64,000 nucleotides of DNA from Lunularia cruciata (taxonomy: Eukaryota > Streptophyta > Marchantiopsida > Lunulariales > Lunulariaceae), in contig OX419757.1 of the NCBI GenBank assembly GCA_948567375.1, positions 17,560,974-17,624,973 of the forward strand, in the 5' to 3' direction. The notes under the pieces are model-generated. The model ran no database searches and was not told where the DNA came from. It worked only from the letters and a program-made list of their open reading frames with translations. Each line of letters starts with the position of its first letter. Position 1 is the stretch's first letter. The translations under genes were made by a program, and so were the position numbers. Below are positions 1-64,000 of this stretch, in pieces.

Positions 1-560
1 GCTATTGTACTTTTGGACTTGGATGATCCAGACATATGGATGAGCACATGTTTCTCAATAGGTAGAGACCTTTTAAAGAGTGATGCCAATGGCCTTTGTG
101 AATTTAGCAATTGCTAAGCATAGGGATACCTTATACTATGCTACTATTTTAGTAGGAGGTTATAGACCCTTGATCCATCAATTCATCTAGGTGACTATGT
201 ATATTTAAAATAGATTGCACCAACAACACTTGATGTTACTACATGCCACACTATCTTGAGAGTGCATGAGGTTTTGCCTTCCATAGTCCTTGTGTTTAAA
301 GGAAGTTATGGTGGTGTTTGGAAGGATCATGTGTACAATTGTGCGCCATGCCACCTTCCAAACATTGATGGCATTATGAACCCAAGCTTGGCACTTATAT
401 GTGAAAAATTGTGGTGTATATTATGTGGCTCTTTTGATGGAGCTACTATTATGTTGGTGTATGATAGCTATTTGAAAGGATGGCATATGGTATGTTTGAC
501 TCCTCTCCTCATAGTGGTTCCTCAAGGATAGTGGTTATGTCCTAAATGTACTTGCCTTAT
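1..560 (+). pseudogene. Ty3/gypsy integrase C-terminus with PHD-finger relic
   Basis: Conceptual translation across several stops gives the C-terminal part of a retroelement integrase: a region near 110-130 reading like the common RDTLRYA-type segment, a GDYVYL-like strand near 190-205, then an open stretch 256-531 with the CAPCHLPNIDG segment. A PHD-finger pattern follows: a CxxC pair (CILCGS), a GWHMVCLTP core and a final CPKC after a stop near 530. The second Cys pair expected before GWH is read as Tyr, so the zinc site is broken. Stops and lost cysteines show a dead copy. The 5' part lies outside the window. The integrase and PHD assignments rest on recognised family patterns; the fusion is inferred from their order and closeness. 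The PHD part could have been a chromatin-reading module for target choice, by analogy with chromodomains of chromoviruses. Confidence 0.6.
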
Positions 561-844
561 AGCTAGTTCACCTTTTATGTGATATAGATTGCAAACATAT
601 GACTAATGATGAGGCTCAATAGCACCTAGCCTCTTGATCTTAGCCCACCACAAGGCATATCACATATTTGGAGTAGATGACTATTTGGAGTTAGAGAGAG
701 GCCTAACCGCCAACTAGAGGGTGATTGTGGTGCTTTAGAGTTCATGTATGACTTATGTGTGAGTTGTGCTTCTAAAGCTTATGATGTTGACAATGATGTA
801 TGTTATGTAACAATGTATATACACAAAATAACTATCACTACATT
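561..844. other. 3' non-coding part of PHD-type element
   Basis: No reading frame is recognisable. The segment at about 728-832 is repeated in diverged form at about 1270-1364, on the far side of the LTR-like block, so the two form direct repeats around it. No polypurine tract is obvious just before the LTR start at 845. Confidence 0.4.
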
Positions 845-1255
845 TGTAATGCCAAAGTGATTTTGCTTGGACGCTTGAGTGGTAGTGTTGGTAATCATGG
901 TTATTTTAATAGTTGCTCATAGATTACTTGATGGTGGCCACATTTCATGTTAGGGCTACTGATTGCATGGTGGGACTCACTATCACTTGCACCGTTTGCA
1001 CCATCAATGGTGTCTCTAGGGCTAGAGACCTAGGTTGAGTAAAGTGATATACTTTCAAAGTGCAGCTCTAGGGAGCTCACTTCTTTGATATTTAGCCTTT
1101 GAGTTCTTAGCTATGGTGGATAGAGGCCGGAAAGCATCATTTGGAGTCTCTTAGCTAGAGTGGGTGTGGCTTGATTGTAATAAGTGCCCAATTATTGGGA
1201 AATTGTTGAATGGAGGATCAAGTTCAAATATGCTTTTAGTATGATTTGAGTGGAA
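845..1255 (+). repeat. LTR fragment of PHD-type gypsy element
   Basis: The block starts TGTAATGCC and aligns by eye, with many substitutions, to the reverse complement of about 62590-62947. Shared landmarks are GCTTGGAC near the start, GCAGCTCTAG followed by GAGCTCA, and TTTGAGTTCTT followed by GGCTATGGTGG-like sequence. At the minus-strand copy this block is followed by a gag-like relic, so it is most likely an LTR. It is cut short near 1255, where a copy of the pre-LTR sequence follows. Confidence 0.5.
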
Positions 1256-1382
1256 GAGTGAATTGATTATTATGGCACTTTAGAGTTTATGTATGACCAT
1301 GTGTGAGTTGTAGTTATATAGTGTATGATGTTGACAAAATGTATGTTTTGTAACAATGTATACGCATGATAGACAACATAGT

Positions 1383-1710
1383 CAACAAGAAGGTACAACA
1401 CTCTTCTACAGAAAGATAAATGAGGCCAAGGCATGGAATGAGAAAAAAAAGGAGCTAGAGAAGCTCCATAAAAAAGAGTTCCAACATTAAGAACAAAACA
1501 AGGCTTTGATCATGAAAGTCAAGGCCAAAATCAAAGACCATATCCTCAAGACCTTCATCCAACAAGAGAAATACAAGAGTGCATGATGGATACAAGATGC
1601 CAAAGTGAAGACCCTATGAACCAAATTAGAGAAGGCCTATACCAAGACAACAATGGCAAAAACCAGATATGAGAATTTTAAAGAAGATAACCAACCTTTG
1701 TATCTTAGAT
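1383..1710 (+). pseudogene. Coiled-coil reading-frame relic, left part
   Basis: One frame runs through about 1410-1710 with only three stops (TAA once, TGA twice) and encodes a Lys/Glu-rich sequence typical of a coiled coil, for example KKKELEKLHKKEFQ. Two of the stops are TGA, which fits decay of CGA. The frame is cut at 1710 by chromovirus element 1 and similar Lys/Glu-rich sequence resumes at 7323. No family is recognised; it is probably an ORF of an older transposable element. Confidence 0.4.
1706..1710 (+). repeat. Target-site duplication, left copy (TTAGA)
   Basis: TTAGA directly precedes the TGTAACA start of the 5' LTR and is repeated exactly at 7318-7322 right after the 3' LTR. A 5-bp duplication is what Ty3/gypsy integrase leaves, and it fixes both element ends. 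Confidence 0.9.
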
Positions 1711-2123
1711 GTAACAATATGGAATTTAGCAGCATAGTTAGTAAGGCTAATGAAGTAGAGAATAAGCCAAATTAGCCCAAATTATTCTAGAAGCATCTAG
1801 GAAGCTTCCCGACTAGCTTAACTTACACCCCAAGCAGGTAACTTCTAGAAGGATGCTTCTAGAAGCTTCCAACTAGCTTAGCTTGCATGCCAAGTAGGCA
1901 ACTTCTAGAAGGAAGCTTCTTGAGCAGCTTCTTGGTTAACTTGGCTTGCACTCTAAGAAAATGGCTCAAGGAAGCTTCTTGAGAAGCTTCTCAAGGGCCT
2001 TGTATACTACCTTTAAATACCAAAGCCAAAGGTCATGCTAGGCATTTGGAGTTTTTGCACATTCAAGTGTCGCAATGTGAGTTTCCATTCTCCTATTTCT
2101 CTCCTCGGTCTTGGTCTTTTACA
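1711..2123 (+). repeat. 5' LTR of element 1
   Basis: Starts TGTAACAATATGG and ends CTTTTACA, giving the TG...CA ends of an LTR. The body consists of diverged tandem units of roughly 60 bp that repeat the phrases CTAGCTTAGCTTGCATGCCAAG and AACTTCTAGAAGG with GAAGCTTC palindromes between them. A TATA-like TTTAAATA lies at about 2013-2020 (TATAAATA in other copies). About 100 bp of presumed R/U5 follow. Confidence 0.92.
1785..1990 (+). promoter_or_regulatory. Cluster of heat-shock-element-like dyads in U3
   Basis: The stretch holds many GAA/TTC modules at 5-bp spacing. The best is TTCTAGAAGCTTC at 1857-1869, a perfect three-module heat-shock element (TTCnnGAAnnTTC). Near-perfect trimers with one changed module lie at 1785-1797, 1912-1924 and 1971-1983. 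The cluster ends about 20 bp upstream of the TATA-like box. Heat-shock factor trimers bind such arrays, and heat-activated plant LTRs (ONSEN) carry similar sites. Activity here is inferred only. Confidence 0.55.
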
Positions 2124-2124
2124 T

Positions 2125-2136
2125 TGGTATCAGAGC
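2125..2136 (+). promoter_or_regulatory. Primer binding site, initiator tRNA-Met type
   Basis: TGGTATCAGAGC begins two bases after the LTR end. It is the usual plant retrotransposon sequence complementary to the 3' end of initiator tRNA-Met, and it is unmutated here, unlike in element 2. Confidence 0.9.
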
Positions 2137-2396
2137 AAGGAATGAGATGGATGGAACTTATGGACCACCAAATCTACTTCCACCAAACCATTGAGATTTT
2201 TGAGTCCAAGTACAACCCAAGCATTGTTTCACACAATTCATTACCTCACGCTTTGGACAAGATTTTCTACATATGATCACCATATCTGAGGAAACCCTTG
2301 GTGCTTTAAGTTGTAACTTATGGAAAATGGTGGACGTGTTGTTTCTATATGTTAATAAATTAGATAGATTAGGGGTAGCATGATAAAGTAACAACG

Positions 2397-3290
2397 ATGG
2401 CAACAATGCCCGAGGTTATCCTTGCTATGCAATAACAAATTGAGCACCTTACTCGATTATTGGATGAACGTGAGCTTCGGCAATAGGAGCATGTAGAGAG
2501 AGTATCAATTTGAGAAGGAGAAGATTGAATCCAATTCCTAAACCCAAGGTATATGAAGGCAAGAATCTCCCAAGTGTAGGAGAGAATTTTGTGTTTGAGT
2601 GTGAACATTACTTTGAAGCTACCAATCTACAAGATGAGCAAAAATAGATTCTCTTGGCTTCTAGCCAATTGGATGGAGTAGCAAAGCTATGGTGGAGATT
2701 CCGAGTGGAGTGAACTAAATGACAAATTTTTGCACCAATCTTGACATGGGTAGATTTCAAGAGTGCAATAATTAGTCGGTTCCAAACTATAAATGCCATA
2801 CAAGCTGCACGGGATAGGTTGGTAAAGTTGAAATAGATTGACTCTATAAGAAGTTACACTATGCAATTCTAGAACACCATCATGCAAATTCCAGATATAC
2901 TAGAAGGTGAAGCTTTGGATTGATTTGTGAGGAGCTTGAAGTCAAGAACCAAATAAGAGGTAAATTTACAAGAGCCACAATACTTTGAGGAAGCCATGCG
3001 GTTGGCCAAATGTTTTGATTCCTTGGTTGCAAGAACTTGGTCTTGACTTCGACCTCCACAAAATGTACCAATACACTAAACACGGATAGAGGAGCCAACA
3101 CCAATGGAGATTGATGCCATTTAATGGAGACCACTTGGCATTGTAGATAAAGAGAAATTGAATATGGGTTATTATCACCAATTGGTATATCACATCATTG
3201 AATGTCCACTTAAGATGGATGACCTTGACAAGTTGCCCAGATGGAGTTTGTGGAGTAGAACAATCAAGGAAACAAGGAAATCCCAATAGG
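2397..3290 (+). pseudogene. Decayed gag of element 1
   Basis: An ATG at 2397 starts a frame matching the better-preserved gag start of element 2 (ATG 40776). Conserved landmarks are a Gln/Glu-rich N-terminus, a region around 2640-2960 resembling the plant retrotransposon gag domain, and a zinc-knuckle remnant near 3160-3215 (YYHQLVYHIIECP) in which expected Cys residues are replaced. Many stops and frameshifts interrupt it. Gag would form the virus-like particle. Confidence 0.65.
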
Positions 3291-3384
3291 ATATTTTGAG
3301 CCGCCTATTGAGAGCTTGATTAGTTCCAATGGGATTGAAGGTTTGACCTATGCGAGTTTGCTTCACTTGCAAGGTACGATATCT

Positions 3385-3663
3385 AATCTGGGTTGTAAGA
3401 TTTTGGTTGATTTTAGAAGTTTATAAAATTGCATCTCTATGAAAGTAGCAAAGGAATTGAGTATTCCTATCAAGCTAGTAATAGGAAGTAGATTGATGAT
3501 GGCAGATGGTAGAAAGGGTTCTGCATTCTGTACCTTGCATCTTGTTACCTTCAAGATTGAGAAGGAGTATTTGGAGTGCATGAGGTTTGTAGTGGCACCT
3601 CTACACTACGATGTCATTCTAGGACTACCTTGGCTTGAACATCATAAGGTTCAATTTAATTAG
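3385..3663 (+). pseudogene. Retropepsin-like protease region of element 1
   Basis: The active-site strand reads ILVDFRS at about 3400-3420, where element 2 has ILVDFGNS, so the Gly after the catalytic Asp region is changed. A stop follows near 3424. The frame 3439-3663 is open and ends in ILGLPWLEHH, the C-terminal LGxxWL motif typical of Ty3/gypsy proteases. It would process Gag-Pol; it is inactive here. Confidence 0.7.
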
Positions 3664-4019
3664 AACCGACAACAAATTAAAGTACAACACCAAGGTAGGA
3701 ATTTCCGATTAGGTTGTTTGGCACCTCTAAGTAAGACACCTACAAAAAGTCAGTCCCAAGATGGGAGGTTTGTCAAGAAGGTAGCCTTAGAGCAAGCCTT
3801 GAAGGGAGATAAGTCCCAAGATGGGAAGTTTACCAAGAAAGCAGCCCTGGAGTAAGCTTTGAAGAAAGATGAGTCCATAGATGGGAAGTTTGTTAGTGGA
3901 GCAGCCATAGAGCAAGCTTTGGAGGAAGATAAAAAAAAATTTGTGGTGTGGATCAAACCAATTATACAAGGACAATCTGGGGAGGGCCAAGAGCCTCATC
4001 AAGCAATGGTTGATCAAAC

Positions 4020-4690
4020 AGTTCAGGAGTTTGTGGTCATGTTTATGGATGATTTGCCAAAGGGATTACCCTCCAATCGTGGTATGCCCTTCAAGATTGA
4101 GTTTTTGCCAATGAGTACTCCAGTGAGTAGACCAATCTATTGGCTCTCACCAAAGGAGTTGGAGGAGTTGCAAACAACACTTATGGAGTTGTTGGAGAAA
4201 GACTTCATATGACATAGCACCTCCCCTTGGAGAGCACTGGTACTATTTTTTTGAAGCAAGATGGAGGACTTTGTTTCTGTATTGATTAGCGTGGGCTCAA
4301 TAAGAAAACAATGAAGAATGCATATCCCTTGTCTTGGATCAATGACTTGCTTGATCAATTGAGTGTAGCAAAATAATTTTCCAAGTTGGATCTTTGTAGC
4401 GGCTATTGGCAAATCCCCATTGATGTGGAGGATGTGCAAAGGACTACCTTCTGTAGAAGGTATGGGCATTTTGAGTGGAAGTTCTACCTTTTGGGCTCCA
4501 ATAGTCTTCATGGATCATATGCATGGGTGTTGGATGGACTATTGGATTGGTACATGGTAGTATTCTTGGATGATATCTTAATCTATAGCAAGATAGAGGG
4601 AAAACATGTGAATCATGTGCAAGAAGTCCTAAGACAACTACGACAATGGAAATTTTACTGTAAGAAATCAAAGTGTACCTTTTGGTAAAA
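4020..4690 (+). pseudogene. Reverse transcriptase region of element 1
   Basis: Recognisable RT blocks, in order: PKGLPSNRGMPFKIE and a SPKELEELQ-like segment (4060-4200), LDLCSGYWQI (4386-4415) and the catalytic FLDDILIYSK (4564-4593), in which the two Asp of the YxDD-type box survive. Frames change between blocks, and stops at about 4210 and 4686 break the chain. Confidence 0.85.
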
Positions 4691-4938
4691 GGAAGTTACC
4701 TTCTTGGGTCACAAGATCTCATTGGAGGGGGATGTAGATGGAAGAGGAGAAAATCAAGGCCATTACTAATTGGCCTACTCCAAAGGATGCTATAGAAGTA
4801 CGGGTATTTAATGGATTGGCCAGTTTTTATCAATGGTTCATGCATTATTATGCTCATGTAGTTGCACCGTTGACTAACCTCTTGGGGAAGAACTTGAGCT
4901 TCTAGTGGACTACCAAACACAAATAAGCATTCCAGAAG

Positions 4939-5350
4939 TTGAAACATATGGTGTCTTTAAGGCCCATTTTTCAACCATATGATCCTCAGCAACCATGTGT
5001 GGTTGATTTTGATGCTTCTAACTTTGCAATTGGAGCCGTGTTGCAACAAGAATTCCCATATGGACTACATCCCATTTTCTTTGTGTCTCGTAGACTAAAT
5101 ACAGTTGAAAGAAATTACTTTGCTCAAGACCAGGAACAACTTGCAATGGTATATGCCACCAAGGTATGGAGGCATTATTTCTTGGGGAAACAAGTGATCA
5201 TGCAAACTGATCACAAACCATTGTTGCAGACCTTACACTTGGAACACATGAAGAGTCAACATCATTGATGGGAAGAGCAACTCCAATTGTTTGACATCAA
5301 ACTTGAGTACAAACTAGGTTGGTTCCATGTCATCCCTGATGCTTTATCAC
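4939..5350 (+). pseudogene. RNase H region of element 1
   Basis: An open segment 4939-5268 carries VDFDASNFAIGAVLQQ (first catalytic Asp), a SRRLNTVERNYF-like block, and QTDHKPLLQTL (a later Asp). It continues in another frame with FDIKLEYKLG and IPDALSRQPD, the end typical of the Ty3 RNase H domain. It would remove the RNA template during reverse transcription. Confidence 0.85.
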
Positions 5351-5576
5351 GACAACCTGATTTGAAGTCTCTTCCTCTCATCACGGTGGCAATTACAATG
5401 GTGGCAATTGACTCCAAGGTCCAAAATGAGTTTTGGTCAGCTTTACAACAAGATCTTTTCTTCCAAAAGGTACATGGTTGTCTTACAACATGTGGCAAGG
5501 AGTACAACACCTTCTCTTTCAAGGAAGGCATTCTATTCCATGAAGACCAAATCTATATTTGAGCCAAATGTGATCT

Positions 5577-6130
5577 TCAACTTGTGCATCTTCAAGAAGC
5601 CCATGATTTACCAATAATTGGTCACATGGGTGTAGACAAGACCTTAGGTACCCTCCAATGCCAAAGTTGGTGGCCCAACATGACACAAGATGTTCAAGAG
5701 TCTGTCAATTGTGTGAAAGCTTCCAACGCAACAAGGCCAGCAACCTGAAGCCAAGTGGACTCCTTCAACCACTCCCCATTCCATCTGCTCCATGGGAACA
5801 TGTGAGCTTGGATCTCATCACATCCTTGCCCAAGACAAAGCAAGGACACATAACAATCATGGTGTTTGTGGATAAGCTTAGTAAGCAAATCCACTTAACA
5901 CCAACTTTTGATATTGTGAATGCTCCAACCTTAGCACAGATCTACTTCGACAATATCTTTAAGCATCATGGGATGCCACATGTACTCATCTTTAACCATG
6001 ATCCTTGATTCACTAGGAAGTTTTGGCAAGCACTCTTCCAGATACTCAACACCAAGCTTGCTTTATCCATGGCCTATCATCCTCAAACTGATGGACAAAC
6101 CAAATGTGCAAATTGTACCTTGGAAGATAT
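5577..6130 (+). pseudogene. Integrase region of element 1
   Basis: Zinc-binding remnant HMGVDKTLGTL followed by SWWPNM (5620-5680), then PWEHVSLDLITSLPK with the first catalytic Asp (5790-5830), VFVDKLSKQIHL, a second-Asp region (NHDP near 6000), and AYHPQTDGQTK leading to the catalytic Glu region near 6070-6125. Several frameshifts separate these blocks. Confidence 0.8.
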
Positions 6131-6684
6131 GTTGTGTGCCTTTGTCAATGTCCACCATACCAATTGGGAGGAATGTCTTCAACTACAAAATTTGCCTACA
6201 ACAATTCCAAACAAGCAATCACCAAAATTTCTCCTTTCTTTCTCAATTTTGGCCAAGATCTGCTTGTTCCAGATTCTATTCTTGCTCCACTCCCATCTCA
6301 AGTCCCTCATACTTCAACCTTCTTGACCACCATCTCCTAATTGCTCCAACAAGCCAAATCTCACCTCCTTATTGCCCAGAATCATCAAAAACAATATATG
6401 GACCACCATCCCCTTGATCTCACCTTCGAAGTTGGTGATAAAGTCATGCTATCCTCTAGTAATCTACCCCTCCCACTGATACCCAAGTAAGTAAACTTGC
6501 CAATAATTGGATAGGACCCTTTGATGTCACACAAATTGTCTCTCTTGTTGCTTATCGACTTGCCTTGCCTTGTCATATGCGCATCCATCCTGTCTTTCAT
6601 GTTTCCAAGTTGAAACCCTTTGTTCCTAACCCCTCTTCTATTTCCTCTTGAGTCCAAACTCCCCCTCCTCCTATCCCTATCAAT

Positions 6685-6870
6685 GATCATGAGGAGTACA
6701 AAGTTGATCGTATCCTTACATGTTGCCACATTCAACGAGGCCGTAAACAACATACGGAGTACAAGGTCCTTTGGAAAAGGTATCTACTTCATGATGCCAT
6801 ATGGGAACCTCTTTCTCACCTCCAAAATGCATAGACGGCCATCCAGGAGTTTGAAGCTTCAATGGCGATA
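6685..6870 (+). pseudogene. Chromodomain at the Pol C-terminus, element 1
   Basis: Read across 6691-6866 the sequence gives EYKVDRIL, then YKVLWKRYLLHDAIWEPLSH and QEFEASM. The E-Y-x-V-D-x-I-L start, the W in VLWK and the A-x-WEP motif are the chromodomain signature of chromoviruses, which reads histone H3 methyl-lysine and guides insertion. One stop (TAG near 6832) interrupts it. Confidence 0.85.
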
Positions 6871-6890
6871 AGGACATCACCAACTAGCAA

Positions 6891-6898
6891 TGGGGGAA
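6891..6898 (+). promoter_or_regulatory. Polypurine tract of element 1
   Basis: TGGGGGAA lies just before the 3' LTR. Element 2 has TGGGATAA at the same place. It would prime plus-strand DNA synthesis. Confidence 0.6.
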
Positions 6899-6900
6899 TA

Positions 6901-7317
6901 TATAACAATATGGAGTTTAACAATGTAGTTAGTAAGGCTAACAAAGTAGAGAATAAGCCAAATTAGCCCAAGAAGCTTCCTAGAAGCTTCTTTGGAAGCT
7001 TCTTGACTAGGTTTACTTACACTCCAAGCAGGTAGCTTCTAGAAAGATGCTTCTAGATGCTTCCAACTAGCTTAGCTTGCATGTCACATAGATAGTTTCT
7101 AGAAGGAAGCTTCTTGAAAAGCTTCCTAGTTAACTTGGCTTGCACTCTAAGAAAGCGGCTCAAGGAAGCTTCTTGAGAAGCTTCTAAAGGGCCTTTTATG
7201 CTACCTATAAATACCAAAGCCAAAGGTCATGCTAAGCATTTGGATTTTTCCCACATTCAAGTGTCCCAATGTGAGTTTTGATTCTCCTATTTCTCTCCTT
7301 GGTCTCGGTCTTTTACA
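6901..7317 (+). repeat. 3' LTR of element 1
   Basis: Aligns with 1711-2123. The terminal TG has become TA (G-to-A) and the end is CTTTTACA. TATAAATA is intact at 7206-7213. A perfect three-module heat-shock element GAAGCTTCTTGAA is at 7106-7118, at a place where the 5' LTR has one changed module; conversely the perfect site of the 5' LTR is lost here. Confidence 0.92.
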
Positions 7318-7322
7318 TTAGA
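7318..7322 (+). repeat. Target-site duplication, right copy (TTAGA)
   Basis: Exact match to 1706-1710. Confidence 0.9.
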
Positions 7323-7800
7323 CTTGACAACAAACCTAAAGTGCCAACAAGAGAAGGAGGCAGAGCAACAAATGAAGCTCCTTGCTGAATGTACAAGCTT
7401 GGAAAAAAATATGCTAGGCTATATACCACAATCAAGCATATGATGACCCAATTACTAAACCAGCTAGAATGTGTGGCCAATAAGAACTCCTAACATACAA
7501 AGATAAATTATTTTAGGACTAGATTGATGTGTATGAGAGGTAAACATATACAAATGATCAACTAAAGGTATTGTACACCAAGTTATAAGAGCACACCACT
7601 TTCAAGTTCATGGAAACTCAAAGCAGCTTTGCATGAGTATTAGATGGGTACAAGGAGCTCACAAAACTAATCCATATCTTAAAGGGGGCAAGTAAATTGT
7701 TACAAGTACCACCAATCCATGCTAAAGACAAGTAACTCCACCAACACTTCATACCAAAGGAGCAACATCCAACCTCATCATGAATGACCAAGAGCCATCT
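7323..7800 (+). pseudogene. Coiled-coil reading-frame relic, right part
   Basis: After the right target duplication a Gln/Glu/Lys-rich frame resumes, for example KEAEQQMKLLAECTSLEK at about 7350-7410, followed by more fragments in shifting frames to about 7790. It is judged the continuation of 1383-1710. No family is recognised. Confidence 0.35.
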
Positions 7801-10315
7801 TGTAGATACAATCAGGTAGTGTTTTTAGTCATAGTATAGGAAATTTCATATCTATACATATTTTGTATATAGTAGTTAGGATATGATACAAAGATCTTGT
7901 ATTAGTCTAGTAATCAACAAGTTAATGGGACAACAACATGCTAAGGTGGCTACAATCCATGCTCCTTTTTTCACATAAGAATTAGGTTTAGGGTTAGTGG
8001 ATAGGATATGATTAGCATAGAGTGCCTTAGATATAATTAGGGGATTTCCAACTCATTGTAACCATTGGATCTGTTTGTGGCTAAGTAGGAAATATACAAA
8101 AGGCATAAGGTTGATAATCATTGGGTCCATTTTCTGCATTGTTCTTTTGCAATAAAAAAATTTTATACCATAAAGACTCCCAAGTTAGTATGTGTGTATT
8201 AGTCTGTGCTTTGTATGAATGACTACGTGTTTAATTAAGTGGGAGTGAGGAATCTTGATGCATGAGTAGAAACACTTGAGTGAGAGGGATCATTAGTGTG
8301 CAACTAGAGTGTACAACTCTAGGGGCTTTGTGAAAGTCAAGAATTATACATGGATAGGCTATAGAACACCTGGAGTCTTGTCAAGTACCACCACCATGTT
8401 TGATTGAGCATCATCATCATTCTAGACTCCCATAATATAGCGCCATTTGGGAAGGGTGGATTGCTAAGTCACAATCTTAGTCTTCATAGTACTTGGCCAT
8501 TGGAATATCTTTCCCTTGCTTAGTTTCACTTTTATGACACTATTTGTAAAACATAGCATTGTGATTGTTCTTGTACAACCCCTCTAATGGGAGATGATAG
8601 TGAATCATGGTTCTTACAAATGTCTCAAAGGTAGTGACCAAGAACTTCACCGGATGATGGGGAAGGTGAAACAATTTCCAAGACAAAGTGACCTTTGTTA
8701 CAAATGAACCATTCTATTTAGGAATCCTCTAGATTCAATCAATAGTGAGCAGATTGGTAGATTAATCATCTCTTTGTAGTGTCTCTAGAGTGGCAATATT
8801 ACATTCTTATGTCAATGAATTTGCACAAGAGGCTAGACATGAAATAATAGATTTTCATCATAGTGACACCATTATCTTTAGTCATGTCCAATTTGTATCC
8901 CCAAGAGAACAACTTGTTCTTAACATTTATATTATTAGCATATTGACATTGTGCTATCACATACACGATATAAAGTACAAATGGGAAACTTTATAATATA
9001 ACCTAAGTTCTTGAGTTGAACACATGTAAATAGAGAAAAATATTTAAGGAGTATTCAATTGAGTTAAACATAGAGAAAGAGAGAAGATAGATTAAGTAGT
9101 ATGAAATTAGATGGTAAGTGAAGAGATTCTAAGAGTTAAGATTAAGAAACAAATAGTTAAAGAACTTATAAACAAATCTTTAAATTTACAAGAAGGTACA
9201 ACCAAGGCAAATGATTTAGAAAGGGTGATATTAGGACTTAATATTGCAATAGTACAAGCTATAATCAATGAAACTTATTTACACATAAGAAATTAATTTT
9301 ATTTACGTGCACTACCTTAATATTAAGGTAATGTTTAATAGTGATTTATAATTAGGATCCTTAACTTGTAATAGAGATCAAAACTTTTTAATCTTTAAGT
9401 AAAAAATTAAACATTGTTGCATGGAGTATATATTTATAAACATAATCAATCTATCGGGTTGGTTTAGACTCTTCTTGACTACTTATAAATATTCTTGTGA
9501 AAATTTTAAAATCAAGAAGGATTTTCATGTATAAGGACTCTCATAGTGTTAAAACATGAATTTGATATCAAAACAAGTGTAATTTTCTCCTAATGACACT
9601 TAAAGACTAAGCTATCACTCATATTTTCTCAACTCTTCTTCATTTTCTTTATCCATGATGTCTTGCTTTTCTTTTATTTCTCTTCATTCTCCTTTGAAGC
9701 TTGACAATATCTTCTTGAGAGAAAGTGAGAAGTAAGGTAAGTCAAATGAGGTAAGGTTGAAGGGGAAGAATTCATGGTTAGGATTTATTTTGTGGGAAGG
9801 TTAGGATTCATTCTCTTTATTATATGAGACTGAAGCAAAATAATTTGGATGCCAAAAATAAAGAAATATTTTACATATTTATAGGTACAAGGAATATGAT
9901 GTCAAAAGAATTAAACTTAAATACTTTCATAGAGAAAATATTGATTTCTCAATGCACTCTTAAACCACAAATTAATGAAAATAATTGATATTTTCTCACT
10001 CCATAAAGGGCTATTTACAAGTATACATCAAAAACTAGATCAATATGAAATGAAAATTTCCAAATTGAGTTATTTTAGAATTAAAAGGAATATCTACCTA
10101 TAAAACAATTATAAAAATCTTTACAAAAAAAACTAAATTATCTATTTATCTGCACATAATATAATTATCATATTCAACTTTAGATGAGGCATCATTCCAC
10201 CATTCTTTTATTTCACTATGGGAACCAGATGTAGTGATAAGTTCGATAAATCCACCATCAAAAAATAGCCTTTTAACTCGCTAAGTTGAAATAGGAAGGA
10301 CCTTCTTGCAACCTC
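7801..10315. other. AT-rich relic DNA, no gene seen
   Basis: Short open frames only, none resembling a known family. The stretch 7960-8180 with TAGGGTTAG-like and polyA-like sequence may be the LTR or 3' end of the older element whose ORF lies at 1383-1710 and 7323-7800; this is a weak suggestion. Confidence 0.4.
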
Positions 10316-10334
10316 AAATAATAATAATAATAAT
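10316..10334. repeat. (AAT)n microsatellite
   Basis: About six uninterrupted AAT units. Confidence 0.85.
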
Positions 10335-10538
10335 GTTCTTATTTTTCACTTATGTAAATAATAAATATCATATATTTCACCTTTTGGTAAATGACCTGCT
10401 GGAGGCTGACACAGATTATAATCATGGACGAATGGATCCCACCATTTAGGCCGAGAACATCGTTTGGACTTTAGAAATATAATAATAGAAGAGGTGTACA
10501 CCGAGTTGCTATCCACCAGAATCCTATTCTTTTATCCA

Positions 10539-10645
10539 ATTGGAAATTCCTGTCCTTGGATAGCATCAATCTAGAACAGATAGAACTTGGACTATTGGAA
10601 AGTCCTGTCCTTGGATAGCATCAATCTAGAACAGATAGAACTTGG
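10539..10645. repeat. Near-perfect 52-bp tandem duplication, period 55
   Basis: Copies at 10539-10590 and 10594-10645, both from ATTGGAAA through AGAACTTGG, differ at a single base (A/G in GGAAATTCC versus GGAAAGTCC). The near identity in otherwise decayed DNA points to a recent duplication. Confidence 0.9.
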
Positions 10646-13600
10646 TCGCATTCATCCTCATCCGAGAGATTGAAAGTCGTTTACTGAAACACTAAAGTAC
10701 TAACTAAATTACCTTCCAAATTGTCAATGCCAGCCACCACCTATAGCACAGTTTTGTCTTTGCAGAGAATCATCCTGTTCTACTTAAAAAAGCGCGTACT
10801 CTTGATGTGATTATCAATGATCACCCAAAATGAGATTGTCAATGTACTGGTTGTATAGACTTTGATTTCAAAATGAAGAAGTTAAGGGAAGGGGAAAGGA
10901 AGACAAAGCTGTGGAAATGATATCTACTTGCATTACATCGTCGTGTTGTCAAGAGTGATTGTCAGTTATGTGTGATTTTATCTTATGCTGTAGATTGATC
11001 TGATTTGCGCGTTGATTGCAGCTGCATCTGCATGTTTGTTTTGTCGTGAAGATGATGTTGCCTTTCTCAGCTCTAAGTCCACTGTGCAGTACTGTAGAGA
11101 AGAAGGCGACCATATAGAACACATGAAGGATGGAAAGCCGTACTGTAGTGTGGGGAAATGACCTCGTGGGAGTGCTCTAAGGAATTCGAAGTACTAAACA
11201 GTGTGGGTGGCTGGTGATCGGGATTTCGATATGATCACCGGTCCCAAGTTCGTCATTAATTGGGTTCGAGTTCGGATCTCAAATCGAGATCAGTGCAGTG
11301 CAGTGCAGTGCAGTATTGTATGGTGAATAGGAACGATCCGAATTCGGTAGATGTGCTTCCGAGAACCATGGGGAACTGAATGGTGGTGCTCCACAAGGTA
11401 ATTCTTTTTCAATCCCCAGACTCCCGCGCAACTGCACAGTGCCCAAGTATTGAATCAATCGATGGAGCTAGTTATGATCAACAGCTTGAGGTTAAATCAT
11501 GATACCATGCGTGCCAAGTGTAAGTGGAATCAGCGATGGTCAGTCGTTGAGGCGTTTGGTAATTCCTGAAAGCTTCGTCGTGGGGGAGTGTAATTTCGCA
11601 TCCTAACGCATGCATCCGCAACGTCGCAGAGTAGAACGGAGGCCTGAGGCTAGTCAAATCTCGCGTCTGTGTTCATTCTCGGCCTGGCTTGAATTGGCTG
11701 GGATGTTGAGCCGGTTACGCTTTTCTTAAGCTTTCTTCTTCGTCTACTTCCTCGCAATAATATGGGCCTGCTGTTGTTTGGCCAACGACAACTACATGCA
11801 ATCACGGACCAAATCATACACGCACTGTAGAAATGCGGCTCCAAATCTTCGAGCGCCAAATCATCCGTTGTGCCAGTGATCAGTTAGAGGACTCATGTGC
11901 TCGCAGACATGTGTCGGATGTCCATTCGTCCAAATGAACAAAAAGCCGGGAATGAGGTATACTTGTGGACATGTATACGTCAGAGTTTTCTACGTCATCA
12001 TGAAAAGTCATCGAGACTCTCACATACTTCACCTTTTGTTGTCTACAAAGAAACTAACATACGGTAAAAACGCGTGCATGCATTCAGATTAGCTCTTCTC
12101 GCTAAAGTACGAGAGAGAAATCTCTACACGTATCCTCCTCTGTATGTGCTATGCAGATAAGAAGAAATCGGAAAACCTCATCAAGTCATGCAAGTATAGA
12201 ACACAAGAGTGTTGGGAATGAAAATCTCTCCTATAACACCAAAGATATTTGACATAGAGGGCTATCCTTTTAAGGTAAAGAGAGTATCATTCTTTTATAG
12301 TAACAATAGTAGAAATGTACTGAAAATTTTACACCCCTGGATGCTTCGGTAAATTAAACCCTTCCATAGGTTTGATAAAGGAGGAATTTAACTCCACTTG
12401 AGAAAGATTCGTGTCAACTTCATCCAAGTCTAATGAGGATGGACTTGGGTTCCGGTCTACTTGGAAATTAGTTCTGAGCAGTCTACTTAATGGTTTATCT
12501 TTTGGCAAAACGTTGTCATGATTAACTTTTATTAACTCCATTTTACCCCTTAGGTTGTATCCTTGCACGGGCTCGATGGGATCTTCTTGTTATCCTGTGC
12601 ATCTTGCTGTTCGAGTTTTATCATTCCAGTATGAAGACTGTTACGGGCGATACTATAATATCCATATTACTGTGGTCTATCCTCCGGCGATACTCTACAG
12701 TTATCCATTCTAAATTCTATTATCCAAGCTCTAAAATTTCTTGGAATTCAAATTCAAATGTCTCATGAATCCAGATGAATTTGGACTATTTAACTATGTT
12801 GTAGCTCAGAGGTCTATCTTAGCATATATATATACAGTTTCCTAGAAAAATCTGTCCTATAACACCAAAGATATTTGAGTTACGTAAATCATATGGTCTA
12901 CATATTATCGAAACATTTGGAAGAAGTATTATCTAGTGTGATTACATATTACTATAGCATCTGAAGAACTATATACCTAATGGGAGTTCTTTCTTAAGGA
13001 TTGCACCAGCCTAAAGTAGACTACAAAGTACTCGAGTAGTAGTCTAAAATAGATTACAGAGTAGGAGAGTGAGAATGGTACTTCTGATGTCTACTATGAT
13101 AAATTTTTGTGCACAAATATATCCATTGCTCTATATAACTCCAATGCTAGAGGACGAAAGAAGCAACATTGTTGCATACCATTAAACTTGGAGATCTTGG
13201 TTATTTGCACTCTGTTCACAGCCCATCTAAGAGGATGGGTAATCACTCCCTCCAAAACTAATTGCATATAAGATCCAGAACTACAACATCTACTACTATC
13301 ACCTGATCATCTTGGACCAAATACTAATCTACCTTTAACTCTTGTCATATGCAAAGCATACTAACTTTCCCTCCAAATGAGGTATAGATTCATCCATACC
13401 ATGACAAACATTATATCTCTGATAGCATCATGGATCGCTTTACTTGTTCTCCAAAATAACACTTAGTCATATAGTCGCATGCTGCATCTAGTGTAGAATC
13501 ATACTCACAAGTGAGTAATGAAGATGTAGATGGGTGGACCAAACCTAGACATAAGCTTATTATTGTAAAGAAAGTAGCTAGTGCAAATTGAAGTGCTCTA

Positions 13601-14202
13601 AAATTTGGTTGAGCTAGGATCCAAGAGATTGCATCCTTGCTAGAGCAAGAGCAAAGACATGAACTAATAGCACAAGGAATAGACAAGTCAATTGAGAGAA
13701 CATATAACACTTGTGGAATTTGTTGATCTATCAAGCAAGACTACAAACCTCTGGTCCAATAAGAAAGTAAGGATGGAAAGCTATCTTGGGTCTGTTGGGA
13801 TAAGTCATCTCTCGTATGCCGCAATAGCACTTGGAGAGAAGATTCGCACTTCTACCTTGATCACATATAGCTCCAAGATTGACCTATCAACAACAACAAA
13901 GTGGGAGGAAAACAAAGGTGCAAGAGAGTCCAACTACCCAAAAATGCTATAAGTTCCATTCCTTCATAGATACTAAATCTACCTCTCTACATGAGATTGG
14001 TAGAGATGTATGTTTACATGAAAATCAACTATCATCTACTCAAAGGTTCCTAATCTAATAATATCACCACAGACTCCCATGATCCTCCTATCAAAAGCTC
14101 TCAAATGGCATTTAAAAATGTCAAGGAAAAGAGAATTGTATGAAGTATATAAGTCAATCAACGGGAAAGACTAGAGGAAAGTATACCAAATGCCACTTAT
14201 GG
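10646..14202. other. Mixed intergenic DNA, no gene seen
   Basis: About 10650-12120 is richer in GC than its surroundings and holds small open frames without family likeness. A CAGTG repeat (four units and a part) is at 11291-11314. A direct repeat of about 33 bp, containing CCTATAACACCAAAGATATT, occurs at 12220-12252 and 12845-12878; the 590 bp between may be a small insertion or a solo LTR, but no clear TG...CA ends were seen. 12900-14200 looks like transposon-derived sequence that could not be placed. Confidence 0.35.
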
Positions 14203-14368
14203 TGTAATAATATTGAGTTAGCAAAAATTAATGAGTCAATAAATAAGTTGAATATAATAAAATCAAAGTAGAACTTGCATACATTTGGGAATTCTTATAA
14301 TAATCTAGAAGTATCTAAGAAGCTTCTTGGTAGAATGTTCTAGAAGTACTCAAGAAACATCTTGGTTA
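14203..14368 (+). repeat. Truncated chromovirus-family LTR
   Basis: Starts TGTAATAATATTGAG, like the 5' end of the element 1 LTR, and runs through TCTAGAAG and GAAGCTTCTTGG before a second LTR start follows. It holds a perfect three-module heat-shock element GAATGTTCTAGAA at 14333-14345. Confidence 0.65.
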
Positions 14369-14892
14369 TATAATATAGAGTTAGTTGAGACTAACAAAGT
14401 AGAAAATAGCCTAAATTAACCAAGAATTATAAGAATATTCTAAAAGTATATAGGAATCTACTTGGTACCTTCCAAGTATTGAGTAATGTGCATGTCAAAT
14501 GGTGACTTCTAAGAGGAAGTTTGTCGAGAAGTTTCTTGACTAGCTTAGCTTGCATGACAAGTAGGTGCCATCTAGAAGGAAGCTTCTTGGGAAGCTTCAC
14601 AACTAACTTAGCTTGCATGCCAAGAAGGAGGCTTCTAGAAAAAAGCTTCTAGAAAGAAACTTCTTGAGAAGCTAAGCTAACCGGTTATCTTGGCTTGCAC
14701 TTTAAGAAGGTGGCTTTAGGAAACTTTTTGAGAAGCTTCTCAAGAGCCTTGTATGTTTCTCTATAAATACCAAAGCCCAAGTTCATGCTAGACATTCATA
14801 GTTTCACTCATTTAAGAGTCTCAATATGACCTTTCACTTTGATCTTTCACTTTGATCTTCCATTCTTCTATTTCTCTCATCGATCTTTTATA
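14369..14892 (+). repeat. Solo LTR of the chromovirus family
   Basis: Reads TATAATATAGAGTTAG at the start (TGTAACAATATGGAG in element 2) and ends CTTTTATA where intact copies have CTTTTACA; both ends show G-to-A/C-to-T decay. It holds three of the roughly 60-bp tandem units, TATAAATA at 14762-14769, and no primer site or gag after it, so it is a solo LTR. No target duplication is visible. Confidence 0.75.
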
Positions 14893-17000
14893 GAGATGTA
14901 AAGGAGACAATGCTCTATATTCTCACACCTTGAATTTAAAGCCTATAAGTTGAAGCTCAATAATCAAGTGCTCAGAGGCTTCCTTAATTTGATCTATAAA
15001 ACCCATGATTTGTATGTCAATTTGCCAAGGAAGGAAAGATACAATCTAGCATGAAAAAAGTATTAAATAAGGGTTCAAAGTGAGCCATGGCAAATAAAGG
15101 TCTCCCTACATGATCTCTATATTTTGTATCAATAATCTACTATATGATGATGATTTCTTCTTGTGAGAAACTATACCAATAGTAGTGAGAGGAAGAAAAA
15201 GAAGAAGGAGAAAGAAGGACTGGAAAAAAGGAATAAGACTCACCAAGGATTCATTGGACAAATGCAAGTGAGATACTATTCAAAGTGTTCTCAACATCTT
15301 CTTGTATAACTATTCACTTTAGGTGGATATCTATGAGTGCTCTAACACTTAGAGATATAACATCACAACCTCTGATGTAGCAATTCCAAAATCAGGTTAA
15401 CTAAGGTGCTATTGGGAGTGAGAACAATGTTGAAAGTTAATTGTATGGCTAACAAGATAAAACAAGACCTCCTCAATAGCAATTGATTATTCACTCATAT
15501 GTCCTTCATTGCAAGAAATAAACTAATACCTAACACCTAACACTTGACTAGTTGATACAAGAGTCACATGGAACATTTTGGTAAAACCACTAAAGGGATC
15601 ATCTACTTAGAAGCAATCTCTAAGATGCTCATAAGCTATCCTTGACAAACATTTTGAAGAAAGGTATAGTGTTGTGCACGATATATGTGCAAAAAGAAAT
15701 TTATCAAGACATAAAGACTCCTCCAACTCATATTGTAAAATCTCTAATGATGCTCCTTGTCCTGCCAAGGGATGTAACAAATGTAAGGAAGAGATAGTCT
15801 AGTTAATGAGACTAGCCATAAACAAGGAAAGATGGTTTTTGTTGTTCTACTATACTCTATAGTTTCATCCTATGTTGTTGTAATGGAGTGGAATTTGTAG
15901 TATTATGTGGCTGAATCCATCTCTTACAACATACTCTTAAACAAAATCCTTTGGTAATTAATCCATTTTAGTAATCTACAAAATTTAGAACCCATATCTC
16001 TTTGCATCACACACTCTCTCTAGAGAACTATGCTAACTCACCCAAATGGTCATGTGCCAATCTATCGAGTAGTAAGAGAATACTATCTAGCCTCATCATC
16101 GAGTGAATGTGTAAGACTATGGAATATGCGTTGATATGGAAACGCCAAAATAATCCTAAAATACAACCTGTTGATATGTTGATCACTCTCGTAATTTGAT
16201 CAACATCTTGGAATGGTAAACAATAGGATAAATATAGTGTGTATAATCCCCAATGTCAATCACATCAAGGTGGTTGTACATCTCATATAAGTAATCCAAT
16301 TATTGAATATAGTGTGTATAATCCCCACTGTCAATGACATCAACGTGGTTATACACCTCATATAAGTATAAGTATCCCAAGTAATCCCATTATTATCATT
16401 CTAAATTTTTCTTAGATAGGATTTTAAGCTCATGAGATAAAGAGTCTCTAACACACTTGGTATGATATATATCTCAGGCTGCTCTAGGCAACCCCACCTA
16501 GGGAAGTGAAGCCATAGCTAATATAAGAATAATAAACTAATATAAGAGGCTATTTCATGTAGCTCTCTATACTTGCAAAATCACAACCCACTCACAATGA
16601 TTTAAATATATTAAATAAAAAACACTAACAGTATAAATTCTCATAGCTTATATTTCATATCTCCATAATTTTCAAACTAAATGCTAATGAAACTAAAGTA
16701 TAATTTTTTTTAATACTTGCAGAACCACGATCCACACGCTTCCCACGTCACATCAGTAAATGCTAGTCTTTAAAACACTAAAAAAATCTATAAACTTTTG
16801 TATTTCATATTTCATATCTACATAAGTTTTAAACTAAATTCCGATGAAAATAAAATATGAAAACCGAAGGTTAAAAGTGAAAATTCTTGACCCATATCTA
16901 AAATAATTACTCTAAACTCCAGACAACTCAATTTATTTGACTGAAATTTCCATAACTTTCAATCTGGATACCAATAGAATCTGAAATGAAAGACAAAGGA
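14893..17000. other. AT-rich relic DNA, no gene seen
   Basis: No recognisable coding sequence. A 75-bp-period tandem duplication lies at about 16231-16300 and 16306-16372 (shared phrase TATAGTGTGTATAATCCCCA). Confidence 0.4.
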
Positions 17001-17254
17001 AACTATTCCCTTGTGTACAATGCGCTAAGTGTACCTTCAGAAATTTCAGAAATTTTCTAATCCTTCTCTCTCTCGTGGCCCTCCTCCGTCGCGTCCCTTG
17101 CCTCCCTAACCGTTTCCTCTCCCGCGTCTCCTAACATTTAGTAGAGGAAAGTCTCGAGAAAGGAATCGTGTTTGAAGGATTTTCTGTCTTGCATTTTCTA
17201 TTTGCCTTCAATTTGGAAGGAGAAGGAAGATACATCTTATGGTGGTCTGGGGTT

Positions 17255-17320
17255 GAAGGCGAACGCGTGTGATAACAAGAAGGATGGGAAGACTCATCAA
17301 CCCGCAAAAGGAAAAGACAA
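17255..17320 (+). repeat. Dispersed GC-rich repeat, copy 1
   Basis: Reads GAAGGCGAACGCGT, then GAAGGATGGGAAGAC, CATCAACCCG and an A-rich end. A second, similar copy is at 59437-59505 and a partial one at about 11099-11145. Copies lie in or near gene islands. Element type unknown. Confidence 0.55.
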
Positions 17321-18929
17321 AGACATAATAGGGGGGTAAAATGGGACTAAGTCACAATCGTATCGTAGCGGGAAGAAGAATTTAAGAAGATGTCATTTCA
17401 TAAATCATATATGGTCGAGAGTAAGACATGTTTATGCTTTAGACTTGGTTGGTACTCCATGATGTAGAAGATTCATTCAAGGGAAAGTTAACTGTATGGC
17501 ATATTATTGGTCATCGTATGTTCGATTCGCTCTATCAACAGATACCTTTTCAATCGAGTTCAAGTCCCAAGAGAAAGGAGATACATTGACGGTCGGCCAT
17601 GCTCCCAACAGGGAACACACACAAAGGCGACGAACGAATAGAGTTACAGTCAGGTGCGCATAAGGCAGTGAGGAAGACCTCATCAACGCGTACAAGGACA
17701 ACCCGAAAGGTAAAACGTAGCACGTCGCAGTGAGTAATCTGTCCGGACTGACGAGTAGAGTTTACAGTAAGAATGAGAGATACCAGGTCCGTATGATGAT
17801 TGGACATGAACATGTAAAAACAACAGTGCAGCCATTTGTTGCTGAGGGCAGACATCCTGACATGTGGACACTGCTGTGGAGATAGAGCAGTGATAGTACA
17901 CTTGGTCGCTGCTCCAGGCTTGCTTTGACAAGTTCACCCTGAACAGAACAGTGCTGTTGTGTTCTGTGGGATGAGAGAATGATTCGGAATGATTCGGAAT
18001 TTTCCTCCTCTTGAATGATTTAAGAGCTTCTGAGCTCACTCTCTGTTGATGGGAGTTCTGACTGAGCAGATGTAGACTGAGACTGAGAGTTGGAAACACG
18101 AAAGGAAGTAAGATACGTAGGAGGAGGTAGCGGAGGTTCTTTCTTCCATAATTCCTGGAATCGAAGAACAGAATAACACATGAGGCATGTGTGGACTTGA
18201 AGAAGCGGAAGATCGTAAATGAGATGGATATTTAGGGGAAGAGTAAGTCTGAACCACAAAAGCAACGTGGGTCGTTGGCAGTCCTTCATCATGACAACAT
18301 GGTCAGTTACGCAGAGCCCACATGGGACCGTGTACTTTCTGACCTTTCCATCAATCAGAATTTGGGACCAATACCTCTCATTTGTTGCTCTTTTCATCCT
18401 TCTCGTTAGTTGTCTCGTATTCTATTGTATTCTCGAACAGAGCAGCAAATAAAGGACTGTTATACTTAGTACAGGTACTGCTACAACTTCGTACCCTTGG
18501 CATCTTTGCAAGGGAGCCATAACTCTGTTTTACTCTTTCTAGAGAACAACGCGCACCGCCTGCAAATATCGACAAAAAGGCCACTCCTCGGTCAACTTAC
18601 CTAACATGTTTTGAAGCAAATTGTACTCGCAGTTTACACCGCTCTTCGCTTTCTGTAAGATAGCACTCTTACATTCAAGGTTAAAGTACTAATCACCAAG
18701 TTAAGGTGATGTTGGTAGTGGAATGACAGAAAAACGTCAGCACTGCCGACATCATTGCGCGGTTGAACTCTCTAAAGCCACCTTGGAAGCAACTTAGGCT
18801 GCAGGACCTTTTAACAACAGCTCTACACTTCAACATAATTTCCAATTATAGTTTAACTAGTTTACCCACTCAACAGGACCCCAAGGTCGCAGAAAGACTC
18901 AACCGCACTCAACCAGTCGACAGGCCGAA

Positions 18930-18974
18930 AAACCACGATGCCAACTATGATCAACGCAGGTGGCATCGTGGTTT
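18930..18974. repeat. 14-bp perfect inverted repeat
   Basis: AAACCACGATGCCA at 18930-18943 pairs with TGGCATCGTGGTTT at 18961-18974 across a 17-base loop. Too short for a microRNA precursor; role unknown. Confidence 0.7.
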
Positions 18975-21900
18975 CTCGATTCGCGGTTTGTCATGCATAA
19001 AGCAATGTTCTTCTGAATATTCGTGGGACTCTTGGCTCTTTCCGGTAAAACATCTCTGTTCATTTAGATTTACAGCGATGAGCCAAATTTTGGATTCCAA
19101 TTCATTCCTGGGTTCCGAATTCTAGGGGGAAAGTGGGGCTCGGAGTACGGTCTGAGATTCTAGGCCAACTTTGCCCCGGAAGTTTGAGATCTAGCTCTAT
19201 TCTACTGCCCGAGGTTGGTCCCAAATTTTGGGCCAAGTTCGGCCCCAAGGACTTGATCTTGCTGTGGATATCAGCCCGAAACTTGTAACTTGGCCAAAGG
19301 ATGTGGATTAAACGCCGCCTGGCCATCAGCAGCATCTTGGGTGCAGTTTAAGTCATTTGCGAAGTTCGGGTCCGGTTGAACCGTACATACGTATTTCTGG
19401 GCATGGTTGAAATCTAAAGTTGTTTTAATTTGCTAATCCATTTGTTTCTTGTTGGAAACAAAATTAAAGAAAGAGGGAGAGGGACAACTGACACTCGTAG
19501 GATGGCGAGGTCAGCCTGAGTCTGCGCACTCCACTGCAAGAATGTCAGAAGTAGGCTATATGTATGGAAGTATGTACTTGGCTGGCCTTGAATGCCTGTA
19601 TTCAAAGTTGTGTCACCTGCCTCATAAAACGAACTTACTACCTGAATATTTGAGAACTCTGAGGACTAAGGTGGCCAAGCAAGTAAGCTGCGGATACTCG
19701 AGAACTTGGTAGTACTGAGTTAACTCTATCCACAGGATCCATCACGTAGGGAATGAACTCGTGCCGCTGTGCATGTTTTAATTGTTTATAGACCTAGCAA
19801 CCTGGACAGCAGAACTTAGAAGCAGAAAAGGTATAGAAAGAGAAAGAGAGCGGACAACTGTTGCTTCGGAAGATGGACAGTCAGTCTACAATGCCCAGTA
19901 GAGTGTGAGTGTATTCCATGGGGGAACTCGAGATCTTTCAACTTATAGTGATGAAACGCTTATAGTAGACAGAGCCAATACATTGTCTACTGATTGCTGT
20001 AAAACCAACGAATCGGGGCTCTGAACGAGGTTGTATAGGGCTATGACATCATGGATTTAGGTAGAGCAAGAACCATGTAAAAGAATATAATATGCACAAA
20101 AGACAGACGAGTAGGGACATTGAACCAGAGAACAGTGGAAGCCACATCATGACCATCTCAATAAAAAAGAAGGACGATATGGTTTGTCAACCGACACATG
20201 CCAACATGTTGCAGTGCAACTTCCAATTCCGATTCAGATGTGTAATTCAATATCTCAAGGCAAAACGAAGCGGGAGGAGGATGCTACTGAAGGCACATCC
20301 TTGCCCTACCTAATCAGCTCTCCAACAGATGCAATGGCTTATAAGACTGAGCTCTGCACTACTATGCAGATGATTGTTGCAGAAAGAAAGATATCAAATA
20401 TCTGAGGACACAGTGGCTAGCAAACAGTTCATTAAGAAACAGTGTCTCAGCTTAATCCCTGAACTCAATGAAGGGCATCCTCTTCTGATGTTCGACTTCC
20501 GAGAACTGCTCACGCTCAAACTTTGTAGGCAAAAAATATATTCAACATGCTGATAATAATGGGCACTAGTGCTACGTAACACAAGCCCCTGTTAGGGGAG
20601 GGCCAAATATGGGATGAATGGCTTCCGCTCGTGGAGGGAACCGAATCACTACTCCCAGCGGCGGGCCTACACATACATCCCAACACACCCATTCAGCAAG
20701 TATGGGTTGGGGGCTGCTTTATGGCTAGAAACTGTAAACAATGAGATAATTGCAACAGTGTGTGTGACATTGACTGAAAACTGATCCAGTAAAATGGTAG
20801 TGACAAACGGTACCCAGACTCACGTAGGCAATCGTTCCAAACCCCGATCCAATGAGGACTTTGGTTACGTCCACTCATATGAAAGAATAAAATTCAAGGG
20901 TTACGGGGAATCAAGTGATATTCAGTTGAATGCTGATTACTATGCTAAAAAACCCAACTCTCCGGCTTGATGTCAAGCTATCTGCTGAGCCAGGTAGAGT
21001 ACAAAGGGCAAAAGATGAAATCTTTTGCCAATCTTCCCGAGCTGGACTCTACTCCGATGATCGGGTCATGATGTTCATTCTGGAGACACGAAGTTTTTCC
21101 CCAGAATGTTTGGTTGGCTCCTATATTTGCTTGGCCCACACGTCCCGAGAGGCCTCACGCGCGTTGGATAAAGAACGCATGCATAAGGTCAAAACTTCAT
21201 CCTGGAGCTTCAATTGATGCTCATCGACCGATGTCAGAAGCCTCCCCATTCCATCCACCTATAGTTTAGTGTGAAAAAGCATATCCGCTGCGGGTGGTCA
21301 AGGCCAGAATGCAACTGGACCCACATATGGGAAAGATCTATTTCGTAGGTATTTTTAGCTACACGTTCTGTTATATTCGATTGATTCTCCGGTCTGTATT
21401 ATTATTGTAAAAACCTACTCCAGAAGTGTGAAACTCTGTGATCCAATTTCAAGGAGACAGTTGAACATGGTTCGACCAAGTTAGTACCTCTCAACATCAG
21501 CATGTCAGAATAGAAAACTCTGGACGCTGCATATTCAACAGACAACCTGTGCAGAGATATTGGAAGTGACCTTACGTTATTCCGCTTGTTCAGCAAGATT
21601 GTCCTTGAGTATTACGTCCAGTCTTGCTCTACTCCCTGCTTGTTGCAATGAAGTAAAGTGCAGAGACCCTACGATTAATCTCTCAGAGTTGAAACTGACT
21701 AATCATATGGTAATTCTTAGATCCTCACCGCCATATTGCTAAAACATACCTTGCCTGGTGAGTCAAATTGAATGCGCTGCGCTACGAGGGCACGCTAAGG
21801 GGCCGGAGCATTTGATTGCGAGTCCCGCTGCGATAGTACGCTTTGCAGAGAAGGCAGTAGGTAAGTCGAGACTCACCCAAAGCACGTTTCGAAAAAATTA

Positions 21901-22599
21901 ACATTCGTTATCGAAAGAAACAGGAAAAGCGAGTCAGTGACTGCAAGAAAGGAGGATATGTAACGAGCTATTTGCCCAATATAAGGGTATGCACGATGCA
22001 GTTGAGAAAGAAATAGAATCAATTGGAGAGCTCCAAAGACTAACTGAGGCTCTCAAAGAATGAAATCCCTTCAGTACAATTTCTGCTCCAATCAGCATGA
22101 GAGGTGCAAGTATCCACCGGTGCTCGTCCTGCACAAGTTCTGCGGGGGAGAATTCCATTTCTTTTGGATCTCCGATGAGGGAAAGACATGAGTGCGCTAA
22201 GTCCCTCCTTCAACTCGGTCATGAGAAGGACAAGAACAAGAAGAATTTCTCTTTATGTCCTGTAAGAACCTAAAGAATTGAGTAATCCCAGGACAGAAGG
22301 GGTCCACTTCCGGGATTCTGAGACTCCAGGGACTTCCCCAGATCCCGGCAGTCTGCTTCGTCCCATCCTGCATCATTCGTATGATATTTTCAAATACGCT
22401 AGTGATAGTTGTAGCAAATAAAGTACTAATATTCTCAATGCACTAACAATCCATCTTTTAACATATTCAAACGATCAAGAGCAGAAAACCGGTGCACAGA
22501 GCGATGTAGCCTGCATCACATGCTGGTGCTAGACCATAGGAAGGAACTGGAAGGGAAGACATTTATCGGTGGACATATCATGTTAAAATGGAGCACGCT

Positions 22600-22605
22600 T
22601 TTATT
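22600..22605 (-). terminator. Polyadenylation signal of the pyruvate kinase gene
   Basis: AATAAA on the minus strand, about 48 bases after the pyruvate kinase stop codon, the expected place for a near-upstream element. Confidence 0.5.
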
Positions 22606-22652
22606 GGTGATCTCTCCGGAGGCAAAAAACGAGGAGTTAGAAATAGAGGCTA

Positions 22653-25600
22653 CTACTTGATGTCCATAATCTTGATGACTGATGCTGCACCGATACGATG
22701 AAGAGCCACAATAGCATCTCCGTGCTGGCAAAGATTCGTCTTCAAAGCGTAACCGATTGCAGCGTTGAGTATCTCATCCGTAGTATCAGAGTCAGTTGCT
22801 TTGGCTGCACCTTCCGCAAGAAGGGGAATCAATCCTCGACAAACAAGACTGTGACGAGCAGGTGCTTCCTCACTAAGCTCCCAGGTCAGGCTATCTGTTG
22901 TCATTACTGGTACTGCAACTGATAGGATTGGAACAGATGGACGGTACTTCGCCACAAGTTTTGCTGTACTTCCACCTCGTGTGAGCACAATAATCAAAGT
23001 CGCTCGTACTTTGTTAGCAGTTCGAACTGCGGAAGACGCCAGACTTTCCAATGGGGTCATTGGAAGTGGTGCTGATTTCATTACGCTCTTGAAAATAGCA
23101 TCGTAGTCAAGAGATGCCTCCGCTTCACGACAGATGGCAGCCATGATTTTCACAGCATGCTCCGGGTATGCACCTGCTGCTGTTTCTCCACTCAACATAA
23201 CAGCATCTGTTCCGTCCAATACTGCATTAGCTACATCTGTGGCCTCTGCCCTCGTTGGACGGGGTGACTTTATCATAGACTCGAGCATTTGCGTCGCAGT
23301 AACCACAGGTTTGCCTGCTGAATTACATTTAAAAATCATCATCTTCTGCGCCAGGAAAATTTTCTCTGTAGGAATCTCCATCCCAAGATCTCCCCTGGCA
23401 ACCATGATACCGTCACTCTCTCTCAAGATGTCATCGAAGTTGACGAGGCCTTCCTGGCTCTCAACCTGCCCATTGACCGCATGCAAGATGAGTTCGACGT
23501 AGGTGCCAGGAAGTGTAAATTAGAAGGAGCCTCAGAGCGAAATGAACCATCCACAGACAACGCAGTAACTACCAAAATCAAGGTCATGAAAAGTACATAA
23601 TCTTGTTCAAATGTCAAAAGTAAATATTTTAAGTGCAATTATTCATATCCATTCTCCTGACTCGCAATCACACTTGTGCTCCTCGTTGCATATTATAGTA
23701 CTCTTAGACTCTGTGTAGACGTTAGCAATAGAAAGTTCCTTCTAGTCGTCTAGCGATAGAGAAAGAGATAATCTCTAAGAACCTTCAGAAGTGAGATGCA
23801 GAGTAGAATACGTCGGGAAAGTCTGACATGGAACAGTTAGAGAATTGTGATTTTTAAGAATCATCCATCAAGGAAATTATAAGCTCTGTCAGATGACGGG
23901 AGAAACCAGTGAAGTAGCTCCTTTTGGTAGTAATCTTAAGTTTACATTATCAAGACGCAACTACTTTGGAAACGGATAAGGTAGGAAAATCTATTTCTGT
24001 CCAACCGATACGTTTTACGACTAGTGAACTCCTCGAGTTGAAAAGGACCCATCTTTATGCATCTCTTTGGTCGACGGCATACGCAACAGACATTTGACTG
24101 GCATTGTGTACTAATCATTTATAGTTCATGAATTTTAGCTGCGCCCCATGAGGTGAGAGTCTGACTCACAAGATTTACGGGTTCCAAATAACGTAGTCAT
24201 CTGCCACTACCCGCGAATTACAAATGCGGCTGACTGGCTGATACAGAGGACACTGATTGGGTCCAGAGACGCCCAGTATTCCCAAGAATGATAATTCCTT
24301 CTTGTCGGGAGACCGGAACTAATGTCATATTTAAGATGAACTGGAGTCCGCAGATTTATAATATCTTTAAACTGATAGGTAGATCCAACAATTCTACCGA
24401 GGGAAGACTATACGCAGAAAGATGACTATTCATAATTAGTTCAAACCCGTATTCCCCAAAGATTGTGTGTTGGATTTGCTGGACGCGGAAGGCAGAGGAA
24501 TCGGAGAGAATTTCATTTATAGACTCTTTAGAAATAAATGTTAACAAGATTCAGACATTAGTTGGAAAATAGTATGGAATGGGCCTACCACCAAAACTGC
24601 ATTCAGAGTTAGGAGCAACTTCGAGTACCTTTGAAATGATGTGAATAGTTTTGGCGTGCGGCCCCAGAAGCTCCTTGATCGTCACTACGTCAGATCCCTT
24701 GCGCACAAAAGAAGCAGCAATAAAGTCGATCTTGTTTGCAACACCCCATATCAGAATGTCGTCCTCGTCTTTCTTGGTAAAGGTAGGCAGGTCGACAACA
24801 ACACCGGGCAAATTACAATTTTTCCTTTCACCAAGCGTTGCTGAATTTTCACATTTGCATTTCACTTTTCCACCAGCTACGTCGCATTCCAGTACTGTCA
24901 AGGTGATACTTCCATCTGCAATTAGAATCGCGTTACCAGGTTGAACGTGTTCTGCCAGCTTTTTGTAGCTCAGAGCGATCGTATTTTCATCACCCTTGAC
25001 TTCGTAATCAGTAGTGAGCGTGATCTCGTTCCCCTTGATAATTTGAACCGGGTGTCCATCTTTCAACATCCCAGTACGAATCTCTGGACCCTATCCATCG
25101 AATGGCATATTTTAGAATACTTTCGAGGTTACTGTGCAAACTCACAACAGGAGACTAAATAAGGCATGCCAGGAGATGAGGAGAAAAGGACATGCTGTAC
25201 CTCTGCTACACCTACTGATTTCAAACAAAATGAAGAGTCAATTACCAGAAAAACGCCGCAATAAGAAGTATGTGCGTACCCGTAGTACTAAGGGAAAGAC
25301 CCCGAGAAGAAAAGACTGAGGGAAAAATAAATATTGTGCATGCCGAAATCGATGAAATATAATAACTAATCTGTATAAGCAAAATCATTAAGAAGAAATG
25401 CCTTGGTAATTTTCTCAAGCCCTGACAGTGAACATTCAATTGTATGGACTCCGGGCAAAAATAGAAGTCAAGCTGGTCCCAAAACCTCCATCTTTATCTT
25501 TAGTCGAATGCAGAGCCAACATAATCGGTCATCTCTACAAGGTAGTTGAACATCGACAAAACGGACGTAGAAACGAAGCAAATCTCGAGCTTACTCTTAT

Positions 25601-26188
25601 AGCGCTGACAGAGAAGTTCCATAACTACACGGCAGCTTCCGAAAACTGTCGTCTTAAATACCTTCGAAGCTAAGGTCTTAGGACAGGAGAAAAGAGGAAG
25701 AAAAGTAGCACACATAAGTATCTTTCTACGCGATTCGCTTCCCTATTTGGACGGAGGGAGAACCTAATATCAAACTTAAGAAAGTAGACTTTCAGGTGAT
25801 AGTTGGCAACTCCAACACATGGCAGCACGCAACTCGGGAGCCGCGTAGCATTAAAAACATGCAAGCAAGCACCCAACCAGCACGTACGAAGCACAAATAT
25901 TTCCCACGAATATAGATTAGTGACTCAAACCTTGGTATCGAGAAGAACGGCGCACATAATCTGCGTATTGGACATAGCTTGTTTCAGATTTTCCAGCGTT
26001 TCCTGATGATATTCATACGACCCATGCGAGAAATTGAACCTGGCCACATTCATTCCTGCTCGCAGCATCTTCTCCAAAATCTCCACATCGCGCGACTTCG
26101 GTCCCAAAGTACAGATAATCTTAGTCTTCGGCAGCCTCCTCGACTCCGGACTTTCTTTGAGGATCGAATCAATATCAATTGTGGCCAT
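22653..26188 (-). CDS. Cytosolic pyruvate kinase (3 exons, 510 residues)
   Basis: Catalyses phosphoenolpyruvate + ADP to pyruvate + ATP, the last step of glycolysis, in the cytosol. Exons on the minus strand: 26188-25931 (residues 1-86), 25090-24629 (87-240), 23465-22653 (241-510 and TAG). Both introns (840 and 1163 bp) have GT-AG ends and fall between codons. The total of 510 residues equals the usual plant cytosolic isoform. Landmarks: PKTKIICTLGP (20-30), RFNFSHG (50-56, cation/nucleotide site), LDTK|GPEIRTG across intron 1, ISKVES with the catalytic Lys at 240 right at intron 2, MVARGDLGMEIP (261-272, metal site), TQMLESMIKSPRPTRAE, and VLTRGGSTAKLVAKYRP. No transit peptide is seen, which separates it from plastid isoforms. 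ATG at 26188 (MATIDIDSILKE) matches family N-termini; an in-frame ATG at 26215 would add nine residues. All key residues are intact. Confidence 0.96.
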
Positions 26189-28349
26189 CTTGCCACCAAA
26201 AACTAAGGGACACAAGACAGGACTCGGAGTCTGAGACTCCTCTTCTACTCCTTATCGTTCTGTCCCAGCAATCGACCAATCAGTCAAACCCTCCCTCTCT
26301 CCTCGCAAGTCTCCAGAATTGCTTGCGATCAATCGTTCGATCTGATCTGCCCTATTAGGACTGTCGTGAATGACAATTACCACCACTGCTGATCCTGCTT
26401 CTTCTTCCTTGTTTCCTGTCAAGTGTCTCCCTCCCTCCGTCGACTCAGATCTTCCTTCCTTCCCTTCCCTTCCCAGACTCACCTGCCCGACTTCCGCAAA
26501 TCGAAGAGCCTTTGTTCCTTGACTGTTGTCTCATTGCGACTCCTTGTCGTCGACCGTCGCATCTGCAACTGAACCACTCCTTTGTCTCGGGGGATGCCTT
26601 CCAACCCCTAGTGCGCACTCTAAATGGACGCATTGCGCACTGATCGCAATAATTCCTCCACTGCACGGCAGTATACGTTCTCTCGTCGTCTCTTGTCTCT
26701 CTCGCTTGCGCTTTCTTTGAGCCCTTGCTCCTCATCGGAAAGGACAGCTCTTCTCCCGGCCGTCCACCCTTTACGTCGAATTATCCACAGTCGACCAGGT
26801 TCCAGGAACCCTGCCTGCCTTTTCGTTGAAGAACATATGAGTTGCATTTCAGTATTTTACTGTGCATTGGGAATCGGAGTAAAGCCGACGGCTCCCACGT
26901 GGGCCTGTTGCCTCACTTTACATTAACTCTGTCCGATAAAGACTGTCCTCCTGCTTTGGCCTCTAGCGGACCGTCGCGGACTGATTGCTGCTCCTTGTGT
27001 GTGGTCTCGGCGCACGCTCCGTAGCTCCGGTCGCTGAAATCAAACGGGCAATCAATTCCCCGGATACCGCCGGGGGAATGACCTCCCGGCGGCATCCAGG
27101 GCAGACCCGGCAGATAGAGTAGTGTATTTCATTCTGAGAACTTGCAGACATTCCGGTTTCTAGAAGATATCTGTCGCGTAACAAGCTCCGGCTTTCCCCG
27201 GCGATCTCCCCATCCCTGGAACATGACGAAATTTACCCGGGAAATACCCGTAATCTGAAGACTTTTCCCCCATCGTATGCACTGTAGGTTCTCGAGGGAG
27301 GGAGGGCTCGGACATTAGATAGAATCCATGATTGCAGTTTTTCAGAATTCCAGGTAGAAACATGCGGTGACGGTTTCTTAGCTTGTCTTGCGCCAGTGGA
27401 GCTTTGACCTTCCAGAATGGAAACATCAAACTCATGGACTTCTCTAGCCCCGGGGTAAGAAGAGCGCACAGTCAGCTAAACCCAGTAGTGCTGTGCTGTA
27501 GATCCGTGGTGTGTTGTTGATCTACCTCGCGTTTCTTGTTAATGACTCGGCTTAAGTATCAGGAGCTGTTCATGAGCGAGATCAGTCCAATCCCGATTGT
27601 GTGGAGAACATCTCTGTGCTGAATAAACAATTGTCTCATTAGGAGACTTGATAGTCGATGGAGGTTACTCAATGCAGAAAATGAACTGATTGTATTTAAG
27701 TAGGGAATGTGACAGTTTGAATCCAATGTTGAGAGTGGTATCTACAGTGGCATGAGGGAAAGATGTAATATTCTTTAACAGGAGAATACAACTGTGACAG
27801 CTTAAAATTTCTCCACGTTAGCAACTTCTTGACAAGAAAGATGCCAATAAAGAGAACTTGTGTACATTAAGGAGTTTGTGTACAAGATAGGTTGATTACC
27901 ACATCTGGTAAATCCTGACTCAACCCGACTGGATACCAGAGAGATTTAGTGGAAACTAATATCTGTCTCCTTCCGGTATGGATCTTGGCCAACTTCCCTT
28001 ACGTCTTGCGGAGCCAGTTACTGAAGAGATAATTTTGTCCAGCTACGTAGATCTTTTGGTTAAAAAATTATCTGAAAACTGACATACAATGGTTCCTACG
28101 GCCTAGACGTTTCACGGACGTAACCTTTGGATAGTCCTTGGCACTAGTAGGCCCTAAAAACTTCGCGACGGATAAAACAGTTTCTGGATTTACGTCATGA
28201 GACCCAACCAGTATTAGCTGTCAGAATGCAATATGAAATAGCATAACCAAACAGCAGTCCTGATTTTTCAAGGTTTGCATAAAATTAGTCGAAATGACAC
28301 TTCATATTTGTACAGCAGGTCTAATGTCTAATTTTTTCAAGAACTTACC
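26189..28349. other. Promoter and intergenic region of pyruvate kinase
   Basis: 2.2 kb between the stop of the S1-protein gene and the pyruvate kinase start, both transcribed leftwards. About 26390-26480 is strongly pyrimidine-rich on the plus strand (purine-rich in the transcript sense) and may be 5' UTR. A CCAAT motif is on the plus strand near 26275. Open frames on both strands at 26250-27470 look like chance in GC-rich DNA. Confidence 0.5.
26896..26901. promoter_or_regulatory. G-box CACGTG in a 10-bp palindrome
   Basis: CCCACGTGGG at 26894-26903, about 0.7 kb upstream of the pyruvate kinase start. Palindromic G-boxes bind plant bZIP and bHLH factors; function here is not shown. Confidence 0.35.
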
Positions 28350-31300
28350 TCAATTATCCTGCACCATGCAGTCCCGAATGAAGTCCTTCATCCCTTCTCG
28401 GTCCACGGAGGTCTGCACCAAAACCTGCAAAACAGCAGAAGGTAAGTAAGCGCATGCCTTTCTATCCAAAACCTTGAATGCTCGGTACATGCTCGTGTAT
28501 TCGTAGCATATCATAGACACGGGACCGAAAAGACCTTCACCATCTTCTTTTGAGAAAGAAGATAAAACCTTTCAAACCTAAGTTTCGGAAAGGTCAATGA
28601 TGATTGTTGGATTACCTCCTGAACTTCATTGCCGAACCGAGCTAGCAATTTGTACCCGTTATCTAGTGGACCTGAAAGATATATCTACAGGATCCCACAA
28701 ACAGGAAAACATTAGAAGCAGAGGGAGGTTTAGATCTCACTTTAAGTGCAGTGAACTGCTTGAATTTTGTGCATCGAGATGTTTCAAGGACGGAACCTTC
28801 TTAGCATGATGAGCCAGGAAATATCACTACTCAAATACTTCCAAGTAATTTTCTTTGCAAGCATGTGTTGCAATATCCAAAATACTAATAATATGCCTAG
28901 ATCGAGTAAGGAGGATAACACAAGCGTACTCTGATATCCAGAAAGAGCACCCTACCTGAAAAGCTGGTGCCAATGCAGAACCGCGGACTCTCCGGCCATT
29001 GCTTACAGCGGCAATTTCAGGGATGTTTCCAAGCCTGTTAACAAAACCGTTCAGTTCTTTGTTCATTTCCACCTGAAAGTCGCAAATTGTCTGTATCTGT
29101 CAGTGTTGATTTCTTGGCTTGTTCTTTGCAATGATTGGTAGAGCCACTGCAACTATTTTTGAAGGGCGTCTGACCTAAGACTTCACTTTAGAGATGAAAG
29201 GAAATATTTGACGAGTGGACTAGGCAAGTGATTGAAGTGATTGTCCCAGCTACAGCACAAGACACATCATAGACCTGTATCAGACTGATTACTCGGTGTT
29301 CAACTTTGGATCAGAAAAGATCTAGGTTGAAAAGTCTAGAAACGATCGCCACAAAGGTTCAAGATGCGTACATTGGGCTCAGTTTCCGCATCCATAGGAG
29401 GACCGACCACTTCAGTATCCGTAGAAATCAGTGATTCGAGTGTTTCAAGCAGTGGATCAGGCTGCAAAATTGCAGTAGACATGGAGAAACAGTGGGCGGC
29501 AGCTTAGCATTAATTCGACCCCAGGCAAAGCAACCTGCTACTCGAGCAATGATGAAAAATATTCTTCTTGTTAATCGAATTCTCCGACAAGGACGAAATA
29601 GATGAACGAATCTCATTCTTAAGCAATCTTTTACCATGTAAAATGATTTCCTCTCAGCATACCTGCATCAGTTTCAGTGACAAATTTATACGCTGTAGAA
29701 ATCTATCCAACTTGCACACCTTCACTTTTACCTCCTGTACATAAAAACGATCATTAACTTCTACAATATACATTCATATATACCGGCAAATGAAACAAAG
29801 AAGACCATCACCCTCACAAGATTTATACAATGAAGATGATTTTAACAATCCGAGGCCTCCAGTTCCTAGTAAGGACTTGCCGGTCAGAAGGTTCTAAGGT
29901 CCCCAACTTCCTACTGGCTCGGTAAACACGTCAGAGCCTCTAAAAGCCGCCCAGGTCGTGAAGTGCACCTGGCCAACTTGTAGAACAGATAACGGATCTG
30001 TATTCCTGTTCCATGAGATCTCTGAACTGTGAATTAGAGCTGGCACTCCTTGTAACTGAAGATAAACAACGGTACGTAAGTAGGCATACTAACTCTCCAA
30101 AATTTCTGACTTTTAACCAGCGGAGTCATCGATTTAAAACGCTTTCGATTTCGCTTTAAAGAAGACATAAAAATTTCTCATAGACAAACATGAAACATGA
30201 AGCGTGTTCATCTTTGAATAGACATCGGTTCTATTTATAGCAACCAGATACGTACGTTTCCCACCATGTAAGAATGGGAAAAGTTGCACCTAATTCCTTC
30301 TACATCTTCCAACGATAATCATATCCACTTACGTCAACAAATGCGCCGAAGGTGGTAATTTTCTTCACTTCACAAGTAACTACGTCCCCCAGAGTCAGAC
30401 TTTCCTGTTCGAAGCCATAGTGTCAGCGAATAAGAATATCACATGTATTACGTTTTAAGGCTGATTTTGTCTGACCTTACTGAAGCCAATCGATGACACT
30501 AGAGTACAGCGCTTACCATTAGATTGACTTTCTTCTGCGACAATTCCTGGCCTTCGCCCTCAGCCTGCTTCTCCGATACCCGGAGTTGACGGAGTGCCCT
30601 GTCCACTGAAGTGACAATAACGTTCGCTTTCTGCAGTTGCTCTCTCGTCAGGAGATATTTAAATTTCAACTACCCCATATTTGCAAAACTTTGGCTCCGG
30701 ACACCACTATATGATTCTGTTTACGATCCTAGAGATGATTGCCTAGATTTGGATGGACAAGGTTGAGGAAGATGTTAAGGACTAAACACAATCTTCAGCT
30801 CGAAGACAACCAGAGACAAAATTATTGGAAGACACTATGTAGAATGGAGCACTTCTCTAATTGGGTTCCACTAGCCTTGTTGATAAGAGAGAGGATATAC
30901 TACAAGAACGGTAAAACAGTTTGCATATTCATACGAATTAAGTATGAATATGGAGAAGGGCCATGATCGCTATATAACCCACACTGCACTGAGTACTTGG
31001 TCAACTAAACTGCAATGCCTATAATTTACAGCAGTCGGCTCGAAATCCAAATCAACCTGCCGGAAATGCATCGTCTGAACACCAAAGTATCAGATCCTTC
31101 TTGGAATGTCACAGAAGGTAATGCAAGCACAGTGATACGGAATAACGGAGAGAACAAGCCTAAAGTTATTACCTGCCCCACGAGTAAGGATAGTTCTCGT
31201 GCTCTGTCTACTTTGAAGAGATCCAGCAGCTCCGGTTTAGCGATCTTCGAGCCTCGCTGGTCCAAAGCATTCATCAGGTCCCCAATTCTTTGAGAAGACG

Positions 31301-34300
31301 CTGAAGTTCTTTGCGTTGTCATTCCATCATAAACTTGGTCTTCTTTCTCAGATGGCTCCTTCATATTAGAATTAAATCCTCTAGTTTGCTCCCAAACAGA
31401 GAATGACATAGGTCGCCTACTTGCTGTAAGTTCGAAAGCCGGCAAAAAACCTACCAGGGAACCGAAACCGACCTACAAAGGCCACATCAGAAAATTCCTA
31501 TGAGCATACCCCTAAGCGTTGTCGGTAAGTAAGAATACTGACTAAAAAGTGGGCGACTTATACAGCTGATCTATGTCAGTCAAGAAGCTTCGAACTTAGG
31601 AGCTTTGCAACCCGTTGAAGAATGATATTCTAGATGATGAGATGAGGACTCCGGGATTTCAGAATCAAATCTTAAAACGCAAACCCCCTATCCTATAGTC
31701 CTACTGCATACTTGATAACCTCATGAAATTTTGCGGCGACGTTTCTGGAGCTGGTAGCAGACTAGCCATAGAATTACATGGTCATTTTTTAGAGATTTTG
31801 GTTAACCAGCCGATAACTACCTTGGAGGTTGTACCCAGGCAGACCAAATTAGACGGAAGTGACAAAAAACTCGCGAAATGAGTAATAAGAAACTTACCAG
31901 CAGGCCACCCCTACCGGTGCCGATAATTTTAACTTCTTCAACAGACTTTGAGTCCCGCAAGGCTTCCGCTCGTGCCCAATCTTCATCCTCTTCTTTCTGT
32001 CGAAATGGAGGACTTAAAGCTTCAGAAAAAACTTTCCTTTACATGTATTAAAGCGGATAGCGACAACTCAAGTTACTACTCGTTTCTTGCCTCTGATTGT
32101 GCCTACTACCTTTCAGTTGTGCGGTAATACATTCTTGAGCATTCTACATACCACCAAGATAAATGTTCATGACGTCCATTTACGCTTTCTAGCAAAACAC
32201 CCGGATGCAACTGATAAAAACACTAGCGCCACCTCTTAATCATAAGATATGATATACCACTCATCAAATCCTTTCCTAGAGTCAAAGCACTAGTTAACAA
32301 AACCAAGTTTGTTCAAAGTCTAGTTATTCCTCTGTACATATAAGTATTTCTGATGTGAATTCAGCTAGTGCTTACCTTATTGGGTAGGAGTCTTTTGTCG
32401 TCAAAGGACTTTATGGCTTTCTGTAATGTATTCATAGTTGTGTTCTCTTGCGCAGCTTTATCAACGGTAAAAGCTCCAGGCGGAGCTGGTAAAGGTTTAG
32501 AGAGTTTTAGACTTGGTACAGGTTTGCGCATCTGAGACTCCTTCCTCTCTGGCATCAACCAACAACGTGAAATATGTGACTTCTCGAGCACGCGTACAAC
32601 AGTGGAATGTAAATAAAAACAATCGTGGCAACAGGTATGTCAATTAGCGCTGAGCATAGGTGAATGAAACCGTTTGAAACAATGGCAATCAAATTGGTTC
32701 TGGTTATTACCATATTATACAGTACAGCCATATTATTATTAACCAACCGTATTATATATACCATACAACCCCTTCATGTTGTCTCTAACAAACTCTCTGG
32801 GTGAGCCCTGAGTAATGAGAAGTACATCTAAACTGGGACAGATAATCAGCCAATCGGCAAGAGTTATGAAGCAGATACGAGTCTTAGAAATCCAAAGAGG
32901 ACCTCTTAAACAAAAACTTCTTCGAATCTGTGTCGCGAACCGAATTTATTGGACTCTACAAATACAATGTTAGTGCTTGTCCACTGCTTGTACAATGTCA
33001 ATTGGCTGATATTATGTAATCATATCGCCACCTCACTGTAAACTACTACATTTCAATTTAACAACTACGAACAACTCAAACTTTGAGTAAACTCAAACAT
33101 TCCTGCAAACTTTAAGAAGCTTTCTGAGCCATCAAAAAGTGATAAGAAAGGGTTGGTCAAATTGCAGATGATACATAGGAAGCTTTCCCAGAGGCACTCG
33201 GAGGTGCATCGCTGGACAACGAAATCATTTTGGTATTTGCTCCCTAAGTATTTTAGCATGGCTTATCCCCTGTGAACAGCGGGGTAAGGAAACAAGAGGC
33301 CACTTGGAAGGGCAAGGTTTGGTTGAACTGAAACACAACATGGAAGGATACGAAAAAGCCTTAAACGAAAATGAGATACTACTTATGCCCCAGTGAAGTA
33401 CCTTGTCCTCTGGTGTTGTCCTCTTCAGCTATAATCACAATCTTTTCTTGACCATCAAGTGCAGGTTGAACCGCACTTTGTTTAATCAAATCACTTTCTT
33501 GGCCCACGTTGGTAGCTTGGCTTGCTGAAGCTAAGCGAGCTCCTTCATCGTCTGGCTTCGCAGGTTGTTGTAAAGGTAAATTCGTCTTCCGCAATCTTAT
33601 TATAGGTCTCTCGGACACTACTGGTATACTGTAGTCTTCCTTAGATGGTGCGTGATCCACTATCTCGAGCACCGATGTACTCAATGCATCTAGTCCCTCG
33701 TCCGTGATAGAGGGAAAAGGACTTATATCCTCCTCGCGGTTGTCCGTCAGGCCTTCCCCTGGAATGGTCTCGTCTTCTGTTTCAATTTTCTCTTCTTCAA
33801 GTCCACTGTCCTCTAGACGGATAACCTCGTTTGGTTTCATCTCGTCCACGACCACCTTCCAATCATCTCCGTTGTTATAAGCCTCGTCAGAGATCAAGCT
33901 CTCAGATTTGCTCTTTGGCTTCAGCAAAGGTGGAGATCTAGAAAGTTTTGCTTTAGGCTTAAATGACGGTCTGGGTTGAGGACTTGCAACTTCTGCTGTT
34001 GGGAGGCTAGACAGTGTACTTGGAACTTCTGCAATTGGAAGGTCAGAAAGATTGTCGGAAGGATTTGAAATATTTGCTACAGTTGGTAGATTTGTGATAT
34101 CTGATGATTCCATCGTCGCTTCAATTAACTGCGGATTTTCTAATACAGACGGCTTCTTTTCTAAACTAGGCAGGTTAGGCTTAACCAAAGGCAGTACTGT
34201 CTTCTGGACAGAAGGGACAGGAGGTCTTCTGGAGAACTTCTCCTGCCCTGCTTGTTGCAGAGGACTGGGCTTCCCCTCCAGTAACTGCCTGAACCTTTCT

Positions 34301-35502
34301 TCGGACATATCCGAATCAGCGACTGTGGATTGAACATCTTCAACTGAAGGAGGTGTGCTAAGATCTGGTGTAGTTGAATCATCTGAGGAAGTAGGGCCAC
34401 TGATCGACGGTCTCCTTAATTGACGGTCACCAGGCCCAGGCTGCTGACTTTGCGAAAAAGAATCTGTTTTTCTCCTCATTAACATCGGAGTGATAACTGC
34501 TTTATCGGGCCTAGCAGGCGGCATGCCAACTTCAGAATCTGGCACTCGCATTGGCTTTCGCATTAAACCCTCTAATTCATATGAATCTGAAACTGCTGAC
34601 TTCTTCACACCACCAGAACCAACCGGGGGAATCACACGAATTGTTCGCATGGGTAAGGATTCCAACTCCTTGAATCCAGGAGGCCGGACTGGCGGGGATA
34701 TGAGATCAGGAACGCCTTCTTCGGGCCCCTGAAAGGAGTTATAACTTGCACTGTCTGCTTTCACCGCGGAGGGTGGTAATCTCGATGGGACCGAACGTCG
34801 AGCAGCTTGCTTCTGAAACTTGAGCTCTTTCTCCTTCTCGATCTTCACGTAAGTAAGTTCGGGATTCAATTTTTTACCAACAACCTGACTCCAGGCACAA
34901 ATTCTGTGAGAAGGACAGACATGGCAAAGCCCACAAAATCTTCTCACATTGCACCTATACTATAAGCCAGGCAGAAACTAGCTCAAAGTCCTAAACACTG
35001 ATGTAATCCCTGAGTTGAGATTTAGCGGCCTCAAACCAAATCTGATTTGGATGACGTTCTCAGGTTTTAGAGAAGTTTGTTCTTGGAGAAATTTAGAGAA
35101 ACTAGTTTGCAGCTTAGGTGGTCTGAAAAATAATATAGTGCAAAAGGATAGACAGTAGCACACTTTTGCTAGAGTAGTTTGACGATCCTCTCCCAGCAAG
35201 CGACCGAACTCCAGCTCCATCATGTCCGTTGCCTCGAGCTTTAAGTCTCCTCTTTTATTAACCAAGCCATCATCTCCGCTTCGCTCCTTTTTCGCTCTGA
35301 TGATAACTCGCCTCCTGTCTCGTCCATGTTGCTCTAACCTACTAAGTCCCAATGTCAACCCCCTGCCGCCATTCGACACATTCCTATCCTCTCGAAGCCT
35401 AGTGAGTTTGCAAGGACAGGAACGCGGGCGGATACTCCTGACTCCAAATGCTGGCGGCCTATAAAGCGCCAGTAAACGTGAATCCACGAGTGAAGAAGCC
35501 AT
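28350..35502 (-). CDS. Chloroplast S1-domain RNA-binding protein, SDP-like (13 exons, 1028 residues)
   Basis: Exons (minus): 35502-35164, 34884-33402, 32548-32376, 31996-31898, 31472-31173, 30630-30517, 30404-30333, 30055-29969, 29731-29663, 29461-29372, 29072-28956, 28684-28616, 28424-28350. All introns are GT-AG and phases fit, giving 1028 codons and TGA. Residues 1-70 are Ser/Arg-rich with few acids, a likely chloroplast transit peptide. GRLLGED...TLAK|VVGKKLNPE (about 101-122) matches the block I recall from Arabidopsis At1g12800 (SDP, S1 domain-containing protein, linked to chloroplast rRNA processing). Residues 125-640 are Pro/Ser/Glu-rich and look disordered. Two S1 domains follow: about 688-820 (EVKIIGTGRGGLL, GFGSLVGFLPAFEL) and 841-907 (GDVVTCEVKKITTFGAFVD, PALIHSSEIS). 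The C-terminus keeps the family's YKLLARFGNEVQE segment. It is longer than the Arabidopsis protein (about 770 residues), mostly in the disordered part. Exon 8 has a weak donor (GTGCAC). Confidence 0.88.
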
Positions 35503-36740
35503 GTCTCTAACCCGCCCTGGCCTATAATTCTCGCATTCTTCTTCAGCACTCCTTCCCTGTGAAGCGAAGTAATCAATTCATCCACTCCAATTCCCCTGAA
35601 CCACTCCTTCAAGCCCCCTTGAAATTCACAAAAATTACTAAACCCCGCCTAGTCTTTCCCACGAGGATTTTATTCCCACCTTCCCCGCAGTTAGTCCAGC
35701 GATCAATCCCTCATTTTAACCTCATTTTCTTCATCAGCCACTTGTAACCTGCACCTAATAATCACTTCTTGCCTAATTTTGCTCTCCTAGTCTTTTAACA
35801 AAAACCCGAACAGCAGTTATCTATCAACAGCCTCAATTCTTCAGTACATCCACTCTTTGACACATCTCGGGGGCTTTTGCAGCTCCACTTCTTCGTTCTG
35901 GACCCTGGAAGAAGATATTCCAATGTCCGAACTCACGTTGGAGCTTCGAACTTCTTGCAATCCGGACAGCTTCCATAGATTCTCGGTTTCCTATCTTCAG
36001 CAGCAAGCTGATGATACTTCCCGATCGAGGGACCATGACCGGAATCTGAATCAGACTAGATCAGAACCTCCGGCCCTTGTTCTCCCCAGAATCTGGTTCG
36101 AATCCGCTTCGACCTTACGTGACATGGCCGATATATCCATCTGGACTGGACTTGCATTTGCCACGGGGGACGTTGTTCTGTGTATAGTTGACCAGCGGAT
36201 CCCTCAGAGTTGTCCCCCGGACACCAGAATATGCAGGAGCGCCCCAATTCTCGATACATTGGTTTCTCACTTTTGTCGTTTGCTACTCACCGAGTGTTTT
36301 TAAGAGGTTAATTTACCTCAAGCCGGTTTTGTATTGCTACTTTATAATTTTTTCCAAACCTCCTTTTAGTAAGGCACATGATCCATTTTGTAACACAATC
36401 TGGAATAATTTTCAGGTGACACACTGTGAGTGACGACACCATCCAGAATAATAAATACAGAGTAAAACATTATGAAAAATACTCAGGAGCAAGGGTATAC
36501 TGTGATTCCTTACCCACACCCCCAAAGGAAATTCTTATCATAAATCGCAAGTGTCGTATGCTCCGGGGAATTGGACAATTAATTTGGAAGCGGGGATTAT
36601 ATTACTTTTCCTCTGCCTTCCGTCTATTTCCTAGAGTCTCCATGACATCTAAGCTAAGTCCGGGAACAAATAGGAAATTATGTCTTTTAATAATATTATT
36701 AAGACAACAGATCGGAATATAGAACCGGAGAAAATTTGAA
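35503..36740. other. Upstream region of the S1-protein gene
   Basis: Contains the presumed promoter and 5' UTR; no convincing TATA box on the minus strand was found. A plus-strand open frame of 148 codons (35857-36303) has no recognisable motifs; its minus strand is also partly open, so it may be chance. A GGTTCGAATCC at 36095-36105 looks like a tRNA B box but no tRNA fold surrounds it. Confidence 0.4.
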
Positions 36741-38930
36741 CGGTTAAGAAGAGAGCTTAGTGGCTCTGCCCACTAAGAAAAATTTATGAGATCTAAATCT
36801 AGAGTGATTCCATCAAGAAACACATGCAACTTTTATTTAGAAAAAATCTATGCGACCCAAACCCGGAGCCTTATTGAAAAATATTACATCTATTTGCATT
36901 TAGAGAAGTATGGAGAATGTATTCTACTCTGACAGTTTTGAATCTAAATAAAAATTCAATATAGTGGACTGGAATATAAACAATAGGCGATTGTGTGTAT
37001 GCGATAGATATACTTGTATGTCAAAAAAATATTTAATGATTGATGATGTCATTGCCTGAATTATTATATTCAATGATGTGAGATACTCTTGAAATAAAAT
37101 AAAGACTTTGTCACACTATTTCATCCCACCCGTAGTGGATGGATGACAAGGATTATGAAAAAAAAAAAATTTCCTCTCATTTGTGTAAATGGATGCTCAT
37201 CAGACAAAGCGATGGCAAATCTTCCCTCTTGATTATCGAAGAACTTGAATTAACAATTAAATCAAGGAAGGATACTGATGTGAGATGAATGGTCGAAGTG
37301 GACAATTTGGACTCATCCTCAAGTTTTGTTTCTAAAATAATCTTAAACAAAGGCGATCCGAGTTGCAATATTACTTACAATATGTTCTTATTGTTCCTAA
37401 CTTGGTGTTACTGTGTTACATTTCCTTATAGTGTTTGCCTTATTTTCGCTACTATCAAAACTTCCTGGTGTTCAGAACTCATCTGTTTCCAACTGTTTCC
37501 ATGTTTCCACCGTACTAAAAATAAAATCAAAACTTAAGATAATTTAGGGTTAGACAGTTCTTAGCAAACCCAAAAAAAAATATTTGAGCAAGTCACATGC
37601 AAGCCTTATAGTATGAGATCGCTCTTTTTACTTTTGTTCCTATTACCCTCCAGACTTTGTGTTCAAAACGCATCACTTGAGGACTGTTTAAACATATTAC
37701 AGAATGTTTCAATCTCTGGGCACAGCTTGGCTAATGGCTAGCCGGCTCACTAAACATGGTAGCCAGCTAGCCACGGTCCGAGTAATCTAGGTTATATTTT
37801 TAATGTTAATTCAAGTCATACTATTCCGATAAATAGATAGAAATACAAGCAAACAAATAGATTGAAATAGTCTGCAATATGCTCAAACAATTCTCAAGTG
37901 ATGAATTTTGAACATGAAGTCTTTGATGGTAGTAGGGACAGAAGCAAAGAAACTGTTCTTAGGCAATGAGCTTGCTCACATGGGAATTGCTCATTTTTAT
38001 CTTTAGTTTGTTGAGTACTCTCTATCCTTAAATTGTCTCAAACTTTGATTCTATTTTTAGTATGTAATAGGTGGAAATAGTTCTCAAACAATGAGTAATA
38101 AACACAAAGTTTTGGTAATAGTAGGAACAAGGCAAACATTCAAAGAAAATGTAACTCCAATAAAACACTATAGCACACAATTGATAATTGCTCAAGAGTA
38201 CAAATGAAGCAGGGGGACTTGCAGTCCATAGTCTCTTTGTGTTAGTTCCTTAACCTTGATACATTAGAACCTTACGGATGTTGTGGCTTGCATCATTTCA
38301 ATCATCATTTCAATTTAATGAAAAGGATTAAGTGCAACAAGCATTTAACACTAACAACACTTGAGCACTTAACAATTGCGATCATTCTCTCCTTTGTACA
38401 TCTCATATGTGTAACAAAACTCCTTCATGCTTGTATATGGGCATGCTTGCAAGCTCACATATGTGAGCCTCAACCCTAAGACCCACATCTATATTAATCT
38501 AAGAGCAATGACAAGAGATAGTCTATTGAAACAATAGAATTGAATGTTGAAATGAACAGTCCTTAAAAACTTGTGCTCCATTAGTAGCATTGAGAAAGAT
38601 AGCTCACAATTTCTACTATAAAAGCAAAATCACACAAGATAGAGCAAATGGACTGTATTAATGCCAACTATACAAAGAACAATCACACAATCAAGAACAA
38701 TAAAGGAACAAAGGTGCAAATTGCATATTGAAGTAGCGAGTAATCCATATCAAGGCATGTTATCCACAATAAAATTTTAAGCAATACAAAGGTGTTAAAA
38801 GCAAATGGTAAGGTAACTTTAGTAAGGAATCCAAATATGGTTCAATGTACACATCTTGCCTAACCCTAAACCTTAAGCTCATCACTAAATTATTACCCTT
38901 ATTATGATTTCTGCAAAGTGTCACATACCT
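36741..38930. other. AT-rich DNA, no gene seen
   Basis: Transition from the gene island into transposon-rich DNA. Two loosely similar stretches (about 37866-37950 and 38070-38150) suggest an old duplication. Nothing else is recognised. Confidence 0.4.
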
Positions 38931-39440
38931 TCAAGAAGGAGTGAACTTGGAGTTGTAAATAGTCTAGGAGGAATGCCATGGAAGTTATACCATTTCTCAA
39001 TTTGTGTGTGTCATCCTTGCACAGGGGCCATGCTAATCTTCTCTGTATCATTCTAATTTTATCGGACAGACCTTCAAGGATGAAGGCCTTTGGCATTGTA
39101 AATACTTCATGAGGAGTACATTTGGAGTTGTATAGACCTTTGAGGAGAAAGACCTTTTGTGTTGTCCATACCTTTGTTGAGGAGTGCATTCAAAATTGTA
39201 AATACTTCAGGAAGAGTGCCTTCAAAGTTGTATACATCTTCAAGGAAGAAGACCTTAGACATTGTATAGACCTTCAAGGAGGAGTGCACTCAAAGTTGTA
39301 AATACTTAAGGAGGAGTGCATTTGGAGTTGTATAGACCTTCAAGGAGGAAGGCCTTTGGCATTGTATAGACCATCAAAGAGGAGTGAACTTAAAGTTATA
39401 AATATTTTAGGAAGAGTGACTTTGGAGTTGTATAGAGCTT
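38931..39440. repeat. Tandem array of about 35-bp units
   Basis: Some twelve to fourteen diverged units of 33-38 bp alternate the phrases GAGTTGTATAGACCTTCAAGG and GTTGTAAATACTT with AGGAGTGCA. On the minus strand it reads as short peptide repeats, but stops and frame changes argue against coding. It is split by the U6 pseudogene and abuts the solo LTR at 39451. Confidence 0.75.
38987..39066 (-). pseudogene. U6 snRNA pseudogene (truncated)
   Basis: The minus strand carries about 80 bases of plant U6 snRNA, from the CCGATAAAATT region through the ACAGAGA-equivalent core (ATACAGAGAAGATTAGCATG), GGCCCCTG and GGATGACAC to AGAAATGG. The 5' stem-loop and the 3' T-run are missing, and the flanks are array units, not a U6 promoter. 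Differences from the U6 sequence I recall are largely C-to-T or G-to-A at CpG sites (GCGCAAGG to GTGCAAGG, ACGCAC to ACACAC, AATCGAG to AATTGAG, GGAACGATAC to AGAATGATAC), showing methylation-type decay rather than a working gene. Confidence 0.9.
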
Positions 39441-39450
39441 CAATGAAGAA

Positions 39451-39873
39451 TGTAAAAGATAATGGAGAGAAATAGGAGAATAAAATGTCAGAATAGAAAG
39501 TCTGGTCACATTGAAACTCTCAATTATGGGAAAATTTGAATGTGTAGCATGAGCTTTGACCTTGATATTTATAGGACACTTAGGTACAAGGTTCTTAAGA
39601 AGCTTTTGAGGAAGGTTTGTTCCTTAAGTAGCATTTCTTGGAATGCAAGCTAAACTAACCATTACTTGCGATGTAAGCTAAGCTAGCCATCAACTTGACA
39701 TACATGTTACTCAATTCTTAAAAGGTTCCTAGAAGCTTCTTACCCCAAAGCTTCCTAGATGCTTCTAGACCATTCTTAGGTTATGCTAGTTCTATCATAT
39801 TTTGGCTATTTTTTGTTGATTCTACTATATCATTAGCTTCCACTCACTCTTTTGCTAACTCTATATTATGACA
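39451..39873 (-). repeat. Solo LTR of the chromovirus family, minus strand
   Basis: On the plus strand it begins TGTAAAAGA and ends CTCTATATTATGACA, the reverse complements of the family LTR end and start. It contains reversed CTAGAAGCTTC and GCTAAGCTAGCC phrases. No primer site or coding region adjoins it, and no matching 5-bp flanks were seen (AAGAA versus TCCTA), so it may have formed by recombination between different copies. Confidence 0.8.
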
Positions 39874-40084
39874 TCCTATATCTGTGATAAGTTTTTTTTC
39901 TCTTTGATTTGCTTCTAGTAAAACAAATTTATAATAGATGATTATTTTTATGGTGTTTGACTAGGATTAAAAATTGAATTTCAAATCCTTCGTCTTCTTG
40001 GAAGACAATGATTGATAATCATATATATACATATTTTGTGAATTTGATCATTATGCAGCTAATCCATGTTAAACCTAATCCCTG
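39874..40084. other. Short AT-rich spacer
   Basis: Nothing recognised between the solo LTR and element 2. Confidence 0.5.
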
Positions 40085-40089
40085 ATTGA
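40085..40089 (+). repeat. Target-site duplication of element 2, left (ATTGA)
   Basis: ATTGA precedes the LTR start TGTAACA. The right flank at 45777-45781 is ATTAA, one G-to-A change. Confidence 0.7.
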
Positions 40090-40507
40090 TGTAACAATAT
40101 GGAGTTTAAAAAAATTAGTTAAGACTAACAAAGTAGCAAATAAGCCAAATTAGCCAAGAATTATAAGAATACTCTAAAAGCATCTATGGAGCTTCTTTGT
40201 ACCTCTCAAGTATTGAGTAACATATATGCCAAGTGGCAATTTCTAGGAAGAACCTTCTTGGGAAGTTTCCCGACTAGCTTAGCTTGCATGCCAAGTAGGC
40301 GGCTTCTACAAGGAAGCTTCTCAAGTAACTTAGTTTTCACCCTAAGAAGGCAGTTTTTAGGAAGCTTCTCAAGAGCCTTGTATGTTCCCTATAAATACCA
40401 AAGTCAAAGCTCATGCTAGGCATTTGGAGTTTCCCTTATTCAAGAGTCTCAATGTGATCTTTCACTCCGATCTTCCATTCTCCTACTTTTCTCCTCGATC
40501 TTTTACA
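40090..40507 (+). repeat. 5' LTR of element 2
   Basis: TGTAACAATATGGAG to CTTTTACA. TATAAATA at 40390-40397. It has fewer internal tandem units than its own 3' LTR. Confidence 0.9.
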
Positions 40508-40508
40508 T

Positions 40509-40520
40509 TAATATCAAAGC
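40509..40520 (+). promoter_or_regulatory. Decayed primer binding site of element 2
   Basis: Positionally equal to the tRNA-Met site of element 1, with three G-to-A substitutions. Confidence 0.75.
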
Positions 40521-40775
40521 AAGAAAGGGATGGGTGGAATTTATGGACCACCAAATCAATTTCCCTCAAACCATTGGAATTTTTGTGTCCATGTACTACC
40601 TAATCATCATTTCATGCAGTTCATCATCTCATGCTTTGTGCAAAAAAAATTTTAATATGATCACTTTGTCCTATGAATCCTTGATACGTCCAATTGTAAC
40701 TTATTGAGAATGGTGGAAATGTTGCATTTATGTGTTAACTTAGCTAATTATAGGTAGTTTTCTAGAGTAGTAGCC

Positions 40776-41610
40776 ATGGGAGCAATGCTCAAAGTTATCA
40801 TTATTATACAACAACAAATCAAACACCTTACTCAATTGTTGGAAGAAAGAGACCATCAATGGCAAGAGCATGTAGAGAGAGCATCATTTCAAGAAGGAGA
40901 AGACCAAATCCAATTTCCAAAGCCCAAGGTATTTAAAGCAAAGAACCTCTTGAACATAATGGAGAATTTTTTGTTTGATTAATGAATATTACTTTGAAGC
41001 TACAAATCTTCAAGATGAATAAAGATAGATTTTCTTGGCTTCAAGCCAATTGGATGGAGTAGCAAAACTATGGTAGTGATTTTGAATGGAGCAATCTAAA
41101 TGGTAATTTTTTATGCCAATCTCAATATGGAAAGAAATCAAGAGTGCAATAATTGGGAGATTCTATGCCTAAATATTGCACAAGCCTAATGAGATAGATT
41201 GGCAAAATTGAAGCATATTGGTTTTGTGAGAAGTTACATCATTCAATTCCAAAACATCATAATGCAAATTCTAGATATACTTGAAGGTGAAGTTTGGGAC
41301 CAATTTATGAGAGCCTTGAAGTCATGTACCAAATTGGAAGTGACCACGTGGGAATCCAAACACTTGGAGGAAACCATGTAATTGGCCGAGCGCTATGATT
41401 CCTTGGTTGTGACAACTTGGTCTTGACCTCAACCTTCATACAACTTGCCAACACACTACACAAAAGTGAAGGAGCTAACAGCAATATAGATTGATGCCAT
41501 CCAATAGAGACCACTTGGCATTGTAGATAGGGAAAGACTATAACAAAATTGTGGTTGTTTTTATTATCATCAAATTGGGCATTGCATTGTTGAATGTCCA
41601 CCAAGGATGG
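40776..41610 (+). pseudogene. Decayed gag of element 2
   Basis: ATG 40776 opens a clean 68-codon N-terminus (MGAMLKVIIIIQQQIKHLTQ) rich in Gln/Glu, then stops. Further gag segments follow in other frames (ILDILEGEVWDQFMRALKS near 41270), and a zinc-knuckle remnant YYHQIGHCIVECP lies near 41565-41605. Confidence 0.75.
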
Positions 41611-41779
41611 ACGACCATGAAAACTTGCAAAAATAGAGTTTGTGGAGTGTGATAATCAAGGAAACAAAGAATCCCAAAGGCAAGTTTGAACTGCCTAATA
41701 TGAACTTGATTAGTTCCAATAGGTTGAAGGTTGGACCTATGCAAGTTTGTGTCACTTACAAGGTATGATAGTTGATTGT

Positions 41780-42030
41780 GGTCATAGGATTTTGGTTGAT
41801 TTTGGAAATTCAAAGAATTGGATGTCCATATAATTAACAAAGGAATTAGGTATTCTTATCAAGCCAATAATTAAAAGTAGATTGATGATGGTAGATGGTA
41901 AAAGGAACTAGATTCTATATTTTAAATCTTATTACATTCAAGATTGGAAATTAATATTTGGAGTGTATGAGGTTTGTAATGGCACCTCTACACTATGATA
42001 TCATTCTAGGTTTGCCTTGGCTTGAATGTC
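41780..42030 (+). pseudogene. Protease region of element 2
   Basis: ILVDFGNSKNW at about 41790-41822 keeps the retropepsin Asp strand, and LGLPWLECHK near 42008-42038 keeps the C-terminal motif. The reading frame is interrupted. Confidence 0.65.
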
Positions 42031-42289
42031 ATAAGGTTTAATTTGATTGGACCCAATAAAAAAGGTAAACACAAAACCAAGGTAAGAATTACAAATTAGG
42101 TTGTCTAGCACCTTTGAGTAAGACATCTAAAAATAATCAATCCCAAGATGGGAAGTTTGTTAATAAAGCAACCATAAAGCAAGCTTTGGAGGAAGATATT
42201 CTTATTTTTGTAGTGTAGATCAAGCTAGTTGTGCATGGAGAATTGATGACGGCCAAAAGCCTCATCAAGCAATGGTTGATTAGATAGTT

Positions 42290-42960
42290 CAAGAGTTTGT
42301 AGATATGTTTTGGATGATCTACAAAAGAGGTTACCTCCAATTGTGGTATGTCCTTCAAGATTGAGTTATTACCAAGAAGTGCTCTAGTGAGTTGACCAAT
42401 CTATTAGCTCTCACTAAAGCACTTGGAAGAGCTGCAAACAACACTGACAAAGTTGTTGAAAAATGATTCATACAACATAGTACATCTCCTTGGGAAGCAT
42501 TGGTACTATTTATCCCAAAGAAGGATGGAGGACTTTGCTTTTGTATTGATTATCATGGCCTAAATAAATAAACAATGAAGAATGCATATCCTTTGCCTTG
42601 AATTGATGACTTGCTAGATCAATTGAGTGGAACACAATACTTCTCCAAGTTGGATCTTTGAAGTGGCTATTGGTAAATTCTCATTGATAAGGGATGTGCA
42701 AAATATTACCTTTTGCACAAGGTATAGGTATTTTAATAAAGAGTTCTACCTTTTGGGTTTACCAATGCTCCAATACTTTTCATGGATCAGATGCATTGGG
42801 TGTTGGATGGACCATTGGATCAATATGTAGTGGTATTCTTGGATGATATTTTAATCTATAGCAAGATGGAGGTAGAACACACAAATCACTACATCAATGG
42901 AAGTTTTATAACAAGAAATCAAAGTATACCTTTTGGTAAAAGGAAGTTACCTTCTTGGGT
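42290..42960 (+). pseudogene. Reverse transcriptase region of element 2
   Basis: Blocks like those of element 1: [19 protein letters not shown] near 42500-42555 (better preserved than in element 1), KLDL.SGYW near 42646-42675, and VVFLDDILIYSK at about 42829-42864 with both catalytic Asp. Confidence 0.8.
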
Positions 42961-43189
42961 CATAAGGTCTTATCAAAGGGATCAAGATGGCAGAGTAGAA
43001 AATCAGTGCCATTAATGATAAGCCTACCCCAAATGATGCCATAAAAGTGTGGGCATTTAATGGATTGGTAAGTTTTTACCAATGCTTCATCCACTATTAT
43101 GCTCATGTGGCCGCACCATTGATTGATCTCTTGGAGAAGACCTCAAGCTTTTAGTGGACCACCAAGCATGAAGAGGAATTCAAGAAGTT

Positions 43190-43740
43190 GAAGCATATGG
43201 TGTCTTCAAGATGTATTCTTCAACCATATGATGCTCAAATACCTTGTGCAATAGGGCAGATTTCTCATTTAGACTCTATTGGGGCTTCGTCCTATTTTAC
43301 CTTTTTTATCTTTCCCTTGTATGGCTTGATGGGGTTTTCCCATACTTCATTTTTTCTATGTGGTTTCCTTCCCCCTTGTGTGGTTGATTTTGATACTTCT
43401 AACTTTGCCATTAGAGTTGTATCGCATATTTCCAAATGGGTTATACCTCATTGCCTTTGTATCTCATCGACTAAACACCACAAAAAAGAATTGATTTTCT
43501 TGAGATAAAGAACAAATATCAATGGCATATGCTACCAAGGTATGGATGCACTATCTCTTGGGAAAAAAGTGGTCATGCAAACCAATCATAAACCTTTGTT
43601 GTAGATATTACATTTGGAGCACATGAAGAGTTGACATCATTGATGGGAGGAACAACTATAGTTGTTTGACATCAAACTTGAGTACAAACTTGGCAAGTTC
43701 CATGTCATTCCCAACTCCCTATCATGACAACCTTATTTGA
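43190..43740 (+). pseudogene. RNase H region of element 2, interrupted by insertion
   Basis: The upstream part ends at about 43248 (RCILQPYDAQIPC) and resumes at 43381 with VDFDTSNFAI. Later blocks (NHKPL near 43590, FDIKLEYKLGK near 43665) are present in shifted frames. Confidence 0.75.
43249..43380. repeat. 132-bp insertion with 7-bp direct repeats
   Basis: Element 1 lacks this block. CCTTGTG at 43242-43248 is repeated at 43374-43380, as a target duplication would be. The insert is T-rich near the 3' side, with TGGGGTTTTCCCA-like sequence that recalls the end of plant LTRs. It has no TG...CA ends or terminal inverted repeats, so the element type is unknown. Confidence 0.6.
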
Positions 43741-43959
43741 AACCTCTTCCTAAAACTCTCATCACAGCAATAATTACAATAGTGTCAATTAACTCAAAAG
43801 TCCAAATCAATTTTAGGACCGCTTTACAACAAGACCCCTTCTTCAAAAAGTATAAGGTTATCTTGCAACACATGACAAGGAATAAAACACCTTCTCCTTC
43901 AAGGATGGCCTTTTATTCTATGGGAACTGGATCTATGTTCCATCCAAGGGTGAGTTACA

Positions 43960-44570
43960 ACTTGTGTGCCTTCAAGAAGCCCAGGACTTGTCAATCATAA
44001 GTCACATGAGTGTGGTGGACAAGACCTTATGAACCCTACAACACCAATGATGGTGGCCCAACATGGCACAAGAGATTCAAGAGTTTATTCAATCTTGTAA
44101 GAAGTGCCAATACTACAAGGCTAATAACCAAAATTTGAGTGGACCCCTTCAACCACATCCCATCCCATATGCTTGATGTGTTACATATGAGCTTAGATCT
44201 TAGATTTCTATATAAGCTTGCCAAATAAAAAGCAAGCTTATATAGAAATCATGGTCTTTATTGATGTGTAGTAAGCAAATCCATTTGGCACAAACCTTTG
44301 ATATAGTGGATGTTGCAACATCGGTCCATATCTACTTTCACAATGTCTTCAAGCATCATGAGATGCCTTGTGTACTCATCTCCGACCATGAACCTTGATT
44401 CACCAATAAATTTTGGCAAGCATTCTTCAAGCTACTTGGCACAAAGCTTGCTTTTTCCATGGCCTATCATCTTCAAATTGATGAGCAAAATGAATGTGCA
44501 AATCATACCTTGGAGCATATACCTTATGCCTTTATCAATGTTCACTATACCAACTATAGGATGAATGTCT
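43960..44570 (+). pseudogene. Integrase region of element 2
   Basis: Zinc-binding remnant near 44000-44060 (SHMSVVDKTL, WWPNMA), HVSLDL-like sequence near 44185, and the AYHLQIDEQNECANHTLEH segment near 44460-44515 aligned with the catalytic Glu region of element 1. The core is altered by the hairpin at 44203-44250. Confidence 0.65.
44203..44250. repeat. Perfect 19-bp hairpin inside integrase relic
   Basis: Arms 44203-44221 and 44232-44250 pair at all 19 positions across a 10-base loop. Element 1 has only the short inner CCTTGC...GCAAGG pairing at the same place (about 5819-5843), so the outer arms arose in this copy. Confidence 0.9.
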
Positions 44571-45084
44571 TGCAATTATTGAGTTTGATTACAATAGCTC
44601 TAAGCATGCAAGCATCAAATTCTCTCTCTTCTTCCTTAATTTTGGCCAAGACCCACTTGTTCCAAATTCATTTCTTGCTCCTTGTCCATCTCACATTCCT
44701 CATACTTCCACCATCTTGACCAAAATATATCACTCCCTATAATAAGCCAAATCTCATCTCCTTGTTGCTCAAAATCATCAAAAGTAATACACATATCAAT
44801 ATCATCATGATCTCACCTTTCAACTTGGTGATATGGTCACGTTTTCTTCTAGTAACCTACCCCTCTCATTTGGTACCCAAGTTTGTAAACTTGCTCCTAA
44901 TTGGATAGGTCCATTTGATGTCACCCAAATCATTTCTCTTGTTGCTTATTGCCTCACCTTACCGTGCCTTGTCATATATGAATCCACCTTGTCTTTTATA
45001 TTTCCAAGTTGAAAACCTTAGTTTCTGGCCCATCTTTCTTTTCTACTTATGTCCAACCCCTTCCTCCTCCCATCACTATCAACA

Positions 45085-45265
45085 ATCATGAGGAGTATGA
45101 AGTTGATAGTATCCTTGCATGTCACCATACTTAACATGACTGCCAACAACCTATTGAGTAAAAAGTCAATTGGAAAGGTTATCCCCTTGATGATGCCATT
45201 GGGAGCCTCTTTCTCATCTCCATAATTCACAAATAGCCATTTAGGATTTTGACACTTCCATGGTG
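45085..45265 (+). pseudogene. Chromodomain relic of element 2
   Basis: EEYEVDSILAC at about 45090-45122 and VNWKGYPLDDAIGSL near 45160-45210 match the chromodomain of element 1, with stops and loss of the WEP tryptophan. Confidence 0.7.
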
Positions 45266-45296
45266 ACAAGGATGTCACCAACTAGCAATGGGATAA

Positions 45297-45776
45297 TGTA
45301 ACAATATGGAGTTTACAACAAGTTAGTCAAGACCAATGAAGTAGAAAATATACTAAATTAGCCAAGAACTATATGAATAGTCTAGAAGCATCTAGGAAGC
45401 TTCTTGGTACCTCCCAAGTATCATGTATGCCAAGTGGCAACTTCTACGAGGAAGCTTCTTGGGAAGCTTCCTGACTAGCTTAGCTTGCATGCCAAGTAGA
45501 TGGTTTTTGGAAGGAAACTTTTTGGAGATTTTCTTGACTAATTTAGCTTGCATGGCAAGTAGACAACTTCTAGAAGGAACCTTTCAAGAAGCTTCATTGT
45601 TAACTTAGCTTGCACTCTAAGAAGGCAACTTTTAGGAAGCTTCTCAAGAACCTTGTATGTTCCCTACCAAATCCCAAGCTCATGCTAGGCAATCAGAGTT
45701 TCCCTCATTCAAGAGTCTCAATGTGATCTTTCACTCGGGCCTTCCATTCTCTTATTTCTCTCTTGGGTCTTTTACA
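45297..45776 (+). repeat. 3' LTR of element 2, one unit longer
   Basis: TGTAACAATATGGAG to CTTTTACA, 480 bp against 418 bp for the 5' LTR. The extra length is an additional internal tandem unit (about 45470-45560, repeating TTAGCTTGCATG.CAAGTAG). Confidence 0.88.
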
Positions 45777-45781
45777 ATTAA

Positions 45782-47190
45782 GTTAACCAATAATTTGACT
45801 AAGATTAAACTAGTCTAAAATTTAGCCATGGCTTAGTCCAACTAGTCGGCTCTCAAATTATGTGAATTGGTTGAACTATTTTTAGCCAACTATTTGCCCA
45901 AGTATAATTGCATATATGGAAATTTTATTTCAAATAAAATATTAGCTTTTAATTGTACTTTGACTACGATGACTATCTTAAAATTCATAAAAATTCATTG
46001 ACTCAAATTTTAAAATAAGTTTTCTACACTAATAAGAAGTCATAAATGATAGAGATGGACAAAAGTACTTAGAAATTCAAGTTCATTCCTATCAAGAAGA
46101 AGAATTTAACAAAAGAGGTATTTGAATATTAAGTTTTTATATATTAAGAAAACTAGAATACTCAAGGAGATAATATGTGCAGTAAAGTTACCATATAGTA
46201 CAAAAATGTTAGTATAAATTACATATATGAATAAATATACATGACTTATTGGGTGTATATCTCATTATGTACCATTGATATACAATATTTATTGTTATAT
46301 TCTCCATTTATAGATTCTCTTTTATCTGAATTGATTCATTCAAGTAGCTATCATCAGATTATTTTCTAGACTAAAGTGATTATACTTATAAAAAATCAAA
46401 TTATACTTAAAAAATTCAAATATAAGTACTAAGCTATTTTCTACAAGCAAGAGATTGCAACTAAGAGTACTTAAAGTAGAGATTTAGAGGAGTAAGTTCT
46501 TTCAAAAGTTAAAATGAAGAAGAACTCTCTAAGTACTCAAGAGCGGAAATTAGTTGAGATCTATATGAAACCTAATTCTTCTATTAGAACATCTTGTATA
46601 ATCTATGGTTTGCATATACCAAGTAGTTTGTGTTGATGCAAATTCTACAATAAATAAATAAATATATAGAATAAAAGATTTACAATATTTAATATTTTAT
46701 GGCTTTTTATTTTAGAATTTTGGATGTTATGTTTATTGTTTTAGAATTTGAGACTGTTTCCATATTTATTATAAATAACCACTCATAATAGTCAGAACTA
46801 AATCATAATCTAAAAATATTTTAATTTTTGAAAAAATTAGAATAAGAGATAATGTTAACCTAAACCCTAAACCATAATTCTCTACATATAAATTTTAAGA
46901 AGTAGCTTCCACATCAACATGCAAATGCAAGGATTTCATGATCTGAGGAAAAACTTAGAAAATACAAAGGTGTTTTTCACATGAAAAGTAAAAATGCATT
47001 TTATTAATATTTTAAATTTTTAGTGATTTCATTTATTTTGAAACAAATGTAAATTTCTTCTTAGAAACATCTCTCCGAATTTATTTGCTTGCTTTGTACT
47101 CCAAAAAACACTAAATTCCTTAAATATATAATATATAATGTTCTAAAGTCACATAATATGATAGATGGATATCTTATAATTATTCTTTGT

Positions 47191-47192
<2 letters not shown>
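45782..47192. other. AT-rich DNA, no gene seen
   Basis: Very AT-rich with no open frame of note. A short CTAAACCCTAAACC motif lies near 46860. Confidence 0.5.

Positions 47193-47239
<47 letters not shown>
47193..47239. repeat. (TA)n microsatellite
   Basis: About 23 uninterrupted TA units; likely length-variable. Confidence 0.97.
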
Positions 47240-47242
<3 letters not shown>

Positions 47243-48530
47243 TCTTTTTCTAAAACATTGCTCTTTCTTTTAAACCTGCACTCCATTTGCAAAAACTAGT
47301 GCCTCTCTAGTAATCTCATGGCTTTACCTCATTCTTTACAAAACATACGATATATGTCTTAACATGCTTAAAACTATCTAAATGTGCTTGTATCTTCTTA
47401 ACTATTGAGGTATATGATGCACATCTCATTGCACTTGATGTTTCTTTAAATTCTCTAGATTTGGTTGATACTAGCTTGAGCATATTCCACTTGAAATTAC
47501 CTACAATTATCTAAAGCTTCTTGGTTATATTATGTTGAAGTATCTAATGCATCACTCATTATGCTTGAAATTGTTTAAATTTACTTGAAGATGTCTTAAT
47601 TAATTGAAACTACCTTAAATATGCATTGTCCAAAATTTAATTCCAATCATAATAAAACTATTTATTACCTTGTCTTGTGTTGTATTACAAAAGAAGATAA
47701 GTTTGATATCTCTAATTGCATATAAACTTGCGTTGTATAGAGCAATAATCACTTAAGCATTATATCTTCATTTAACTATTCTATGTAAGGAAATTGTCCT
47801 TAAGTTTTTTCACTTGCATCTAATGCATATATGTTTGTTTGGGATTTTTTCTTATTTCTTTTCCAACAACTTTTATGTGATACTAACATGTTTTAAAAGA
47901 ACATATATAACTAGACTTTTTAATTTATAGCTTGCTTTGAAATTTTGGAGAACTTAGGATATTAAGCATCCTCCACATCATTCTTTTGATGTATTTATCA
48001 AGTTGCTTTTGCAATTCCACAACTTCTATCAATGATTTTTGAGCATTTCTATATACATATATAGGTTGATGTTTATTTGTAAAATAATAAAACTACTACT
48101 AATTGATCTTGGAAAGTAGGAATGAAACTTATCTCTTTGGTTGAATCTCTTCAAAGATTCAAATCATATCAAATCAAATCAAATCATACAAAAACTTATT
48201 GTGGTTGATCTTTAACTAAATTGGATATGATTTCAAAACAAGATACAAAATAACAAAACATCTCCTTATCAAGGAAATTGTAGATGCAAAGATCATAATT
48301 AGATTCCATAGATAGTATATAAGTAGATAAGTTTTCCATAGATCATATATATTACTTAAAATTGAGTTTGTTTATCTTCATTAGATGCAAGCAAAGATTA
48401 TAAATCACAACTTCCAATGTAGGAAATCTTCTTATCCATACCTAATGACTCGTAACTAGTAGTTTCATACCTTTCCCTAATAATGCTTTTGCAAACTTCA
48501 CAACTTCTAACTCCCACATTGAACGTCCGG
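47240..48530. other. AT-rich DNA, no gene seen
   Basis: No coding likeness. A short CAAAT run (ATCAAATCAAATCAAATC) lies near 48170. Confidence 0.5.
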
Positions 48531-49734
48531 ACCTTGAGATCCTAAGAGAAAGACACGTCCATCTTATTAGAATTCTATCAATGAGGATAATGCATAAATC
48601 TTAGGTATTGCTTTAGAATTGAGCTTGTGTGTCCTCACCAGATATAAATAGAGATTAATAATCTTAATTATGTATGCAATGAATCTCTAGATCCACACCT
48701 AGAAACTTATTGTTAAGTAGTAGCATATATATATCCCTTCTTCCAAAGTCTTAAACTTTTTCCACATAGCCTAAAAAATCACTTTTTATATACTTTTGTC
48801 AATAGAGGGATGACTTTTATCTTGTATTTATTCATAAATTACTCAAGTAAAGCTCTTGCTTTCAATTTTGGATATTACGTAGATATCTAAACACTCCTTT
48901 ATTTGAAGCTAAAGACTCTAAATGTGAAATCACTTTGTATATACCTTTGATAAAAAGGAAGTCACTCTTATTTTGTATAATTGCATAACTAATCCAAAGC
49001 AAGGCCTTTTTCTTTATATCCAAACTTTATATGTGCATCTAAACCTCTATTTTCTCTAAGGCATAGTCCTTATGATTCTAAGTGTGAAATCAAACTCTAT
49101 ATAATTTTGCCTCAAGGGAGGTAACTTCTATCTTATATTTATGTGTACTTAGCCTTGAAAACTGGTCTTTCCCATATTTGAGCCTTACATGATATTTAGA
49201 CTTCCCTTAATTGCACCTTCAGACCTTTAAACTCTAAACATAAATCATGTTACATATATTTTTGCCCAAAAGTGGATTATTGCCATCTTGTTGTTGGATG
49301 CAATTAGCCTTAAGAAGAGGAAATTTCCTTCAAATCTTACTTGGATATCTAGACCTCACTTCTTATAAGGTCCAGAGCTTGTGATCCTAAATGTGAAGTC
49401 ACTTTGTTTATAATTTTGTCTAAAGGAAGGTCGTTTCTATCTTGTATTTTATGCATATTTGGCCTAATGTAGATGCCTTTTCCTTGGTGTTTGGAGGTCT
49501 AGATCCTAAGTGTGGAATCACTTTGTTTATAGTTTTGCCTGAACAAAGGTCACTTCTATATTTTGCATATTTGGCCTAATATAAATATGTTTCCCTTGGT
49601 GTTTGAAGGTCTATAGCTTATTATCCTCCGTGTGAATTCACTTTGTTTATACTTTTGCCTAAAAGGAGATGTCTTCAATTATATTCATGCATATGTTTTG
49701 ACATTAAGGACATGTCTTCTCATTTATGTTTGGG

Positions 49735-49780
49735 ACTTATATGGCATCTAAACCAGGGGAGGTTTAGATGCCATATAAGT
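49735..49780. repeat. Perfect 20-bp hairpin in the array
   Basis: Arms 49735-49754 and 49761-49780 are exact reverse complements (ACTTATATGGCATCTAAACC) around the 6-base loop AGGGGA. The perfect pairing contrasts with the heavily diverged array around it, so it formed recently. Confidence 0.95.
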
Positions 49781-50717
49781 TTGCAAAGGTGCCAAGCTTT
49801 GGACTCTATATGCTAAAAGATCTTTTACATATTTCTACTTAAAGGATGTACATTTCTTAGTTGTCCTAATATATAAACCTTTAACTCTATATTATAAAAA
49901 TTACTTTACATATCTTAATAAGAGGAGGCACATTTCATAGGTGTACTTATAAATAATTGGCTTAAAGGAGAGGTTTTTTTTCCTTTGTTTATTGCTTTAC
50001 TTTGATATTGAGCAAATCTTGAGCACAAAATGAGATTGTATACAGTTTACCAAGAAAAGGTTGTCTTGTAATTATATTTATGCATAATTGGCACAAAGAA
50101 GGACCTGCCTTTCATGATATTCGTTCATGTCCATACCTTATATGGAGATTTGAACCTCCCTTATTTTGACCTCCAATTGCAAAAAGATAAAAGAGATGAT
50201 AATCATGAAATCTTGATTTAGCTCATTTATGGAACATCTTTTATTGGTACAATTAGGTCTGTAGGTCTGATTACTCTCATTCTAGTTCCTCTACTTTAGC
50301 TTATTGCTTACTAACTAATTGCTTAGTATCAATAAGCTCTTATTGCAATTGACTTTGATATTGCACCCATATATGATTATTGTTGTCTAAGTTGTCCTCT
50401 ATCTTGTAGGTGGTAGACATGCTCAAGGCTTTCACCTCTAGTTCATTCTCTCATGCTTTCAATATCTCAATGCAAGTCTTCTTTTCCTCCCTCCATTGAG
50501 CATGTTGTTATTGTAGTTCTTTTGGTGCATTAATAACCATTCTAAGTATAAAATCAACATATATACTTTTTTACCTAATAGAAGATATTTTCTAGTTGTA
50601 TTTATATGTAATTTGGCCTAAAGAGGTAGGTATTATTGTTCATATCTGGACTTAAATAATCAATTTTTACCTCTCTTATTCTAATTCCAAATCTTTTACT
50701 ATTACATGCAAAAAGTA

Positions 50718-50759
50718 TTTTTAGATGAATTATGAGGTAACTCCTAATTCATCTAAAAA
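50718..50759. repeat. Perfect 15-bp hairpin in the array
   Basis: TTTTTAGATGAATTA at 50718-50732 pairs with TAATTCATCTAAAAA at 50745-50759 across a 12-base loop. Confidence 0.92.
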
Positions 50760-52323
50760 GGTTTTATATCAAATAATAAATTTTATCTCAAATCCAATGC
50801 AAATACATGACACATGATACAAATGACCATATGCCAAAACTTGGATATCATACTTGGTTTGAACCCCCTCTTGCATATATTTTTGCATCTAGAATTCCGC
50901 CTTTAAGCACATCTTGTGCATTGTCCTTACTTCATAAAGAGGCGGATATATTGAGATCTCTTTATTCCTTCCTTGACTATTTCCGTACCAAAAACTGCTC
51001 TGGATGAGGTGTTGAGTTAGAACATTTTCCACTTCTTGCTCAATCTTTTATTTGTGGAATCCACTATCTTCAATATTCTTGCCACTTCCTAGGTGTTCTC
51101 ATGCATAATTGACCTAAAGGGAGGAAATTTTTAACTCATTTTCAGGCCTTACTTGGTTCTTTACTTGACTTAATCTTCAAAATCATTTAGAATGAGTGGC
51201 CTAAAGTAAGATCCGCTCCATCCGTAAGAGGTGTCTTTGCTTTTATGTTTGGACCTTTATATGGACATCAAACCTCTCTTATGTGAAGCTCCGAAACTGA
51301 AGACTCTAAATGTGAAATCAGATTTCTATGTAAATCTATTCAGAAAGAGGTCACTTCTATCTTGTATTTATGCACAATTGGTCTAGAGAAAGGGGTCTTC
51401 TTTGTTCATGTTAGGGCCTTAAATGGACATTTGGACCTTCAAATTCTAGAGTATTGTTTTTAATATTCACGTTTGGAGTTCAGAGAGAGAATATCTCCTA
51501 GTTGTGGTTATATTTAATCAGCCTAAAGGAGACATAGTCCTAAGTAGATCATAATTGCTAAATGAGTCTTTATATATTATTGTTGAGAGACAAAAATCTC
51601 TTAGGTATAATTATGCATAATTGGCCTAGATGAGTTTTTAAATACTTTTTGGACAGAGGACACTTCTTATTTATATTTATACAAAATTGGCAAAGATGGT
51701 TTGTATTTACCATCATGTCCTTACGTGTAGATCTAGACCTTGCTACTCAAAGCTCTAGATATTTGGACTAGGCTTGGATACTTTATTATACTTGATCTAA
51801 GTTTGGACCTTAAATCCTAAATACCATAATATTTCATTCAAATTTTTCCCAAAGAGAGGTCACTTCCTAATTATCGATATGCATAATTGGAGTATATATA
51901 GAGTATTCGCTTTCATGTTAGAACTCACTTGGACATTTAGACCTCTCTTAATCCAATTGAACCTTAACATCTTAAGTAAAAAACCTGGCTGGGCAAAATA
52001 TTTACTTTTGCAGGTTTTGCCCTAAGGAAGAATATTTTTTATTTTTCATGTCAAGTAGGTCTACAAGGGAGCTTTTTCCTTCATGTCCATCCCTTACTTG
52101 GATCCTTAGTAAATTCTAGGTACTAAATTAATTCTATTATAATCTGGCTCAAGTAGACGACATGTCTTTGTTATGTCAATTTGTTATTGGCTCAAAGGTT
52201 GGCATTCACTTATATGTTTGAACCTTACTTAACGTTGAAACTTCCTTTATTCCAAGCGATGGACCCCCAAATCTTATGAGCTAAATTTTTTTGGTCGTAG
52301 TTTTTACCTATAGAAAATTAGAA

Positions 52324-52449
52324 TTGCTATTTCCACACACATTTTGCTATTTCCACCACATTTAACCACAAACCCCACTGAGATTATTTTAGAGTCGATC
52401 AATTTACAAGTTGTGATGGAAATAACAAAAAGTGTAGTGGAAATAGCAA
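52324..52449. mobile_element. Foldback MITE-like element
   Basis: 126 bp bounded by TTGCTATTTCC and GGAAATAGCAA. Each arm repeats the motif twice: TTGCTATTTCCAC and TTTGCTATTTCCACC on the left, GATGGAAATAAC and TAGTGGAAATAGC on the right, giving about 38 bp of imperfect terminal inverted repeat. No open frame. The flanks show no clear target duplication, so the superfamily is not assigned. Confidence 0.65.
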
Positions 52450-54033
52450 GTCTTTACGAAATTCACTTTCATCTTAAATTCATGTGCCCTTGCTTTCATG
52501 TTTAGACTTAACTTTGAGATTTGAACCTCTCTTACTTTGAGTTCCAGATTTTCCGGTCCTAGTTACTTCCTTTGTTTCATTCCATGATGCTATTATTTCT
52601 TGATTCAAAAGAGTCAAGTAAAAGGCTTCATACCTCCACTTACAAGCAACATAAAATCATAACATTTCACTAAATTATATTCAATAACTTGATAGTATAT
52701 CAATGGACTCTACGAATCTAACCTTGTATATGGAGTATATTTTTTAAATTTATAATATTTAAATTTCATAATATAGCTCTATTTTGATCGATATTCACTA
52801 TATGATCATATTTGTACAGATTTCATCATATGACTTCGTTTCAATGGAATTCCCTATATGAGTGCAAACGAAAGTTATCCAGGAACTCTGTCTCAGTGCT
52901 ACTTCTGTATGCCCGCCTAGCATGCAACACTCACATAGACTGACCAGACTCTTCTAATGATGTAACATTCACATGGATTGACTCAATTCTTATGATGAAA
53001 CGATCCGCCATCATCCTCCCATCGAATCTAAGCCGAAGCGATTAGCAATGTAACTGACTCTCTCCTTTATAAGACTTATTTTATCATAGTATATGTCTAT
53101 ACATTGAAGATGCTTGAACAAGGCACCAAAAATACATGTAAGTTTTGTCCATTTCCATCCGTGAATGAGCAAACCTTATCATGGTGAAACTTCCGAGTCC
53201 AAATTTGTTAGAGTCAAAATTCTTACTGTATAAGAGAAGTATTCATCCGAAGGTCGGAAAATGGAGAAAAATCAGTCCGTACCACTCGTTATTATCGTAC
53301 CAACTTAAGGGGCCTCTTACAGTCCCGCTTGGTGTTCAACTGCAGCGGCCGAATGATACAAATCACAGAAACGAGTCATGTGGTGAAATACTAGCAAACA
53401 ACGTCATAATGTGAAACTTCTCAGTTTTATAATGATTAACTTACAACTTACTTCATATTCTTATTCTTAATGTTTTTATTCATATTCACATCTATCTGCA
53501 AATGTTGATCAATGTGACTTCTAATATTCTAAAAGTCGATACATTCATTATTTATTGTAGATTTTTAACCTTGTAATGAAGAACTTATGTCAAGATGAAA
53601 AACTTGGTCTATTCTTTCCACAAACAACTTCATGCACTAAGAATTAAAACTTGATAATTTTACGAATTAATTTACTACACAATCTCCTAAAAACTTCCAC
53701 GCTTCCTTGATGGTTACAAGTCCAATGACAATGAATATGGGTGTCTTTGCTTTTCCAAGTGAGACCTATATTCACTAACAGCACTTGGGGCTTGGGATTC
53801 CCTTACCTTGATCCTGGGTTCGCCGTTCATGTTCCTGTCTACTCTTGCTCTTTCCTGCGTCTTGTGCATCTCTCTCACCTCACACGTATAACAGCAAACT
53901 CCATTCCTTGCTTTCAACTATTTTGCTGATGCAATCATTTTCTCTATTTTGTATGCCATTCACTCTGCCGAATCGATATGAAGATGGACAAAATTTACTT
54001 TTCATATCCAGCTTGCGTAGAGTCAAAACTTGA
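52450..54033. other. Intergenic region, 3' side of the SWI2/SNF2 gene
   Basis: AT-rich, shading into more balanced composition near 52860. Open frames of 62-77 codons (for example plus 53181-53414) show no family likeness. Presumably contains the 3' UTR of the minus-strand gene; no clear AATAAA was placed. Confidence 0.45.
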
Positions 54034-57000
54034 TCAACAGGGCCTCTCAAGAGACTTTTGATACTCTAGTCGTAGTTGTCCTCGTTCTGCTTGAGTAGCA
54101 GAAAGAAACCACTTGCTGAAATCAGACATATTCAGCCCTTTGAACTTGGCTAGCTCCACAAACACTTTTTTTGAGCCTTTACCTACAGACTGGCCTTTGA
54201 GACAAGCGCTACTTCTAGCTGCAGCTTTCACCTCTACTGTCCCTGACGATCTTCTCACTTTAGGTTTTCGTGTCTTACGATTATCAGCCTCCTGCAGATG
54301 TTGTGACTGAACAGGCTCTCTCTGTTTCTTCGTCTGTACATTCGACTCCATACATGACTTGGTTCCAGAACTATTTCTGCCAGGCGCTTCCAGTCTAAAC
54401 GGGGCCATATTGACAACGTCTTCATTCCGATGAGCGTATACAACACCTGCAAAAAGAAGAATTACAGATGAATGCAATCTAATGTTATCGCTATATCGCA
54501 TCCCTCTTCGATATGCTTCAACCGTATTAAGCATACCAAAAGCAGGAGAATGTAGTGTTACAAGCTCGTTCTTCTATCATGGAAATGCTAGAGAGTGACT
54601 GCCTCGCTCTGAACATACGAGAAGATCCATAAAGCGACATTGAAGGTCTTGGCTTCTAGATCAGTATGAGAAGCCTGGTTCCAGCTGAAAGGTGGTCAAT
54701 CAAGAAAGCGAATCCTTTGAGACTACCCCAATGCAGGGACTGACGCTTAAGGTCCGAATATAGATTTATTCTTGGTATACTGACACGTGTCCGTGAATTC
54801 GACAGCTTTGGTGAGCAGAACGATCCAGAAAATTAGACCTCTTGAGCAGAAGTTCCTTCATTGGAATCCAGAACAACGTTTTACTCCATGTGTTAAGTGC
54901 ACGTCAAGAAGATAGCAAAGTTGATTGTTACCAGCCATTGTAAGTGTGTTCTGGACCGTATGTAGCAGTAGGCGTTCCTTACGGTTCTCTTCCGAGTGGT
55001 TGTCTTCTTTGTACCTTGGAGTTGGCTGTCTATTATCTGCATAGAAGTAAACGCACTATGAGGATGAAATTTTGAGTTTTATCACGGGTGAAATGCGGGA
55101 AGATAACTGCAAATGGATCCGGTAAACGAGAACTGTGCTGCCTTGGCTAGTGCCACGTGACTGTGAGTAAACACCTCCAAAATCATGAAACATAATCAGA
55201 CAAAAGGCAAGCAATTGGGATGACCTGGATCCACAATATCAACGCAAGTAAGGAGCCCTTGAGAGCCTTCAATGTCATCCAAACCTTCTGTATTCGCATA
55301 AACACTGCCCTGCTTATGGTTCTCTTGGAAAGCTGTGTCTTGCTGTAATCTTGTGAGCCGATCTTCATGATTTTCTATAATCCTCTCCGCAAAGATTTCT
55401 TCAGAAATATCTTTGAGCAAATTGTCAATGCCAAACAGTTCACCCTTGTGTTCTTTGGAACCCTGCAATTATCCAAATTAAGTTGTGTGAGCCTGGTATG
55501 TCAGATTTGTCACGAATGCTCCTCACATATACAAAGTACAAAGGAAACAAATACATTCCAGAGTATCGTGATTACTTTGCTCGTGACTATTGCTGCTAAT
55601 TGATCAACATCGGAAAATCCATCTCTCAGCAGTCTTGTAAAAAAATTCCGCTGATTTGTGCTACTAACAAGCGGTCATGCGTTCAGCTTCACCTGAACAC
55701 CCTCGAAGTATCGTTTCTCGCTTGCCCCTCCCACGCCGATATTAAAAAGCTGTTGTTTGTAGATTTGACGAGTATAAATAAGCTCTTCCAAAGAGCCTGC
55801 TGCAAGTAATCGGTAAACGGTTACATGTCGGACTTGTCCATAACGAAAAGAGCGATCTTGAGCCTGGAGATCATGAGATGGGTTCCAGTTGGGATCAAAG
55901 ATCAGAACCCTGTTGGCACTGACTAGATTTAATCCCAATCCTCCTGCGCGGGTTGATATGAGAAAAATCTGGTTCCAAAAAGCATATGCAAAATAGTCAG
56001 GACTGGCTAGCAAATCAACTCATCGCTGGTTAGTTCTTTTCAAAACTAGAACATGGCTGGCTCAGTTGGAGCGGTTGCTATCACCTGCTTGCTAGGGCTG
56101 GTGTTAAAATCCTCCACCAGAGACTGCCTCAGACTCATTGGCGTTGAGCCATCCAAGCGATTGAAACAATAACCCTTTCGTATGAGAAACTTATCAAGAA
56201 TGTCCAACATTCTGCGATGAAACATCACATTCGTTACGGGTGCACGCTATAATAAACGTCGAGGATGAAAATGAAAAAAGAAACCCTTACTATTGCCATT
56301 TAAGCTCAACGACATACTTGACCGAGTAGCTGAAGAGTAGAACTTTGTCTCCTTCAATGATCCATGACGATAAGAGCTTCTCAAGGGCTAGCATCTTGCC
56401 ACAGTGCTGTGCATCACTAAGACCTATAAAGCTTGTTTCCTGATGGACACCACCAACTAGGTCCGCGTCCTCTCCCAAAGCCATCTTTGCAAAATTGTAC
56501 TCATTCTCCTGTTTGGTCTCGTCTTCTTTTGAATTTGGCTTTATGAGCTCCAAATGATTGCTTACCTGCGAGCAGATCGACTTAGCAAAGTACTACAATT
56601 AAAAAGACCAGCAAAATCCAAGATAATTTCAAAATTTGAGACCCCAACAGGTCTTTGATGCCGTCCCCTCTATAGATTACCCGTGGGCCCAATCACATCA
56701 TCTAAGATAAATGAGAGCGCCAAATCCATGCTGTACCTGCTGTAGCTTGGTCAAACAAGGAAGCGTAAGACAATTTGGGCAATAATCGCAACCTTCGTCG
56801 AGACTATCTTTATGCAGGTAAGACCATATTACCCCGTTCGGCACAATACGGTAACAGCATTCCCCTCGTTTCAACGGACTGCCACAGGTGCAAGGCAAGG
56901 CTTTACCAATCAAAGCTTGGTAATCGGGACTTTGCAGCAACCTTCTGTATACTCTCTTTTGTACCGACGTCATTGAGCAGAATATCACATTGTCCTCTTT

Positions 57001-58639
57001 CCCCTTCATCAGGTGGGCGATCGTTTCTTGCTTGGTCCTCCTCAGAAAATACTTGCGAAGCACTACGAGCAACTGTCTTTGGCGATCCTCTGCTATCGCC
57101 ACAAACCTTTGTGGCGCAGTGATACGCTGGCCTTCTTTAATAGGGCCGGAATAGTACTCTTTGAAATGCTCTCTGGATCCAAGACATCCAGGAGTTGCCC
57201 ATTCGAAAACATTGAAAAGCTCCAAGTACGTGTTTTGCATGACAGTTCCTGTTAAACCATACCGTCGTTTGGTCGGCAACTTCATGCACATTATGTACAA
57301 GTGAGACTTTTCGTTCTTTAAGCGATGAGCCTCGTCAACTATTACACAATCCCAATTTATTCTGCAGAGTTCTTCCCCGTGTATACGGAAAGTATCATGA
57401 CTTGTCAAGACAATTTCCACCTCTTCGGATTCAATTCGCCCCAAGACAACCTCTCTCTGCAATCCAAAGAAAGTTCCAACTTGAAACTCACCCCAAGCTT
57501 CAATTTCCTGATCCCAATTTTGAAGCACAGAAGTTGGGCAAATGATCAGCACAACCTTCCCACAAGGTCCCTTTTGTCTCACAACTTTGCTCGAAATCTT
57601 TGAGTTCAAGACCCCGGAAAATTCTATATCCTTCTTCCCGAATATGGCTGCAAGAAACCCGATGCTCTGAATGGTTTTCCCAAGGCCCCTGAAAGTCATA
57701 CAAACGGAATATATCAGGGTAGAGCTCCTGAAAAGAATTACGTCGCTAACTTAAGTACGTGAGAGTGGATGAATGAAATGCATGTACTCACATGTCGTCT
57801 CCCAAAATCCCACCATGATTATTTCTGTACAACTTATAAAGAAAACGGATTCCTTCACGCTGATGGTCAAGAAGACGGGAGTTGATCGATGCTGGCACTT
57901 CAACAGTTTCACCCCTGTCAACCCCAGTGGACGACCCTTCTCCGGGGGCTGACCAGAGCACCAGCGGCTCAAACGAACCTTGAGGATGTAATGTGCTAGA
58001 AACCCCGGCTTCAGTTTCAAATTCCAAATCATAATCCTCCAAAGCGTGAATGAGGCTCTGCGTTTCTTCAACAGGTTCCTCAATTAAATCAGAATCTACG
58101 ACTGCTTTCTCCCCAGCAGTAGAATCATGGCCAGAAGAGAAAATACTATTCGCCCCACGAGGCTTAACCATGCGTAAAGATCCAGAGGCAACAGGCTCCA
58201 AACCTGCTTCGGAAGCTGGAGTCTTGGCGTTTAGGACTTCCTCGCTTGCTTCTAATTTTCTCTTCCCGTGCTCAAGAACTCCTACGCCTTCCCTATGACC
58301 AGCAGCCTCCGAGTCCTTAACTCTGCCCCGCGACGAGCAAGGTTGCAAACTGCTTAGTTTGCAACCATTACAATCCTTTCCACGTTCATCACTAGACTCA
58401 ATGTCCGGTTGCAACTTTACAGGCTTCTGTGTGATGAATCCATTTGAACAAGTGGAGCTTTTCGGCTCGGCTGTCAGACCTTTCTCAAGAAAAGCTATCT
58501 TATCCCTCAGGCTCGTCTTCAAAGGTTTTCGTTCTACCTCAATGTCTCCGAGTGGCGCCAACTGAGAAGAAAGAGGAGGAGCAGAGCTTTTCCCCACGGA
58601 GCTATTTTGGATTAACTCCTTCAAAGCCTTGTATGCCAT
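54034..58639 (-). CDS. SWI2/SNF2 ATPase, SWITCH 2 / ERCC6L2 group (8 exons, 1068 residues)
   Basis: Exons (minus): 58639-57792, 57688-56737, 56565-56318, 56211-56085, 55968-55693, 55462-55225, 55036-54932, 54446-54034. GT-AG introns and phases fit throughout, giving 1068 codons. Order: Ser/Glu-rich N-terminus (1-255), [16 protein letters not shown], Walker A DDMGLGKT (281-288, split by intron 1), DEAH box (401-404), LTGTVMQN, a Cys-rich stretch in which [13 protein letters not shown] and [12 protein letters not shown] may bind zinc, then helicase lobe 2 with [24 protein letters not shown] (730-740) and QDRSFRYGQ (762-770). The tail includes [13 protein letters not shown] and [12 protein letters not shown], which match plant SWITCH 2 (CHR9, At1g03750) as I recall it; human ERCC6L2 is related. 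It is a nuclear DNA-dependent ATPase family linked to DNA repair. All helicase motifs are intact. ATG 58639 opens the frame. Confidence 0.92.
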
Positions 58640-60265
58640 CCTCCCAGACTACTAACCCGAACTGCAACGCTTCGCAGCCATTCTTCAAACGGATTTCGAC
58701 AATCACCGACACACTTTCAGAACGTTCCGACGACTAGTGAGGATAGTAAATTGAGCATACTCCATCGCCAGTTTCATGTGTGCCATCTCGGCATCCCTTC
58801 AGCTGAGGACCCAGAATTCGAACCAAACATTCCTGGTACACAGTCATTCTCGGCAGGATCTCTTCTCCTTGCTTGACAAACTCAGCAATACGAATCCCTT
58901 GATTTCATATTCTGCATCAGCCCGCCAAATCGACATGCCTAAACCTTGTTACTTTCAGTTAGCAGAGATGGACTTAACAGAACCCAAAACTTGGCACCTA
59001 CTATGAAAGATTGACCGGTATCGTTTATGGTTGACGTGGCGCGTGAGTCTTAGCTAGCCGTAAATTGTCTTTCAAATTCAGTGACCAGGTAGCTTATTCT
59101 TATAATTGTTCACTATAACTATATCTTGACAGATTCGAAGGTCATCAACAAGCTAGGTTAAAACCTTGACAAGAACATTGCTTGCCAAGTCATGGCCTGG
59201 CGACTGTGAGCACGTGTCGACACATGGCGACAGGAGTACTATTCAGTCTTCCTACCAACTTGGGGTGCCGTTAAACTTGGTGCCAAGTTTGGGTATGGTT
59301 ACTTTCATGTCTGTACAATTAGTTAGACTCTAAATGGATCAATACTAATGAATACTATCGAATGATTCCAGTTTTGAAAGACTCGCAGTACACCACTATT
59401 CTTTCGGTGTCGTGTATGCTACGGAAAGGAACTGAGAAGAAGGCGACCGCGTAGGAAAACCGAAGGATGGCAAGACCCCATCAAGCCGTACAAAAGAGAA
59501 AAAAAAAAAAAGGTAACGTAGGGCTAAGCACCAATAGAGTCTATATGAGAAATCTGAGATATAAGATACTCGAACTATGCAACTTGGAACTTGGAGATGT
59601 GAGTTCTACAACTTAATGGTAATTAGATGATGATAGATACTTGACTTGCGATACAACAGCGAGATATGTGTATACTTTTGTCATACTATTTTAATATACA
59701 TGTGTTGATTCTACTTGATTGAAGATAATAAAAAATAACATAATTATATAAAGTTCTTATTTAGATATTTGATAACTCAGAAAATGAAGGGAAATTATAC
59801 CTATGATCCTAAAAAGTTGAGAAGCACACATTTTATTAAGACTGACTAGGACAAGTTGAGTGGTATTATAGAAGAGAACTCTCACTTCAAAAATAAAGTG
59901 AAATCTTAGTCATGGGTAAATGGAACACGTATAACTACATTTGTGCTTTATTATGCACTTATTTGAGTATTGTGAGTTGTTGAATGATACTTTTTCTATA
60001 GGATTTAACAAAGCCTTTAAATTAGTTTGCAAGAGTTAGTTATAGTTAAGAAAAAGTTGGTAATATTTTAGAGGAGTTTGAAAGAGTGACAAATGATAAC
60101 TTTTTTAATATCGAGTTATATTATTTTTAGATGTTTTACTTCAACAAAAGAGGTGAGAACTTATAATTCCATAAGTCTTTCTAATGTATATTTTCCATAT
60201 AGTCCAAGGAAAGCCCATGTGAATGAATCTTTGACCTAATTGTTTAGACAAGATAACACAATATG
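58640..60265. other. Upstream region of the SWI2/SNF2 gene
   Basis: 58640-59560 is GC-balanced and would hold promoter and 5' UTR; a 76-codon plus frame (58776-59006) shows no motif. After about 59560 the DNA turns AT-rich with nothing recognisable. Confidence 0.45.
59437..59505 (+). repeat. Dispersed GC-rich repeat, copy 2
   Basis: GAAGGCGACCGCGT, GAAGGATGGCAAGAC and CATCAAGCCGTACAA followed by an A-run, matching 17255-17320 in order and spacing. It sits about 0.8 kb upstream of the SWI2/SNF2 start. Confidence 0.55.
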
Positions 60266-60458
60266 TGTAATAATATGGAGTTAGCATATGCTAAATATAG
60301 CTAAATGGAGGTATAACCACCGTATATCTTGAACATTCTCAAAATGTTCAAGAAGCATCCATGAAGCTTCTTGGTGAGAAGTTTAGTAATTAAATTCTAT
60401 GTCAAGTTGACAACTAGTTTAACTTGTATGTCAAGTAAACAATTAACTTAGCTTGCAC
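60266..60458 (+). repeat. Chromovirus LTR, left piece (copy 3)
   Basis: Starts TGTAATAATATGGAG like the family LTR and runs into AACTTAGCTTGCACC, where the sequence switches to an unrelated minus-strand element. The LTR resumes at 62948. A new 10-bp hairpin CTTGAACATT/AATGTTCAAG is at 60328-60352. Confidence 0.7.
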
Positions 60459-61184
60459 CAAATCAATAGGTCCATGTCTCTCCAGATCATGCACCCCCAT
60501 CAAGGAAATATCTACTAGTATGGCCTTTTGGTAACATCTGACTGTTGACATCGGTATTAACTCAAGATACCAATAGGCCAAGTGTGCCACATGATGGAGA
60601 GAGACTCGCCTAGTAGTCTCATCTCTCTCCACATACAAGTACCTTTGTACTCGTATACCCTCTCTTAGAACCATAGCTAGTCCAATGCTAATCCACCAAA
60701 CAACTCCCTCTATTGGATATTGCCAAGCAATGAGTGTGGTATCCAAAGGTGTTACTTTGCCTACTTTGGCAGTGGACGCAAGGTGCTACTTTGCCTACTT
60801 TGGCAGTGGCTCAACTCCTTGTCTAGTATTCCATACCAAAACTAGACTACTTTGGCCTCAGTAACTCCTTGACTAAAATTGATCAACCATCTCATGCAAG
60901 TGTATGCCTTGTGTAGGCTCTCTCGAGCCTTCTATTGGAACTCCTACAAGCTCCTTAGCTTGTCAATCCATATGATTTGGTAGTTTTTCCTCAAACAATA
61001 GAAAAACTCCACCATGGGGTTAAACCCCTGTACTAAACCACATCCTATAATAGTACCTCCACTCTATAGTAACACCATCTCTAAAAGATCCACCAATGCT
61101 ATTAGAGCTAGAACTTGTGGGTGCTATTGATCTACCTTTAGAAACCAAGCCTAAAGTGATGGAGACATAGTTTAGAGACCAATA

Positions 61185-61420
61185 CTATCTCCATAGCTCA
61201 ATCTTCTCCAAGTGAGCTCTACTTAACTCATGGTAGTCGTCCATCAATGGACCTTCCAAATGTTGAAGCAACTCCTTTCACGCCATGAAAGGTATGAACA
61301 AAGTTGGGTTTTTCATCTGCTACAGATTACACCAACTATCAAACCCTTGGATGAAGTCATCCAACTCAATGGTACCCACTAAACCAATAATACTTGGGAC
61401 CTTTAGAGGCCCCATAAATC
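61185..61420 (-). pseudogene. Gag relic of the PHD-type element
   Basis: One minus-strand frame with only two internal stops (TAG and TGA) encodes a gag-like helical segment: DDFIQGFDSW, PTLFIPFMA, KELLQHLEG, DDYHELSRAHLEKIELW. The order of Trp, Leu and acidic residues resembles the retrotransposon gag domain. Confidence is limited by decay. Confidence 0.45.
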
Positions 61421-62748
61421 TCATCCATGTCCCATAACAACGGTGTAGACACAACAAGTGCACTCTTTATTAAATCAGCTCTTGTATCAAACTCCAACTC
61501 AAAATCAATCTCCTCCTTCACCTAAACTTGAGAAACAAATTGATATCGATCGCCACTCCAACTAAACCCATTGTGTATTATAGTGCTATCTCCCCTAGAA
61601 TCCCCAAAGAACTCTATTGTGACAAAGTAACCAGAAATTGCAACCCGCAACTATAACATCCGCAAGTACCCCACCAAGTGCCAACACCACCGACTATTGT
61701 AGCTCTAACTATGAAAACTACACTAGGGGAAAGGGCAACCTGTAACCAACCATCACAACACACACTCTCATGGTCTATAGGTCATCACTTCTTGCCTCAC
61801 CAAAGAAATGCATAGGTAGTATGATTGGTCATCACTCCACCCTCACTATCGAGTATACACCAAAGCACAAACATTCTAAATTTAGGGCACCTCACACACA
61901 CATGGTGCACAAACACAAAGTAGAGAATGGAGGAGGTACAATCACAAGAAGGCTAAACAAAAACCCTTCATCTCATAAAAATCAACACCGGATTGACTCT
62001 ACCACCATTTGGCATTTGACATAATTGAAGCACTTATCTACTTCTCAAGCTACAAGGATCATTGAGAATGAGATCAAAGTTCTTGCCAAAATTTGACGTA
62101 AACCCTTCATAAAATTCAACATAAAATTTGATGTGAATCTCTAAAAATGGCTGACTGCCAAATCCTCCACTAACTCTTCACTCAAGCTAAATTGGAAAGA
62201 TGAGGATCTTCAAATCTCTAATTTATGAGAATGAGTTCCCAACCCCACCTTCAATTTCACTTTCTAAGCTCCACTCGCACCAAATTGGTATTGTTTTCAC
62301 CTCCTAAGCTCAAAATCACAACTATTGCTTGAAATCAACTCTCTTTAGCTCCAAATTTGGCCAACACTTCTGCACACAATCACTCCCAATGAAAACAAAA
62401 CTAAGATCAAGGTACTTCGATCCATCCCGCTTGGAGATACCACCACCACCTTTAGTTCTTGCACCCGATTTCCCCTTGACTCTCACTTCTCTAATGTAAT
62501 CAGTTTGTTTATACAACTCAAATCACACTCAATTAGATCAATACTTGATCTATCACTCATTGATCTACCAACCATTGGGTATTGATTATAGTCAAGTCAC
62601 ATCCACTCTAGCTAAGAGAATCTAGGTGACGCTTGCCGACTTTTGTCCACCATAGCCAAGAACTCAAAGGCTCAACATCAAAGAAATGAGCTCTCTAGAG
62701 CTGCATTTCAAAACTATACCCCTTGGACTCAAGTTAGGTTTTAAGCCC

Positions 62749-62767
62749 TTAGGGTTTAGGGTTTAGG
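62749..62767 (-). promoter_or_regulatory. Telo-box-like repeat in LTR
   Basis: On the minus strand two AAACCCTAA-type telomere-like units stand in a row inside the nested LTR. Such telo boxes occur in plant promoters; they could also be a chance or interstitial telomere motif. Confidence 0.4.
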
Positions 62768-62947
62768 TCCTACTAATGGCATACCCAACGGTCCAAACAA
62801 TGCAAGTGAAAATGGGCCCCACCATGTAGTTAGTGCTACAAACACAAAAATTTTATGTCAACAAGTAATCAATGAGTAACTACCGAGATACTCGTGACTA
62901 TCAACACTACTACTCCAGAGTCCAAGCAATCTAGGTGCGACACTACA

Positions 62948-63257
62948 AATGGCATGACATATGTATGCCAAGTAGGTAGCTTCTAGAAGGAAGCTTAAAA
63001 AGCTTCCCAACTAGCTTAGTTTGCACACCAAGTAGGTGATTCTTAGGAGAAAGCTTCTTTGGAAGCTTCTTGATTGGCTTAGCTTGGACTCCAAGAAGGT
63101 GTTTCTAGTAGGAGCCTTCCCAAGAGTCTTGTGTATTTCCTATAAATATTAAAGCCTGAGCTCATGCTAGGCACTAAGAGTTTTCTTCATTCAAGAGTCC
63201 CAATGGGATATTCACTTTGGTCTTTTATCCTCTTATCTCTCTTCTCAATGTTTTACA
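62948..63257 (+). repeat. Chromovirus LTR, right piece (copy 3)
   Basis: Continues the family LTR with two tandem units carrying GAAGCTTC dyads, TATAAATA at 63141-63148, and the end GTTTTACA at 63257. Confidence 0.8.
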
Positions 63258-64000
63258 TCAATGTCAAAGCAAGAATGACATGGATGGATTTATGGACCAC
63301 TAAATCCATTTACTCAAAATAGTTAGGATTTTTGTGTTCATAAACTACCCAAATATCATGTCATGCAATTTATCATTTCATATTTTGGGTACAAATTTTT
63401 GGATATAATCACCTTGATCAATAAACCATTGATACTTCCTATTGTAAAAGAGCAAAGAGCAGTAGACATGTTGCATCTACATGTGAACTGAAATAATTGC
63501 AAATAGTTTGATAAAGTAGTAGCTATAGCGACAATGTACAAAGTTATCATTACTATGCAATAACAAATTCAGCACCTTACTCTATTGTTGAAAGAGAGAG
63601 ATCATCAACAATAAGAGCATGAAGACAGATCATAATTTCAAGAAAGAGAAAAGCAAATATGATTTCTAAAGCCCAAGGTATTTGAAGGTTATAATCTCGT
63701 GGTTGTAGTGGAGATTTTATGTTTGATTTTAAATGTTATTTTGAAGCTACAAATCTTCAAGATGAATAGAGCCAAATTCTCTTGGTTTCTAGCCAATTGG
63801 ATAAAGTGGCAAAACTATGGTGGCAATTTTCAGTGGAACAAGCTTAGTGACAACTTTTTGTACTAATTTTGACATGGGAATAATTTAAGAGTGCTAGAAT
63901 AAGAAGATTCCAAGCTTTAAATGTTCCATGAGATAGATTTATAGAATTGAGGTAGATTGGTTTGTGAAGAGCTACATCATTCAATTCTAGAATACTATAA
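63258..64000 (+). mobile_element. 5' part of third chromovirus copy (gag relic)
   Basis: A decayed primer site (CAATGTCAAAGC, 63259-63270) follows the LTR, then leader and gag sequence parallel to 2137-2900 of element 1 and 40521-41240 of element 2 (for example GCAATAACAAATTCAGCACC near 63557). It runs out of the window at 64000. No long frame survives. Confidence 0.8.

What the first reader, a model, noticed from the sequence alone, without database searches (positions are those of the whole stretch)
1785..1990. Chromovirus LTRs built from units packed with heat-shock elements
The LTR body is made of tandem units whose main conserved content is GAAnnTTC and TTCnnGAA dyads. Perfect three-module heat-shock elements occur at 1857-1869 (5' LTR), 7106-7118 (3' LTR) and 14333-14345 (truncated LTR), with many one-mismatch trimers, all upstream of TATAAATA. 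This is the layout of a heat-inducible promoter and recalls ONSEN, a Copia element; here it would be in a Ty3/gypsy chromovirus, with the dyads amplified by unit duplication. Different copies keep different perfect sites, which suggests an ancestor rich in them.
Basis: partly seen in the sequence, partly recalled or inferred. Interest (0 to 1): 0.75.

Follow-up and report, generated by a model that had tools for sequence, protein, structure and literature searches.

The report
Retrotransposon promoter packed with heat-shock sites
A mobile element in a plant genome carries in its promoter about ten paired half-sites for the cell's heat-shock regulator, in most sampled relatives including one textbook-strong site that recurs thousands of times in the genome, so it probably once used the host's heat response to switch itself on.

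Summary
The window holds an old, broken Ty3/gypsy chromovirus (LTRs 1710-2123 and 6901-7317, TSD TTAGA, Pfam Chromo at 6652-6831). In 47 family LTRs there are on average 10.0 GAAnnTTC/TTCnnGAA dyads, against 0.37 in dinucleotide shuffles and 0.15 when every 60-bp unit is permuted alike. The window copy hides the main feature: 31 of 47 copies have a run of four modules ('4P', the strongest published plant class) at 1852-1869; here one module is broken. The exact 18-mer GAAGCTTCTAGAAGCTTC occurs 5,213 times in the 566-Mb genome (reversed control 0) and lies inside a published HSF pull-down oligo. Three of six older relatives have the same two dyads with a 4-bp instead of a 2-bp spacer, so a 2-bp change may have made the 4P site. 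Best explanation: an HSF-driven, heat-inducible LTR promoter that works like ONSEN's, in a chromovirus. Heat response was not tested; host-promoter controls were inconclusive; a fair conservation test was mostly not significant; dated copies are old (K2P 0.08-0.15). New variant of a known kind.

The parts
1705..1709 (+). target-site duplication TTAGA, 5' copy
   Evidence: read directly
1710..2123 (+). 5' LTR (TG...CA)
   Evidence: 88% identical to 6901-7317
1785..1990 (+). U3 array of eight module runs: dyads at 1785, 1801, 1843, 1903, 1912, 1971, 1983 and a trimer at 1857
1852..1869 (+). place of the four-module (4P) site; first module is GAT here, leaving a 3P site at 1857-1869
   Evidence: run of four in 31 of 47 copies; exact 4P in 36 of 51 core copies
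2012..2019 (+). TATA-box position (TTTAAATA in this copy)
   Evidence: TATAAATA in 43 of 47 copies
2125..2136 (+). primer-binding site TGGTATCAGAGC (complement of the initiator Met tRNA end, recalled)
   Evidence: read directly
4377..4685 (+). reverse transcriptase piece
   Evidence: RVT_1, E 1.1e-12
4927..5265 (+). RNase H piece
   Evidence: RT_RNaseH_2, E 4.1e-26
5563..5745 (+). integrase zinc-binding piece
   Evidence: Integrase_H2C2, E 4.9e-12
6463..6648 (+). integrase C-terminal SH3-like piece
   Evidence: SH3_Tf2-1, E 2.8e-16
6652..6831 (+). chromodomain piece
   Evidence: PF00385, E 1.7e-8, 34.7 bits, cut-off 25.1
6892..6898 (+). polypurine tract GGGGGAA
   Evidence: read directly; same tract before the 3' LTRs of relatives
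6901..7317 (+). 3' LTR; 3P site at 7106-7118, broken 4P place at 7046-7063, TATAAATA at 7206
7318..7322 (+). target-site duplication TTAGA, 3' copy
   Evidence: read directly
14379..14890 (+). older-clade LTR; the 14333 trimer lies just upstream, outside this match
39449..39661 (-). LTR fragment of the family
40090..40510 (+). older-clade LTR, 4 dyads
45297..45776 (+). older-clade LTR, 7 dyads, 3P site at 45583-45595
62959..63258 (+). LTR fragment of the family, TATAAATA at 63141

Best explanation
The U3 of this chromovirus family is a promoter driven by heat shock factors (HSF). About ten HSF dyads lie roughly 20-230 bp upstream of a TATA box, crowned in the main clade by one perfect four-module (4P) site. 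In heat, activated HSF trimers would bind the 4P site cooperatively and start full-length RNA, coupling the element's replication to the host's heat response, as HSFA1/HSFA2 do for ONSEN. Shown here: the sites, their excess over chance, their shared position, their number in the genome, and the chromovirus identity. Inferred: HSF binding, heat induction, and that a 2-bp change of spacer brought two existing dyads into phase and made the 4P site of the expanded clade.
For: 10.02 dyads per LTR v 0.37 (47 copies) and 9.96 v 0.15 with unit duplication kept. Module distances peak at 5 bp and inner bases are nearly fixed (GC in 264 of 315 GAAnnTTC, TA in 143 of 151 TTCnnGAA); the resulting 18-mer is contained in a published HSF pull-down oligo (PMC8492855 passage). 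Run of four modules at one place in 31 of 47 copies, TATAAATA downstream in 43 of 47. 5,213 exact 18-mers in the genome, control 0; 7,083 GAA-first 4P sites, control 117. In 317 kb held, family LTRs (27 kb) have 39 of 39 4P and 110 of 112 3P sites (stretches chosen for the family). Precedent: ONSEN HRE bound by HSFA2 and needing HSFA1/A2 (PMC3907296 passages); 4P the strongest class and derived from a dyad in ONSEN (PMC5059998 passages).
Against: No expression or binding data. With columns classed independently of the copies compared, module columns are not clearly better conserved: 0.826 v 0.770, p 0.06 (old v old); 0.829 v 0.812, p 0.37 (six oldest); 0.876 v 0.783, p 0.0047 (core v old), which falls to p 0.19 when matched for how uniform the column is in the core. 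Host HSP upstream stretches did not supply a positive control. GAAGCTTC dyads are more often 12 bp apart than the in-phase 10 bp (69 v 31 in 48 core copies). The moss chromodomain element RLG1 is repressed by heat shock (PMC7466625 passages). All dated copies are old.
Confidence: 0.75

Rival explanations
1. The GAAGCTTC palindromes are an enhancer for some other dimeric transcription factor, active in normal growth, and only resemble heat-shock elements.
For: Most dyads are not in HSF phase with each other: 12-bp spacing of GAAGCTTC is commoner than 10-bp (69 v 31). The centre of the commonest dyad is nearly fixed as GC although HSF is written with free n. Host HSP stretches gave no matching sites (weak control).
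Against: The second dyad type, TTC-TA-GAA, is also amplified (3.21 per LTR v 0.18), which a GAAGCTTC factor would not need; in the main clade two dyads are in exact HSF phase in 47 of 51 copies by length; the 18-mer is part of an HSF probe.
Confidence: 0.13
2. No function: a palindromic unit was duplicated in the LTR by replication slippage and the copies spread with the element.
For: The U3 is a tandem array of about 60-bp units; conservation of module columns is not clearly above the rest.
Against: Unit duplication alone does not give the modules: permuting all units alike leaves 0.15 dyads of 9.96. Dyads are more numerous in copies less diverged from their nearest relative (r -0.57, 57 copies). 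A TATA box follows in 43 of 47 copies.
Confidence: 0.09
3. The inverted repeats act as RNA structure near the 3' end of the element's RNA (packaging, 3' processing) and not as DNA sites.
For: The U3 strand folds better than shuffles (z -4.56, 0 of 200).
Against: Any array of palindromes folds well, so this is expected either way; fixed inner bases match an HSF probe. No covariation test was run.
Confidence: 0.03

Closest known systems
ONSEN / COPIA78 (Arabidopsis, Ty1/copia)
   Same: HSF-type modules in the LTR upstream of the start of transcription; 4P class; 4P thought to have arisen from a pre-existing dyad (PMC3907296 and PMC5059998, passages)
   Different: ONSEN is copia and its dyad was duplicated; here a chromovirus, about ten dyads per LTR, and the 4P site seems to come from a 2-bp spacer change. 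Heat response and HSFA2 binding are shown for ONSEN only
TERESTRA, COPIA37, ROMANIAT5 (Brassicaceae copia)
   Same: clusters of nGAAn modules of 3P, 4P, gap and step type in LTRs (PMC5059998, passages)
   Different: copia elements; heat response measured there
TCN3 of Cryptococcus neoformans (Ty3/gypsy)
   Same: Ty3/gypsy LTR with putative HSEs; transposition recovered at 37 C and not at 30 C (PMC12810828, passages)
   Different: a fungus, two putative sites in a 606-bp LTR; the passages seen do not speak of a chromodomain
RLG2 and RLG1 of the moss Physcomitrium (gypsy)
   Same: gypsy elements of a non-seed plant; RLG2 RNA is induced by heat and ABA (PMC7466625, passages)
   Different: RLG1, which has a chromodomain, is repressed by heat shock; no HSE analysis in the passages seen
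Heat-induced gypsy RNAs of conifers (Cryptomeria, Pinus)
   Same: Ty3/gypsy transcripts rise in heat (review PMC9780303, table passages)
   Different: no HSE or HSF wording in that review (0 occurrences)
HSE-bearing Helitrons of Caenorhabditis
   Same: a mobile element holds a substantial number of the genome's HSEs (PMC6927752, passages)
   Different: DNA transposon in an animal; HSF-1 binding shown there

Membership tests
Ty3/gypsy chromovirus | pol order RT - RNase H - integrase | tested here: met
   pieces at 4377, 4927, 5563 in that order
Ty3/gypsy chromovirus | chromodomain at the integrase C-terminus | tested here: met
   PF00385 34.7 bits, cut-off 25.1, at 6652-6831, after the SH3-like piece
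Ty3/gypsy chromovirus | phylogenetic place of RT in a named clade (Tekay, CRM, Reina, Galadriel, Tcn1; names recalled) | not tested
   no tree made; frames broken
Heat-responsive (HRE-bearing) LTR retrotransposon | three or more adjacent nGAAn modules in the LTR upstream of TATA | tested here: met
   3P or longer in 41 of 47 copies, TATAAATA in 43 of 47; each window LTR has one 3P
Heat-responsive (HRE-bearing) LTR retrotransposon | binding by HSF | not testable with these tools
   only that the 18-mer is part of a published HSF probe
Heat-responsive (HRE-bearing) LTR retrotransposon | transcript rises in heat | not testable with these tools
   no expression data
ONSEN / COPIA78 | Ty1/copia pol order (integrase before RT) | tested here: not met
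   integrase follows RT and RNase H; so not an ONSEN member
[quoted passage not shown]
   mean 2.6 CG and 1.6 CHG in the first 300 bp of 47 LTRs, low but not zero; CpG o/e 0.08 in U3, 0.20 internal, 0.10 in the 5' flank, 0.76 and 0.72 genic, which looks like general methylation decay

The most novel reading that the evidence does not exclude
A chromovirus gained a full-strength HSF switch by a 2-bp spacer change that put two existing dyads into phase, expanded on it, and thereby seeded most of the GAA-first four-module HSF sites of its host genome (5,213 exact copies, about one per 109 kb), enough to act as a genome-wide HSF sink or to lend heat response to neighbouring genes.
Probability: 0.2. 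Interest if true: 0.85.

Novelty: new variant of a known kind. Interest (0 to 1): 0.6.

Why it matters
The heat-driven plant LTR elements whose HSF control is worked out are copia elements such as ONSEN. A chromovirus with a 4P site would mean that capture of the heat-shock response arose again in a different lineage. Thousands of dispersed copies, decayed to different degrees, also give a natural series for asking how number and phase of modules set heat response, and whether a genome can carry thousands of strong HSF sites without disturbing its own heat response.

Tried and rejected
Conservation as proof of selection: a first comparison seemed to show module columns far better conserved, but it chose columns by their being intact in one of the copies compared. 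With columns classed independently, five of six comparisons are not significant and the one that is (core v old, p 0.0047) falls to p 0.19 when matched for column uniformity. I do not use it as support.

Host HSP promoters as positive control: 20 stretches of 900 bp upstream of HSP20-domain exons (of 28 matches) had one perfect 3P site in all and best-site scores no better than Markov shuffles (p<=0.05 in 1, 2 and 2 of 20 for three, four and five modules). But in 14 of 20 the frame is open for 16 codons or fewer upstream of the domain, as if an intron came first, so many of these stretches are probably not promoters. Two HSP70 upstream stretches of 600 bp (of 35 HSP70 matches) had no perfect 3P site; by eye one has an imperfect four-module stretch shortly before a TATATA. 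The control is inconclusive.

Decay creating modules: dyad number falls with divergence from the nearest copy (r -0.57, 57 copies), so mutation on the whole destroys them.

Not obtained: genome counts of the 12-bp-spaced double dyad and of the TTC-first 4P register, the HSF gene search, and elements found by their leader region; the tool stayed busy. No unbiased sample of genome stretches could be fetched. Chromovirus clade and host species were not settled.

Full report
WHAT IS THERE. The finding lies in the U3 of a Ty3/gypsy chromovirus. The element runs from a TG at 1710 to 7317 and is flanked by TTAGA at 1705-1709 and 7318-7322 (direct reading). Its LTRs are 88% identical, K2P 0.124. A primer-binding site TGGTATCAGAGC follows the 5' LTR and GGGGGAA precedes the 3' LTR. 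The frames are broken; of eight pieces searched apart, five gave Pfam hits, in the order RVT_1, RNase H, Integrase_H2C2, SH3_Tf2-1, Chromo, and three gave none (2474-2644, 3427-3660, 5607-6005). The window holds further LTR copies or pieces at 14379, 39449 (reverse), 40090, 45297 and 62959.

THE SITES. One search listed 41 hits (40 of 6,281 first-look candidates scored): the window itself, 39 others that I fetched with about 6 kb on one side, and one weaker inverted hit beside one of these that I did not fetch separately. Near-full LTRs in these stretches, plus the window's two, make 47; 5 of the 39 stretches gave none that was near-full and clear of the stretch end. They were chosen as nearest to the window LTR, so they are mostly one clade and not independent. 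Per LTR there are 10.02 dyads against 0.37 in dinucleotide shuffles, and all 47 have p<=0.01 (300 shuffles each); 41 have a perfect run of three or more and 32 a perfect run of four. If every 60-bp unit is permuted alike, so that unit duplication is kept, 0.15 dyads remain against 9.96 in the same stretch. GAA-to-TTC and TTC-to-GAA distances peak at 5 bp (6.70 and 3.21 per copy), with a lesser TTC-to-GAA peak at 7 (2.06), which is out of HSF phase. Inner bases are nearly fixed: GC in 264 of 315 GAAnnTTC, TA in 143 of 151 TTCnnGAA.

THE FOUR-MODULE SITE. The window copy conceals the main feature. At 1852-1869, 31 of 47 copies have a run of four modules; here the first module is GAT. The commonest form, GAAGCTTCTAGAAGCTTC, occurs 5,213 times in the genome, and 0 times read backwards. 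The generic GAA-first pattern GAAnnTTCnnGAAnnTTC occurs 7,083 times against 117; both read the same on both strands, so I quote one strand. The TTC-first register was not counted. Of the 50 18-mer sites listed (the first ones of C1), 6 pairs lie 4.9-5.4 kb apart, as the two LTRs of one element would, against 0.2 expected for uniform placement. In the 317 kb held (window plus L009-L047), family LTRs make up 27 kb and hold 39 of 39 4P and 110 of 112 3P sites, overlapping runs counted (the stretches were chosen for the family, and the mask includes the query stretch 14301-14890 with the 14333 trimer). TATAAATA follows in 43 of 47 copies.

HOW THE FOUR-MODULE SITE MAY HAVE ARISEN. Of 57 LTRs, 6 form an older, more diverged clade (tree with midpoint root). 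In the other 51 the 18-bp in-phase length is kept in 47, exact 4P in 36, the exact 18-mer in 32; of the 6 older copies none has it, four are about 2-3 bp longer there by alignment and two have lost half the place. Three of the four read GAAGCTTC-TTGG-GAAGCTTC where the main clade reads GAAGCTTC-TA-GAAGCTTC; the fourth (45297) has its modules broken. A change of spacer from 4 to 2 bp would bring the two dyads into HSF phase. The direction rests on the greater divergence of the older clade and on 12-bp spacing being the rule for the other close GAAGCTTC pairs of the same LTRs; it is not proven.

WHY HEAT SHOCK FACTOR. Published work ranks HREs by module number, with 4P the strongest, and derives ONSEN's 4P from a duplicated dyad (PMC5059998, passages). 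HSFA2 binds the ONSEN LTR, and ONSEN activation needs HSFA1 and largely HSFA2 (PMC3907296, passages). The 18-mer is contained letter for letter in a biotin HSE oligo for HSF pull-down (PMC8492855, one passage). A text search for the 13-mer TTCTAGAAGCTTC or its complement listed 23 papers, many on heat shock by title (listing only); a worm HSF-1 binding paper uses a natural probe that holds this 13-mer (PMC9148306, passages).

RESULTS AGAINST. The fair conservation test is mostly not significant (numbers under Tried and rejected). Host HSP upstream stretches gave no support, for reasons that make the control weak. Close GAAGCTTC dyads are more often 12 than 10 bp apart (69 v 31 in 48 core copies). 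LTR pairs are old: K2P 0.080-0.150 for seven pairs, the window's included (an eighth row, L028, was not counted because both members follow a polypurine tract and so belong to different elements). Nothing here says that any copy is active today. CpG and CHG are depleted in the element (U3 CpG o/e 0.08 in both LTRs; genic 0.76 and 0.72), a sign of long methylation.

HOST. The genome is 565.8 Mb in 74 contigs. The helicase fragment at 56698-57699 is mostly 55-60% identical to its named angiosperm relatives and 56% to a Taxus fragment; its best hit, 74%, has no name. A non-seed land plant is my guess; the species is not known to me. That the host has HSF genes was not tested (HSF search unanswered).

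NOVELTY. Heat-responsive LTRs are known in copia elements; putative HSEs are reported in a fungal Ty3/gypsy LTR (PMC12810828, passages); heat-induced gypsy RNAs are reported in moss (PMC7466625, passages) and conifers (PMC9780303, passages). In the listings I saw no report of a chromovirus LTR with a 4P site or with this density. Those listings are capped and most subscription papers are not held, so absence in print is not established. I file it as a new variant of a known kind: it works like ONSEN by layout, and is not an ONSEN member.

Noticed in passing
window 22653-25069 (- strand): Exons of a pyruvate kinase gene (PF00224, PF02887).
   Followed up: no
window 56698-58639 (- strand): SNF2-family helicase exons, related to proteins named SWITCH 2 / ERCC6-like 2.
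   Followed up: partly
window 33379-35502 (- strand): Two neighbouring long open frames (522 and 174 aa) without a Pfam match.
   Followed up: no
window 39068-39450: Tandem array of about 100-bp units, directly next to an LTR fragment of the family.
   Followed up: no
window 3752-3932: Three 60-bp tandem units inside the element's coding region, keeping one reading frame between the protease-like and RT pieces.
   Followed up: no
G000, HSP20 exons: In 14 of 20 HSP20-domain exons looked at, the frame is open for 16 codons or fewer upstream of the domain, as if an intron split the gene there; several of the 28 matches cluster on C7 and C8.
   Followed up: partly
window 1-7320 v 22000-36000: CpG and CHG are strongly depleted in the element and its 5' flank (CpG o/e 0.08-0.20) but not in the genic stretch (0.76), as expected from methylation of mobile elements.
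   Followed up: partly
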